This document shows, one piece after another, positions 1-64,000 of a stretch of 64,000 nt of DNA; position 1 is the first letter of the stretch; every line of letters begins with the position of its first letter. The translations under genes were made by a program, and so were the position numbers. The notes below the pieces were generated by a model. That model was not told where the DNA came from, made no database searches, and worked only from the letters and a program-made list of their open reading frames with translations. Source of the stretch: Astropecten irregularis (lineage: Eukaryota > Echinodermata > Asteroidea > Paxillosida > Astropectinidae); contig OZ020258.1 of assembly GCA_963971285.1 (NCBI GenBank), positions 10,002,614-10,066,613 on the forward strand, given 5' to 3'.

Positions 1-509
1 CTATACAGATGCAGTGTAAAAATCCATTTGTCACCATTTTGCAAGTTTGCATTGAGATAAGGTGAGATATTTTGTTGAGATGATCCAGGGACAGTTATCC
101 GTGTCCTGGGGGAGGGGTATAATTTTGAAAAAGTTTTGAACCCAGATGGTCAGATGGTGCCTACATGCAAAATGGTGGCATCTATGGACATCTTGTCCAG
201 TTGACATGAGTGGGTTACATATACTTACATGTCTTAGGCGGTTGTCTTCGCATACTTCTCTGAAGAATGGATCTTCTTCAGCACGGCATATGTGTTCAGT
301 TGTTTTTTTAGGGCAATTAGAATTTTCGGGGGCATTTGGTCGAATCGGGGACATTTTCAGGGACAATTTGTCATCGGGGACGGCCCAGTCAAATCGGGGA
401 CTGTCCCCGGAAATCGGGGACGTCTGGTCACCTTACATTGAGATGCTCTTTGTACTGTATTATATGACAGTTGAAGATATTCTTCTTCTTTGCTTGATTG
501 CATTTCTAG
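1..509. other. 5' end of window: intron of the PDE gene
   Basis: No gene or known family recognised. Positions about 340-425 hold several short copies of ATCGGGGAC, a local direct repeat. The two ORFs that cross it have no coding character. Confidence 0.6.
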
Positions 510-674
510 AAAGGTGTAACGCTCCATGACAGAAAGAAGTTACTGAATGAGCTAACTCAGGATTTACAGCATTATGCCAGCCGTGTACGCATCCTTCAGG
601 AGATGGCTAAATGTGTGGCATCTCAGATTCAAGCAGATGGATTCACTCTCTATCTTGTAACAGAAAGTGGCGAG
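510..674 (+). CDS. PDE10A: PDE exon 1 of window: start of GAF-A
   Basis: 165 nt, phase 0 to 0, acceptor tttctag, donor gtaagt. Encodes the linker helix and the first GAF-A strand; [14 protein letters not shown] parallels the ADGFALYFLGE stretch of PDE10A. At least one more exon must lie upstream because no start codon context is present. Confidence 0.88.
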
Positions 675-3600
675 GTAAGTTTGACTTGAACTTCATCAGT
701 TGTACGTTAATAATAATAGTAATAATATGAAAATTTTTAGTGCGCCTTTTCCACAAAAGTGATCAAAGGCGCAAAAAAGTACATTAGGCTTGGGCGATTC
801 CAAATTTGTAATTGGAATCGCGATTCCACTTTGTCAGTTTGTTGAGGAATCGATTCTGTGAATTGATCGATTTTGAGTTTTGAGTTTCGATTCCAAAATG
901 CGCCGAGCCATTCTTGGGTTGTTGGATCATTGAACCAACTGAAAATGATTCTGACATTCTTCAAAGAAATAAAGCCTGGCTGATTTTTTTACGCATCGAA
1001 GAACTTTAAAGCATGCGGCACTTACTGTCTGTGTTTTGTCTGCAAAACCACAAACAGTGCTGTTTCGATATGAACTACGCACGTCACCTCCAGAAGTTTG
1101 CCTTTATTTCAATGTTATTTTTGCTGGGGAAAATGGGAGACTTTGGAGAACCGGTCTTCAAGTCAACAGTGCACGTGCACACACGCGCAAAACAACGCGT
1201 GCATGTTCACAATTGCGCAAGCATGGTTTGCGCGTGCTCTGTTGACTCTAGACCGTTTCTCCAAAGTCTAGCTCCCATTGGAATCGATTCTGAGTGGAAT
1301 CGCAATTTCAGCCTGGAATCGGAATCGATTCTGAAAATGCTGGAATCAGCCAAGCCTGAAGTACATGTAAATCAATGAAAATTGAACAATAGAAAGAAAC
1401 AAAAGAAGACAGTAATTCAAAGAAAGTTAGAAAGATAGGGTCACCATGCCAGTGCCCAAACAGCAGTATGGGGATACGTCTGTCCCATCAACGGGTAGAC
1501 CTAACTAATTAATTTGGCCTAAAACCCGTCGACATCGATAATGTCTTGATGATCTTTTCCGGGGACAGACGCCTCTAACCCTACCTACGTAATTATCACT
1601 CTAACTACCTGACACGGTGACCTACGAAATGTAGAGAATAGAAAAAAGGAATACTGGAACATATTAATGCATTAGCAAATGCTAATCTGAAAAGAAAGGT
1701 TTTCAGCTTAGAAGGAGTTAAGTCTCTGTTCCTGTCGAATGTGAAGAGGCAAAGCGTTCCACAGCTAAATAAGGAGCTGCCACAGAAAAGGACCTTGTGG
1801 ACAACATCTTCCCGCTGGGATAATCCAAAAGGGGCCCATTATTTCCTGACCTGAGTTGATACCTGCGTTCTCTCCTAACAGTGATAAGCTCTTGTAAATA
1901 CTTTGGAGAGAGTCCAAAAAGAGATTTAAATGTTAGCAATACGATCTTTTAAAAGTGATTTCTGAATTGAATAGGCAGCCAGTGAAGTTGACAAAATACG
2001 GGTGTTATATGTTCAAACCTCCGTGTGTTTGTAACAAGTCTGGCAGCTGCATTCTGGACCCTTTGTACATGTAGTTTTGCTAGTTGCCTTGCTGGCAGAC
2101 CATACAATCACCTCGGTCGGCGCCGGTCGAGGACATCCGACACTCATTAGCCTTTCTGACCGGCACTCGAGATGAAAAATCTTGTTGTCGACCGGCACAA
2201 AAAATCTTGAAAAAATCACAGAAAATGCATTGGTTGCAACATACATGAATAATTGCTGTGTTTTTTGGGTTCACTGAAAAAAACAATAAGATGTGGATTT
2301 GGAGACAAATTTGAAAATATCAATAGGGCTCCGCGCTCGTGACGTCACATTTAGAAGTTGTAACAAACGAATCGCACATTGCCCCATTAACTTACACGTA
2401 AACGTTGTAATGTTTGTCCGAACATCCGGGTAACTATAGCTGTCCGATATAAAGGTATTCTATAAATAGCTCGAGCATGGAGCCCATTTGCTGTGTTTGT
2501 TTTCACTGAAAGACCAATAAGATTCGGATTTGGAGAAAAATTTGAAAAGATCGATTGACCAGATATCGCCTACATGTACAGTGTATAACAAAACAGAATA
2601 TGGCCGACACACTCACATACATGTACGTACGGACTTGCATTTAGCTACCATGTATTATCTCCAGGAGCCAATTTCATAGAGCTGCTTAGCACAAAAAAAT
2701 GCTTAGCACAAAAATAGCTTGCGCAATAAAACAAACCACCATTGAAAAATTCATTTGATATTCATGGTCAGCGAACAACAGCCAAAGAACAATTGCAAGT
2801 GATACACAACACACGAACATTTGGTTGTTAACCCTGTTTTTACTAAGACAGAAATGTCATGCTTTGCAATTTTTTGTGCTAAGCAGCTCTATGAAATTGG
2901 CGAGGGGCGAAAGCTCTGCTTGCTACGCTTCACAATAAGCAAATTTGCTAAATTCTGATTAGGAAAACGTGATCATGATCATGTGCAATGACACTTATAC
3001 ATCAGTTTACCTTTATAGTACAGTACAGGATTGGTAACAAACAAAAACAGAAATTTTCACAAATTTACCTATAAAGATTGACATAAACGTTTATGACAGG
3101 AGGGAATAATGTACCGGTATGCATTTGACATGTTTGTTAGTAGGCCCTATGTTGATTTAAGGAGTTGAATTTGTAGCTCAAACTTGATTTTGGTTAGCGA
3201 GAGCAAATCACTCTCCTAAATTCTCTACGTTGATTTGAGGAGAGCGATTTCCAGCTCTCCTCATTTTTATTAAAATGAAGGCCTGTTCATCAGTAAAAAC
3301 CTTTCACAAGAAGGCTTTGCAGCCTTTGGATTAAGTACGGTATGAATGGAAAAAATAACAATGTATGGAGTTTACCTCGTCAACAGAAAGCATCTCTCCA
3401 AATTTCTCTTTCATACCAATGCATGAGAGGATACGTACATTGAATTTCATCCTTGGTTCGAGATAATTCCTTTTGATTTGAACTGTAGCGGCATGTACAT
3501 AATGAATTAAATTCAAAGCCTTCCTAGCGTATTATTTTTGTGTGTGTTTCTTCTTATAGAGCAGCACGTATGTAAACAATTCAAACATTTTTGTCTTTTT

Positions 3601-4557
3601 CATTTTGTTTGGTGTATATAGGAGCTATATGAGTACAAGGAGGAACACAAAGGGTAAGTGGCATTTTGTGCAGGTTGTTATTGATATCAGACTTTGTATT
3701 GCAGTTTCATTCAGGCTTGAATGATAGAATCGACCCTGTCTTGTCTCGTGATAATGGCTTGGTTGCCTTTGGATACCAATGTGAGATGTGACTATTCGCA
3801 ATGTAAACCGCAGTTAACAGGATTCTGAGGAATGTCAGATGAGTCCTGGACTCTGAGACAAGTCAACTCCATCTCTTGCCGCATGTGATCTGCGCAATGC
3901 GCATGTTCACATTAATTTACACAAATACTGGTAACGTGTTTCCCGTTTTAATATCTCGATGCATTTAAAACCATTTCTTCTCTAGATAGAGCACCATGCT
4001 CAAATCCGTCGATTTTTGCACTTGTGGCGATGGCCGTCCATCGAGAAAATAATATATTTCGGTGTTCGTAACTATCATCCACGTCCGCATCGGTGAAGGG
4101 CAAGCCTAATTTGCATATTAACTATCTTGTTTTTCTTCAAAGTTTATCGAAACTTCTTCACTTGTTTTTCCCCCAAAACACCATGTAAGAATCATAATTT
4201 CGCACTTCTATATCGTTCGCACTTCCCGTAAGGTCTCAACGTTTCAACTAGCCTGCTCTAGTCCTCATTAGGAGACTTCAAACTATGGCTGACCATTGAA
4301 TTCTTATTGTGTTCCTTTTAACATTGACAGAGAGGAACCGAGTGTAACCTGGCCTATAGAAAAGGGCAGATCATTAGCGGGATATGTGGCTAGTTCTCTT
4401 CATACAGTCAACACAACTGATATATCCACAGTAAGAAATCTTTCAGTATATTTTGTTTATCAATGTTTTGGACTTTTGTAATGACAGGTGTTTTTGTACC
4501 ATGTGCTGTTTTGAAGTGTCTTGTATGAGTCATAGGGCGTTTATGAAACGGATGCTT

Positions 4558-4591
<34 letters not shown>

Positions 4592-7500
4592 TCAGGCTCA
4601 GGCTCAAGCTCAGGCTTAAGCTCAGACTCAGGCTTAGGCTCAGACTCAGGCTCAGGCTCAGGCTCAGGCTCCAGCTCTCTGACATCCATATGCTGAAAAT
4701 ATAGGTTGTGGTTTTTCATTGAATCTGAAGCTCTGTTTTCCCTTTTCAAACCAGAGAATCTACTTCAGAATCGCAGCCAAAAGCCTATAGTTTTGATACC
4801 CGTTATTTCAGAATGGATTCACAAAATGGAGCTGGAGCCTGAGACGGAGCCTGTCAGCCTCCGTTTTGTAATGCCCATGAATTCTATGTGGAAGAAAATT
4901 ATTTACATGTACTGTTTATTAAAAGGTAGTATCATACTTTGGTAAGAAACAAAAACAAAAATGTTCACGGATTTACGTATAACTTACAGGGTGTAAGTTA
5001 TAAATTAATTTACATTTTTTCCGCCTGAAATGGTGTATTTATCCAGAAATTAGTAAAAGCAACAGCCGGAAATATTTTTGATCTTTAAAAGATAAAAAGA
5101 ATAATGGTGTAAAGATTAAAATAATTCAGTGGGTGTTTTTCACTTTCTGAAAAAGTGGGCACCGTATGGGACTGGGAATTTCACAGATGACTGTTACTGT
5201 ATCTGTCATGATATTTTTGCCCATGAATCTGAATTTCTTTGTCAAAACCAAAGTATGATATTACCTTTAAAAGATAAAAAAATAATGGTGACAGATTAGA
5301 ATAATTCCGTTGGTGGTTTTTCAAAAAAAAAAACGTATTTCTAAACCCACCGTATGGGACTGGGAGTTTCACAGATGACTGTTACTGTATCTTCCTTGAT
5401 ATTTTTGCCCATGAATCTGCATTTCTTTGACAAAAACCAAAGTATGATATTACCTTTAAACAATCTTTAGCTATTAATTCACACAAGTGAAATGTCTTTG
5501 GGTCCTTGCAAATGACCATTGAGACTGATGTCCAGTCCAAGGACATAAGCTCTAGTGTTTTTTTGTTCTGTCCCTTTTCATCATCAGACATCCAAGCACA
5601 GTGCTGAATCTGTAAAGTGTGTTGCTAGATTTTAATTCAATGACAAAAAAAGCATTACCGTACCTTCTGTTCTTATTTAGGTTTCTTATCATGGCGTGTC
5701 CTTGCGTGCACTTACTGTATCCACTTGCTACACAGGGACACTATGTTAATTTGTACACAGAAAAGAGGAATACTATTGTGGTGCAGCTGGCAAATATTGT
5801 CAATACAATATCTGCACCTGCTTACAGTACTTATAATTAAGAGGTTAATGGTTAACTCCTAACTATGGCTAACCATGGCATTTTAGGAGTTATAGTAAAT
5901 GCAATATTCTGTTTTTTTTTTCCTTTACCGTGATTTTGTGTTGTTTATTGGATTCAATTATTTAAGCCCCTTCATGATCTAATTCTGTTCATTTTAATAC
6001 CAAATTTGTATATTTTTGTGGAAATGTGACCGATTTGTGGTTTAAGGTAGTATCATACTTTGGTAAGCTAGAAACCAAAACTGACATGTTCACAGATTTT
6101 ACCATCTTTATACCCTGTAAGTAATAGGAATTGAACATTTCTGTTTTGGTTACCTATCAAAGTATGATACTTTCATACTTTGGTAAGACACCAAAACAGA
6201 AATGTTCACAGATTTACGTATAACTTACAGGATATGAAGATGGTGGTGGTAGAAACATACCGTTAAAATGTTTCCGCCTGAAATGGTGTATTTATCCAGA
6301 AATTGGTATAACAACGACCGAAAATCTTTTGAGGAAGAATCTTTTAAAAGATCAAAAATAAAAGAGAAAAGACTTTAGAAATACTGTGGCAGTTTTTCAC
6401 TGTTTTCTCAAAAAGTTGGCACTGTATGGGACTGAAATTTTCACAGATGACTGTTACTGTATCTGTCTAGATATTCTGTATTTCTTTGACAAAAACCAAA
6501 GTATGATAATTACCTTTAAATTCTATGAAAAGGTAGTGTCAGAACATGAAAATGTCCGTATTTTAGAGACATGCGTACTGGCCACATGGGTGAAGGGATT
6601 CCACTAAAAATTGGCATGCATTCATTACTCATTGATACCTACTTGCCATACCAAGTTTTGTAAAAAATCGAAGGATCTAAGGTAAAATAGTGCGTTGGTC
6701 TGACATGGAATGACCCATAGGCATTGTCAAGAGCATGCAAGTTAGGTAGAAACTCATTTGTATTTATTCATCAATGAAAATGACAAATGGGCGTCTTTTG
6801 ACCTTTTTTCTTGTGAGGAGGGATTTAGGCCAAATTTCATGTGAGCCTACATGTACATCATTTAGATACAAAAATTGCAAAACAGTACAGCCATGCAAAT
6901 GTGTATTGCATAATTAAATTACATGATCCTACAATAATCTGTGAAGACATATATAAACCGGCTCCAGCTCCTGCTCCGGCTCCTGCTCCGGCTCTGGCTC
7001 CGGCTTCGTCTCTGTTTTCATACGCTGAAAATATAGGTTGTGGTTTGCCATTGAAGCTGAGGCTCTGTTGTCTTTTTCAAACCAGAGAATCTATACTTCC
7101 TAACCGCAGCCGAAAGCCTCTATTTTGATACCTGTAATTTTGAAATGGATTCACGAAATAGAGGTGGATCAGGAGCCGAGCGTTGAGAAAGGCCGCCCTT
7201 ATAGGTTGATTTGTCAGGCTGCTCTAAGACATCCTTGAATTGCAAGTCCACATCATGGCCATTACAATTAAGATGCTAGAAAATTGGTCTCTTTAACAGT
7301 GGCGTCGCCAAGGGGGGGCCAGGGGGGGCATGTGCCCCCCCTGGAAAACCTCGTGCCCCCCATTTGAGATTTGGGTTGGTGAAAAAAAATATAATATATA
7401 CTATTGTAGTGCCCCCCCAACAATTGCTAGTGCCCCCCTTGTGCCCCCCCAGACTCAAAAGTCTGGTGACGCCACTGCTCTTTCATTATAAACATTTCTG

Positions 7501-10500
7501 TTAATAATGCACTTTCCCTTTAGAATTCTTTATTTTTTGGTGATGGAATGTGTTGTTGAATATTAACATGTTTATTTGTTTGCTTCAGGCTGACTATCCA
7601 GAGGGAGTAGTGGCAGATGGTGTAAAAGTCAATGCAGTACTTGCTCTTCCTGTTGTTCAAGCCAATGAGGATTTAGTGGGTAAGCTTTCCTCTTGGAAGT
7701 AACATAGATGTTACATCTAAAGCTGTGTTCCCATTGGACTTTTTTTTTCCCGCGGCCACGCGGTAACTTACCGCTACATTCCTTCATGTCAATCTACTGT
7801 GCGTTCCCACTTGGACTTTTATTTACCACCGCGGACAGTTTATTGGCCGTAATAAGTGCACACATTGCGGACGGTGGACAAACCACCTTTGACCCGAGCA
7901 GGATTGACTCATATCTTGACTTAACTTTCGCGCGTCGGCATTAATTCTTTCCAGTAGACACACACGGCATTAGATATAAAACCGAAATATTAATTTCTAC
8001 TCATAAAAGCATCCATGAAAAAGACCAACGTGTCACCGAGACAATAAAACAAGCTAGCCGCCAGCTAGATGACAAGAAAATGGAGTAGCAAAATTTAAAA
8101 GGCGCCGTACTTTCCGTTGAGGAAATACTGACGGTGCCAAACACGAACTTGGCCTACGTCACACATGACTATATAGCAAGCAAAACAGTGAACAGCGGGG
8201 AACCGTAGTGCAGCAATGTGAATCTAAACATTATTTGTAAATGGCCTGAATTTAACGCTCACAGTATTTTCCAGCGTCTTTTGGAGAGTTTTTGGACAGT
8301 TACTGGCGTACAAACAGCGTGTGCACACAGGAGACCGGTAGTTTGCTGCCCTCTATCGACAGCCCCGCTCTCCAAAAATCTCCCATTATGTATGAAGTAC
8401 GATTGTAATTGCCAAGGGAAATAAAATATGTTTGAAATGTTTATGTTTGATTTCTTTATAAAAGGAGTGATGGAGTTCTACCATGGTAATGGTCATGGAC
8501 ATAGAGCATTTACAGAGGAAATGCAAGAAGTAAGCATCATTAATTATCTGTGTCATTCAAGCTTCTTATTGACCGATCCGACAGCACGAAATACTGTCTG
8601 CCATTACTGGTGTGTCCCCGTCCGTATTTTGTCCGGCAACAAAATAATTTACGTCTGCCGGAGTCTATAATTGCAGGGTATATGTCCCATGATTAGGGAA
8701 CGTACACCCTGCAGTTTTAAGTGCAGCGGACGTAAATCCTTTTGTTTACGGCGGGCGGGGACACACCAGTAATGGCAGGTGTTTCCTACCTCCATGGTCG
8801 CGTCATCGGATTGGTCTATGCAGTAATTTGAGCACACGGTTTAGAATGGCGCCCTCTTTTGATTAAAACAACAAACTGCGGTGGTGTCAGTATATTATTT
8901 TGTACACCGGCAAAAATGTGGGTGCTGTTCTGTGACCTTTACCAATCATGTAATATACCTTTAATGTTCTATCACAATGTGTTAAAGGTATAGTATCATA
9001 CTTTTGGTAAGAAACCAAAACAGAAATGTTCACAGATTTATGTATAACTTTCAGGATATAAAGATGGTGCTGGTAGAAACATACCGTTAAAATATTTCTG
9101 CCTGAAATACTGTGTTTATCCAGAAATTAGTCAAACAAAGACCGAAAACATTTTTGATCTCAGGGTAAGATCAAAGCCATTCTTAGTATGTTTTATAAGA
9201 AAAATTTAGTCAGGTTTTCGCTATTTTCTCGTGGCTCAGATGTCAGATTGAGCTCAAATTATCACAGGTTTATCATTTCATGTCCATGTTTGATCTGACA
9301 AAGTGTGAGTGCAGTCCTGTGATGACCTTTACCAATCATGTATTTATACCTTTCATATCTCTTTTTTATATGTGTACAGACAGCTAGTGCATTCCTCGTG
9401 TGGGCAAGTATTGCAGTCCATTATGCTCAGGTATGTTATTATTTTTATTATTATTATTTATGAATGGTAATGACACCAAGGATTCCTCAAAAGTGCCCAA
9501 GGCACTGTAGCTCGAAAGCCTGAGGAAACCTGTTATGGAAAGATGATGAGAAGAAGGTACAGTTTTAGAGGTGGGAGGAAAACCCCAGAGTAATATTCTG
9601 GGTAAAACCCACGGAATCAGGCAGGGACTGAAAATCCAATCCACTTGTGGACCAAGTCGGACTTGAACCCGGTCCACAGAGGTGAAAGGCGAGGGAAAGA
9701 ACCGCTATGTCAACCTGACTCCCCTAAATGTGGATGCTGTTAAATATCAAGGGCATTTGTTTCATGCACAAGATCCGTGATCCTGGGGCCAATTTCATAG
9801 AGCTGCTTAGCACAAAAAAATTGCTTAGAACAAAAATAGCTTGCCCAATAAAACAAACCACCATTAAATATTCCATTTGATATTCATGGTCGGCAAACAA
9901 CAGCCAAAGACCAAATTGCAAGTGATACACAACACACGGAAATTTTGTTGTTAATCCTGTTTTTACTACTTAGACAGAAATGTCATGCTTAGCGAATTTT
10001 TTGTGCTAAGCAGCTCTATAAAATTTGCCCCTGCTGATCCGGATCCCATTTTTAGCATCCTGCTTGGGACGTGGATCTGCTAGATCACGGATCTTGTGCC
10101 TGAAACGAACAGGCCCATAGTATTCATACTTGTTTTCATTACAGCCACTTTTCTCAGTATTAAAGGCAGCGTACAGGATTTGCAAGGCCTCCAATTTTTT
10201 TTATTGAGTTTGAGACAGAAAATTGACTCAACTGTTTGTAAACAGTTCAAATAGTCACCATGGGAAATCTTGATTCATCAGATGCTGTTTTTTTTCAAGG
10301 AAATTTAAGATTTAGTGTCTTTCCAAAGATCGCATTCGAAAGCGTGGTTGGTGTAACCGTGAAGGATTCGGAGGGGGGCAAGATTATTTCGGTCGCATTT
10401 CTGCTATCCAGATGAACAAAGCGTAAAAAGGTACATACATGAAACAACGTCTGTAAGGAAGTTTAAGACCTTCACTTTTGTTTAAGTACCAAATTCAGCC

Positions 10501-13500
10501 AAAATGCACATCTTTGCAAATCCTATATGCGCCCTTTAAGGAATAATAACCATGTAATGAATCATTTATCATGGCATTAAATTGATAAAGTTCTATGTTT
10601 GGATCAGTCAATCCATGATGATTTGTTTGCGTGGGCATTTATTAAGTCCTTGCATTAACAAAATTGGAATTTAATCAGATTACTTTGACTACATGCCTAT
10701 ATGATTGCTGTCTACACAATCCTAATACTGTATAATGTTATGCTATATGTAAAGTGAATGGGTAATGAAGTTTCTGCATTGATTTTACATTGTGATGTAT
10801 TTGCAGATGTACGTCAGCATGAGCAAACAGAGAAAGTTGAATGACTTCCTTTTAACGGTCACCAAGTAAGTTTGACGTTTCTCAATTAAAATTGAAGAAA
10901 AGGTATCCCTAGCTGCTGCCGCGCGGACGCGCGAAATTGACCAATCAACATCCTCCGTCATGATCCTGACGGAAATGTTCTCAAAACAGATCTGATTGGC
11001 TGATATGCCGCGTTGCATAAAATTTGCATACACACGCATGTATCAGACGTTTGTACGTAGTGACACGGAGTAGAATGGGTGATACTCAGACTAGTCTGAA
11101 AGTTCATGGCTTGCAGAATCCAATTGTTTCATCACTCAATCATATCTGTCTCATAAAGTTTGCAGAAACCAGGGCAATAGATTATTAATAATTCCAAAAT
11201 CATGATCACATCAGTTGCATTGCTTCATTCCTTATAATTTTGATTGGAAGTAATTTATGAAATTTTATTGAAAAAAATATCTTGGCGGTGTGTGTGTGGT
11301 TTCATGGCTTCTGACTACCAAATAAACAGATGAAAAGATAATTGACTATAGTAGTTACCACCAACGTACGGCTGGATAGCTCAGATGGCAGAGCGCCTGT
11401 ACAGTATTCAGGAGGTCGCCGGTTCGAATCCCTCTCCAATTAATTTTTCTTTGTTCACTTTTCAATGACTTTAAATTCAGTCAGTTTCCCTTGTGGTTAT
11501 TTGATGATTATATTAATTAAAAAGCCGTATCCTCTTTGAGTGATCCCCCATGTACTGTTCCCAGGTTGCAGCATTGCTTCGCGTATCGGTGAATAATCCC
11601 TGGGATATGGTGGTGTGTGCGTGGTTTCATGGCTTCTGACTGCCAAACGAACAAAGATAATTGACTATTGGTGTCACCCCCAACGTAGGGCTGGATAGCT
11701 CCATTAGGAGAGCGCCTGTACAGTATTCAGGAGATCGCCGGTTCGAATCCCTCTCCCGTCAATTTTTCTTTGTTCAATTGTCAATGAAAAATATCATTCT
11801 AATATGTGCTTTGTGCAATGTTGTAAATTGTAAATGACCTCTGAGTTGACCTGCTTCGTCATATTTGTATATTTGTCTTTTTCAGGTCTGTTTTTCAAGA
11901 TATAATCAGCATGGACACGGTCATCATGAAAATCATGGTAGGCATCATTATACACACACACATTCCAACAGTGCATATGAGTACACATGGGCAGGTGCAC
12001 AACGTCCAACTTTAAATATCTTTGTGAAATGTGCATTTTTGGTGCATTTTTAGCACTGTGTGTTTTTACTGTGCATGCACTTGGACTTGGACTCATACTT
12101 TTGTACTCGGACTCGGCCCTGTACTCTGCCTTGAATGTACTCGTACTTGAAACTCTGGACTTGGACTCGTCAACAATGTACTCGGACTCGGCCGAGTACT
12201 CAGACCTTGAAGTACCAGGGATGAAATTTCTCAGATTCAAATCTGATTTCAGTTTCTTTTGTTTTGGATTTCAGATTTTTTTTCCTCACAGGCTGTTTTC
12301 CAAAAATATAGGAGATTTTCAGATTTCAGACTTTTTATGCTCCCTGTCAGCTGTTTTCAGACATTTTTATCATTGGTCAATCTCATCCCTGAAGTACTCG
12401 GAGTACTCTGTACTGGGATCTGAGGACTCGACTCCAACACTGAAGAAAATCAATAGGATTGGTCATAAGCCATGATGAAAATACCCAGAACAGAAAGATC
12501 CTACTTCATTCAAATCTCCAGTATGGCAATTACAATGGAATGAACGGTCGAAGATCATAATGCCCTCTGTAATCCTATTTGTCTGAACGAAGGTCAGGAA
12601 GAGATTATGCAGTTTCATCCTATTCAAAAAACAATTTTTTTGTCGATATATTGTCCTTTCTTCCGGCTTTGTATGAGAAAAAATATTGCATACTGAGTAG
12701 TTGCTCTATGTAGGCTTAAAAATTCAATGTCTAGGAGAATAAAAGCATGGACATTTATTTGTCATGTTGACAACCTTGGGAGAACTTTTCATGTAATTTT
12801 TGGCGAGCTGCTGCGAAGCCATTCGTCGGGCCAAAACTAAAACAGAAATGTTCACAGATTTACGTATAACTTACAGGGTATGAAGATGGTGGTGGTAGAA
12901 ACATACCGTTACAATTTTTCCGCATGAAATGGTGTATTTATCCAGAAATTAGTAAAACAACGACCGAAAATCTTTTTGATCTTTTAAAAGATCAAAAATA
13001 AAAGAGAAAAGACTTAAGAAATACTGTGGTCGTTTTTTACTTTTTTCTCAAAAAGTGGGCATCGTATGGGACTGACATTTTCACAGATGACTCAGTGTAA
13101 CTGTATCTGCCTTGATATTTTTGCCCATGAATCTGCATTTCTTCGAAAAAATCCCAAAAGTATGATATTACCTGTAACTGATCTGTTGGAAGTAAATTGC
13201 TTCATTATTTTTGTATTGTTTATACAGAATTTTGCGCAGAAGTTGGTTTCAGCAGATCGTGCTTCATTGTTTCTTGTTGATAACAAAACCAGGGAACTAT
13301 ATGCCAGGATTTTTGACGTTGGTAACGGCATAGGAATGCAGGTGGTGGAAAAGGAACAAAAAGAAATCAGGTACAAATAAACTAACCACATTCTTGGCAG
13401 GCGCGGTTCTAGAGCCAATATTTTGTGGGGGGCGTGCTAGAAGAGCTCAAACATTTCTTGGGGGGCTAGAAGACCAACATTTTTTGGGGGGGCTAGAATA

Positions 13501-16500
13501 CCAACATTTCTTTTTTGGGCTAGACCATTTGCACGTGACCTCATCTTCTAACATTGCTTCTGCTGTCTTATTAGGTGTAGCAACCTGTAGCCCTACACAA
13601 CGCGTTTTTCAAGTAATTGGCACGTTATAACTGAAAAGATCCAGCAGATCCCCCTGCAGCCCCCCGTGGAACTGCACCTGTTTCTTGCTACTGTTATTTT
13701 TTAAAGAACTATTTTATGTGTAATTGCAAGATGTGCGAATGATATAGAAGTGCGAAAGTACAAACGATTATTACTTGGTGTTTCGATCCGCAAACCGATC
13801 CACATATTTTATGTATACTTAGTTGATTTGAATAATAGCATTTTGTTTTTGTGATGACAATGAGTACATTTTCAATTAAAGAGAAGAATGTAGTACAAGT
13901 GGAATGCCGCTATAACGAACATGGCAGGATGTACTGATAATGTGGTCATTCGTTATAGTGATTTAAAGAACCATATTTGGCATGTACTGTACATCACAAA
14001 AATTGGGAGCCAAATGTTTGGTATAGCGATGTCCTTTATAGCGGCGCTCCGCTGTATTGGTGCATTATGGAGTCGTATTTGGATAAATTATAAACAAATG
14101 GGTTTGGATTTGTGTATTATTATTTTAGGTTTTCCATGGATAAAGGTGTTGCTGGCCACGTTGCTTCTACCGGTCAAGTGCTGAATATTCCCGATGCTTA
14201 CTTAGACGATCGTTTCAACAGGTTGGTGTTTTTTTTTGCTATTTTGATATTTTTGCCCATGAATCTGTATTTCTTTGACAAAAACCAAAGTATGAAACTA
14301 CCTTTAATAACAACAGTGTATTATTAGAAAAGAACAACAAAATGTCCATGTGTTGTGTATCACTTGTGATTGTTCTTTAGCTGCTGTTCGCTGACCATGA
14401 ATATCAAATGAAATTTTTTGTTTGTTTTATTGGGCAAGACATTTTCGTGCTAAGCAAAAATGTTTGTGATTAGCAGCTCCATGAAATTGGCCAATGAACA
14501 CACGTTCAGATGCAGCATATATCAACATCATTTAAGGGGTATCATTGAGGCGACCTCACACGTCGTCCGTTCTGAAGTGGTTAACTAGTTTCTGTGTTCT
14601 ACCGTGTCTACAATATTGAAGTAAATTGTGGGCAGCCGTGTCAGTCTATTGAAATGATCAAGAAAATTAGGGTAGCACTTAAAGACTAACTAGGAGATGT
14701 AATGCTACATTGGTTTACATGTATACCAGTTTATATACTCATGTTGATGATGCTCCACTTCATTACATCTGATGAAGTAGTTTGTTACTACGAAAGCTTA
14801 AAATGCAGTTTTTCTCCTCGTTAGTCTTTAAGTGCTACCCTAATTTTCTGTGTCTACAATGTATTAAATAATTTAAGGAGGTAATGCTTCTTGAAACTAA
14901 TGTCATTTCAAATATTTGTATTTTATGCATTTACAGGGATGTCGATCAGCAGACAGGATATGTCACGAAGACTATTTTGTGTATGCCAATATACAACAGG
15001 GGAAAGTAAATACATTTTGTTTTTTAAAGCAGTTTCATTATTAATGAGAATTTTGGCCCTTTTCCAAACCCCGGCTCTGGCTCTGGCTCTGGCTAGGGCT
15101 AGGGCTAGGGCTAGGGCTACGGCTACGGCTACGGCTACGGCTACGGCTATGGCTACGGCTACGGCTAGGGCTAGGGCTACGGCTACGGCTAGGGCTAGGG
15201 CTACGGGCTCGGGCTAGGGCTAGGGCTAGGGCTACGGCTACGGCTATTATATAATCATCAAGGGAAACTGACTGAATTATAAGTCATTGAAAGGTGAACA
15301 AAGAATAATTAAATAGAGCGGGATTCAAACCGGCAAATAATGTTGGAAGATATTTTTTGATGTTCGATGTTCCTCTTGCGCCGCCTTTCTTTGTCATCTT
15401 GCGCATGATATGTATAGTTCATTTTACACTGTGAATAATGTAATGAGTGCCCTAAGTGTCATGTGTCATGGCGACCACCGCATCTCGCGCTGGACTGGGA
15501 TACGAAACCACACTATACGTGCTATGATATGTGCTAGTATTCTTGATGAGAAAAGAGAATCAGTCATTGTAACAAAACCTTGCTAATACTAATGGTACAA
15601 GTGTTTGTACTTTGTAATAACCTAACCTGCAATCTATGGATTCATCTCCTGCACAGTGTGATCGGTGTTGTTCAGATGGTAAATAAGAAGCAAGGTCATT
15701 TTACCAAAGCTGATGAGCAAGCCTTTGAGACTTTTGCTGTGTTTTGTGGCTTGGCTCTGCATCATGCTAAGGTGAGTCAACCCTGTTAAAACAGGAAGTT
15801 ATATAGATATGATAGATCGGTTTGCGGGAACACCATGTAAGAATCATTCGTCCTTTTGCATTTCTGTTTTATTTTTCTCACTGGCTTCTCGTAAGGTCTC
15901 AACGTTTCGACTAGCCTGCTCTTATCCTCATCAGGAGACCATCATTGACTCATAATGAGTCCTGTCCACAATTGAGTCATAAGTTTCCAGTCTCACAGTG
16001 TTTCAAAGTGATGTATTCTTTTTTTGGTTAGAGTTGGTAGGGCTTGACACGTTTCGATCCTAGCAGGATCTTTATTGAAGGCTATAGCCTTTGATAAAGA
16101 TCCTGCTAGGATCGAAACGTGTCAGGGGCCGATTTCACTATTACGCTTTGCGATCATCGTAACGCCCTAAGCAGAAAATTGCCATGCAAAGTAGCGAACG
16201 ATTTCCCGTTCAGCGATGGATTTGGGTGTTAAAATGATCGCAAAGCGTTAGTGAAATGGGCCCCAGGCCCTCCCAACTCTAAGCATTTGATAAATTTCAG
16301 GTCATATTGGCTGATGAGCAGTTTGCAGCAGTTTATTACTTGTATTCTCTTTTTGCAATGTTATATTTCCAATTCTAGCTTTATGACAAGATTCATCGAT
16401 CGGAACAGAAACACAAAGTGGCATTGGAAGTTCTTAGTTATCATAGCCAGTGTCATGAAGAAGATCTTGAAAGCCTGAAGAAGGTAGCCTTACCAGATCC

Positions 16501-19500
16501 CATGCCACCTCTAGCAAGGTAGGTCAACAGGTCAAGAGCTAGACATTTGTTTTGAAAACCTTTGGGTACGTTCAGATTGCCTTTTATTTAAAACCAATGG
16601 GAGACTTTTGAGAACTGGTCTTCAAGTCAACAGCACACGCGCACGCAATTGTGAGCATGCGAGCGTTGTTTTGCGCCTGTGCTGTTGACTTGAAGACCGG
16701 TTCTCAAAAGTCTCCCATTGAGTTAAACCGCTCGGCAACTGCGGGGGTAAGTCGTAAGTTAAAATTCTGTTGCGGGTATCAAAATAGCTCTTTTGGCTGC
16801 GGTTCTGTAGTAGATTCTCTGGTTTGAAAAGGAAAACAGAGCTTCAGTTTCAGTGAAAACCACAACCTATATTTTCAGCATATGGATGACAGAGCTGGAG
16901 CCTGAGCCTAAGCCTCCGTTTCGTAAACTCCCCATTAATTTTGATATACCGGTAACTCTATGGCAAAATCCAACCTTTGAAAAACAGTGTTTTGTTTGGC
17001 CATTGTACTAAACTGTTATTAACTGTTATTCCTTGCTTATTTTGATGTTTTCGTTAGGTTCGACTTCTCTCCATGGGGACTGGATGAGGAGGCTAAACCT
17101 CTCTATGTACTCTGCATGTTCCAGGAAATGTTCACTCTCAATGGGTAAGCTCTCATGTATCAATGACTACGTCTACCCATCATGTGCTTAGCTATTCAAG
17201 TTTTGAATTTAACAGAGGCCATGGCCTTCGTTGCCCTGGTTCTTGGCCTTGGTGCCCCCTTCAAATATTTCCATAGACATTATGATTTTCCAATGGAAGT
17301 GCCCCTTGCAATGGAAAAGTGGCCTTGCCCCTTACAAAACCAAATTTAATGCCTGGCTATTAATGACTCTGTTTACTCTTAATACATTTTCAACAAAAAG
17401 TAATGATTTTATCCAGTGAATTGTATGATTTGTACACATTTGTATGAAGGTATTTTTCATGTATGTTACACGAATTACTTGCTTGAAAACCATAAATGCT
17501 ATAGATCTTTCTTTTGCAACGTCACAGCCCAAGTTTTTGCCAACCAAGATGGCGGAAACTATGATCAAAAACGATTTTGGTCACTGGTTTTACTCTTTTC
17601 TGGATAAAAACAGCATTTCAGGAGGAAAAATAAATTTTTCCTCCTGAAATATGTTTCTTCCATCAACATCTTTATACCCTGTAATTTATAGGTAAATCTG
17701 TGAAGATTTCTGTTTCGGTACGCTACCAAAGTATGATACTACCTTCAATGTCCAGCATAAATATTCAAGTTTAAGGTGATAGACCAATAGTATGATCAAT
17801 GGTAGTATGTGTACAGAGATTTTGATACATGTATGTACATCCTCATTGTAAAATCATTTAATTCTTCAATGCACCACCACTATATGCACACACTGCATTG
17901 TTGCATAATAATGAACACCGAACCACAAGTGGAAGACCATCGTCAGAGTTTATAAGTTGTAACTTTCATTGAAAATTGTCAAAATAATTATTGTTTTGAT
18001 TTATGTATGATGAACAGAACATGCTTTGAGGATGTTTATGAAAGAAAACAAACCAAAAACCTATAACTGGGGTGCGTTACGCTTGCGCGAACATACACGA
18101 ACATGTTCGCACCGTTTGCGTTACGCTTGGATTTTGTAGTGGAACGCACACGCAACAAACTGCGAGCATGTGTTGCGTACTGCGTCCATCTTTCATTCAA
18201 TGTAGTTAGCCAACTTCAGCAAACACCTCCTCTACACCGTTATCTATGTTTAATAGGCGAACGTTGTGTGCGTGTTTGGCGAACAGTGCGTTTCGGTTTG
18301 AAAACGGTGGCGCACATTGTGCGCCGTGTGCGTAGTTAGCTGGAGTGGAGCGCACGCACCCCTGGCTAATGTAAACAAAAATCATAATTCAAACAAAATC
18401 AAATAGGGAAATCAGCTGCTGCCAAAGCTACACACTTTACCAAACCAGGGGCCGATTTCACTAAAGTCATATTTTGCGATCATCGCTAGAACACATGTTA
18501 TGAGATTGTTACTTTGCGATCAATTTTCTGTTTAGTGATGGATTTGGGCATTAGCGATGATCGCAAAGCTTGGTTGATTTCATAAAACACTCATCATGTT
18601 GACGTTTATATTCGAATCAATCCTTATTGTTATACCCCTTTATCAGAAAGAGGTTTTAAGCAAACTGTGATGTCACAATGAGAGATAACTATGGCGATAG
18701 CAGTGACATTTAAGTTCAGATTAATCTTAGGGCGTTTACGAAACGGAGGCTTAGGCTCAATCTCAGGCTCCAGTTCTGTCATCCATATGCTGAAAACATA
18801 GGTTGTGGTTTTTCATTGAAGCTGAAGCTCTGTTTTCCTTTTCAAACCAGAGAATCTACTTCCGAACCGCAGCCAAAAGTGTTGCGTTTTTTTGGGACAC
18901 GCTGTACGCTGTAGACTGTGTTGTGTATGTCTTCATCATCATGCTGTATATATCATTCATTCTTCTCATTTTGTTTTCACAGTGATGAACATACTGACAG
19001 CTCAGAGAGGTTAGACTGATTATTCATCATTGAATTGATGATACCTTTTAGTATTTTGTAATTGGTCATTAGTTTGTCATACATGTATATAACCATGTAG
19101 GGTACGTTCAGACAAAAATCACCGTTTTTATCCCGCTCGGTTTTAATAACAAATTGAGTCTGGATGCTCTAAAGCGGTTTTATTTTTAAAACTGATCGGT
19201 TTTATTCGCTGCTAAAACCCTGAAGTTGAAACTGCTCGGGAGGAGGGTTTAGCGCTTAAATCTGATTGAGTTTTATACTGCTAAAACGCTGCTGGGACAA
19301 TAACTTTCCGACATCCTGTTTCAGCGCAGCAAAGCCTGGCAGCTGGGTTACGTAACACCTGTTGTGCCGCACTTGTTTATATTCAGCAACAGAGTTTTAG
19401 CTTTACGACTTACCCCCAGCGGTTGCCGGGCGGTTGAACTCAATTGGTTTTAAATAAAAGGCTGTCTGAACGTACCCCTAGACGTGAAAATAGTATATAA

Positions 19501-22500
19501 TTCTAGCTTTCTCTTTTCTTTTCTATTTTCTTTTTTTTAGTATTACAAACCAATCTTAATAGCACATCTTATATATGAGCGACACTTTGCACAATTTTTG
19601 ATAGTCGGCATTGCATGCATTAGGTAATGTACATTATAATGTGAAAATAGGGTTCTGTGCTTGTGACGTCACGTTCAGAAGTTCGGACAAACAAGTCGCA
19701 CGTTGCCCCATTAATGTTGTGATGTTTGTCCGAACATCTGGGTAACTATAGCTGTCGATAATAAAGGGCGTATTCTATAAATAGCTCGAGTGCAGAGCCC
19801 TATTGCTACCTAAAGTGAATTCTGGAGGCTAGAACTGATTACGTGTACCTTCTCTATGTTTGATATGAAATTAGCTCGTGTTGGTTGTTGTTGTTAGTAG
19901 TCTACACACTGAGGTCCAGAGTGTCATCTCTCTGTAGCAACGCAAAGGAAAGTAGAACAGAGTTCCCATTGGACTTAATTTTATGTGGATCGGTTTGCAG
20001 AAACACCATGTAATAATCCTTCGTACTTTCACACTTCTGTATCGGAGACGTTGTTGAAACGTTGAGACCTAATTGCGAGAAGTTGCAAGAAATGCGAACG
20101 ATATTGAAGTGCGAAAGTACGAACGATTAGGCCAAAATAAAAAAATTGTTGTGTTGCCCTCAAGTGGAAAAATTAAAATTTTGGGTCGGTCGGTCGATTT
20201 TTTTTATTTATTTATTTTTTTGGGGGCCGACTTTCAAAAATTTAAGAGTAAATACAGGATGTATGGTCACCAGGGCTTATAAATCAGCGGTCTTGGGTCG
20301 TTTTGAGGAGACACGCTTTTTTACTGCTAAATCTTACATTTTCTGTCAAAAATGGTGAGTTTTTATACTTTGGGACTCGGAGAAAAAAAAATAAAAAATC
20401 CCGACCCAAGGTTTTGGCATTTTACGGTCGGTCGCTGAGGGCAACACAACCATTTTTTTTTGTTGGCCTTATTACATGGTGTTTCCGCAAACCTATCCAA
20501 TTGTCGCCATGCAAAGCCTCAAATCTTTCTTGGACTTAGTTTTGTCAGTTGACAGGAAAGTTACGGTAGTTTAACCAACAAAAATCCAATGGGAATGAAC
20601 GAATTGTTCACTGAAACATCGGTAGATAAAATGCATCATAAATGTTGTCATAAATTTGAAACGTCTCAACTTGACAAAAATGCAGATAGGTGACTAAAGA
20701 ATCCAGGCATGCAACTTTTCATTGGATCAGCTGATTTTATCTTTTTTCACTTCACTCTTGTGCCATTGAAAAGTGAAAAACACTGCACAAAATATGGTAA
20801 AGATTTTTTTGGAAAGTCCAAGTTGCATGCCTGAGAATCATGAAGAGCTGATTCAGTTAATCTGACAACCTGTGGGTGGAATTCATTTTAGTTGTGATTT
20901 TTATTTTTTATTTTGCTTTGAACGGGAAAATTATGTTCTGAATTCAATTATTGTAATGTCATGTAGGCATAGATGGAGTTTTCTGGGGTTAATCTCACTT
21001 TATGCTCTACGCTGTAGAGAAAAACCTAAAGATGCGTGGTTATTATGCAGTACGTTTCATCATTGTCTGCTGGAAAAATTACAAGTTGATGACATATTTA
21101 CGTATTATTTGGTATCGTGATTCTCGGGAGCAAATTACGTAATATAGGACATGATTTTTCAAACTATTTGAAGATTTTGGAAACAACAACATCCCCTACT
21201 CATTTGACAGAGATCCTGCTTGGATCTGATTGATGTTAAGCCCTTGTAACTCCAAGTATAATTAATTCAATTATAATTATTTCCAATTATACCTCATGAA
21301 TATTCATTCACCTTTGATTGCCCAAAATGTAGCATCAGCTAGCGCTTCAATTCTATATGTGCCACCATCTTTTAATTAACATGCGGATGTTTTCATGTAC
21401 GCACTGCTAGGTTTGCCTCGTTCCACACTAACTGCTTGGTAATTTGCATGCACGGTAGAAAAACACACAGGATACCAGTTTACTATAATATGCATGTGTT
21501 TTTGTGTGAAAATTACATTTGGAATATAGCTCTTTAATACTTGAGCCGGAGCCGAGGTTTGGAAAAGGGCCCAGAAAGTCCTAGACACATTTATCAGGAG
21601 TCATGCACCGGTATTCACTCAAAATAGCGCTCCGCACTAATGACGTCACACGAGTGATTTGGCCAGCGCGCACATGTACAAAATCCCCGGATGTCGGACA
21701 AACATTGACTCGCACACGTAGTGTACACCATGCATGCACACAATCACAAACACCACACGTTTGCATGGTCGCAATGCTTGTCTGAGATCCGGTGTGACGT
21801 CACAGCAATGGGAGACTTTGGAGAACCAGTCTTCTAGTCAACAGTGCACGCGCCTGGCACGCACGCGCAAAATAACGCGCGCATGCTCACAATTGCGCAA
21901 GCATGGTTTGCGCGTGCGCTATTGACTCAAGACCGGTTCTCCAAAAGTCTCCCATTTATATAGCCTGCTATTTTTAGCGCAAGTGTGGAGCGCTATCGTC
22001 ATGTCAGTCAAGCAAGCACAGATGTATGCATGTTTAGTAGATGCAAATGCATTTGTTTTTACATGAATGTTTAAATAGTTAACTACGAGTACGATGTATG
22101 CTTGAAGGTCCCTACAAATGCAAGAGCCAAAAGGGTTAATCGCCAGGGGCCAATTTCATAGAGCTGCTTAGCACAAAAACATTGCTAAGCATGCCATTTC
22201 TGTCTTCATAAAAACATTATTAACAACCAAATTTACATGTGTTGTGTATCACTTGCATCTGTTCTTTGGCTATTGTTCACTGACCATGAATATCAAATGG
22301 AATTTTCAATGGTGATTTGTTTTATTGGGCAAGCCATTTTTGTGCTAAGCAATTTTTTTGTGCTAAGCATCTCTATGAAATTGGCCCCAGGTCAGTGCAG
22401 GAACTGAATATGGAATGAAATGTTCCATTGCTGTGGACAATAGTGCTAGAGTTACTGCCCTCAAATGAATGTGTGAGGTAATTTTGTGGTCAGCTATACC

Positions 22501-25500
22501 CAAACCCCAACTAATGGGAGACTTTGGAGAACCAGTCTTCAAGTCAACAGCGCACGTGCACGCACGCACAATACAACTCGCGCGTGCTCACAATTGCACA
22601 AGCATGGTTTGCGCGTGCGCTGTTGACTCGAGACCGACTCTCCAAAAGTCTCCCATTGCAGTCTATTGGGGCATTCAGACACAGTACCTAAAAGAGGTCT
22701 ACTAGACTCTTCGGTTTAAACTGAAAAGGGTCTACCTCCTTGTGTCTGAACGGTCTACGATAGACTGTTTTGGGTGCGGAAACTTAGACATCCGAGGAGG
22801 GACGGTCTAGACTTTGTAGACCTGTCTACAAAATGGGCCTTTAAGGTATGATTGGCAAAGGTCACAGAACAGCATTCACACTTTTATGTACATGAAATAG
22901 TAAATCTGTGAAAATTTGAGCTCTGTTTTGATCGTACCCCGAGATCAAAACTATTTTCAGTCTTTGTTTTAAAACTAATTTCTGGATAAATACAGCATTT
23001 CAGTCGGAAATATTTTAACGGTATGTTTCTACCAGCACCATCTTCAAACCCTAAAAATATAACAACCCAAAGTTCATGCCATCAAGTCCAGTGTGTGATG
23101 AATAAGACAGTTACCGTAACAGAGCTGTGGATTTTATTTCTGACCTTGGTGAAATATACCGTAACTATACATGTATACATGGGCGTAGATCTAGGGGGGT
23201 TGCAACCCCCCCAGGTTTTCACTTTTTATATATATATAAAATGATTTTGTGCACAAACGTATATGGAAGTATGACCCAGCTACACGATCGCATTTTTTCC
23301 ATGTTCTTTGTTGTTTTTATATATTACGGACTAATGAAATCTATAAATAATTATCAACTTTCCATTTGTATTCTTGCATGTGTGTAATTTATAATAAAGT
23401 AATGCTAAAATGCAAAATGTCAATACAAGTAATAAACTGCTCATCAACCAAAATAGTGACCTGAAATTTATAAATTGCTTGGAGTTAGAAGAGCCTCGAG
23501 CTGACATGTTTCGATCCTAGCAGGATCTTTATGGAAGGCTTTATATTCAGCCTTCAATAAAGATCCTGCTAGGATCGAAATGTGTCAGGCCCTCCTAACT
23601 CCAAGCATTTTATGAAATGCAATTGGTGTGACAGGACGGGATTTCAATACCAGGCTCAAAGAACACAGAGCACATGGCAGCATTGAGACCTTACAAGAAG
23701 TACGAACGATATAGAAGTGCGAAAGTATGAACGATTCTTACATGGTGTTTACGCAAACCGATCCACATACCATAATGCAAAAGCTTGAACTTATCGAAGG
23801 AACTGGATCAAATTTGTTTGTGTCATGTCAGTAGATATTTATGTGTCTGTCAGAGCATGGAGCTATCTCCATGGTCAGAGGAATGGCTTTTATGGGACAA
23901 TTTCCCCTGCCTTCAACTGTTCAAGTAGCAGATCAAGATCTGCTGAGTCTATACCAGTTGCAAATTAGGCTGGCCCTTCACTGACGTGGATGAGCACAGC
24001 ATACTCGGTGCTTGTGAGGGCACGTGAAAAAAATCACATCCATTTCATTTTCTCTTTTTCTGTTTTGCGATCTTTAAATTATGGTGAAAAAATGGTGAAC
24101 TGATTAGTGTCCTGATCCATTGCTGCAGTTGGAGATTGCAACTAGATTTGTTAAGCCCTGTCCACACTGGACTTTTTTTGAAGGGCAAAGTTACCGAGAC
24201 ACTTGGTACTTTACCCATTTTAAGACCAGTGCGGACATCTCAGGAAGTCTTCCTCTCGGTTACTTTTCCCGACCCGCGCGGGCATTCCTACTGGCCAACT
24301 TCTGCCCAGGAAGAATGGGAGACTTTTGGAGCGGGCTGTTGATAGAGGGCAGCAAACTACCAGTCTCCTGAAAACTTTTGTACACGCTTTTAAGTACGGC
24401 AGTTGTCGAAAAAAAACTCTCCAAAAGACGCAGGGAAATGCTGTGAACATTCAGTTTCAGGCCATTTATAAACAATTTTTAGATTGACATTTCCGCCCAC
24501 CCCAATTTTAATCCCCAAAAACACAAAGTGAGGTGAAATTCTTACGTTTGGCGAGGAAGAAATGTGGTAGGTCTCGTTTGCCAAAGTAAAAACTTTGTGC
24601 ACAAAACACTATGCTGTTTGCCGTTGGCCACCATGATTGTTTGTAACTCGCCCTTTTGATGGCCAATCTTAACATATTCTGCATTTGCGGTCTTTTGGAA
24701 CTCATGTCCTTAGCTCCCCTGCCACCACAACCGGACACAGTATGTGCCATGCATTCTCATGCGATTATTTTACGCCGGTTACTAATAGCCACAATAAACT
24801 CATTGTGTTATTTCTCCCTATACACACCGATCCAACAGCACGGAATACCACCCGCCATTAATGCGGTGTCCCCGCCCGCCTTTTGTGTGTATAATACACG
24901 AATCCGACTTCCCATTCATGTAATTGGCCCTGCGGTGTATAATAGGACATACACCCTGCAGTATAGAGTGCGGCGGAGCGGAAATTCTTTTGTTGCCACT
25001 CAGTGGGCACAAGAGGCCGGCGGGGACAGTGGACACCGCAGTAATGGCGGACAGTATGTCGTACAGTCTGATCTGTCTATAGCAATGACTGCATGTCAGT
25101 ATGTAGACATTTCTATAACATTTGAATCGTCTTGTTTTATTCACAGATTTGACTATGAGGATTTGTGTCGCTTCATCCTGACGGTTCGGAAGAATTATCG
25201 GAAGGTTCCCTATCATAATTGGACGCATGCATTTTCAGTTGCTCATAGTGTGTACACCATCATTAAGACATGTGAACATGAAACATTTACTCCAGTTGAG
25301 GTAAGCTAAAAAAACAAAAACACTCTTTTCATACCAGGGGCCGATTTCACTAACGCTTTGCGATAATTGTAAAGCCCAAATCCATCGCTTAACGGAAAAT
25401 TGCTATGCAAAGTAGCGATCGATTTTCTGTTTAGCGATTTATTTGGGCTTTACGATGATAAGTGAAATCTGCCCCTGGACCCAATTTCATGAAGCTTGCT

Positions 25501-28500
25501 AAGCACAAAAATTTGCTTAGCACAAAAGTGTCATGCATGCCCAATAAAACAAAACCACGTTAAAAATTTCATTTGATATCCATGGTCAGTGAACAACATC
25601 CAAAGAACAATCACAAGCGATGCACAACACATGGATATTTGGTTGTTAACTTGGTTTTCACCCCTTGCGTCGAGGTCAGTTCGCCCCGGGGATGATGAGC
25701 GCTCTAGTGGGAAAAGGCTTTATGGTTAGCAGGGGGCGTCTGTTCACTCTGTTAACTGCAGAGCAAACCTTATTATGGCATTTGTTATTGTGACCCCTTC
25801 GCTCCCTGCTAAGAAATGGTTATGAAAACGTCAGGCAAAATTCCACAATTGAGAGCAATTGTATATAATGTAATGAATTCATATTTTATTGATTCATTGG
25901 AAATGAATTGTTAATTTATTTATATTTAATCATCAAATAACCACAAGGTTACTGACTGAATTTTAAGTCATTGAAAAGTTACCAAATTAAAATTGACTGG
26001 AGTGGGATTCAAACCAGCGACCTCCTGAATACTGTACAGGCGGTCAATACCAACTAAGCTATCCAGCCCTACGTTGGTGGTGTCCCCCACAGTCAATTAT
26101 CTTACGACATTGTGTGCATGGTTTCATGGCTTCTGACTGCCAAACGAACAAAGATAATTTATATTTTCTTAATTAGTACAACTCCAACTATGCACAAATT
26201 GATGTCTGCGTTAAATGTGGAGTATACAGTATTTGCTGACTTACAAATATGTAACTTGTTTATAATATTGGATGATATTTAGTCACTCTTTGAACCTGTT
26301 TCATTGCTTGTATAGAGTCTTGCGCTGTTTGTGGCATGCCTGTGTCATGATCTTGATCATCGAGGCAAGAATAATTCCTTTATGGTCAACAATGCCACGC
26401 CGTTAGCAGCTGTGTACTCCACGTCCACAATGGAACACCATCACTTTAACATGACTATCACCATTCTTCAGGTATTCTTCTTCCTTTTTTTTTTTCATTT
26501 TCTTTTAAAAGGTAATATCATACTTTGGTTGTTGTCAAAGAAGTGCAGATTCATGGGCAAAAATATCAAGGAAGATGCAGTAACAGTCATCTGTGAAATT
26601 TGCAGTCCCGTACGGTGCCCACTTTTTGAGAAAACATTTGAAAAACGCCCACAGTATTCCAAGTATTTCGTACACTTCTCTCAGTATTTAAGTCTTATCA
26701 CCGTTATTTTTTACCTTTAAAAGATCAAAATCAGCCGCATATCGGGGTGCAAATTCTCATTGTAAATTTTCAACATTCTCATGTTGTTGCGCCCTGAAAC
26801 GCCTTTGATGTTCATTCTAACTTGTGAATAATGATCCATGCTTTTGACCTTTGTTTATTTTGTAACGGGCAGAATGATGGACACAACATCTTCAAGCATT
26901 TGTCATCCGAGGAATACAAACAGGTGTTGAGCGACATAAGACACGCCATTTTAGCAACAGACCTGGCTCTTTTCTTCGGAAATAAAGCAAAATTGAAGGC
27001 CATCGTTGAAGCTGGCCAGTTCTCATGGGAGAGCCAGGAACACAGGTGGGATAGGTTCGAATGTGATGAGGAGAGTATAGAGGGAATTATAGAATGCAAT
27101 CAGCAACTCACTTGGGCGTGGATGTGTTGAGAGTTTAGAGGGAATTATAGAATGCAATCAGCAACTCACTTGGGCGTGGATGTGATGAGAGTATAGAGGG
27201 AATTATAGATTGCAATCCGCTACTCACTTGGGCGTGGATGTGATGAGAGTATAGAGGGAATTATAGAATGCAATCAGCAACTCACTTGGGCGTGGATGTG
27301 ATGAGAGTATAGAGGGAATTATAGAATGCAATCAGCAACTCACTTGGGCGTTGATGTGATGAGAGTATAGAGGGAATTATAGAATGCAATCAACTCACTT
27401 GGGCGTGGATGTGATGAGAGTATAGAGGGAATTATAGAATGCAATCAGCAACTCACTTGGGCGTGGATGTGATGAGAGTATAGAGGGAATTATAGAATGC
27501 AATCAACTCACTTGGGCGTGGATGTGATGAGAGTATAGAGGGAATTATAGAATGCAATCAACTCACTTGGGTGTGGATGTGATGAGAGTATAAAGGGAAT
27601 TATAGAATGCAATCAACAACTCACTTGGGTGTGGATGTGATGAGAGTATAGAGGGAATTATAGAATGCAATCAACAACTCACTTGGGTGTGGATGTGATG
27701 AGAGTATAGAGGGAATTATAGAATGCAATCAACAACTCACTTGGGTGTGGATGTGATGAGAGTATAGAGGGAATTATAGAATGCAATCAACAACTCACTT
27801 GGGTGTGGATGTGATGAGAGTATAGAGGGAATTATAGAATGCAATCAACAACTCACTTGGGTGTGGATGTGATGAGAGTATAGAGGGAATTATAGAATGC
27901 AATCAACAACTCACTTGGGTGTGGATGTGATGAGAGTAAAGAGGGAATTATAGAATGCATTTATAGGACAGTTGCGTATTATGTTTTTGTTGACCTTTTT
28001 TTGTAATAGTTGTAAATCATTTCTACATGTTTAATTCCTTGCATGTTTTATATGTGTATTGAGCTTTCATTTGGGTTGACAATTATTCTTGTGCTATATT
28101 ATGACATCGTCTCTATTTGATAGATGCATTACAAGTTTGTTGTTGGAGATAACCCAGTCGGAAGATTCTATGAAACCTGTATAGATGACATGAAAACAAA
28201 CTCTGTTCATTGCATTTGGTGATGTGATTGCACAATGGGAGACTTTGGAGCATCGGTATTCAAGTCAACAGCGCACGCGCACAACAGCACGCGCATACTC
28301 ACAAGCGAGCATGCTCACAATTGCGCGAGCATGCTCAGAGATAGCAAAAATAGACTTCAGTCGACGTCTCAAAAGTCTCCCATTGTGGAGCTTTAATTAC
28401 TATGAAGGATGAAGTGATTTCAAACCTTACGAATACACACGTTTATCAGTTCTTGATCTTGGCCACAGATTTATTAATTGTTGTGTCATTTACATGGTGT

Positions 28501-31500
28501 TTATAACTGTTGAGAGTTGCACGTTCAGTTGTGCAGCACTCTGTCCAGGGGTCGATTTCACGAAGCCCTACGATCGATCGTAACTCGAGTTACGAAGGAT
28601 AACCCATCGTAGAGGGCCTATGTTACGTAGGGCTGCAATGCATTATAAGTCCTACAGTTGAAAACAAAGATTATATAGCGCTACGCGCAAGATGGAGAAC
28701 TCATCTATTTACAATAAATAATAGGTTTCAATCGAATTCGGGGCAAAATGTTGCCTAACACTCCTCTTTTCTTTGATTAAATCTTCCAGCCGCCATACGT
28801 CCCGTGTACAAACTACTCACTATTTGCACACCAGAATGGCGGATCGCGACCTCCATACAAATTAACACGCGCCCTATGGTCAATTAAAACGTGCCCTATG
28901 GTCAGTTCTCCATCTTCCGTTTAGCGCTATATAATCTTTGATTGAAAGTATAAAGTTATGATGAGTTTGGTGAAATCGACCCCTGATGTCATTTGTGTAT
29001 GTAGTGTTATTTGTCTGGGTGTTTGTGTATGTGCGTGTTTGTGTGTAGATGTTTATTTTTATGTTTTGCTGAATTGTTGTTTTTCTTACTAATACTTTCT
29101 TGGTGTCAATGTATCAAGCGCTTTGATTAACCTTAACAACCAACAACTAACAGCCATTTTGATTTGCATTGCTTCCTGACATTTGTTGGCAACTCTCTCT
29201 CTCTCTTTTCACCCTCCCCTTCCCTTGCCCCGCCCCTTCGTGTCCTACATCTTTGTTTTTCCTTCTACCACCCCCACCCCAACCCTCTGTATTTTCATAT
29301 TGAATGTTGGTCTGTTTCCTTTTTTTTGTATTGCCATGGTGACGTTTGTTGTGGCATCTTGTATTTTGTTCGCAAACCTGTTTCCGTGACAAACCATTTT
29401 ATTAGATCATTTGTGAGAGCACTGACCATGACTGCATGTGATTTGGCGGCCAACACTAAGCCGTGGCTGATTCAACAGCAAACCGTTAAAGTTATCTTTG
29501 ACGAGTTTTATCAACAGGTATGCATGTTTGTCTATTTTTTATTTTGATTTTTTATCATCAGCCATGTATAGGATTTCAACTTGCGAAGTTGCAGCATCAA
29601 GTTTAATTATATGAAGAACTGTAATATGGGAAATGAATATAGTTTATCTAAAGGCCTTTTCACACGACGCTTTATAAAAAAAACTCTCAACCATTGAGAT
29701 ATTTTCTCATGGTTGCGAAATCTTACAAAACGGTTTAAGCTGGCCGTTTTTGCGTCCTTTCACACGGCACAGTGTAACATTTCGCATGCCTCCCTTGAGA
29801 CGGAATGCGGGTAAACAGTAACACTGCTAGTACCATCATAACGCTGAGGTTGCGCGTGAAGCGCGCGGTCTGCAAAGGCCATGATACACATAGAAAACAC
29901 ATGCATGCGCATTGGAAAGCACTTCACAAGGGACCTCAAGGATTCAGCAGGGACGTCGGTCACTCTCAAGCATTGGTGTCCTTTCACAGGATGACACTTT
30001 TTTAAGATTTCGCAACCGTGAGAGAATGTCTCAATGGTTGAGAGTTTTTTTGGCGTCGTGTGAAAAGGCCTTAATAGTCTTTGCAGTGATACCCTCTGGT
30101 CTGCCTTGCATATTTTACCACATATATTTTACAAATATACATGTACATGCGTTTAAAGGTGGTATCATACTTTGGTACCATACCGAAACAGAAATCTTCA
30201 CAGATATATAACTTACGGGGTATGAAGATGCCGACGGTAGAATACTATTCTGTCATATTTTTATCCATTGCCATTGATGAATATATTAGATTGATAATGT
30301 ATCAATGGTAGATACATAGCACTATCCTTACCAAAAAAATATTAACTGATCCACTCGTGTGATTTTTGTACAATGGTATGCCACTATAATGAATATGCCG
30401 GGATGCACAGAAATTGTTTGTTATAGTGGTCGTTAGTTATAGTGGACAATGTTCAACACGCCTATCCATTGTACATTAATAAATTGGGAGCCGATTGGGC
30501 TTTGGCGCTCGTGACGTCACATTCAGAACTTCGGACAAGCAAATCGCACGTGGCCACGTTATCTTACACGAAAAACGTTGTCACATTTGTCCGAACATCC
30601 GGGTAAGCTGTCGATAACATAGGGTGTATTCTATAAATAGCTCGAGCGTGGAGCCCTATTAGGATGAGGTTCCTTATAGCCAAATGTTCGGTATCGCGAC
30701 GTTCGTTATAGTGGCGTTCCACTGTATCTGTATTTGTTGATATCTATCTTTGTTTGCATGGCATCTGTGGATCCTGTTATGTATGCCTGTTGATTTTGAA
30801 AATACGAAAAACACGGCCAGCAGACCAGGCGCGGTTCTAGAGCCCCCAATATTTTTAGGGGCTAGAAGAGCCAAAAAAATGTTTTGGGGGCTAGAAGACG
30901 AACATTTTTTTTGGGGGGGGGGGAGGGGGGGGGGCTGGACCCTTCAAACGTGATGTCATCTTCTAACATTTTCTTCTGCTGTCTCATTGGCTGCATTCGA
31001 GCGGTTACTCCCGGTAACACGTGTGATGCGCGCGCAATACTCTCCAGTGCAGGAGTATACTCCCCATATCTGGAGAGTATACTCTCGCTGACCCGAGTGT
31101 CGTATACTCCGGCCGTAATTCGAGCGCTCAGGAGTATACTCGTGTTAACACGAGTAGGTGCAGAAAAGCAATCTTTAGCCCTACACAGTGCGTTTGTCGA
31201 GTAATTGACGCGTAATAACTAAAAAGATCCAGTATTTTTTTCCCAATTTCCAGCATTTTTTTTTTTAAATTGCATTATATTTTTGGGGGGCTAGACAAAA
31301 TTTGGGGGGGGGGGGCTGGGGGCTATAGCCCCCCCGTAGAACCGCGCCTAGCTGCAGCAGACAGAATGAATGAACGCTCATACATGACACGATACAGACG
31401 TCAGGTTGACACGACCTCTAACCTCTAACTAACCTCTAACATAATTTCCTAAACTCACTCTTGTTTCTTGTGCCGCAAATAGTTTGTCATGCCCAGCACT

Positions 31501-34500
31501 TAACCTTTTTGTTGTACGTCGCACTCACCTTTAGAATGAATGCATCCAATTGCAAGGATGGAAATTTGTTATTTTCTGCACTTGTTTACACCAGTCACGT
31601 TCATAATAACTCACGTCATGAATGTATTAACCAAGTTTAGCACCCATGTATTCATGCATTAGTCTCAAAAGCACCTTATGTAACACTAATCAAGTTTATT
31701 CTGTACAAGAATGTTACGCTAACATGTAAGTTAATTGTTACATATGCTGCAATATTTCCTAGTCATCATCTTGGCTAAATATTGTCCTTCCATAATAATG
31801 CAGTCCTATAGGGATCTTGTTCAACGTGTGAGTTTCCCTTGTCTCTTTACGTACAATTCTTTGAAAATAACTTCAGAGTGCTGTTGAAGGCTATTGCTAT
31901 GACGGCCTGCGACCTGTGTGCTGTATGCAAACCCTTTGATATTCAACGACAAGTGGCTAATGAGTGCTTCGAGGAATTTTATAGCCAGGTAGAAAGATGA
32001 TGCAATATCATTCTAAAATACAAAAACTAACCAATTAACGTATTAACCATACAATCAATTGTTATTCACAACATTTTTATTCTGCGTACAAGCCAGTGTT
32101 GTAGTACTCGTACTCGGTACTTGCACTCGAGTACTACTCGAGTACCGTTTTCCGGGTACTCCTACTCGCACTCGAATGTCCAAATACTCGCACTCGCCTT
32201 TGGTACTTGTACTCGGGCTACAAAGTACTTGGAACTCGACATCCAAAAATTGTACTCAAGCATCTACTTACTCGTACTCGAAAAAGAGTACTCGGTAAAA
32301 AAATCTGTTCAGTTAAAAGTTCGTGGATCTGAGCATTCTAACAACAATCGAATTTAGCATATAGAAATTACATGCTTATGAATAGTTGAGTCTGGAAAAT
32401 AGACTTCGCTGTGCCTGGTGTTTACGTTGTTGTAAACTTGTAACGTATTACTGTGTTGCAACGCATAGCCACGTGTGTTGACTACCATTTTTAGATCAGC
32501 TACAGCGCACCTTGTTCGTTTTTTTTTTTCCGGAAGATAAGTACTTAATTGTACTCGTACTTGAAAGATAAGTATTTGTACTCGTACTCGGGTGCACAAG
32601 TACTTGTACTCGGAAACCAGTACTTGTACTCGATTGGCAAAGTACTCGACCTGTCTTGGTACTTGACAGTCAAAGTACGCGGCAGTACTTGGTACTCTGA
32701 AAAAAGTACTCGACTACAACACTGGTACAAGCTAGTGCCACAAAAACTCTCTTTCTTCAAGTCACGCAGATGCATCCATTTGCTTTGAAGAAATTGTTTC
32801 AGGAAGCGTACTTGAATGTAAAGTCAATATGTATTTAAAAAGTGCACCAAGGTGATGAATTGTCCTGAATTTACAACATTTTCTTCAGTGTGTTGTTCAC
32901 TTTTAAATACAACTTGTAATATGCATTTATAATCAGTGGTGGATTTCGCAAAACACTGCAGGTAATGTCATACTTTGGTTTTTGTCAAAGAAATGCAGAT
33001 TCTTGAGCACAATTGCCATGGGAGATACAGTAACAGTCATATTTGAAATTTTCAGTCCCATACGCTGCCCACTTTTAGAGAAAACAGTTTTAAAAAACGG
33101 TATCTTTAAAATCTTTTCATCGTTATTTTTTATCTTTAAAAGATCAAAATTGTTTTTGGTCTTTGGTTTTACATTTCCCTGGATTAATATAGCATTGCAG
33201 GCAAAAACAAATTAATTGTATGTTTCTACCATCACCATCTTCATACCTTGTAAGTTATAGGTAAATCTGTGAACATTTGTGTTTCGGTATGCTCCAAAAA
33301 TATCATAGTACCTTTAAGGACTACTGTATTAAAGTACAAAAGCAAAACAGCAGTTTGATTTAAGATGATTCATGTAAAATATTACTAGATAAATTCATTC
33401 TGAATTTACATGTAGTTTACTCCTGCTTTTTACTCCTTTTTCCATCCTAAAAAACAGATTTACCTATAACTATACAGGGTAAAAAGATGGTGATGGTAGA
33501 AACATACCGTTAACATTTTCTGCCTGAAATACTGTATTTATCCAGAAAAGAGTAAAATCAGTGACCAAAATTATTTTTGATCTTTTAAAGATCAGAAATA
33601 AAAAAGAGAAAAGAAACCGTGGCTGTTTTTCACTGTTTTCTCAAAAAGAGGGCACCGTATGGGACTGAAATTTTCACAGATGACTGTTACTGTATCTTCC
33701 TTGATATTTTTGCCCATGAATCTGTATTTCTTTGACAAGAACCAAAGTATGATATTGCCTTTAACATGGCTTATGTTGTGCGTAATGGTTGGACATAGGA
33801 TGAGGTTCTCAACATGGCTCATGGGGTGCGTAATGGTTGGACATAGGATGAGGTTCTCAACATGGCTCATGGGGTGTGTAATGGTTGGACATAGGATGAG
33901 GTTCTCAACATGGCTCATGGGGTGTGTAATGGTTGGACATAGGATGAGGTTCTCAACATGGCTCATGGGGTGTGTAATGGTTGGACATAGGATGAGGTTC
34001 TCAACATGGCTCATGGGGTGTGTAATGGTTGGACATAGGATGAGGTTCTCAACATGGCTCATGGGGTGCGTAATGGTTGGACATAGGATGAGGTTCTCAA
34101 CATGGCTCATGAGGTGTGTAATGGTTGCACATAGGATGAGGTTCTCAACATGGCTCATGAGGTGCGTAATGGTTGGACATAGGATGAGGTTCTCAACATG
34201 GCTCATGAGGTGTGTAATGGTTGCACATAGGATGAGGTTCTCAACATGGCTCATGAGGTGCGTAATGGTTGGACATAGGATGAGGTTCTCAACATGGCTC
34301 ATGGGGTGCGTATTGGTTGGACATAGGATGAGGTTCTCAACATGGCTCATGGGGTGCGTAATGGTTGGACATAGGATGAGGTTCTCAACATGGCTCATGA
34401 GGTGCTTAATGGTTGGACATAGGATGAGGCTCTCAACATGACTCATGGGGTGCGTAATGGTTGGACATAGGATGAGGTTCTCAACATGGCTCATGGGGTG

Positions 34501-37500
34501 CGTAATGGTTGGACATAGGATGAGGTTCTCAACATGACTCATGGGGTGCGTAATGGTTGGACATAGGATGAGGTTCTCAACATGGCTCATGGGGTGCGTA
34601 ATGGTTGTACATAGGATGAGGTTCTCAACATGACTCATGGGGTGTGTCATGGTTCCTCATAGGATGAGGTTCTCAACATGGCTCATGGGGTGTGTCATGG
34701 TTCCTTATAGGATGAGGTTCTCAACATGGCTCATGGGGTGCGTAATGGTTGTACATAGGATGAGGTTCTCAACATGACTCATGGGGTGCGTAACGGTTGT
34801 ACATAGGATGAGGTTCTCAACATGGCTCATGGGGTGCGTAATGGTTGTACATAGGATGAGGTTCTCAACATGGCTCATGGGGTGCGTAATGGTTGGACAT
34901 AGGATGAGGTTCTCAACATGGCTCATGGGGTGCGTAATGGTTGTACATAGGATGAGGTTCTCAACATGGCTCATGGGGTGCGTAATGGTTGGACATAGGA
35001 TGAGGTTCTCAACATGGCTCATGGGGTGCGTAATGGTTGGACATAGGATGAGGTTCTCAACATGGTTCACGGGGTGCGTAATGGTTGGACATAGGATGAG
35101 GTTCTCAACATGGCTCATGGGGTGCGTAATGGTTGGACATAGGATGAGGTTCTCAACATGGCTCATGGGATGCGTAATGGTTGGACATAGGATGAGGTTC
35201 TCAACATGGCTCATGGGGTGCGTAATGGTTGTACATAGGATGAGGTTCTCAACATGGCTCATGGGGTGCGTAATGGTTGTACATAGGATGAGGTTCTCAA
35301 CATGGCTCATGGGGTGCGTAATGGTTGTACATAGGATGAGGTTCTCAACATGGCTCATGGGGTGCGTAATGGTTGGACATAGGATGAGGTTCTCAACATG
35401 GCTCATGGGGTGCGTAATGGTTGTACATAGGATGAGGTTCTCAACATGGCTCATGGGGTGCGTAATGGTTGGACATAGGATGAGGTTCTCAACATGGCTC
35501 ATGGGGTGCGTAATGGTTGGACATAGGATGAGGTTCTCAACATGGTTCACGGGGTGCGTAATGGTTGGACATAGGATGAGGTTCTCAACATGGCTCATGG
35601 GGTGCGTAATGGTTGGACATAGGATGAGGTTCTCAACATGGCTCATGGGATGCGTAATGGTTGGACATAGGATGAGGTTCTCAACATGGCTCATGGGGTG
35701 CATAATGGTTGGACATAGGATGAGGTTCTCAACATGGCTCATGGGGTGCGTAATGGTTGGACATAGGATGAGGTTCTCAACATGGCTCATGGGGTGCGTT
35801 AATGGTTGGACATAGGATGAGGTTCTCAATATGGCTCATGAGGTGTGTAATGGTTGGACATAGGATGAGGTTCTCAATATGGCTCATGAGGTGTGTAATG
35901 GTTGGACATAGGATGAGGTTCTCAACATGGCTCATGGGGTGTGTAATGGTTGGACATAGGATGAGGTTCTCAACATGGCGTATGAGGTGTGTAATGGTTC
36001 CTCATAGGATGAGGTTCTCAACATGGCTCATGGCGTGCGTAATGGTTCCACACAGTATGCCAGCCAAAACTTCTTGTGAATGTTATGCTCAGCAAACCAT
36101 GGCAGAATATTAGTAAAAAGCAGTAAACATCACACAAAGATTTGGCTCGCGCACATTGTTTGCGCACATTGTTTGTAGGATTTTGCTCTTCGATTTGAAG
36201 AATAAACCCTTGGTCGGCAGGTTTGCGACTTGTATAACTGTGTGGCGTTCTGCCGGTGACATAGCAAGCTTTTTCGTTGCGAAAAGTGTGTTCCTAAATT
36301 GTGGGTCTAAAAAACCTCCTTTTTTACGTACAATATGTTTTTTTAGCACAAACAATGATAGACATGTTTTATGACAATACAGATGTGTTTAACTTCGTAT
36401 GAGTTTTGATTTCAGGTAACCATTAAGCGGCTCTATGAAATTGGCTCCAGGTCAATGGTTTACAACTTGTTTGCATGTATTCTTTATAGTCACTAGGATG
36501 AATGTTCGTAGACATCTATGGGCATCATTCAGTGGGACTTTTTTGTTTTGGGACAGAATTTGCAAGCTTATGAAAGCATCGTCCCAATTAGCATTTAGTG
36601 TTGATATTGAGTGTATAGCGAGCAAATCCTGTTGCACCTTGTAGAATAGTGACGCCTTAGACATAAATAATCTATAGACCGACAGCGTGTATGGAAATCA
36701 ACGTCTGGATACTATAATCGTGACGGCACCCGTCTATTGCCAAACCATGGGCAAAAAAAGTTACTTTTATGCACAATTGAATAGGGAGGATTGATTCAAA
36801 TGGGAAATTTTGGATGAAAACGCATTCATATGCATTTTTAACCAATTGGATCATTTAAGTATACGGTATGTCACATACCATTGCATGTATATGCACAGTA
36901 ATGTATGTTTTTCTCAAATAATGGAAAGATTGAATGCAAACTTTCGCGTTTGAATTTTAATCTTGACTTATTAGAGGGAACTAGCACGAGATAACGTGCG
37001 CAACTGGCCTCTTTCTGAATCTTTTGTCAGATTTCGAACATAAAACTATTGTTTACGTGCGCCCCGCGCAGCACGCTTGCCATGTGACGCACAATTTTGC
37101 CCATGGTTTTTTAAGATGGCGGCGTTGCTGAAATTACACTCTGGCACCCGCTAATGTGCCTCTATAGGTTATTTATGGGCGTTTACGAAACGGAGGCTTA
37201 GGCACTGGCTCCAGCTCTGACATCCATATGCTGAAAATATAGGTTGTGGTGTTTCATTAAAGTTCACTGAAGCTGAAACTCTGTTTTTCCTTTTCAAACC
37301 AGAGAATCTACTTCAGAACCGCAGCCAAAAGCCTCTATTTTGATACCAAGTTATTTCAGAATGGATTCACGAAATGGAGCCGGAGCGTGAGCCTCCGTTT
37401 TCGTAAACGCCCTATTTCTATGATTGAAACAGCATGCTATGGCGCCTTCTATGAATCCAGAATGATCATTGCAGTCATGGTTTGACATATATGCAAAGAA

Positions 37501-40395
37501 CGTTCAACTGAAGAAAATCTGCGAATAGTTTTCCTTTCATTTCTTGAGTATTATTCATTAGGCCTAAAAAAAAATGTTGTGTTGCCCTCAGTGAACGACC
37601 GTAAAATGCCAAAAACTTTGGGTCAGGATTTTTCTTTCTTTTTCTTTTCTCTGAGTCCTAAAGTATAAAAAATCACCATTTTTGACAGAAAATGGAAGAT
37701 TTAGCAGTAAAAAAGCATGTCTCCTCAAAACGACCCAAGACCGTTGATTTATAAGCCCTGGTGACCACACATCCTGTATTTATTCTTAAATGTTTGAAAG
37801 TCTGCCAACAAAAAACAAAAAACAAAAAAACAAACGGCCGACCGACCCAAAATTTTAATTTTTCCACTTGAGGGCAACACAACAATTTTCTTTTTTATGC
37901 CTTATTGTGGTTTTTTGAAAAAGTGGTTGACAGACTACTGCCACATCTGAGTGGTCAGCTGGAACAGAACAAAGAGCCAGTAAAATCATATTGTTTTGAG
38001 CAGATTGTGTGCTGAGATTGTGTGTTTTCTTATTATATAAAGGGAGATGAGGAGAAGGCACAGGGTAGGAACCCTATTCCCATGATGGATCGTTCCAAGT
38101 CACATGAACTGCCAACCAATCAGGTAGGTTTTAATTCACTTCATTTTAAGCCATGTATATTTATTATCAATCAACAATTATAATAAAATCAAGTAAATTA
38201 TGGATGTTTTCCAAGTGATTCAATAGGGAGCTTTAGATTGGTGTGAATGTGGACCTCGTTCACGTCGACCACAAATGCGAGAAACTATACATTGTACGTC
38301 CTCGACTCACTAATAATAATAATAATAATAATTGCATTTATATAGCGTTCTTACACATAAGAAGGGTATCACAACGCTTTATACATTATCATTATCCCTG
38401 GTCATTTGGCCCATTTGCACTTGCCCCCCCTGGAAAACCTTGTGCCCCCCCGCGTGCCCCCCATTTGAGATTTGGGTTGGTGAAAAAAAATATAATATAT
38501 AAAAAGTTTGCCCTCCAACAATTGCTAGTGCCCCCCTTGTGACCCCCTCAGACTCAAAACTCTGGTGACGCCACTGCCACTAGCCCATGGCTGCATTCGA
38601 ACCCAAAATCTGTAGATTAACCACAAGATCTTGAGTACAAAACGCCAGACCACTAGGCCACAGTACCCCACACTGGGACAACGTTGGTGACGACGTGACG
38701 CAAGCGCAAAGACTCTTCTTGACGCAATCACGTAGCCATCTCAACATGGCTCATGAAGATTGACTTCAACCCGGGTTGAAGTCAATCTCGGGGTTGACGC
38801 GGGGTTGGTGCGGGGTTGAAAATTTGCCAGTGTGAATCGCCGCCGATTTCAACCACGCATCACCCCCGCCTCAACCCCGCGTCAACCCCGAGATTTGTCC
38901 AGTGTGAAAAGGCCTTTAAAATGTAATGTGAAGAACAAAATCAGCTACACAGCACTGATATAACATTTGTTTTACTTTCTATTCATTTGAAACTTTCAAA
39001 CGTATAAATTGTTTAAATTTGAACCAGACATGTAGATTCAAACAATATTTATTTTGGTTATAACATGTTGTAGGTGTCATTTATCGTTGGCATCTGTCTT
39101 CCGTGCTACGATCTTCTGAGTCAGCTTATTCCAAATTCCCGAGCGATGTATGACGGTGCAGCGTAAGTCACACAATTCCAGCATTTTTGTTTTTGTCGTA
39201 AAGATTTATGATGTACTTTCATCAAGGTATAAAAGCAATGGGAACTAGACATTTATGTGTTTGTGAAAACAGAACATAGGTTGTGTGCTACATGTATGTC
39301 CGGTGTTTCTGTGTAGCATACACACTGTGGACTTCACGACAAAGGACGTTCACACACACACTGCCATACCCCAAGGATCATTTACCGATACGCACAGCTT
39401 TGTGGAAATGATCCTTGGGGTATGGCGGTGTGTGCGTTGTTTCATGGCATCTGACGAAACAAACCAAACGAACAAAGATAATTGACTATTGGGGTCACCA
39501 CCAACGTAGGGCTGGATGGCTCAGTTTGTAGAGCGCCTGTATGGTATTCAGGAGGTCGCCGGTTCGAATCCCGCTCCAGTCAGTTTTTTGTTGTTCACTT
39601 TTCAATGACTTTAAATTCAGTCATTTTCCCTTGTGGTTATTTGATGACAACTTTCTGATTTTGAAAAGTTTAACAAATTCAAGTATTGATGTTATCGAGA
39701 TCTAATTTCATGATTTTAATCGCCAACCTATATTTCACCAACCCACTAAATTTTGAGGCGATCGTATAATTATCGTCAAAAACAAAAAGAAATAAAAAAG
39801 AAATTTATAATGATCATATTTGGCTTTTCTAAGTGGAAGCAGAAAAGCCTTTGCTTTTGTTCTGATTTTATGTTCTAAAAACTTTGTTTTGTTTGAATTT
39901 TGTTTGCTTCTTACATGTACATTTCATCTTCCTCCTCTTGCCCTAAAGTTCCATAAACTTTGTACAATTGTTTTTCTGGCATCCACCTCGGTAACTAACT
40001 AATTTTTAGAAATATGAAATAGCCGAACCAAATGAGTCAATTGATTCAGATAAATGTTTAATTTCATCAAGATTCATATTCTTTGTTGAGAACTTCTCAG
40101 CCTATTGTTTTTTTTTTATAATTCTAGGAGGAATTTGCAGAATTGGTCAGCAATTGTAGCAAAGCAGAAAGCAGAAGATGAAGAAAATGCTAAGCAGAAA
40201 GCAGATGAGGAAGAAAATGCTAAGCAGAAAGCAGAAGAGGAAGAAAATGCTAAGCAGAAAGCAGATGGAAAGAGCCCAGGGGATAAAGACCAAGATGGAG
40301 GTACCGTGCAGGAATCTGCATCAAGTACGGAAGACAAAGACCAAGGCCCACAATCTCCAAATGAAAAGGACCAAGGGGCAAATGAATCACAGTGA
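510..40395 (+). CDS. PDE10A: PDE10A-type cyclic nucleotide phosphodiesterase, 5' partial, 21 exon positions in window
   Basis: Hydrolyses cAMP/cGMP to the 5'-monophosphate in the cytosol (family knowledge). Joining 510-674, 3622-3653, 4331-4430, 7589-7679, 8465-8529, 9380-9430, 10807-10865, 11886-11937, 13228-13370, 14129-14221, 14937-15005, 15657-15771, 16379-16518, 17058-17144, 25147-25300, 26316-26471, 26873-27045, 29406-29517 (or 31877-31988), 38043-38123, 39074-39162 and 40128-40395 gives about 764 residues with every junction AG/GT and in phase. Window residues roughly 1-168 are GAF-A, 190-345 GAF-B (NK..F..DE signature kept), 400-700 the catalytic domain: YHNWTH (His about 444), CHDLDH (483-484), TACDL (Asp 594), Gln 646 and Phe 649 of the nucleotide pocket. 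Motifs such as [19 protein letters not shown] and NPIPMMDR match PDE10A better than PDE5 or PDE11. The true N-terminus lies before the window. Confidence 0.93.
784..1365. mobile_element. Palindromic element with GATTCC-rich arms, split by a family D insert
   Basis: Left end TTAGGCTTGGGCGATTCC is mirrored by right end GGAATCAGCCAAGCCTGAA. Both arms carry degenerate GGAATCGATT repeats. A complete family D element (1133-1280) sits in the middle. Confidence 0.75.
1133..1280. mobile_element. Family D palindromic MITE, copy 1
   Basis: About 145 bp; ends ATGGGAGACTTTGGAGAAC and its inverse. The centre is an alternating CGCG/CACG-rich block. Other copies are at 16597, 21808, 22513, 28234 and 41586. 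Confidence 0.85.
1690..2110 (-). pseudogene. LINE fragment (CR1/L2-like), end of reverse transcriptase ORF
   Basis: On the minus strand, 2080 down to about 1720 reads, with a frameshift near 1945, [20 protein letters not shown], then LHWLPI, then [17 protein letters not shown] and [10 protein letters not shown]. This is the conserved C-terminal part of CR1/L2-type non-LTR retrotransposon polyproteins. It is frameshifted and 5'-truncated, hence dead. Confidence 0.85.
2325..2490. mobile_element. Family P element, copy 1
   Basis: Starts GGGCTCCGCGCTCGTGACGTC and ends near CTCGAGCATGGAGCCC. Carries TGACGTCA at 2340-2347. Other copies at 19647 and 30499. Confidence 0.8.
2664..2904. mobile_element. 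Family C palindromic MITE, copy 1
   Basis: About 240 bp with inverted ends CCAATTTCATAGAGCTGCTT and its mirror; interior contains TTTGATATTCATGGTCAG. At least seven other copies or parts lie in the window. Confidence 0.88.
3010..3095 (+). mobile_element. Family A fragment
   Basis: Matches the left end of family A (TACAGGATTGGTAACA, then CAGAAATTTTCACAAATTTACC), truncated. Confidence 0.55.
3622..3653 (+). CDS. PDE10A: PDE exon 2: 32-nt microexon in GAF-A
   Basis: Encodes [11 protein letters not shown] with the last codon split. Acceptor tatatag, donor gtaagt. Short, but its phase exactly bridges the flanking exons. Confidence 0.82.
4165..4290. mobile_element. Family L fragment
   Basis: ACACCATGTAAGAATCAT then TCGCACTTC, AAGGTCTCAACGTTTC and TAGCCTGCTC; shared with 13690-13810, 15825-15950, 19985-20505 and 23670-23770. 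Confidence 0.7.
4331..4430 (+). CDS. PDE10A: PDE exon 3: GAF-A core
   Basis: 100 nt; acceptor cattgacag, donor gtaaga. Encodes [19 protein letters not shown], the GAF strand equivalent to ITQGTTVSAYVAKSRKTL of PDE10A. Confidence 0.9.
4535..4875 (+). mobile_element. Family F MITE with expanded hexanucleotide array
   Basis: Ends GGGCGTTTATGAAACGG and CCTCCGTTTTGTAATGCCC are inverted. Interior matches other F copies (ATATAGGTTGTGGTTTTTCA, CAAACCAGAGAATCTACTTC). The left arm is stretched by the microsatellite at 4557-4676. Confidence 0.88.
4557..4676 (+). repeat. (GGCTCA)n hexanucleotide microsatellite
   Basis: About 20 units of GGCTCA with GGCTCG, GGCTTA and AGCTCA variants. The reading frames it opens on both strands (Leu-Arg or Glu-Pro dipeptides) are by-products. 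Confidence 0.95.
4921..5272 (+). mobile_element. Family A MITE
   Basis: Left AAAGGTAGTATCATACTTTG, right CAAAGTATGATATTACCTTT: terminal inverted repeats of about 25 bp. Internal palindromes around TTTTAAAAGATC are typical of the family. Confidence 0.9.
5273..5460 (+). mobile_element. Family A, second right half in tandem
   Basis: Repeats the right half of the preceding element, again ending CAAAGTATGATATTACCTTT. Looks like a local partial duplication. Confidence 0.8.
6043..6515 (+). mobile_element. Family A: short deleted copy followed by a full copy
   Basis: 6043-6172 joins the outer parts of the element without its middle; 6173-6515 is a nearly full copy ending AACCAAAGTATGATAATTACC. Confidence 0.85.
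6957..7201 (+). mobile_element. Family F copy with (GGCTCC)n start
   Basis: Begins with a short GGCTCCTGCTCC array, then the F core (GAAAATATAGGTTGTGG, ACCAGAGAATCTA) and a degenerate right end. Confidence 0.8.
7299..7477. mobile_element. Family O, C/G-run element, copy 1
   Basis: AGTGGCGTCGCCAAGG and TGGTGACGCCACTG are inverted ends. The interior has runs of G then C and TTTGAGATTTGGGTTGGTGA. Second copy at 38407-38577. Confidence 0.82.
7589..7679 (+). CDS. PDE10A: PDE exon 4: GAF-A
   Basis: 91 nt; acceptor ttgcttcag, donor gtaagc. Encodes [20 protein letters not shown], matching the SVLCLPIV strand of the GAF fold. Confidence 0.9.
7720..8217. other. Intronic stretch with GC-rich block
   Basis: Contains TTCCCATTGGACTTTTTT, CCGCGGCCACGCGG and GCGGACGGTGGAC. 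Parts resemble the outer element at 19961-20598. No coding signal. Confidence 0.5.
8218..8388 (-). mobile_element. Family E element, copy 1
   Basis: Reverse complement of 24315-24487: AATCTAAACATTATTTGTAA through TCTCCAAAAATCTCCC. Two copies only in this window. Confidence 0.8.
8465..8529 (+). CDS. PDE10A: PDE exon 5: GAF-A end
   Basis: 65 nt; acceptor tataaaag, donor gtaagc. Encodes [20 protein letters not shown]. The NK..F..DE signature is degenerate here, as it also is in GAF-A of PDE10A. Confidence 0.9.
8570..8800. mobile_element. Palindromic element shared with 24825-25060
   Basis: ACTGGTGTGTCCCCGTCCG near the left and GGCGGGCGGGGACACACC near the right are inverted. The centre has two halves of ACACCCTGCAGT type. 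Partner copy at 24825-25060. Confidence 0.75.
8984..9354 (+). mobile_element. Family A, variant with GATCTCAGGGTAAGATC centre
   Basis: Left part as in family A; the right half ends ACCAATCATG and a degenerate TACCTTT. Same variant at 22843, 45570 and 59963. Confidence 0.85.
9380..9430 (+). CDS. PDE10A: PDE exon 6: GAF-A last helix
   Basis: 51 nt, phase 0 to 0, acceptor gtgtacag, donor gtatgt. Encodes [17 protein letters not shown], like LAWASVAIHQVQ of PDE10A. Confidence 0.9.
9440..9722 (-). mobile_element. tRNA-derived SINE, second family, copy 1
   Basis: On the minus strand it has a Pol III B box in GGACCGGGTTCAAGTCC and a body running through TTTTCAGTCCCTGCCTGATT to a TAATAATAAT-type tail. 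The same element lies in + orientation at 61253-61535. Confidence 0.8.
9784..10030. mobile_element. Family C MITE, full copy
   Basis: Ends GGGGCCAATTTCATAGAGCT and inverse; interior as in the other copies. Confidence 0.88.
10159..10541. mobile_element. Family W MITE, copy 1
   Basis: About 380 bp; left AAAGGCAGCGTACAGGATTTG, right AAATCCTATATGCGCCCTTT, mutually inverted. Reverse complement of 55215-55617. Confidence 0.85.
10807..10865 (+). CDS. PDE10A: PDE exon 7: inter-GAF connecting helix
   Basis: 59 nt; acceptor atttgcag, donor gtaagt. Encodes [20 protein letters not shown], equivalent to the LNDFLLDVSK helix of PDE10A. Confidence 0.92.
11282..11516 (+). mobile_element. Family B SINE-like element with tRNA-like core, copy 1
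   Basis: 11369-11442 resembles a tRNA: A box TAGCTCAGATGGCAGAGC and B box GGTTCGAATCC. Flanks are GTGTGTGGTTTCATGGCTTC before and TTCACTTTTCAATGACTTTA after. In better copies the 7-bp acceptor stem GGCTGGA/TCCAGTC pairs, but the anticodon loop is degenerate, so it is not a functional tRNA gene. Confidence 0.82.
11517..11805 (+). mobile_element. Family B copy 2, in tandem with copy 1
   Basis: AAAAAGCCGTATCCTCTTTG and the GTTCCCAGGTTGCAGCATTG stretch precede a second tRNA-like core (A box disturbed: TAGCTCCATTAGGAGAGC). Confidence 0.8.
11886..11937 (+). CDS. PDE10A: PDE exon 8: start of GAF-B
   Basis: 52 nt; acceptor tttttcag, donor gtaggc. Encodes [17 protein letters not shown]. Confidence 0.9.
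12075..12440. mobile_element. TACTCGGACTCG-rich element with a nested insert
   Basis: Degenerate GTACTCGGACT repeats at 12080-12215 and 12390-12440 flank an unrelated insert (12217-12390) that also occurs at 58925-59085. Related to 32097-32730. Confidence 0.72.
12217..12390 (+). mobile_element. TTTCAGATTT-rich insert
   Basis: GGGATGAAATTTCTCAGATT to ATTGGTCAATCTCATCCC: inverted ends GGGATGA/TCATCCC. Nearly the same sequence recurs at 58925-59085. Confidence 0.75.
12836..13172 (+). mobile_element. Family A, left-truncated
   Basis: Lacks the first 20 or so bases, then follows the family to AAAAGTATGATATTACC. It ends only 56 bp before PDE exon 9. Confidence 0.85.
13228..13370 (+). CDS. PDE10A: PDE exon 9: GAF-B core
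   Basis: 143 nt; acceptor tatacag, donor gtacaa. Encodes [20 protein letters not shown] and [10 protein letters not shown], the nucleotide-binding half of GAF-B, which in PDE10A binds cAMP. Confidence 0.95.
13398..13680. mobile_element. Family N element, copy 1
   Basis: GCGCGGTTCTAGAGCC start, G-rich GGGGGGCTAGAAGA repeats, C-rich end CCCCCCGTGGAACTGC. Second copy 30828-31350. Confidence 0.78.
13690..13810. mobile_element. Family L fragment
   Basis: GCGAATGATATAGAAGTGCG and the GCAAACCGATCCAC end are shared with the other L copies. Confidence 0.65.
13898..14065. mobile_element. CTATAACGAAC-type element, copy 1
   Basis: GGAATGCCGCTATAACGAAC at the left and TATAGCGGCGCTCCGCTGTA at the right. 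The second copy at 30374-30727 carries a family P insert. Confidence 0.72.
14129..14221 (+). CDS. PDE10A: PDE exon 10: GAF-B, NIPDAY segment
   Basis: 93 nt; acceptor tattttag, donor gttggt (weak consensus). Encodes [20 protein letters not shown] followed by DDRFNR, a hallmark of PDE GAF domains. Confidence 0.95.
14236..14493. mobile_element. Family A right end followed by a partial family C
   Basis: 14236-14305 is the A terminus (CATGAATCTGTATTTCTTTG, AACCAAAGTATGAAACTACC); 14325-14493 is about two thirds of a C element. Confidence 0.75.
14655..14850. mobile_element. Palindromic element, single copy here
   Basis: AGAAAATTAGGGTAGCACTT at the left and AAGTGCTACCCTAATTTTCT at the right are a perfect 20-bp inverted pair. 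Confidence 0.8.
14937..15005 (+). CDS. PDE10A: PDE exon 11: GAF-B
   Basis: 69 nt; acceptor atttacag, donor gtaaat. Encodes [20 protein letters not shown]. The split Asn codon joins cleanly to the next exon. Confidence 0.92.
15071..15245 (+). repeat. (GGCTNN)n hexanucleotide microsatellite
   Basis: Blocks of GGCTCT, then GGCTAG, then GGCTAC, then mixed; about 29 units. The block structure shows stepwise spread of single-base variants. Confidence 0.95.
15247..15345 (-). mobile_element. Family B fragment
   Basis: Reverse-strand tail and B box region (GCGGGATTCAAACCGGC) of the tRNA-like SINE, fused directly to the microsatellite. Confidence 0.7.
15657..15771 (+). CDS. PDE10A: PDE exon 12: GAF-B, NKFDE motif
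   Basis: 115 nt; acceptor ctgcacag, donor gtgagt. Encodes [20 protein letters not shown]: the Asn-Lys, Phe and Asp-Glu of the GAF signature are all present, so GAF-B is probably ligand-competent (inference). Confidence 0.95.
15825..15950. mobile_element. Family L fragment
   Basis: GGTTTGCGGGAACACCATGT through CTCATCAGGAGACC. Confidence 0.7.
16029..16300. mobile_element. Family K palindrome with a nested family G element
   Basis: K: GACACGTTTCGATCCTAGCA, centre AAGGCTATAGCCTTT, then the inverse. The outer AGAGTTGG...CCAACTCT stem is interrupted by a full family G element at 16124-16265. Confidence 0.85.
16124..16265. mobile_element. Family G palindromic MITE
   Basis: About 140 bp: GGGGCCGATTTCACTA to GTGAAATGGGCCCC, internal TTGCGATCATCG palindromes. 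Other copies at 18447 and 25337. Confidence 0.85.
16379..16518 (+). CDS. PDE10A: PDE exon 13: GAF-B to catalytic linker
   Basis: 140 nt; acceptor aattctag, donor gtaggt. Encodes [20 protein letters not shown] then [10 protein letters not shown], like the LSYHSICTSEEW segment of PDE10A. Confidence 0.93.
16562..16760. mobile_element. Family D inside a remnant of the GGGTACGTTCAGA element
   Basis: 16562-16596 and 16723-16760 match the ends of the element at 19097-19480; between them lies a complete family D copy (16597-16722), almost a perfect palindrome. Confidence 0.8.
16770..16945 (-). mobile_element. Family F, reverse, partial
   Basis: Contains GAAAACCACAACCTATATTT and GCCTCCGTTTCGTAAAC. 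It lies about 110 bp before PDE exon 14. Confidence 0.82.
17058..17144 (+). CDS. PDE10A: PDE exon 14: start of catalytic domain
   Basis: 87 nt; acceptor ttcgttag, donor gtaagc. Encodes [20 protein letters not shown], equivalent to [20 protein letters not shown] of PDE10A. Confidence 0.92.
17212..17355 (+). mobile_element. Family U, copy 1
   Basis: GGCCATGGCCTTCGTTGCCC, TTCCAATGGAAGTGCCCC. Also at 50454 (+) and 51398 (reverse). Confidence 0.78.
17570..17746 (-). mobile_element. Family A, partial
   Basis: Ends GCTACCAAAGTATGATACTA. Contains the ATACCCTGTAA and CAGCATTTCAGGAGG blocks. Confidence 0.78.
18068..18362. mobile_element. CpG-rich palindromic element, single copy here
   Basis: Left GGGGTGCGTTACGCTTGCGC and right GAGCGCACGCACCCC are inverted. 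The interior has many GCGAACA/TGTGCGC motifs. Confidence 0.65.
18447..18571. mobile_element. Family G, right end truncated
   Basis: GGGGCCGATTTCACTAAAGT to GCGATGATCGCAAAGC. Confidence 0.75.
18729..18879 (+). mobile_element. Family F, left part
   Basis: GGGCGTTTACGAAACGGAGG, then the F core, cut after GAACCGCAGCCAAAAG. Confidence 0.82.
19097..19480. mobile_element. Palindromic MITE with GGGTACGTTCAGAC ends
   Basis: GGGTACGTTCAGACA and GTCTGAACGTACCC are inverted ends; inside are repeated GCTAAAACCCTG-type and CTCGGTTTTA motifs. Confidence 0.82.
19647..19802. mobile_element. Family P, copy 2
   Basis: Same as 2325-2490; TGACGTCA at 19664-19671. Confidence 0.8.
19961..20598. mobile_element. 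Three transposons nested in one another
   Basis: Outer element GTTCCCATTGGACTT...CCAATGGGAATGAAC contains a family L element (about 19985-20505, ends TGGATCGGTTTGC/GCAAACCTATCCA), which itself contains family M (20132-20466). Confidence 0.82.
20132..20466 (+). mobile_element. Family M MITE (PIF/Harbinger-like signature)
   Basis: Inverted ends with TTGTTGTGTTGCCCTCA, terminal GGCC, flanked on both sides by TTA. The reverse copy at 37561-37905 is also flanked by TTA. GGCC-type ends with a 3-bp TTA/TAA duplication are a PIF/Harbinger trait; the assignment is inference. Confidence 0.75.
20699..20840. mobile_element. Family V palindrome, copy 1
   Basis: CAGGCATGCAACTTTTCATT and AAGTTGCATGCCTGA. 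The second copy is at 43970-44112. Confidence 0.82.
21620..22010. mobile_element. AGCGCTCC-ended palindrome with nested family D
   Basis: Outer arms TAGCGCTCCGCAC and GTGTGGAGCGCTA. Two TGACGTCA sites at 21641-21648 and 21795-21802. Family D occupies 21808-21958. Confidence 0.78.
22146..22388. mobile_element. Family C, full copy
   Basis: GGGGCCAATTTCATAGAGCT to ATGAAATTGGCCCC. Confidence 0.88.
22513..22660. mobile_element. Family D, full copy
   Basis: ATGGGAGACTTTGGAGAACC to AAAAGTCTCCCATT, with the usual CGCG-rich centre. Confidence 0.88.
22666..23052. mobile_element. TCTAGAC-rich palindrome joined to a family A variant (reverse)
   Basis: 22666-22845 has several GTCTAC/GTAGAC motifs in both orientations; 22843-23052 is the left half of the family A variant in reverse, ending in TAGAAACATACC's complement. 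Confidence 0.68.
23481..23614. mobile_element. Family K, uninterrupted copy
   Basis: GTTTCGATCCTAGCAGGATC, central loop, inverse. Shows what the K element at 16029 looked like before the G insertion. Confidence 0.83.
23670..23770. mobile_element. Family L fragment
   Basis: ATATAGAAGTGCGAAAGTAT and GCAAACCGATCCACAT. Confidence 0.65.
23771..24310. other. Intronic stretch without recognised family
   Basis: A short tract at 24155-24310 (CCACACTGGACTTTTTTTGA) loosely resembles 7720-7850. Nothing else stands out. Confidence 0.45.
24315..24487 (+). mobile_element. Family E element, copy 2
   Basis: GGGAGACTTTTGGAGCGGGC through AACAATTTTTAGATT, the reverse complement of 8218-8388. Confidence 0.8.
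24825..25060. mobile_element. Palindromic element, partner of 8570-8800
   Basis: TGCGGTGTCCCCGCCCGCC and CGGGGACAGTGGACACCGC. Ends under 90 bp from PDE exon 15. Confidence 0.72.
25147..25300 (+). CDS. PDE10A: PDE exon 15: catalytic histidine motif
   Basis: 154 nt after an 8-kb repeat-filled intron; acceptor attcacag, donor gtaagc. Encodes [20 protein letters not shown] then THAFSVAH. The H-N-x-x-H pair supplies the proton-donating His and a metal ligand. Confidence 0.96.
25337..25662. mobile_element. Family G followed directly by a partial family C
   Basis: 25337-25477 runs GGGGCCGATTTCACTAACGC to AGTGAAATCTGCCCC; C begins within a few bases and lacks its right end. Confidence 0.8.
25927..26165 (-). 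mobile_element. Family B SINE, reverse
   Basis: tRNA-like core around 25993-26075 (GGGATTCAAACCAGCG, then GCTATCCAGCCC). It lies 150 bp before PDE exon 16. Confidence 0.78.
26316..26471 (+). CDS. PDE10A: PDE exon 16: HD metal-binding motif
   Basis: 156 nt, phase 0 to 0; acceptor ttgtatag, donor gtattc. Encodes [20 protein letters not shown] and [11 protein letters not shown]. The His-Asp pair of CHDLDH are metal ligands. Confidence 0.97.
26506..26727 (-). mobile_element. Family A, partial, reverse
   Basis: AAAAGGTAATATCATACTTT to TACCTTTAAAAGATC; sits between PDE exons 16 and 17. Confidence 0.82.
26873..27045 (+). CDS. PDE10A: PDE exon 17: catalytic domain helices
   Basis: 173 nt; acceptor acgggcag, donor gtggga, which is also the first base of a tandem array. 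Encodes [20 protein letters not shown] and [17 protein letters not shown], ending in QEHR with the Arg codon split. It is the shared upstream partner of both copies of the next exon. Confidence 0.96.
27046..27958 (+). repeat. 58/55-bp minisatellite, 16 units, abutting a splice donor
   Basis: Unit contains GAGTATAGAGGGAATTATAG and CAACTCACTTGGG. I count 16 occurrences of GGAATTATAG. Most units are 58 bp; a few are 55 bp (AATCAACTC in place of AATCAGCAACTC). The last six or so are nearly identical. The first unit starts at the donor of PDE exon 17. Confidence 0.95.
28234..28386. mobile_element. Family D, diverged copy
   Basis: ATGGGAGACTTTGGAGCATC to AAAAGTCTCCCATT. Confidence 0.8.
28550..28984. 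mobile_element. 435-bp palindromic element with inner inverted arms
   Basis: Outer GGGGTCGATTTCACGAAG/TGGTGAAATCGACCCC and an inner inverted pair, AAAGATTATATAGCGCTACG against CGCTATATAATCTTT. Single copy here. Confidence 0.78.
29406..29517 (+). CDS. PDE10A: PDE exon 18a: alternative catalytic exon, copy 1
   Basis: 112 nt; acceptor attttattag, donor gtatgc. Starts one base into an Arg codon and ends in phase 0. Encodes 37 residues including [20 protein letters not shown] and IFDEFYQQ. Asp of TACDL is a metal ligand; the TKPW..QQ run resembles PDE11 and PDE5 in this region. 18 of 37 residues match copy 2 at 31877-31988. Confidence 0.93.
29652..30073. mobile_element. MITE with AAGGCCTTTTCACACGACG ends
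   Basis: Left AAGGCCTTTTCACACGACG, right CGTCGTGTGAAAAGGCCTT, plus second-layer inverted AACTCTCAACCATTGAGA. Confidence 0.85.
30156..30245 (+). mobile_element. Family A left-end fragment
   Basis: AAAGGTGGTATCATACTTTG to GTATGAAGATG. Confidence 0.75.
30374..30727. mobile_element. CTATAATGAAT-type element with nested family P
   Basis: Copy 2 of the element at 13898; family P (30499-30661, TGACGTCA at 30512-30519) splits it between GGGAGCC and TTATAGCCAAATG. Confidence 0.78.
30828..31350. mobile_element. Family N, copy 2, with nested TATACTC palindrome
   Basis: Same ends as 13398-13680. An insert of about 170 bp at 30992-31165, absent from copy 1, is a palindrome with ATTCGAGCG/CGAGCGC and GGAGTATACTC repeats. 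Confidence 0.75.
31351..31876. other. Intron upstream of the second alternative exon
   Basis: No dispersed family recognised over about 500 bp, unusual in this window. Contains TAACCTCTAAC repeated near 31407-31440. Confidence 0.5.
31877..31988 (+). CDS. PDE10A: PDE exon 18b: alternative catalytic exon, copy 2
   Basis: 112 nt; acceptor ataacttcag, donor gtagaa. Same length and phases as copy 1. Encodes [20 protein letters not shown] and CFEEFYSQ. Its TACDLC matches vertebrate PDE10A, which also has Cys after TACDL. Open, with intact splice sites and conserved catalytic residues, so not an obvious pseudo-exon. Joining both copies would shift the frame. Confidence 0.9.
32097..32730. mobile_element. 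Large palindromic element of GTACTCG/GTACTTG repeats
   Basis: Ends CAGTGTTGTAGTACTCG and TCGACTACAACACTGG are inverted; both arms are degenerate GTACTYG arrays around a non-repeat centre (32320-32535). It starts 108 bp after PDE exon 18b. Confidence 0.82.
32959..33318 (-). mobile_element. Family A, reverse
   Basis: GGTAATGTCATACTTTGGTT to ATCATAGTACCTTTAA. Faces the copy at 33450. Confidence 0.85.
33450..33765 (+). mobile_element. Family A, left-truncated
   Basis: AACAGATTTACCTATAACT to CAAAGTATGATATTGCC; the tandem array starts directly after it. Confidence 0.83.
33765..36045 (+). repeat. 48-bp satellite array, about 47 units
   Basis: Unit AACATGGCTCATGGGGTGCG + TAATGGTTGGACATAGGATG + AGGTTCTC. 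Units differ by recurring variants (GTACATAGG, TGAGGTG, GTTCACGGGG). Since 48 nt is 16 codons, long open frames arise on both strands (352 and 374 residues minus, 260 and 344 plus) reading [16 protein letters not shown] or [17 protein letters not shown] see no splice or start evidence that they are genes. Confidence 0.96.
36046..37175. other. Intronic stretch, mostly unassigned
   Basis: Contains a tag of family C (36424-36452) and a tract at 36335-36400 (TAGCACAAACAATGATAGAC) that recurs at 57711-57785. No coding signal. Confidence 0.5.
37179..37412 (+). mobile_element. Family F, full copy
   Basis: GGGCGTTTACGAAACGGAGG to CCTCCGTTTTCGTAAACGCC; the best preserved copy, 234 bp. Confidence 0.9.
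37561..37905 (-). mobile_element. Family M MITE, reverse copy
   Basis: GGCCTAAAAAAAAATGTTGT to GAGGGCAACACAACAATT, flanked by TTA on both sides. Ends about 140 bp before PDE exon 19. Confidence 0.82.
38043..38123 (+). CDS. PDE10A: PDE exon 19: catalytic domain, MMDR segment
   Basis: 81 nt, phase 0 to 0; acceptor tataaag, donor gtaggt. Encodes [20 protein letters not shown] and ELPTNQ; the final Gln is the invariant purine-binding glutamine. Confidence 0.96.
38310..38670 (-). mobile_element. tRNA-derived SINE, third family, interrupted by family O
   Basis: Minus strand: A box TGGCCTAGTGG, B box GGTTCGAATGC near 38590, body, then GCTATATAAATGCAATTATT and an (ATT)n tail at 38310-38333. Family O (38407-38577) is inserted in its body. 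Confidence 0.78.
38407..38577. mobile_element. Family O, copy 2
   Basis: Shares TTTGAGATTTGGGTTGGTGA and TGGTGACGCCACTG with 7299-7477. Confidence 0.78.
38760..38930. mobile_element. GGGGTTGA-rich palindrome
   Basis: GATTGACTTCAACCCGGGTTGAAGTCAATC is a perfect hairpin at its left; interior alternates GGGGTTG and CAACCCC; ends GTGTGAAAAGGCCTTT. Related in style to 42955-43284. Confidence 0.65.
39074..39162 (+). CDS. PDE10A: PDE exon 20: catalytic domain end
   Basis: 89 nt; acceptor tgttgtag, donor gtaagt. Encodes [20 protein letters not shown]; the Phe clamps the nucleotide base in PDEs. Confidence 0.95.
39370..39650 (+). mobile_element. Family B SINE-like element
   Basis: tRNA-like core 39509-39582: A box TGGCTCAGTTTGTAGAGC, B box GGTTCGAATCC. 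The leading part carries an inverted GATCCTTGGGGTATGGC pair (39370 and 39410). Confidence 0.85.
40128..40395 (+). CDS. PDE10A: PDE exon 21: last helix, repeat tail and stop
   Basis: Acceptor aattctag; stop TGA at 40393-40395. Encodes [20 protein letters not shown], then about three and a half copies of a 10-residue unit ([10 protein letters not shown] type) and a hydrophilic tail ending in GANESQ. The charged tail is longer than that of human PDE10A and probably forms a helix or disordered extension. Confidence 0.93.
40158..40268 (+). repeat. 30-bp coding tandem repeat in the PDE tail
   Basis: Unit is 30 nt (10 codons), about 3.5 copies of AATGCTAAGCAGAAAGCAGA plus GAAGAA-like spacer. In-frame length makes copy-number change tolerable. 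Confidence 0.9.
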
Positions 40396-40574
40396 TTCCA
40401 TTATGTAGCAGTCATAAGAAAGAGATAGGTGTGCCAAATTAATGATAAAATACCACAAGGAATTAAATGCACATTCACAGACACAGTAAAGAGCAATATA
40501 AGGTGTACCATCACACATTCAACATTATAATTATAAACAATATTGCAAGAGCTTAACAACTTGTGGTGTGAAAA

Positions 40575-40940
40575 ATGTAAAAGGTTATATATTTTGTTTT
40601 GGTATTTGTCAAAGAAATACAGATTCATGGGCAAAAATATCAAATAGGATACAATAAAAGTCATCTGTGAAATTTCCAGTCCCATACGGTGCCAACTTTT
40701 TGAGAAAACAGTGAAAAATTACCACAGAATTTCTTTTATCTTTTCACCTTTATTTTTTGTCTTTTAAAGATGAAAAATATTTTTTGGTCATTGCTTTTAC
40801 TAATTTCTTGATAAATACAGCATTTCAGGCTTTTTTAATGGTATGTTTCTACCATCACCATCTTTATACCCTGTACGTTATAGGTAAATCTGTGAAGATG
40901 TCTGTTTTGGTTTCCTACCAAAGTATGATAGTACCTTTAA
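40575..40940 (-). mobile_element. Family A, reverse
   Basis: TTTTGGTATTTGTCAAAG to CCAAAGTATGATAGTACC; likely in the PDE 3' UTR. Confidence 0.83.
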
Positions 40941-41104
40941 ACATAACTTAGTTGATAGAATAATTACACACAGTTATCCGCGGATCAAAAATGATTTGAA
41001 ATGTGCTTATTATTCTGTGTGATTTGTAGAATTCTGTGCAAGTACCGTACAATCAGCAAACAAACAAAATGGACTTTTTCAATGTGATGGTGCAAATTTA
41101 AGGT

Positions 41105-41400
41105 GATACATTGAAAAGCTGTATCCTCTTTGAGTGATCCCCCATGTACCGTTCCCAGGTTGCAGCATTGCTGTGCATATCGGTGAAATGATCCTTGGGG
41201 TATGGCAGTGTGTGTGTGGTTTCATAGCTTCTGACTACCAAACGAACAAAGATGATTGACTATATATTGGGGTCACCACTAACGTAGAGCTGGATGGCTC
41301 AGTTGGTAGAGCGCCTGTACGGTATTCAGGAGGTTGCCGGTTCGAATCCCGCTCCAGTCAATTTTCTTTGTTCACTTTTCAATTTCTTTGTTCACTTTTC
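41105..41400 (+). mobile_element. Family B SINE-like element
   Basis: tRNA-like core 41288-41361 (GGCTCAGTTGGTAGAGCGCC, GGTTCGAATCCC). A 17-bp tail piece TTTCTTTGTTCACTTTTCA is doubled at the end. Confidence 0.85.
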
Positions 41401-41585
41401 AGTGATGCATAACTGTTAATGTTATAAAGCTCGATCAAATTGTGACCATGGATATCCATATTCAACATATTTTCTTAGGAATATTTTTATGTATGTTTAT
41501 AATTTTGTTACAAAGGTGTATATTATTCCTGAAGTATAGGCTACAGATTATTGCAAATAATGACTGATGAGCTGTATACAGCAGT

Positions 41586-41722
41586 ATGAGACTTTTGGAG
41601 AGTCGGTCTTGAGTCAACAGCTCACGCACGCGCAATACAATGCGCGCTTGCTCACAATTGCACAAGCATGGTTTGCGTGTGCACTGTTGACTCAAGACCG
41701 ACTCTCCAAAAGTCTCCCATTG
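41586..41722. mobile_element. Family D, full copy
   Basis: GAGACTTTTGGAGAGTCGGT to AAAAGTCTCCCATT. Confidence 0.86.
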
Positions 41723-41869
41723 GCAATATCCGTCCATTCTACCGTCCGTACTAAGATTTCTTTTATAGAAGATGTGCACTCTGAACCAAATTTGAAGAGA
41801 TGCAACGTCACAAGAATAGATGTTTTTTTTTAATTCATGATGAAATGTTATTTGTTGGGAAATGGCTAT

Positions 41870-42240
41870 TAGGGCGCTCCTTTTTATAACTGTGGTTCTC
41901 ATTTCTTTCAAGTTCACTTTGAGGGCGGGTCGGTCGGACAAAAAAAAAGGTTTGGTTGACAAAAATATCTAGCTGAATACACACAAACCTAAAGAAAAGG
42001 ATGAATGAGAAATGTTCATTGTATTCACTGTAATTTCGTTTGAATATTTTTTACATAAAAATGTAGGCCTATTGGCAAAACTTTGTCTCCAGAAATTCTG
42101 GAAATTTCTTTTATTTTTTCTTTAATTTATATTATGTCATTCTGGACAGGGTCAGAGGTTTTTTTTTTTTCTTCGGTCAGGGCACAAAATATGGGTCGGT
42201 CGGAAATGAGAACCACAGTAATAAAAAGGGGGCGCCCTTA
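41870..42240. mobile_element. MITE with TTAGGGCGCTCC ends
   Basis: AACTGTGGTTCTCATTTC at the left and GAAATGAGAACCACAGT at the right; interior GGGTCGGTCGG on both sides. Confidence 0.84.
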
Positions 42241-42587
42241 AACAAAGGTCATGCTCAGTTTGTAACACAAATAATTGATTTATTTTATAACAGAGATTCA
42301 GAAGGTTGCTTCTATTTGAATAGCATGGACAAAATAAGTGACTGATTTTTAATAGGTATGTAAAAATAGATATATATATTATATATAAATAGCAAATGAG
42401 GCCTAAGAAAACAAAGGTTCGAGACCATTAAGGCTTACCGGGTAATTAATACAATTTCTTTTATTATTATGTTTTGTATCATCTTTCCATAAAAAAATTC
42501 ATCAGGCATTTGGGCAGGTAACAAAAGCATTATAACAAAAGCTATATAATAAGGGGGAATTTGAGGGATTTTGGCAGTGAAAATTGA

Positions 42588-42746
42588 TTGATTTCTGAAA
42601 TTCTGTTTTCATTTTCAAACCAGAGAATCTACTTCAGAACTGCAGCCAAAAGGCCCTATTTTGATACCCCTTATTTCAGCATGAATTCACGAAATGGAGC
42701 CGGAGGCTGAAACGGAGCCTGAGCCTCCGTTTCGTAAACGCCCTAT
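42588..42746 (+). mobile_element. Family F, right part
   Basis: AAACCAGAGAATCTACTTCA to CCTCCGTTTCGTAAACGCCC. Confidence 0.83.
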
Positions 42747-42954
42747 ATCAGTTTTATCATCACTAAGTTATGTCAAACTAATGATATCAAAGGTTTGGAA
42801 CGCATTTCATTTTGCTGCAGTTTTCCGTTGAGAAGTACACGCATATTTAAATATGTACTTTGTGAATTATTAGAGTTGGTTTCGTTCGTACCTTGTGGCA
42901 ACAATTATGTTGGGTCTGTGTTTTGACTTCCCAAATTGAAAGAGGGAAGTAAAA

Positions 42955-43284
42955 GGCCTTTTCACACTATCTCCTTTTCGATCCGTCATTGAAACCAACC
43001 TGGATCCGCCCCAGTTCAGCCAGGCAAGTTTTTGAACCGGATCGAAGAGACTACGTTTATGGTGAACCGGCTCATACAACACAGATCAAGCTGCAAAATG
43101 CACTTTGGAACCGGGTTGAGATTTTCAACCCTGCTCCCTACCAGGGTTGATTTCGATCTGGCTAGACCGTCCTACCCAGGTTGGCTCGGGGTTGAAAATG
43201 TTCAAGTTTGAAAAGGGTTTAAAAAATCTCGGGGTTCGATCCGGTTCCAACACCGAGATTTTGGAAAGTGTGAAAACCCCTATA
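42955..43284. mobile_element. Element with AAGGCCTTTTCACACT end
   Basis: Left AAAAGGCCTTTTCACACTAT, right AGTGTGAAAACCCCTATA; internal GAACCGG/CCGGTTC and GGGTTGA/TCAACCC inversions. Confidence 0.68.
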
Positions 43285-43969
43285 GTGGTTATAGTACATC
43301 ACAGTACATTGTACATGTAGTATACACTCATACTACAAACATTTGCAAAGTGATATGAATCTTGCATTGCATGTGCAAACATTATATACGTGTGTATCTG
43401 GTTTTGAGTTTTGTGTGTGGAATGTTTCATGGCATAGCTTTTAAGTGCCCTCTTATTTTGTGCATTGTCTTGGAGTGCAGTTTTGAGCTGATATTTTTGT
43501 CTTGATAAATAAGTACACTAATGAATGACGTCACATAATTATGACATGATTTATTAATAATAGGCCTCAAGTAATTAGACTTATTTATTGTGCATTTGTT
43601 GCTATCTCATATTCTATTGTGACATGCTATATGATAGGATATATATTATTAATTTAATTGCCAGAAATTCACAACAAAATTGATTACATTTCCAAAGCTT
43701 ACGTGTCTGTATTTGAAAGACTATAGTTTCATTTTCCGTATTCTATTACTAATTTCAGCTGAATTTCAGCAAAACCACTGGAATAGTTGTAGTAATAGAA
43801 ATATGTCTTTCAACACTGTCACACTTCTTTCAGTCAGTGTACTATGTGATCTGTGGTAATATGCTGACATGATTTACATTTTATGTAGAGACCAATTTTT
43901 CTTACTTGAATCAATTCACTGCAGTGAAGTCGCATGAACCAATAAGTCATATTGCAATTATATTTACAG

Positions 43970-44112
43970 GCGTGCAACTTTTCCTCGGATCAGCTGATTT
44001 CCTCTTTTTTCACTTCACTCTTATGCCATTGAAAAGTGAAAAACACTGTACAAAATATGGTAAAGATTGGAATTTCCTCTTTTTTTTGGAAAGTAGAAGT
44101 TGCATGCCTGAT
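43970..44112. mobile_element. Family V, copy 2
   Basis: AGGCGTGCAACTTTTCCTCG to AGTTGCATGCCTGA. Confidence 0.82.
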
Positions 44113-44889
44113 ATTTACAAATAGGGTATTAGGTAGACATGTTACTGTCTAAAAGTGGACATTAGGGAGACGTCGGGACTTTTTAATGTCTCCCTAAGGT
44201 ACCAGCTACCTTTTAAAGACATATTTTTACTGTCCATATTTTAATAGAAGACAGAGAATGCTATCAATATCAACCTATGTCAATTTCAAGTTCATTGGTT
44301 TAGAGGATGGTTAGAAATAGATAAGTAAAGTTTGTGCACGACCCTATGGGAAAGTCTCCTTAAGTACCCATTCTCGGTTATTGTTATCATAACCGTTTCA
44401 TTAAATAGTTATTCTAGTGTACTAGGTTTAACACGTCTGTTTCTTTCAAGTATTTATTGCACACAATATGGGATCTTGACCCGTTGGACCAATGTGATGT
44501 TATTTTAGGTATTCAATTCAAAGAAAGTGCAATTAATTGTAGCAAATAATTCAATCATGTACTTTGTAGATAATCTCTCAGGAATACTTTAAGTCTGAAA
44601 ATTGATGTCGTAATATTTTGAAGAATATTTCACAAATTATTAATGCAAATTTCAGATCTAATTTCTTGTTTTACCAGAAGATTTATTGTGTATATTATGT
44701 ACATAACAAAAACATGAAACTATCATTCACTGGTCTTGCATGTTTGAAAAAAAATTAGTTATGGTTTACTATTTTTTAATCAGAACACGTTTGAAATATT
44801 CCACTACACACAAAATACTATGTTATGTGTAGTACTTCTATCAATAGTACTAAAATGTTGGTCTGAATCATTCTAATTGTATTTCACTT

Positions 44890-45320
44890 AAAGGTAATAT
44901 CATACTTTGGTTTTTATCAAAGAAATACAGGTTCATGGGCAAAAATATCAAGACAAATACAGTAACAATAAAATGTGAAAATTTCAGTCACATACGGTGA
45001 CCACTTTTTGAGAAAACAGTGAAAAACTGACAGTGTATTTCTTAAGACTTTTCTCTTTTATTTTTGATCTTTAAACATGTTAAAAGATCAAAAATAATTT
45101 GGGTCACTGGTTTTACTCTTTTTTGGATAAAAACAGCATTTCAGGCAGAAAAAGCCTTTCTGATTTTCGGTCGTTGTTTTACTAATTTCTGGATAAATAC
45201 ACCCCCCATAAATTTTAACAGTATGTTTCTACCACCATCATCTTCATACCCTGTAAGTTATACGTAAATCTGTGAACATTTCTTTTTTGGTGTCTTACCA
45301 AAGTATGATACTACCTTTTA
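44890..45320 (-). mobile_element. Family A, reverse, with internal duplication
   Basis: TTAAAGGTAATATCATACTT to AAAGTATGATACTACCTTTT; the segment around TCAGGCAGAAA is doubled. Confidence 0.85.
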
Positions 45321-45569
45321 GTTGCAGAGATATTTCACTGTAGTTGTCATTTAATAATTGCAGTTAAATCACTTTCCATTTTGGATTATTGAGTTCTCAT
45401 CTTATATTATATTGATAACTGTTACATGAATAGTTGAATACTATTTCCTTTTTGCAATATTCACTTTACTGTCATAATATGATCTGTAGTGTTTGATCCA
45501 AAGAATAATGAAACTTCATAGCAAAAACATGACTCAATTTTTCTTATAATTAAAACTTCAAAGAATGGT

Positions 45570-45745
45570 TTTGATCTTACCCTGAGATCAAAACTCTTTC
45601 CGATCTTTGTTTGACTGATTTCTGGATAAATACACCATTTTAGGTGGAAATATTTTAACGGCATGTTTCTACCACCACCATCTTCATGTCCTGAAAGTAA
45701 TATGTACATCTGTGAAGATTTATGTTTGGGTGTGTTACCAATCCT
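45570..45745 (-). mobile_element. Family A variant, partial
   Basis: GATCTTACCCTGAGATCAAA followed by the TTTCTGGATAAATACACC and CACCATCTTCAT blocks. Confidence 0.72.
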
Positions 45746-46161
45746 GTTCTGTCCCTAAAGTGTCAGATTTTCTAGACATTCAGTGTGTTTTGATCATGCC
45801 TGTTGGCCAAAATGGAAGGAATTTGGAGAGCTAAGACTGATACATTTTTCTCTGTCATTGGGAACAGAAGCTTCAAATTTTCACCATCAATATGATCTGT
45901 ATTACACATGTAACACATATTCTGCAGATCGTGTGAATAATTATCTAATACAAAATGGAGCAGATTTTGTCCTTCCTTGTTTTGAAAGTTCTATCTTGTG
46001 TAAATGATATTAATATATACTGTCGATACTTTTATCTGTATTTTGACGGAGGTATAATATTCTTATGAATTGAAATAATTGGTAATATTTCTATATTGTG
46101 AAAACTATTGCAGCTAGATGGTTACTAAAGACAGGTGGGGCTTAGTTATATAAGGTAGTAC

Positions 46162-46408
46162 TGGGGCCAATTTCATAGAGCTGCTTAGCACACAAATTTG
46201 CTAAGCATGACATTTCTGTCTTAGTAAAAACAGGATTAACAACCAAATTTCCATGTGATGTGTATCACTTGCAATTGTTCTTTGGCTGTTGTTCGCTGAC
46301 CATGATGAATATCAAATGGAATTTTCAATGGTGGTTTGTTTTATTGGGCAAGCTATTTTTGTGCTAAGCAATTTTACTGTGCTAAGCAGTTATATGAAAT
46401 TGGCCCCA
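46162..46408. mobile_element. Family C, full copy
   Basis: GGGGCCAATTTCATAGAGCT to TATGAAATTGGCCCC. Confidence 0.88.
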
Positions 46409-47117
46409 GGCAACCTTGGGGCAACCAATTCAACTGCCCTGAATGCACAAGGGACATTTTGCCTGAGATTGTCTTACCATTTCCAACAATATTATGAGGA
46501 ATTGTAACTTAAGGTAAATGGCAAATGCATGTTTATGTTTTTTTGGTTCTGTTTTTAATTGAAGAGATAGTGGTGCTGTTTGCATGACTTGTGTAACATA
46601 GGCCTTACTAACCATCTTTGAAACTTCTAACACCTTAAATTGTCCAAACATTTTATTGCTTCATTAGCTACTCTAATGGATATTTTCATACTGTATTTCT
46701 TGTAAAATATTGAAACTTTGGAAATTTGGGTAAATTATTGATTATGTCAAGACCATACTGATATTATCAGCAGAAACATAACTAGCACATCTAATAATCA
46801 TATTTTTGAGCCAATCCATAATAAATTGAATGAACTTAAAAACTGCAAATTTCCTAGGTGTCTTTATTTTTTAGCTTAGTGCCAAATCAAAGTACTTTTT
46901 AAAACTCATGTATTAATTAAAGTGTTCAAATAATTTTGTGCAATATTTTAGAATGACATCTCCATCATTATTTATTATAATTAGTCATTTATTTGTACAT
47001 ATTGTATCATTAGAATCTTAGTAGGAATTAAAATGGCTACACCACTGCGTCATTTAGATGTCAAACGGCAAATAATATTGATGTTTTAGATGGGAACATT
47101 AATTGTAACGTGTTGTA

Positions 47118-47123
47118 AATAAA
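47118..47123 (+). terminator. Possible poly(A) signal AATAAA
   Basis: Canonical hexamer in AT-rich DNA between the two genes. If used by the PDE gene its 3' UTR would be 6.7 kb. Nothing else supports it. Confidence 0.15.
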
Positions 47124-47192
47124 GAGAAGTACTTCCGATATAACATGAATCTGAGTATAGTGGATGCTTTTTGGTTTAACACGTGATTGTTA

Positions 47193-47550
47193 AAGGTAAT
47201 ATAATACCGGTACTTTGTTTTTTTTCAAAGAAATGCAGATTCATGGGCAAAAGTATCAAGGACGATACAGTAACAGTCATGTGAAAATTTCAGTCCCATA
47301 CATTACTCACTCTTTGAAAAAAAGGTGAAAAACGGCCACAGTATTTCTTAAGTGTTTTCTCTTTTATTTTTTATCTTTAAAAGATCAAAAATAATTTTGG
47401 TCACTGTTTTTACCCTTTTCTGGATAAATATAGCGTTTTAGACAGAACAATTTTAACGTTTTGTTTTTACCATCACCATCTTTATACCCTATTATAAATC
47501 TGTGAAGGTTTCTATTTTGGTATGCTATACCAAAGTATGATTCTACCTTT
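47193..47550 (-). mobile_element. Family A, reverse, first of a back-to-back pair
   Basis: TTAAAGGTAATATAATACC to AAAGTATGATTCTACCTTTA. Confidence 0.85.
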
Positions 47551-47920
47551 AAAGGTAGTATATATACTTTGGTAAGACACCAAAACAAAAATGTTGACAG
47601 ATTTACGTATAACTTACAGGGTATGAAGATGGTGGTGGTAGATACATACTGTTAAAATTTTGTTGGGGGGTGTATTTATCCAGAAATTAGTAAAACAACG
47701 ACCGAAAATCTTCTTGATTAATTGATCTTTTAAAAGATCAAAAATAAAAGAGAAAAGACTTAAGAAATACTGTAGCTGTTTTTCACTGTTTTCTCAAAAA
47801 ATGGGCACCGTATGGGACTGAAATTTTCACAGATGACTGTCACTGTATCTGTCTTGATATTTTTGCCCATGAATCTTTATTTCTTTGATAAAAACCAAAG
47901 TATGATATTATACCTTTAAG
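47549..47920 (+). mobile_element. Family A, forward, second of a back-to-back pair
   Basis: Begins in the TTTAA shared with the previous copy; ends AAAGTATGATATTATACC. Lies just before the candidate NIPAL 5' region. Confidence 0.85.
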
Positions 47921-47939
47921 TACATTTTTTTTTTATTTA

Positions 47940-48650
47940 GTGCAGCCATGCAACAGGTGCTTGTGGATCGGATGTGTGCAGCGAACCACATCATCATGCA
48001 TAATAGAGTTAGACATGCATTTTCAGCGAATCATAGAACTCCATTCACAACACGCGTGCGGGTTATACCACCACCAGTAGAACGGTGTACACAATCTAGT
48101 GATATGATATATAACAGGTGTAAAGAGACGAATTATTTTAGCGTGTGATATGCAGAATATCCCTCAAAATATACCGAAATAGCCGGAGGGGACACACTTG
48201 AAAGTTTCAAAAGCTGATGTAATATTTATCCGTCAGTGTGACTGAGAAAAGTTTTGGAGGAATACCGGTGTCTGCGACGTCAAACTGAGGGGATTTGTAT
48301 CCCCAGGGTCGGGCCGGCCATCGACCGCGCTAGGGTAGTGGGGAGCACGCACGGTATGCACGGCAGTGCGATATCGTCTGCTGCACACCCACACACAATC
48401 CTATTGGGAAATACTGAACTGAACTCAATTCACTGCGGACGGTATGGTATGCCTGGTCTGGCACGATGAAAGCTTCCAATAAAAGGATGCCCAACCCATG
48501 CATAACTCAATGATATTGTTGATAATGGATGCCCAGGCAATAACCGAGAGCTAACGTTAGAGAAAAATAAGCCTGCTAGAGAAAATGGAACTGTTTTTCA
48601 TGTCAACATTCGTCTCAACTCGTTAAGTTTGAACTGAGAAGTTTGCAAGT
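47940..48650 (+). promoter_or_regulatory. Candidate promoter and 5' UTR region of the NIPAL gene
   Basis: This stretch is free of the dispersed families that fill the flanks and is richer in CpG than its surroundings, especially 48254-48470 (for example ccgcgc, gcacgcacgg). No clear TATA box is placed relative to a start site. Position just before the first coding exon is the main argument. Confidence 0.4.
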
Positions 48651-48668
48651 ATGGAAGGTAGCAATCTG
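48651..48668 (+). CDS. NIPAL exon 1 (start codon)
   Basis: ATG followed by five codons, MEGSNL, then donor gtaagt. An in-frame stop 18 nt upstream closes the frame, so translation should begin here. Confidence 0.78.
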
Positions 48669-51600
48669 GTAAGTTTCATTATGATTTCATTGTAATAATG
48701 TAGTGTAATGTGGAAGTGCAGACCGTACTTAATCAAAGTTTACAGCCGAATTCATTCAGTGATTTCATAGAGGTTTCTACCTCCATGGTGATTTGTTATA
48801 CAAAAGATGTACTGCCTTTGCCATTTCTTTGTCATGGTTATATTTGCCATTTCTAAACAGTTCTCATGTGCTTAAAGGGTATGATATTGATTTTTTAGGG
48901 GTTCCTGAAGTTTAGTACACTCAGGTTAGCTGGTACCCAGATTCTACTCACCTAAATTCTAGGAGAGTAGAAGCTGGGTACCAATTAACTTGAGTGTACT
49001 AAACCTAACCTGAGTGTACTAAACTTCAGGAACCCCATTATTTAATAAAATGCACCAAAGTAATTTTATTAATTTAAAAAAAATATAGGCATATTAAATT
49101 TGATTAAAGTTTGTTTTTTGTTATTCTCCGCATCTGGTTTTTTTTTTCTCGAAATAAACCGCACCCCATTAGCATTTTGTGTCCACGCCCCCACCCCCTA
49201 GTACGGGATTTTGATTGCCGTCAGTGACGCAGGAACCAGCTTAGCATTACTCGATGGCTTGTGAACCAGCTACCGGGTTCCCGAGATGAGGTCACGACAG
49301 GATGGACATTTGTGGGCGGGGCGTTCACCCTCCTAGTTAATAAAATGATTTTAACACCAACACAAGGGAGGCTAAAACTACGACAGCCAACTGTGTTTTA
49401 AAGGGATTGCATACGTTTGGTAATTTGAGCCTATTGTTTGTTTCAAACCAATATAATTGTATATATATATACCATAAAACTAACCTGTGAAAGTTTCAAT
49501 TCAAATGGTGGTAGCGTTTGTGAGATTTTGGCGACAAACTAGAGTGGTTATTTCACGCCAGATAACAGTTAGTCAATAGCTGATGAAGCGTTACGGCCAT
49601 AACGCTTCTCAGATTCATAATTTTTGGAGATAAAAAGTGACATATTTTTCCATAACCGCGGTACTTCGAATTGAACGTTTCTCAATATGCATTATACTAT
49701 CCAAAGCAGCTGTACTTCTCACCAAGTAAGTTTTTATTGCCATAAATTTTCAGAGTTATACCAAACGTATGCAATGCCTTTAAAGACTATATTCCATATT
49801 CCATAAGCAAAAACACACATTGCGGCCACCCTTTAAATAAACTCTTTAGTCATGATAGTGTGTATTTATCCATTTTAAATGAGTAATTTGATGGCTTTTT
49901 AATTACCTCATCCACACTTTGGTCTTCAGTGTAAACCACTGACAAGTTTGAGTTTTGTGTTCCCATTTGATGTTTCCACCTGTTGAAATTTATTTGGATT
50001 ATTAAAAGATTAAATAGTTTTAATGACGGTAAATGACCGCAAATCACTGTATATCATGGTAAGTTTAGCTGCCGTGCTGCGAGACATGATTACTTATAAA
50101 CCAATTAATAAAAAGGAATGAATATTTTTCAAAATTTGTTTTAGTCACGATGGTTATTTCCTCTAAAAGAAAAACAAGCTAGCAAACTTGAATTAAGGAC
50201 TTACATATTATTCCGTTTGTCTTTTTTTTAATGTTTGTATCAGGTGATAATCATTGGAGCCTGCCTGGCCATAGGTGGAAACTTGCTTATCAGTGTGTCT
50301 ATGAATATACAGGTGAGTTCGATTTTAAAAGAAATTAGGCACGAGTGTCGATAACATCTCATGAAACTTATGGCTGACGCTAAATATGATTTCAGTTGTG
50401 GAATGTAGGATTATTCAACAGGCAATTAATTCCAGCCACCTAGTTTCAAGCCTGGAATTTAATGAAGGCCAAAGATACCATGGCCTTCGTTGCCCTGCTT
50501 CTTGGCTTTGGTGCCCCATTCAAAATCATATGTTTTCATAGACATTATGATTTTCCAATGGAAGTGGCCCTTGCAATGGAAAAGTGGCCTTGCCCCTTTC
50601 AGAACCAAATTCAAGGCCTGCACCTAGTTTGCAAAATGCTGGCCCAATTTTGTCAGGTCCAAAGATCCTTGAAGTGGATCTGATCATGGAGGAATAAGAT
50701 TTTTCCAATATCTAATTTAAGTACTCTATAAAATATTGAGTTTTGATACTGAATACTAGTTTACCAGTTTGAGTTTGGGCAGATATAGGAATTAAGGTTC
50801 ATTGTGCTTGTAATTGTAGAGGTTATAGAATCTACACTAGACCTCTAAATAAGACCAGGGGCCAATTTCACGGCGCTGCTTAGCATACAAATTTGCTTAG
50901 CACAAAAATGTCTTGCCCAATAAATCAAAGCACCATTAAACATTTCATGTGATATTCATGGTCAGTGAACAACAGCCAATGAACAATCACAAGCGATACA
51001 CAACACTTTATGGAAATTTGGTTGTTATTAACCCTGTTTTTATTAACTTGCTGAAATGTCATGCTTAGCAACTTTTTGTGCTAAGCAGCACCATGAAATT
51101 GGCCCCTGATCTCAAAGCACTGGACTTTTTGGTTGTTAATTGCAATGATCATAACCCCAGGTCCATGTAGACTAAGGTTTGATCATCATACTTTGGTTTC
51201 GAGTATGTACAGTATAAAGCCTTTGTCCACCCGAAATTAGTACTGCTTATAATGCATATTATGGATTTGTACTGGTTGGGCCTATACAATGAAATATCTC
51301 CTAGTGTACTGTATGTATTTATTATACATTGACTGTCATTGATTACCATTGAGTTGAACACAAATTATATATGTACATGTATGATGTCCATATCACATCA
51401 CTGCAGGCCTTGAATTTGGTTCTGAAAGGGGCAAGGCCACTTTTCCATTGCAAGGGGCACTTCCATTGGAAAATCATAATGTCTATGGAAACATTTGAAG
51501 GGGGTACGAAGGCCAAGAACAAGGGCAACGAAGGCCATGGCCTCCGTGGCCTCCGTTAAATTCAAGGCTTGGTATAAATTATGTACAATTGTACATCCAT

Positions 51601-54600
51601 GTTAATCCACAGACTGGAGTAGCTACACAGAGATTGTAGGTATAATGTACATGTAACAAATGGTCCATTTAAATTGTATGCACTCTGAAAGTACCAGTAC
51701 ATTGTACTGTTTATGGATTGTGTGGTTGTATGCCTCCATATTTTACAATACCTCAGTACCATATAATGTATGGATTCCATAGGTTAGAATCATTCAATAG
51801 GCACGTTGTTTCACACACACCAAAAAAAAAGCGTGACTATTTGGGTCGTGATTTAAATCACAACGCAAATACGCTATTTGTGTGTGGACACAAATAAGCA
51901 CTTCAAATCACGATTATTTGTGTCTGCACACAAATTATTGCGACTATTTGGGATGTGATTTGAATCGCGACCCAAATAGGTCGTGCTTTTTTGGTGTGTG
52001 TGAACATGATGGCAAACAAAATGTCATTCTCGAGTTAACTTTAATACTTCTGGAATCCATGTTTATATGCACATGCATGCAGTTTTACAAATTGTAATCC
52101 TACATGTAGCATATTTTCTCCAATGAATTTGCCAAAGACAGTATGCAGGCGCCCCCATTAATGATCAGAATTGAATAATTCATTGTACTACTACCTGTAC
52201 TTTATATTGCGTGCAGTTTAGCGTTTTAACTGGGGAAGCTGTGCTGGGAATGTGAAAAACCATTGCTGTCTTTTCATGTCAAGTTCAGTTCTGCATAAAT
52301 AACAAATATACCCAGGCTGTTTCCATGGTCATTTACCTGTTTTACTATAGCATGTACTATAAACATGGCGTGCTGTATCTTTTCGTGGTATTCTTGACCC
52401 TGAATCTGCATTTCTTTGACAAAAACCAAAGTATGATATTATTATATTATAAGCATCGATAAGGATTTCTACCAGTATGTTTTGTTGTTTCCAAATCCTA
52501 CATACATGTAGCATAGGTACAACATCATAATTGATTTCCAACCAAAATCGACACATCATGAATGTCATTAGCAGGAAGTGTTATTTATTGATTTATTGAT
52601 TTTTACATTTGTTTCCGAACAGCTGGAAAAAAATGTATGTCTGGTTATCTACCGACCCTATAATAATTATGGAAGGTAGCAAAATGGTTTATGTAGATCT
52701 TTTCCCCCAAACAATTAAATTCAAGTGTATTTCTTGAAGATTAAATTTGATTTGCCCAATTATCTCCTTCTTCAGAAATATGCGCTGACGAGACTAGAGA
52801 AGCAGGGCTTCCATGCCGAAACCAGCCATGATTACCTGAAAAGTCGGCTGTGGTGGCTGGGCATCATGTTGATGGTAACAGGTGAAGTTGGCAACTTCAT
52901 GGCCTATGGGTTCGGACCGGCAACCGTGGTGGCCCCACTAGGCACCACCACAGTAGTAGGTAGGGACAAGAATGGCATTTTTGTTTATCCCACTTCTGAC
53001 ACCATGTACTTTTGGTTCATTGATACACATTGAATTCAGCCAATGGAGGTGGATTATCAAAAATGATAACAGGATATGCTTTTTTAATTCAGCGGCCATT
53101 AAAGCTAGACTCTTTCAACATTTGGGCAATAGAGGGCGCTAAGCCGACTATCGTTGTGAAAAACTCGCACCAGGATTCACCGTAAAATTATGCCTCCTGG
53201 AAAACCTACACAATTTATACCCATCCAGAAAAGTCCTGGAAAATGCTTTTTAGAATTTTAAAAAGAAGTCCTGAAAATTACAGTAAAATCCAAAAAAATG
53301 TTAGAATCAGAAAACGGTCGGTCTTATAAACTGCCATCAAAATTTACCACCAATAAGTCCACAATATCCCGGAAATGTCCTGGATTATTTTTCACAAGAG
53401 TGTATGAATATATGCACCCTGTTGAATGATATTGTAATTTTAGAAACAAAAAGCTCAACCGTGACCAGGGATCAATTTCATAGAGTTGCTTAGCACAAAA
53501 ATTCGTTAAGCATGACATTTCTGTCTTAGTACTGTAGTAAAAACAGGATTAACAACCAAATTTCCGTGTGTTGTGTATCATTTGCAATAGTTCTTTGGCT
53601 GTTCGCTGACCATGAATATCAAATGGAATTTTCAATGGTGGTTTGTTTTATCGGGCAAGGTATTTTTGTGCTAAGCAATTTTTTGTGCTAAGCATCTCTA
53701 TGAAATTGGCCCCAGCTGAGCTTTCCTGCCATATGCTGGCAGTGGCATAAAATGAATGGTTAATTACTCTTTTCTTACTCGTGTTGGATGATATCATACA
53801 GTAGTCTGGAGCCATGAAACCAGACACATGCTACATACAAAAATGCTGTAGTACGTGTATGAAATAAGATACCAGCAACTTTTACTAGTGTTGCAGACCT
53901 TACGTTAATTGTCAACACGAGAAACTACATGTACATGTACTGTTGTACATATATTGAGGATCACCCAAATAGAATTAATATGGCTTGAGACCCGTGTCTG
54001 ACCCTGACGTCAATGTTATTATTTATTTCAGTACAATTGAGAGAAGAAAAAACAATTGGCACCCTTAAATTACGCAAATACTCAATTCCAGTGTATTTTT
54101 AGCTGTTCCGACATTTCAGATGTCGGAACAGGTTTAGTTTTCGTTCTGGTTTTTATTATTATTATACCTTCGCACTTTTTGCTTCCATAGCTTTGTGTGA
54201 TAAGTTTGTTTATTCCTAATCTTTTATAATCTTTTTCTGGTAAGCTTATATGTGGTATCTTTTGAAAGCTTATAAGCTGAAGTTAATCCTAAGACTGAGT
54301 TTGTTAAAATTCTTAATTAATTAGTCATGTGACAGTCATTTGAATATTTAATTAGTCAATTTTGTTAGCAGCATATCTCGAGAACCACAAATGCTATGGA
54401 AATGATTCTTTTTGCAAAAGCTTTGTTATATCATGTAGTTGTGCATGCTGCCACGAAATTTAGTGTGACGTCATCATGACGTCATCAAAAAGCTGATTTT
54501 TGATTAGCAGTCTATCTCGAGAACGGTAAGTGCTACAGTAATGATTTTTTTTGCAAAAGCTTTGTTATATCATGTAGTTTTGCATTGCTCCGAAAAATGA

Positions 54601-57600
54601 ACATGATGACATCATGACATCATCAAAAAGCCTGATTTTTTTGTTTGCAGCATATCTCAAGAATGACAAATGCTATGGTAATGATTCTTTATATAAAAGC
54701 TTTGCTGCATCATGTACATGGGTATGCTGCCATGAAATTGACCGTGACGTCATCATGACGTCATCAGAGCTTATAAAGCTGATTAAATAGGTCGGAACAG
54801 CTCCGTGTTCGTCCACGAACACTTAAATGTCTAGTTCAAACCGTTTTTCACTACATTTGTGATTTGATTGTTTCCCATTTATGCCCTTTAATTGGAGAAA
54901 AACCTCTTCGATCTTTTAGGAACGAAGAATTGGAGGCCGTGCCCAAATCAATACTAGCCATTACATGTCCCTCAAAAGGTTTTTCAGCCCCACCTGCTTC
55001 ATGATTGCGAGTCGGTTTAGGAATTGACTTCAACAATAGGGCACTTTTATTGATTTTCAACCATCCTGTTTCCTGAAAGCCAGATCCCCCAGATATTAGG
55101 CTTTAGGGCCTGGTTTTGAATTATGTGTGACTTGATGGCCCAATTTGTTTCTGCACAATTGAACTTAATAGCTCAAATTGATTCAGACAAGTCCAGGAAG
55201 GTTTCCAAGCCGAAATAATTAAAGGGAGCATATAGGATTTGCGGAGATGTGCGTTTTGGCTGAATTTGGTACTTAAACAGAAGTGAAGGTCTTAAACTTC
55301 CTTACAGACGTAGTTTCATGTACCTTTTTACATTTTGTCTGGATAGCAGAAATACGGCTGAAATAATCTTGGCCCCCTCAAAGTCCTTCATGGTTACACC
55401 ACGGCACCACGCTTTCGAAATGCTACTTAATCGTTCAGACGAACAATCTTTTTAAAAGACACTAAATCTTGATTTCCTTTAAAAACCCAGCATCTGACGA
55501 ACCAAGATTTCCCATGGTGACTGTTTGCACTGTTTACGAACTGTTGAGTCCATTTTCTGTCTCAAACTCAATAATTTTTGTTTAGAGGCCTTGCAAATCC
55601 TGTACGCTGCCTTTAATGTACTTGTGAATTATTACAAGCACAGTACTCTCCATAACCTAGTTAAGCTTTTCTATTCATTCATCATTTTAATTATACCTTT
55701 GCCATTTCTTCCCTTGCAGCAAATGCCTACATTGCAATCGTATTTTTAGGAGAAAAACTCAGAGCGAGGGATGTTTTAGGTAAGAATTAAAAAATGTTTT
55801 AATAATCTGTATTCTTTTCAAACAAAACTAATACGGAAGGTTGGGAAAAAGAATTTTTAATTTATTATCAAATGGTATTTTTGTGAAGGAGTAAAATGAA
55901 GATTTTTGAAACAATTTTGGGAATATAATGAAAATTGTGAGCATAAACTGTGTGTGCCATTTTAGTAATATCTGGTCAAACTTGTTCTGAATTTTCTTGC
56001 AGGAACGTATCTTATCATTGTTGGTGCTTTTCTGATTGTCGTCTTTTCAACTCAGGTAAGATGATCAACAATTTTTGTCATTTATAACATTTGGTCCATT
56101 TTACAGTGTGCACAATAAAATGGTTTGGTTTTCAGAAAGTTCAGTAATATATGCAAGTATGTGGACCCTAGTACGGTATAATATTAATATAGCAAACATG
56201 GTTATTCGGTCTTTTTCCTACTACTTGAAAGTTCATTGTGAGACGTTTTTTAAATTTTATTCCCCACTTAAAAAAATACAAAAACATACAGGAATGACTT
56301 TATTTGTTTTTTGTACATACTTTGAATAAACCACAAGATTGATCCAGTCTGTTTTTCAAGTTCTTAATTAGCTCAATTATCATGCCGCGGCTTATCTTTA
56401 TCTTTATTTCCTTCCAAAAAGTTCTCTTAATGATAGATACTCATTAAATAAGCAACATTAAAAAAAACCTACGGTATTGGAAGAAATCAGTAGGTAGGAT
56501 TTTCTGTGATTCTTTAATGAAACAAAATGATGTGAAAAATAAGTGTGATGTTCAGAGAGCATTTCATTTCACTGGCATTGAGGGGTTTACAAAATGGAGG
56601 CTCAGACTCCAGCTCAGATTCCGTCATCCAAATATGCTGAAAATGGTTTTTCATTGAAGCTGAAGTTCTGTTTTCCTTTTCAAACCTGAGAATCTACTTC
56701 TGAACTGCGGCCAAAAGTCTCTATTTTGATAGTTGATGTCCGCTATTTGAAAATGGATTCTCAAAATGAAGCCGGAGTCTGTGTTTGAGACTCTGTTTTG
56801 TAAACCCCCTGAGTTTACATGAAAATTACATGAAAATGAAAAGTTCCTTTGTGTTTTTGTCCTTCCTTCAGGATAATACAAGACTCACTGGCCAACAGGT
56901 CGATGAGCATCTTCTAAGACCGGCTTTTATTATATACATGGTAAGGAAAGAAAGCTAGTTGAGTTTCGCTTCTAACATTGGGCATATGTGGTCCATCCTA
57001 GATCCATTGTGTGAACAAAGCTATACTGCAGTTGTTTTGTTTTCTTCTTTCAGTGTTGTGCCTGTGAGATACAGGGTGAGCTTGACCTGGATTGGTGATG
57101 TTTTTTAAAAGAAACAAATGACACTCAACAGTTTAGTAATAAATAAATTAGTAGCATAAATTTAACACTCATTCTCTCCTGCTTATTAGAAAAAAGAATG
57201 AAACAAATTGATCATTCCTAAGAGGAGTTATGTCTATTTTGATAAAGGTACTCATTTTGTAAGCTGTCCATAGAATGTTAATGCTTGACTGAATCTAAAC
57301 TTCTGAAATGGTATTACAGAGTCATTTTAGCTATGTACACAGCTAGAATGAAATACTTTACATTGGTTTTGTCAAGTATTCCATGGACAGCTTGCAAAAT
57401 GCAAAAAAAGTACCTGAAGTTATTAAAATAGACATAAGTCCTCTTACTGATCAATTAAATTTTTTTTCTGATAAGCAGGAGAGAATACTTGTTAAATATA
57501 TGCTTTACTGAACTTTTGAGTGTCATTTGTTTCTTTAGAAAAACATCCCCAATCCCGGTCAAGTTCTTTTTCAGTTTTTGACTCACCCTCAAGAAGTGGG

Positions 57601-60600
57601 AAGATTCCATTACATAAGACCTGTCTTTTAATTCATCCTGAAACTAGTCCAATTTCAGACACGACCTAAGGCTCCGAAACAAGTTGCCTTTTTCTATGTA
57701 CAATATTTTTTTTAGCACAAACAATGATAGACATGTTGAGTTTTATAACAATACAGATGTATTTAACTTTGATAACAGTAAACCTTTAATATATAAACCT
57801 TGACATTCCTCATTTTGTTATCTCATCTGCAGTCATGCGAGGTTGCCCTCTTCATTGGAGTCAATGTTGTTATCCGTTACTATGGCGCCCTTCATGTGAT
57901 CCTTTTCATATTACCGGCGGCCATTCTAGGTAAGACATAATCAGACAGGGATGTGAAACTTCAGATTTAAATTTATCTGAATTTCCAATTTTTTTATTTA
58001 GATTTTTTAAACTCCAAATTTTTTTATTTTTTTTGGTACACCTGCTCTATACAAAGGTATATGAATTTTTAAATTTTAGCTTTTTCCTTGGAGTTTTCGG
58101 ATTTGTGTGTGTTTGGCCACTCAGATCCCTGATCAGAGTACCACTGTACACAACAGTATATCACTTTTGTGGTAATGCGTGGTTTATGATCCAGTCCCCC
58201 TGTGGAGGGAGACTGTGGTAATGTGTGGTAAGCAACTCATGTGTTTGGGTCAACAGCTACAAACAAAAACAAATTAATCCAACATTTGAAAGGTGAACAA
58301 AGAAAAATTGACTGGAGCGGGATTCGAACCGGCAACCTCCTGAATTACCGTACAGGTGCTCTACCAACTAAGCCATCCAGCCCTACGTTGGTGGCGTCCC
58401 TAATAGTCAATTATCTTTGTTCATTTGCCAGTCAGAAGCCATGAAACCATGCACATACTGATATCCCAAGGATCATTTTATCGATATTCGCAGCAATGCT
58501 ACAACTCCCATAATTGTGGTTATTTGATAATTATATTAATCAAACATTTAAAATAAAATCATTACAATTTAATATTTGTTGTTTACTGAATCACTGCTGT
58601 GATAATTGAGTACAGGTTGTTTGTTTATTTGTTTATTTATTTATTTACTTTGTCTTTGTCCATTTGGTTTTTTTTCAGCTTCATTGACAGTTATCAGTTC
58701 CAAAGCCGTATCGGGTATGATTACAATTACGGTGTCTGGGCAGAACCAGCTCATGTATGCTATCTTCTACATCATGATTGTCATCATCATCGTTACGGGT
58801 GTCGTACAAATTAGGTAAGGGCCATGATAATGATCGGGAACTTTTTTCCCCATAGACTTGTACACAGAATTAGTCTTAGTTTAAGCCTTGCTTGATTTCC
58901 TTTATTTCTAAACCCTTCTCCAAGTTGGATTAAAATCTGATTTCAAATTTTTTTGTTTTGGATTTCAGATTTTTTTCCTCACAGACTGTGTACAAAAGTA
59001 TAGGAGATTTTCAGATTTCAGACTTTTTATGCTCCCTGTCAGTTGCTTTCAGACGTTTTTATCATCGATCAATCTCATCCCTTCGGCCAATTTCATAGAG
59101 CTGCTTAGCACAAAAAAATCGCTAAGCATGACATTTCTGTCTTAATAAAAACAGGATCGAAACGCGTCAGGGCCTCCTTACTTTAAGCAATAATTTGATT
59201 TGTTATGGAATAAAAAACAAACCTGTGAAATTTTCAGCTCATGTCATCATCGGAAACAGTAGAAAAGTTGTCTGTTTCGGTATGTTACCCAGTATTAAAA
59301 AAAAGATGAGAAAAAAAATATGTCTGCAGTTTTTTAATTTTTGTATCTTGCATGCATTGCAATGGTCACAGATAGCAAACTGCATGGATCTGTATTTGGC
59401 AGAGTAATATTGCTTTGCACAGGTGGTTCTGAAGCTGAGCTCATTAACAGGGAGACTGTACACCTGATTATCCCTTTGAAGGACACAAGGCATATTGAGT
59501 GTGTATACACATTGGTTATCTGCTCTGCCATGTCTGTGAAAGAGAGTCAGACGTGACAAATTTAGCAACTTCATTGTCTGTTGTGGCGTTACCGGAGATT
59601 AGTACACTCAGGTTAGCTGGTACCCAGCTTCTACAGTAAACTAACTCACCCGTAAATACGACTCTTCATCTATTGGGTCTGAGTACCAGCTAACCTGAGT
59701 ACTACTAAAGTACTAATATGAGGTAACCCTGTCTGTTTGACCATCAGGAAAGAGTAAAGCTTAATTGTTGGTATGTTCATTTGATGTCTGCAACATACTG
59801 CGTTGCGGTCGTAATATATACCATTATAACCATACACTAAATATTTATATCACTATATGAATTCTATGCATGTGTAATCCTAGCGATACCGGTCTGTCTG
59901 GCTTATGACTCATTTCGACAGAGCAGGTTTCGTTTGTTCATTTTTGTGTAACAAGGCATTAAAGGTACAGTACAGGATTGGTAGCATACCCCAACAGAAA
60001 TGTTCACAGATTTACTTATAACTTTCATGGTATGAAGATGAGGATATGGTAGAAACAGACTGTTATTTCCGGCTGAAATGGTGTATTTATCCAGAAATTA
60101 GTCAAACAAAGACCGAAAACAGTTTTGATCTCGGGGTAAGATCAAAACCATTCTTTTTGTTTTATGAGAAAAAATTGAGTTGGGTTTTCACTAATCACTA
60201 TGTTCTCGTCAGTGACTCGAATCAGATGTTCGATTGAGCTCAAATTTTCACAGGTTTATAATTTCATGCACATGTTTTATTAAAAAAAGTGTTGTCCCAG
60301 GTGACTGTTTACCAATCATGTATTATACCTTTAACCATGGGATGATCAGATGATACTGCCCAACCAATCCCGATCCTGGGCCTTTGTGGCATTACAATGT
60401 TATTGCAATTTCTAATTTCTGTTGCCTCAATCACAAACCAATTTAATTAAAGGCCTGATTGGAGAACAGGTTCCATCCATCAACACCTCGTCTCCGATTG
60501 TTTGAGGATGATGTAACAGTAAGGCTAATGACACTTTCCATCTAATTGATTGATTTTCTTTTAATTCGGACACCTGGGTCTTCATAATGCAAACTGGATC

Positions 60601-63600
60601 CCAAGCTTTCAGAATATGCACCCTGTACAACCACTCCATGTGCATCATCAGTAATTCCCCATGTAACAAATCATGCTCAGTGCCATGTAAATTTGAAATT
60701 TTCTCTCATTTGAATATACCGGTAATGTCTTTTTTGTGAAGGTAGATTTACTTGCAGAAACTTAAGGTTGGATAATAACCATGCACAATTGCACATGCAC
60801 CTGTACTTTTATCACAAACCTGTGGAGGTGGATTTAGACTTGTGCTAAATCAAATTTTTTTACAAAGCTATGGAGCGTTGATACTTTTTAATACCCTTTA
60901 TGTGTATGGCATGTTAATTACACATAATTTGTTTGTAAAGCTGCTTAAACCGTTGACATAAATATGCTGTGGCATGGTGGCATGTTGTTTCTGTAGAGTA
61001 ATCTGGTCGTTTGATCAGGTTTAATAAAAACACAACCGGTATTTAAACTGGGTCCCTCAATTGTTATTTATAAGAAATGTTTGAATTTGAATATTGTAGG
61101 GAATTAGCCATCATTTCTCCATGTGTTAATTTTGTTTTGAAGGCTACAGTTTTTATAAAATAATGAACCTCATTATCTTTTATATGGGACATTTGAAGGA
61201 GTTTTAAAACAAATCTTAGTGCTTTTGTATTAGAGTGTTGCCTTATAGTATAAGGGAGTACTTGGGAGTCAGGTTGGAGGTAGTGGTTCTTTCCTCGCCT
61301 GTCACCTCTGCGGACCGGGTTCAAGTCCGGCTAGGCCCACAAGTGGATTGGGTTTTCAGTCCCTACCTGATTCTGTGGGTTTTACCCAGAATTGTCTCTG
61401 GGGTTTTCCTCCCACCTCTAAAACTGTATCTTCTTCTCATCATCTTTACAAAGCAGGTTTCATCAGACTTTCGAGCTACAGTGCCTAGGGCACTTTTGAG
61501 AAATCCTTGGTGTCATTACCAGCTAAATAGATATTAATAATTATAGTATTCTTGGTTATTATTATTATCTATACAATCAAAAATTATAACGCCCTTAGGG
61601 AGACAAAACAAGTGGTGTGAACAAGAATGTTAGTGTGATTGGAGGTATTTCAATCATTTCTGCAAAATGCTTCAACACCTATAGAAATAATTTCAATGAC
61701 CCAAGCAGTATAATTATCTTCTGTGGGGTGCAAAACCTCAGTCTATAGAAAAGTCGTTTGGAAAAGTGTTTATAATTTGCAAAAATAAATGAGGATTTAT
61801 TTATAGGACATTTGTGTGCACATGCTCAGTTGTTTTGATTTTATGATTATTTTGTATCTTGATATTTGATTTATGAATTCATGTCCTTTTTTTCTTTCTG
61901 AACAGATATGTAACACGGGCTATGCAGTCATTTCAGGCTACCGTCGTTGTACCAACCTTTTTTGTATTTTTCACCGTTAGTGCAATATTAGCTGGTAAGT
62001 TGTTACTGTCTATTGATAGAAAAAAAAACATTAAAAAGGGAGAAAACTTTTAGCCATTCAGCAAGATCCTGTAAGGATTGAAACGTCAGTCCCTCGATTC
62101 TAACTCCACTTTGGACACTTCTCTTTATTTCTCCAGGTATCTTTTTCTATGGGGAGTTTGACGGTCTCACATTTGTGCAAATTGTGATGTTCTTATTTGG
62201 GTAAGTGCCATTTGTGCCATGCAATCGGTTTGCTTATTTAATGGCAGAGTGCTAAGACATTATTCAAATTTTAACCACAAAAGCCAGTTTTCATTTCATG
62301 AGTATTTAGTATTTATTTCATTTCTCGGGAAGAACAAGTTACAACATACATGAACAGCAATTCACACTCTCAGTAGAACACGACAAAACAAATACATACC
62401 GTAACTACATAAGAATCCAATCAGCTCCCGAAGGATTGCCCAAAAGAAATGAATTCTGTCATAGGGGCTTTCCAGACTAATTGAATAAAATAAATAAGAA
62501 TGAATATAAATAATTACCTATTACAGAATAATTTAAATAATAATAAATGCAGTAAATTACAAGAATAAATTATAATAAAGCAAAGAGGTTCTCCAGACAG
62601 CCAGACTGAATGATCACCGATGATCTCTTTGTCTCAATTCAGGTGCTTTTGTTCCTTTATCGGAGTGTTCTTCATAACGCAAGGTCGGGATGGTGAAAGT
62701 CCGACAGCATTAGAAAGTCGGTACCACACTGAGCCACCGAAGGAACTGAGTGAGTATGGAAATCATTTTCCTAAAATTGATTTCACGATGCCACCAAATT
62801 TAGACTTAAAATGGCCTGTTTGTAATTGCCCTGCTATTAAAGGTTTACTGTAATTGAAACTCATGTGAAGTCAAATACATCTGTATTGTTATAAAACTGA
62901 ATCTGTCTATCATTGTTTGTGCTAGAAAATATTGTACATGTATATAGAAAAAGGCGGTATTTAAGACCCATAATTTAGGGGGGTGGGAAGGTGTGGAAAG
63001 CAGGGGGTGTCCCCCTTCTTTGGTAGGAAGCTTTTTCAATATGACATTTGAATTTTGAATTTTATTTTATTTTATTTTATTTTTATTTTTTTTAAGGAAC
63101 CCCCCTTACATCCGCCACTGATGAAAAAAACTAACCTGTTTTTCTTAATCGAAAAGTGAACAAAGAAAAATTGACTGGAGCGGGATTCGAACCGGCGACC
63201 TCCTGAATACCGTACAAGCGCTCTACCAACTGAGCCATCCAGCCCTACGTTGGTGGTGACCCCAATAGTAAATTATCTTTGTTTGTTTGGCAGTCAGAAG
63301 CCATGAAACCACACACACACCGCCATACCCCAAGGATCGTTTCAATGATACACGCAGCAATGTTGCAACCTCGGAACGGTGCATGGGGGATCACTCAAAA
63401 GAGGATACGGCTTTTTAATTAATACGTCATCAAATAACCACAAGGGAAACTGACTGACTGTTATTTTTTAATTTGTCTCCATCGTACTATGCAGTGCCCA
63501 CCTGCCCCTTTCCATGTACAAGTCACTTGATACAGCCGTCCGATGACGAGTACGAGGCAGACGACCCGAAGGAGATTGAGATGGAGTCTCCCGTGAGCGG

Positions 63601-63643
63601 AGACAAAGAACCGGCGAGTTCTGATGAACAGACGGTAATTTAA
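48651..63643 (+). CDS. NIPA-like magnesium transporter (NIPAL2/3 type), 12 coding exons
   Basis: Multi-pass membrane protein of the NIPA family, which transports magnesium and other divalent cations (family knowledge). Joined exons 48651-48668, 50244-50312, 52776-52959, 55720-55779, 56003-56055, 56872-56940, 57833-57929, 58679-58814, 61906-61994, 62137-62200, 62643-62749 and 63495-63643 give 364 residues with all phases consistent. Nine hydrophobic segments are visible. Diagnostic stretches are KYALTRLE, LWWLGIMLMVTGEVGNFMAY, VAPLGTTTV, ASLTVISSKAVSGMITITV and GIFFYGEF, which match the NIPAL3 pattern (LWWCGVFLMGFGELGNFAAY, ASLTVISVKAVSGMITFSV, GIIFYQEF). The tail is acidic. An in-frame TGA at 48630-48632 supports the start. 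It is not clear which NIPAL paralogue it is orthologous to. Confidence 0.92.
48893..49037. mobile_element. GGGGTTCCTGAAGTTTAGTA palindrome
   Basis: About 145 bp, nearly perfect inverted arms (GGGGTTCCTGAAG/CTTCAGGAACCCC, inner GGTACCCA/TGGGTACC). Diverged relative at 59588-59745. Confidence 0.85.
49397..49790. mobile_element. MITE with TTTAAAGGGATTGCATACG ends
   Basis: Left AAAGGGATTGCATACGTTTG, right CAAACGTATGCAATGCCTTT; about 395 bp. Single copy here. Confidence 0.83.
50244..50312 (+). CDS. NIPAL exon 2: membrane segment 1
   Basis: 69 nt, phase 0 to 0; acceptor tgtatcag, donor gtgagt. Encodes VIIIGACLAIGGNLLISVSM and NIQ, the family's first helix. Confidence 0.92.
50454..50620 (+). mobile_element. 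Family U, copy 2
   Basis: GGCCTTCGTTGCCCTGCTTC to GGCCTTGCCCCTTTCAGAAC. Confidence 0.8.
50858..51107. mobile_element. Family C, full copy
   Basis: GGGGCCAATTTCACGGCGCT to ATGAAATTGGCCCC. Confidence 0.86.
51398..51575 (-). mobile_element. Family U, reverse copy
   Basis: CAGGCCTTGAATTTGGTTCT to CCTCCGTTAAATTCAAGGC. Confidence 0.8.
51808..52006. mobile_element. MITE with TTCACACACACCAAAAAA ends
   Basis: Left TTCACACACACCAAAAAA, right TTTTTTGGTGTGTGTGAA; inside ACTATTTGGGTCGTGATTT and its inverse. About 200 bp. Confidence 0.85.
52366..52443 (+). mobile_element. Family A right-end fragment
   Basis: ATCTGCATTTCTTTGACAAA then CCAAAGTATGATATTA. Confidence 0.75.
52776..52959 (+). CDS. NIPAL exon 3: segments 2 and 3
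   Basis: 184 nt; acceptor ccttcttcag, donor gtaggg. Encodes KYALTRLEKQGFHAETSHDY, RLWWLGIMLMVTGEVGNFMA and APLGTTTVV. Confidence 0.96.
53040..53465. other. Intronic stretch without recognised family
   Basis: AT-rich, with several GTCCTGGAAAA-like words (53225-53400) but no clear repeat boundaries. Confidence 0.45.
53467..53717. mobile_element. Family C, full copy
   Basis: CAATTTCATAGAGTTGCTTA to ATGAAATTGGCCCC. Confidence 0.85.
54101..54830 (+). mobile_element. Element with TTCCGACA hairpin and three internal CRE-bearing units
   Basis: Starts with a 31-bp perfect hairpin built from CTGTTCCGACA...TGTCGGAACAG (54101-54131) and ends with GGTCGGAACAGCTCC and the TGTTCGTCCACGAACA hairpin. In between are three direct repeats of about 139 bp starting at 54368, 54507 and 54647. 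Confidence 0.75.
54368..54783 (+). repeat. Three tandem units of about 139 bp
   Basis: Each has GCAGCATATCTCGAGAAC, AAAAGCTTTGTTATATCATG, and a doubled TGACGTCATCA (unit 2: TGACATCATGACATCATC). Confidence 0.88.
55215..55617. mobile_element. Family W MITE, reverse copy
   Basis: AAGGGAGCATATAGGATTTG to AAATCCTGTACGCTGCCTTT. Ends 103 bp before NIPAL exon 4. Confidence 0.84.
55720..55779 (+). CDS. NIPAL exon 4
   Basis: 60 nt; acceptor cccttgcag, donor gtaaga. Encodes NAYIAIVFLGEKLRARDVL, equivalent to FLKDNLRASDLLG in NIPAL3. Confidence 0.93.
56003..56055 (+). CDS. NIPAL exon 5: membrane segment 4
   Basis: 53 nt; acceptor ttcttgcag, donor gtaaga. Encodes TYLIIVGAFLIVVFSTQ. Confidence 0.93.
56581..56812 (+). 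mobile_element. Family F, diverged copy
   Basis: GGGTTTACAAAATGGAGGCT to TTTTGTAAACCCCC; core retained. Confidence 0.8.
56872..56940 (+). CDS. NIPAL exon 6
   Basis: 69 nt, phase 0 to 0; acceptor tccttcag, donor gtaagg. Encodes the loop DNTRLTGQQVDEHLLRPAFI and IYM. Confidence 0.9.
57075..57569. repeat. About 495-bp imperfect long palindrome
   Basis: Left arm AAACAAATGACACTCAA..., right arm ...TGAGTGTCATTTGTTTC; further matches include AAGCTGTCCAT/ATGGACAGCTTG and TATGTCTATTTTGATAA against its inverse. The only copy in the window. Confidence 0.82.
57833..57929 (+). CDS. NIPAL exon 7: segments 5 and 6
   Basis: 97 nt; acceptor tcatctgcag, donor gtaaga. Encodes SCEVALFIGVNVVIRYYGAL and HVILFILPAAIL. 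Confidence 0.93.
58262..58530 (-). mobile_element. Family B SINE-like element, reverse
   Basis: tRNA-like core 58312-58385 (GGGATTCGAACCGGCAACC, CTAAGCCATCCAGCCC). Confidence 0.83.
58679..58814 (+). CDS. NIPAL exon 8: segments 6 and 7
   Basis: 136 nt; acceptor tttttcag, donor gtaagg. Encodes ASLTVISSKAVSGMITITVS, the best conserved block of the family, and IFYIMIVIIIVTGVVQIR. Confidence 0.96.
58925..59152. mobile_element. TTTCAGATTT-rich insert followed by partial family C
   Basis: 58925-59085 repeats the insert seen at 12217; 59086-59152 is the left end of family C, cut into a K fragment (GGATCGAAACGCGTCAGG). Confidence 0.72.
59588..59745. mobile_element. Relative of the 48893 palindrome
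   Basis: ACACTCAGGTTAGCTGGTAC and GTACCAGCTAACCTGAGT arms with a different loop. Confidence 0.75.
59963..60335 (+). mobile_element. Family A variant, full length
   Basis: TTAAAGGTACAGTACAGGAT to ACCAATCATGTATTATACC. Confidence 0.84.
60336..61250. other. Intronic stretch without recognised family
   Basis: About 900 bp of AT-rich DNA, no repeat or coding signal seen. Confidence 0.5.
61253..61535 (+). mobile_element. tRNA-derived SINE, second family, copy 2
   Basis: A box-like GGTAGTGGTTC, B box GGGTTCAAGTCC, body and ATTAATAATTATAG tail; reverse complement of 9440-9722. Confidence 0.82.
61906..61994 (+). CDS. NIPAL exon 9: membrane segment 8
   Basis: 89 nt; acceptor ctgaacag, donor gtaagt. 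Encodes YVTRAMQSFQATVVVPTFFV and FFTVSAILA. Confidence 0.93.
62137..62200 (+). CDS. NIPAL exon 10
   Basis: 64 nt; acceptor tctccag, donor gtaagt. Encodes IFFYGEFDGLTFVQIVMFLF. Confidence 0.93.
62201..62642. other. Short intron, unassigned
   Basis: AT-rich, rich in AATAA words near 62480-62580; nothing recognised. Confidence 0.45.
62643..62749 (+). CDS. NIPAL exon 11: membrane segment 9
   Basis: 107 nt; acceptor caattcag, donor gtgagt. Encodes CFCSFIGVFFITQGRDGESP and the start of the cytosolic tail. Confidence 0.92.
63155..63455 (-). mobile_element. Family B SINE-like element, reverse, best preserved
   Basis: Core 63175-63247; the acceptor-stem pair TGACTGGA/TCCAGCC, B box and A box are all recognisable. 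It ends 40 bp before NIPAL exon 12. Confidence 0.85.
63495..63643 (+). CDS. NIPAL exon 12: acidic tail and stop
   Basis: Acceptor ctatgcag. Encodes PTCPFPCTSHLIQPSDDEYE, ADDPKEIEMESP and a Ser/Glu-rich end; stop TAA at 63641-63643. A gtaatt just before the stop could act as a donor to an exon beyond the window, so the exact C-terminus is less sure than the exon. Confidence 0.75.
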
Positions 63644-63698
63644 ATAAGATTCCTGATGTCGATTCTCCTAGACGTGTCCTACAACATATGGGGCTAGT

Positions 63699-63966
63699 TT
63701 CTTTAAAGGTGGTGTCATACTTTGGTCATTTGGTTGCACGCTGAAACACAAATCTTCACAGATTTACATAATTATAAGTATAAAGATGGTGATGGTAGAA
63801 ACATACCTCTACAATTTTTCTGATTGAAATGCTGTATTTATCCAGAAAAGAGTAAAACCCAGTGACCCAAATTATTTTTGATCTTTAAAAGATCAAAAAG
63901 AAAAGAGAAAATACTTAAGAAATACTGTGACCGTTTTTCACAGTTTTCACAAAAAGTGGGCACAGA
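63699..63966 (+). mobile_element. Family A, cut off near the window end
   Basis: TTAAAGGTGGTGTCATACTT to AAAAAGTGGGCAC; the following 34 bases (GACGGTGAGGCAGGGG...) no longer match the family. Confidence 0.8.
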
Positions 63967-64000
63967 CGGTGAGGCAGGGGAGGATGGAATAATATGGCTG

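Follow-up and report, generated by a model that had tools for sequence, protein, structure and literature searches.

A candidate pair of mutually exclusive exons in the catalytic domain of a PDE10-type gene of Astropecten irregularis

A predicted phosphodiesterase (PDE) gene of Astropecten irregularis (contig OZ020258.1) carries two versions of one exon of its catalytic domain, which raises the question of whether both are functional and whether they are used together or one at a time. The window, i.e., the whole stretch of DNA analyzed, comprises 64,000 bases (38.4% G+C) and contains on its + strand a multi-exon gene, the pieces of which were collinear with human PDE10A in tblastn, weakly from approximately position 600 and clearly from position 13222. 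Several GAF-B exons, with introns, were located at 13228 to 16518 (+ strand; approximate edges) by tblastn, by their flanks, and by Pfam GAF, which scored 65.5 bits for the joined upstream exons. For GAF-A only weak tblastn pieces were obtained, and for parts of the linkers no exon was located.

The catalytic exons all lie on the + strand, with AG at each start and GT at each internal end. An exon with the motif HNWTHA (25147 to 25300) and an exon with CHDLDHRG, which we take to be a metal motif (26316 to 26471), were found by tblastn with human PDE10A and delimited by their AG/GT edges; a common exon (26873 to 27045; AG/GT edges and frame) follows and supplies the AG of an Arg codon shared by the two copies. 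Copy 1 (29406 to 29517) and copy 2 (31877 to 31988) come next, followed by a common downstream exon of 81 nt (38043 to 38123; edges and frame), the last codon of which aligns with the invariant PDE glutamine, by an exon at 39074 to 39162 (tblastn with a PDE5 piece, E = 0.004; edges and frame), and by the last coding exon (40128 to 40395; open frame list and join), which contains RNLQNW and a repetitive tail and terminates the frame with the stop codon. The catalytic product was open for 343 residues to that codon whichever copy was used, and against Pfam PDEase_I the joined products scored 266.9 bits when they included copy 1 and 270.2 bits when they included copy 2. The carboxyl tail of the enzyme is encoded by a 30-nt tandem repeat (3.5 copies, 40162 to 40265).

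The initial annotation regarded the gene as PDE10-type, and this is supported for a 122-residue spliced segment compared with the solved structures in the PDB, where a PDE10A chain ranked first for both versions (118.7 and 121.1 bits for copy 1 and copy 2, respectively) among the best 60 of 150 (copy 1) and 149 (copy 2) matches. The best chain other than PDE10A, a PDE5/6 chimera, reached 98.2 and 91.9 bits with copy 1 and copy 2, respectively, and the best PDE5 chain reached 88.7 and 83.6 bits. The gene combines a GAF domain with PDEase_I. Over the 38 residues of the exon stretch, the copies shared 19 with each other, 16 (copy 1) and 14 (copy 2) with PDE10A, and 18 and 17, respectively, with PDE5, and PDE10A and PDE5 shared 13. 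Judged on this stretch alone, neither copy is nearer to PDE10A than to PDE5, which speaks against a clear PDE10 signal there, and the shared residues are too few for dating the duplication.

The anatomy of the pair was confirmed to the base: each copy is 112 nt long and lies between AG and GT, completes the same AG/A Arg codon begun by the exon at 26873 to 27045, ends in phase 0, and joins in frame to 38043. As had been claimed, the 37-residue products that follow the shared Arg have 18 residues in common (19 of 38 if the Arg is included), and both keep the Asp of MTACDL, which in PDEs serves as a ligand of the metal. When scored separately, both copies exceeded the Pfam PDEase_I cutoff of 24.8 bits (30.0 bits for copy 1 and 33.2 bits for copy 2). 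When each copy was compared with the whole window by tblastn, the other copy was found with an E value of 2e-9 and the next match had an E value of 1.0 (copy 1 as the query) or 0.74 (copy 2 as the query); no third copy was present among the best 12 matches of each copy in the 64-kb window. Among 54 open 112-nt AG...GT stretches of the same phase on both strands, the two copies included, the best other stretch matched either copy at 7 of 38 residues. Because of this low figure, the mutual E value, and the passing of the PDEase_I cutoff by both copies, a chance origin of the pair is no serious rival. It is barely credible that the copies derive from two tandem PDE genes or that one of them is an assembly artifact, and nothing in favor of this was seen: the human PDE10A probe, which did not find the last two exons, placed every catalytic piece that it found outside the pair at a single site, and only 60 of 112 nt are identical between the copies, which are therefore not a duplicated read. 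No relative was found in the viral and prokaryotic contig collections searched.

Similarity between the copies ends at the exon edges, with an in-register identity of 0.48 in one half of the exon, 0.59 in the other, and 0.22 to 0.32 in eight flanking comparisons, some of which overlap. Of the 37 codons, 13 differ between the copies at the first position, 13 at the second, and 26 at the third, so that third positions differ at twice the rate of first and second positions taken together (26/37 versus 26/74; Fisher P = 0.0006). In simulations one copy was kept constrained and the other was neutral for the last fraction of the time, at three constraint levels and three branch lengths (nine settings, 300 runs per setting), starting from a present-day copy and without insertions or deletions; the target state was an open frame that retained AG and GT and had no more than 26 differences at first and second codon positions combined. 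When the second copy evolved neutrally for its entire history, this state was reached in 0.000 of 300 runs in all nine settings. With neutrality limited to the last tenth it was reached in 0.000 to 0.500 of the runs across the nine settings, and with no neutral period in 0.043 to 1.000, the low value belonging to the weakest constraint and the longest branch. Only the longer branches fit well, because the simulated mean third-position differences, on which the runs were not conditioned, were 18.9 to 26.1 compared with 26 observed. A simpler simulation of decay in one copy gave a concordant result, passing in 0.003 to 0.005 of runs at 0.5 substitutions per site but in 0.38 to 0.42 at 0.1.

Lifelong neutral decay of one copy is thus rejected by simulation. 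Because the runs with neutrality throughout never gave the observed state, both copies were coding for most of their history, with which a late loss of one is compatible. Such a loss would make one copy a relic, i.e., an alternative exon lately out of use and still undecayed. We consider this unlikely: the simulations allow a short neutral period, and the donor of copy 2 is weaker than that of copy 1 (CAG/GTAGAA, matching 6 of 9 consensus bases, versus 7 of 9), with fewer pyrimidines before the copy 2 acceptor (9 of 18 versus 10 of 18), but a 6-of-9 donor is also present at the 26316-to-26471 exon of the same gene, and both copies are open, are bounded by AG and GT, and are recognized alone by PDEase_I, copy 2 with the slightly higher score.

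Inclusion of both copies, or of neither, had been predicted to break the frame, and both predictions held. Joining copy 1 to copy 2 led to a stop after 20 residues of the frameshifted copy 2, and skipping both led to a stop 14 residues past the joint, with the codon at the joint included in the count. Each early stop precedes at least two later junctions as well as the invariant glutamine codon, and therefore neither product would be a whole enzyme and both would be expected targets of decay. A transcript with a premature stop ahead of later junctions should be subject to nonsense-mediated decay, and such unproductive products are usual for, and not required of, mutually exclusive exons. The stop within copy 2 would also suit a second copy that serves mainly as a poison exon, included with copy 1 to shift the frame and lower PDE10 through nonsense-mediated decay; a poison exon, however, needs no conserved PDE frame, whereas both copies keep one, complete with the metal-ligand Asp, and we regard this explanation as very unlikely.

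An old tandem exon duplication in a PDE10-type gene, with both copies functional and used one at a time, is in our judgment the probable explanation (probability of roughly 0.82). The original proposal of a mutually exclusive pair arising by exon duplication is supported by the geometry, by the PDEase_I signal of each copy, and by the constraint, and we found no simpler reading that covers geometry, family signal, and constraint together. By its anatomy the pair would belong with mutually exclusive exons, the frame suggests one copy per productive transcript, and we regard the pair as a strong sequence-based prediction. We propose that a single exon of the catalytic domain underwent an ancient tandem duplication and that both copies would have been kept by selection and used singly. 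The frame would enforce exclusion at the level of the product, since both copies or neither would lead to an early stop and nonsense-mediated decay, and splice-site choice, probably through regulatory proteins acting on weak acceptors, would decide which copy is used.

As to how that choice might be made, the intron between the copies (2359 nt) is too long for steric exclusion, and none of the seven donors examined in this gene was U12-like. The donors of both copies are ordinary for the gene, the others of which match 6 to 8 of the 9 consensus bases. Pyrimidines before the acceptors of copy 1 and copy 2 are the lowest of eight acceptors (11 to 14 of 18 in the others), which would fit regulated exons, as weak evidence. 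No RNA pairing that explains exclusion was recognized among the 25 of 39 inverted repeats that were listed. Exclusion by a 94-nt inverted pair flanking copy 2 (30153 to 30242 and 33224 to 33317) was considered and rejected, the element being dispersed and hence not specific.

The duplicated exon spans MTACDL and the helix beyond. Eleven active-site residues of PDE10A are given in the available text of a review (PMC12571622), namely, Val678, Thr685, Ala689, Ile692, Tyr693, Met713, Gly725, Gln726, Phe729, Tyr730, and Trp762, and 5 of these 11 (678, 685, 689, 692, and 693) fall in the alternative exon. The numbering of our PDE10A sequence is 10 lower (668, 675, 679, 682, and 683); after a shift by 10 residues all five letters agree with that paper, and the unshifted numbers do not match. 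Lower numbering also appears in the part of PMC5748027 consulted (Tyr683 and Phe686). The letters in copy 1 and copy 2 are N and V at V678, Q and Q at T685, V and A at A689, I and C at I692, and F and F at Y693, so that the copies differ at 3 of the 5 exon-borne residues. At position 678 PDE10A has V, PDE5 has I, PDE4D has P, and PDE2 has Q, and the Asn encoded there by copy 1 is unlike all four. Tyr693, which anchors selective PDE10A inhibitors according to the portions of PMC5748027 and PMC12571622 available, is replaced by Phe in both copies. Since this exon contributes part of the base-binding pocket and 3 of its 5 active-site residues vary between the copies, exon choice is expected to change the pocket; it should reshape the base pocket and spare the metal site.

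Two enzymes would result, alike in fold and metal site but with different pockets, which would likely be tuned for cAMP versus cGMP preference, affinity, or rate. We infer from the differing residues that exon choice could shift cAMP versus cGMP preference; that one PDE10 gene in fact yields, through a swap of its base-pocket exon, two enzymes of different cyclic-nucleotide preference is a tentative and rather doubtful extension. If this were true, splicing rather than a second gene would set a cell's cAMP versus cGMP breakdown. More generally, if a cyclic-nucleotide PDE had exons of this kind, second-messenger breakdown would come under the control of splicing, a single scaffold would provide two natural forms of a drug pocket that has been studied intensively, and the residues that set cAMP and cGMP preference could be tested directly.

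Vertebrate PDE10A, the closest solved relative with either copy, has the GAF plus catalytic layout in common with the present gene, and to our knowledge it is without a second copy of this exon. Among known systems, CYP4F3 and COQ-2 come closest to the pair. The alternative exons of CYP4F3 are mutually exclusive. CYP4F3 resembles the present case in the alternative splicing of one enzyme gene, which is tissue dependent and switches the substrate (as cited in the available text of PMC7434440), and differs in being a cytochrome P450. The same text describes exons 6a and 6e of COQ-2 in helminths, annelids, and molluscs, which are mutually exclusive, remodel the enzyme core, and switch the substrate, and it regards such remodeling of a catalytic core by exon swapping as rare. 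The likeness to COQ-2 lies in mutually exclusive exons that alter an enzyme core, predicted here from sequence, whereas COQ-2 is an unrelated enzyme whose splicing and function were shown. Alternative splicing is also extensive in the PDE4 family (PMC2929239, in the part available), but its variants come from alternative start sites, and the amino end is changed rather than the catalytic pocket. The initial annotation knew of no description of such a pair in a PDE10-type gene; none was found in the open-access literature searched, nor was any PDE with mutually exclusive exons, most subscription papers lying outside that literature. In the accessible portions, "mutually exclusive" denotes a class of splicing event in PMC12189161, PMC6611504, PMC9243326, PMC9978375, and PMC12758981 and does not concern exons in PMC8809380; that of PMC12189161 deals with PDE3A isoforms and names no mutually exclusive exon pair.

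Several repeats lie in and around these introns. A dispersed repeat of approximately 90 nt is located at 30153 to 30242, and a 290-nt query centered on this region gave 24 further blastn matches in the window, 14 of which had an E value of 2e-9 or better and 1 of which came from a neighboring element. The intron downstream of copy 1 contains a foldback element (29651 to 30072), to which we assign no role; its arms measure 54 nt (93%), and its outer arms are 20 nt long and perfect. A minisatellite of 58-nt units (27067 to 27959; 15.6 copies, 96% alike) starts 21 nt past the common upstream exon, and another of 48-nt units (33763 to 36047; 47.6 copies, 96% alike), which contains long open frames on both strands, lies in the intron that separates copy 2 from the exon at 38043. 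Farther downstream, an open frame at 52725 to 53033 resembles the beginning of a NIPA-type magnesium transporter and perhaps belongs to the next gene.
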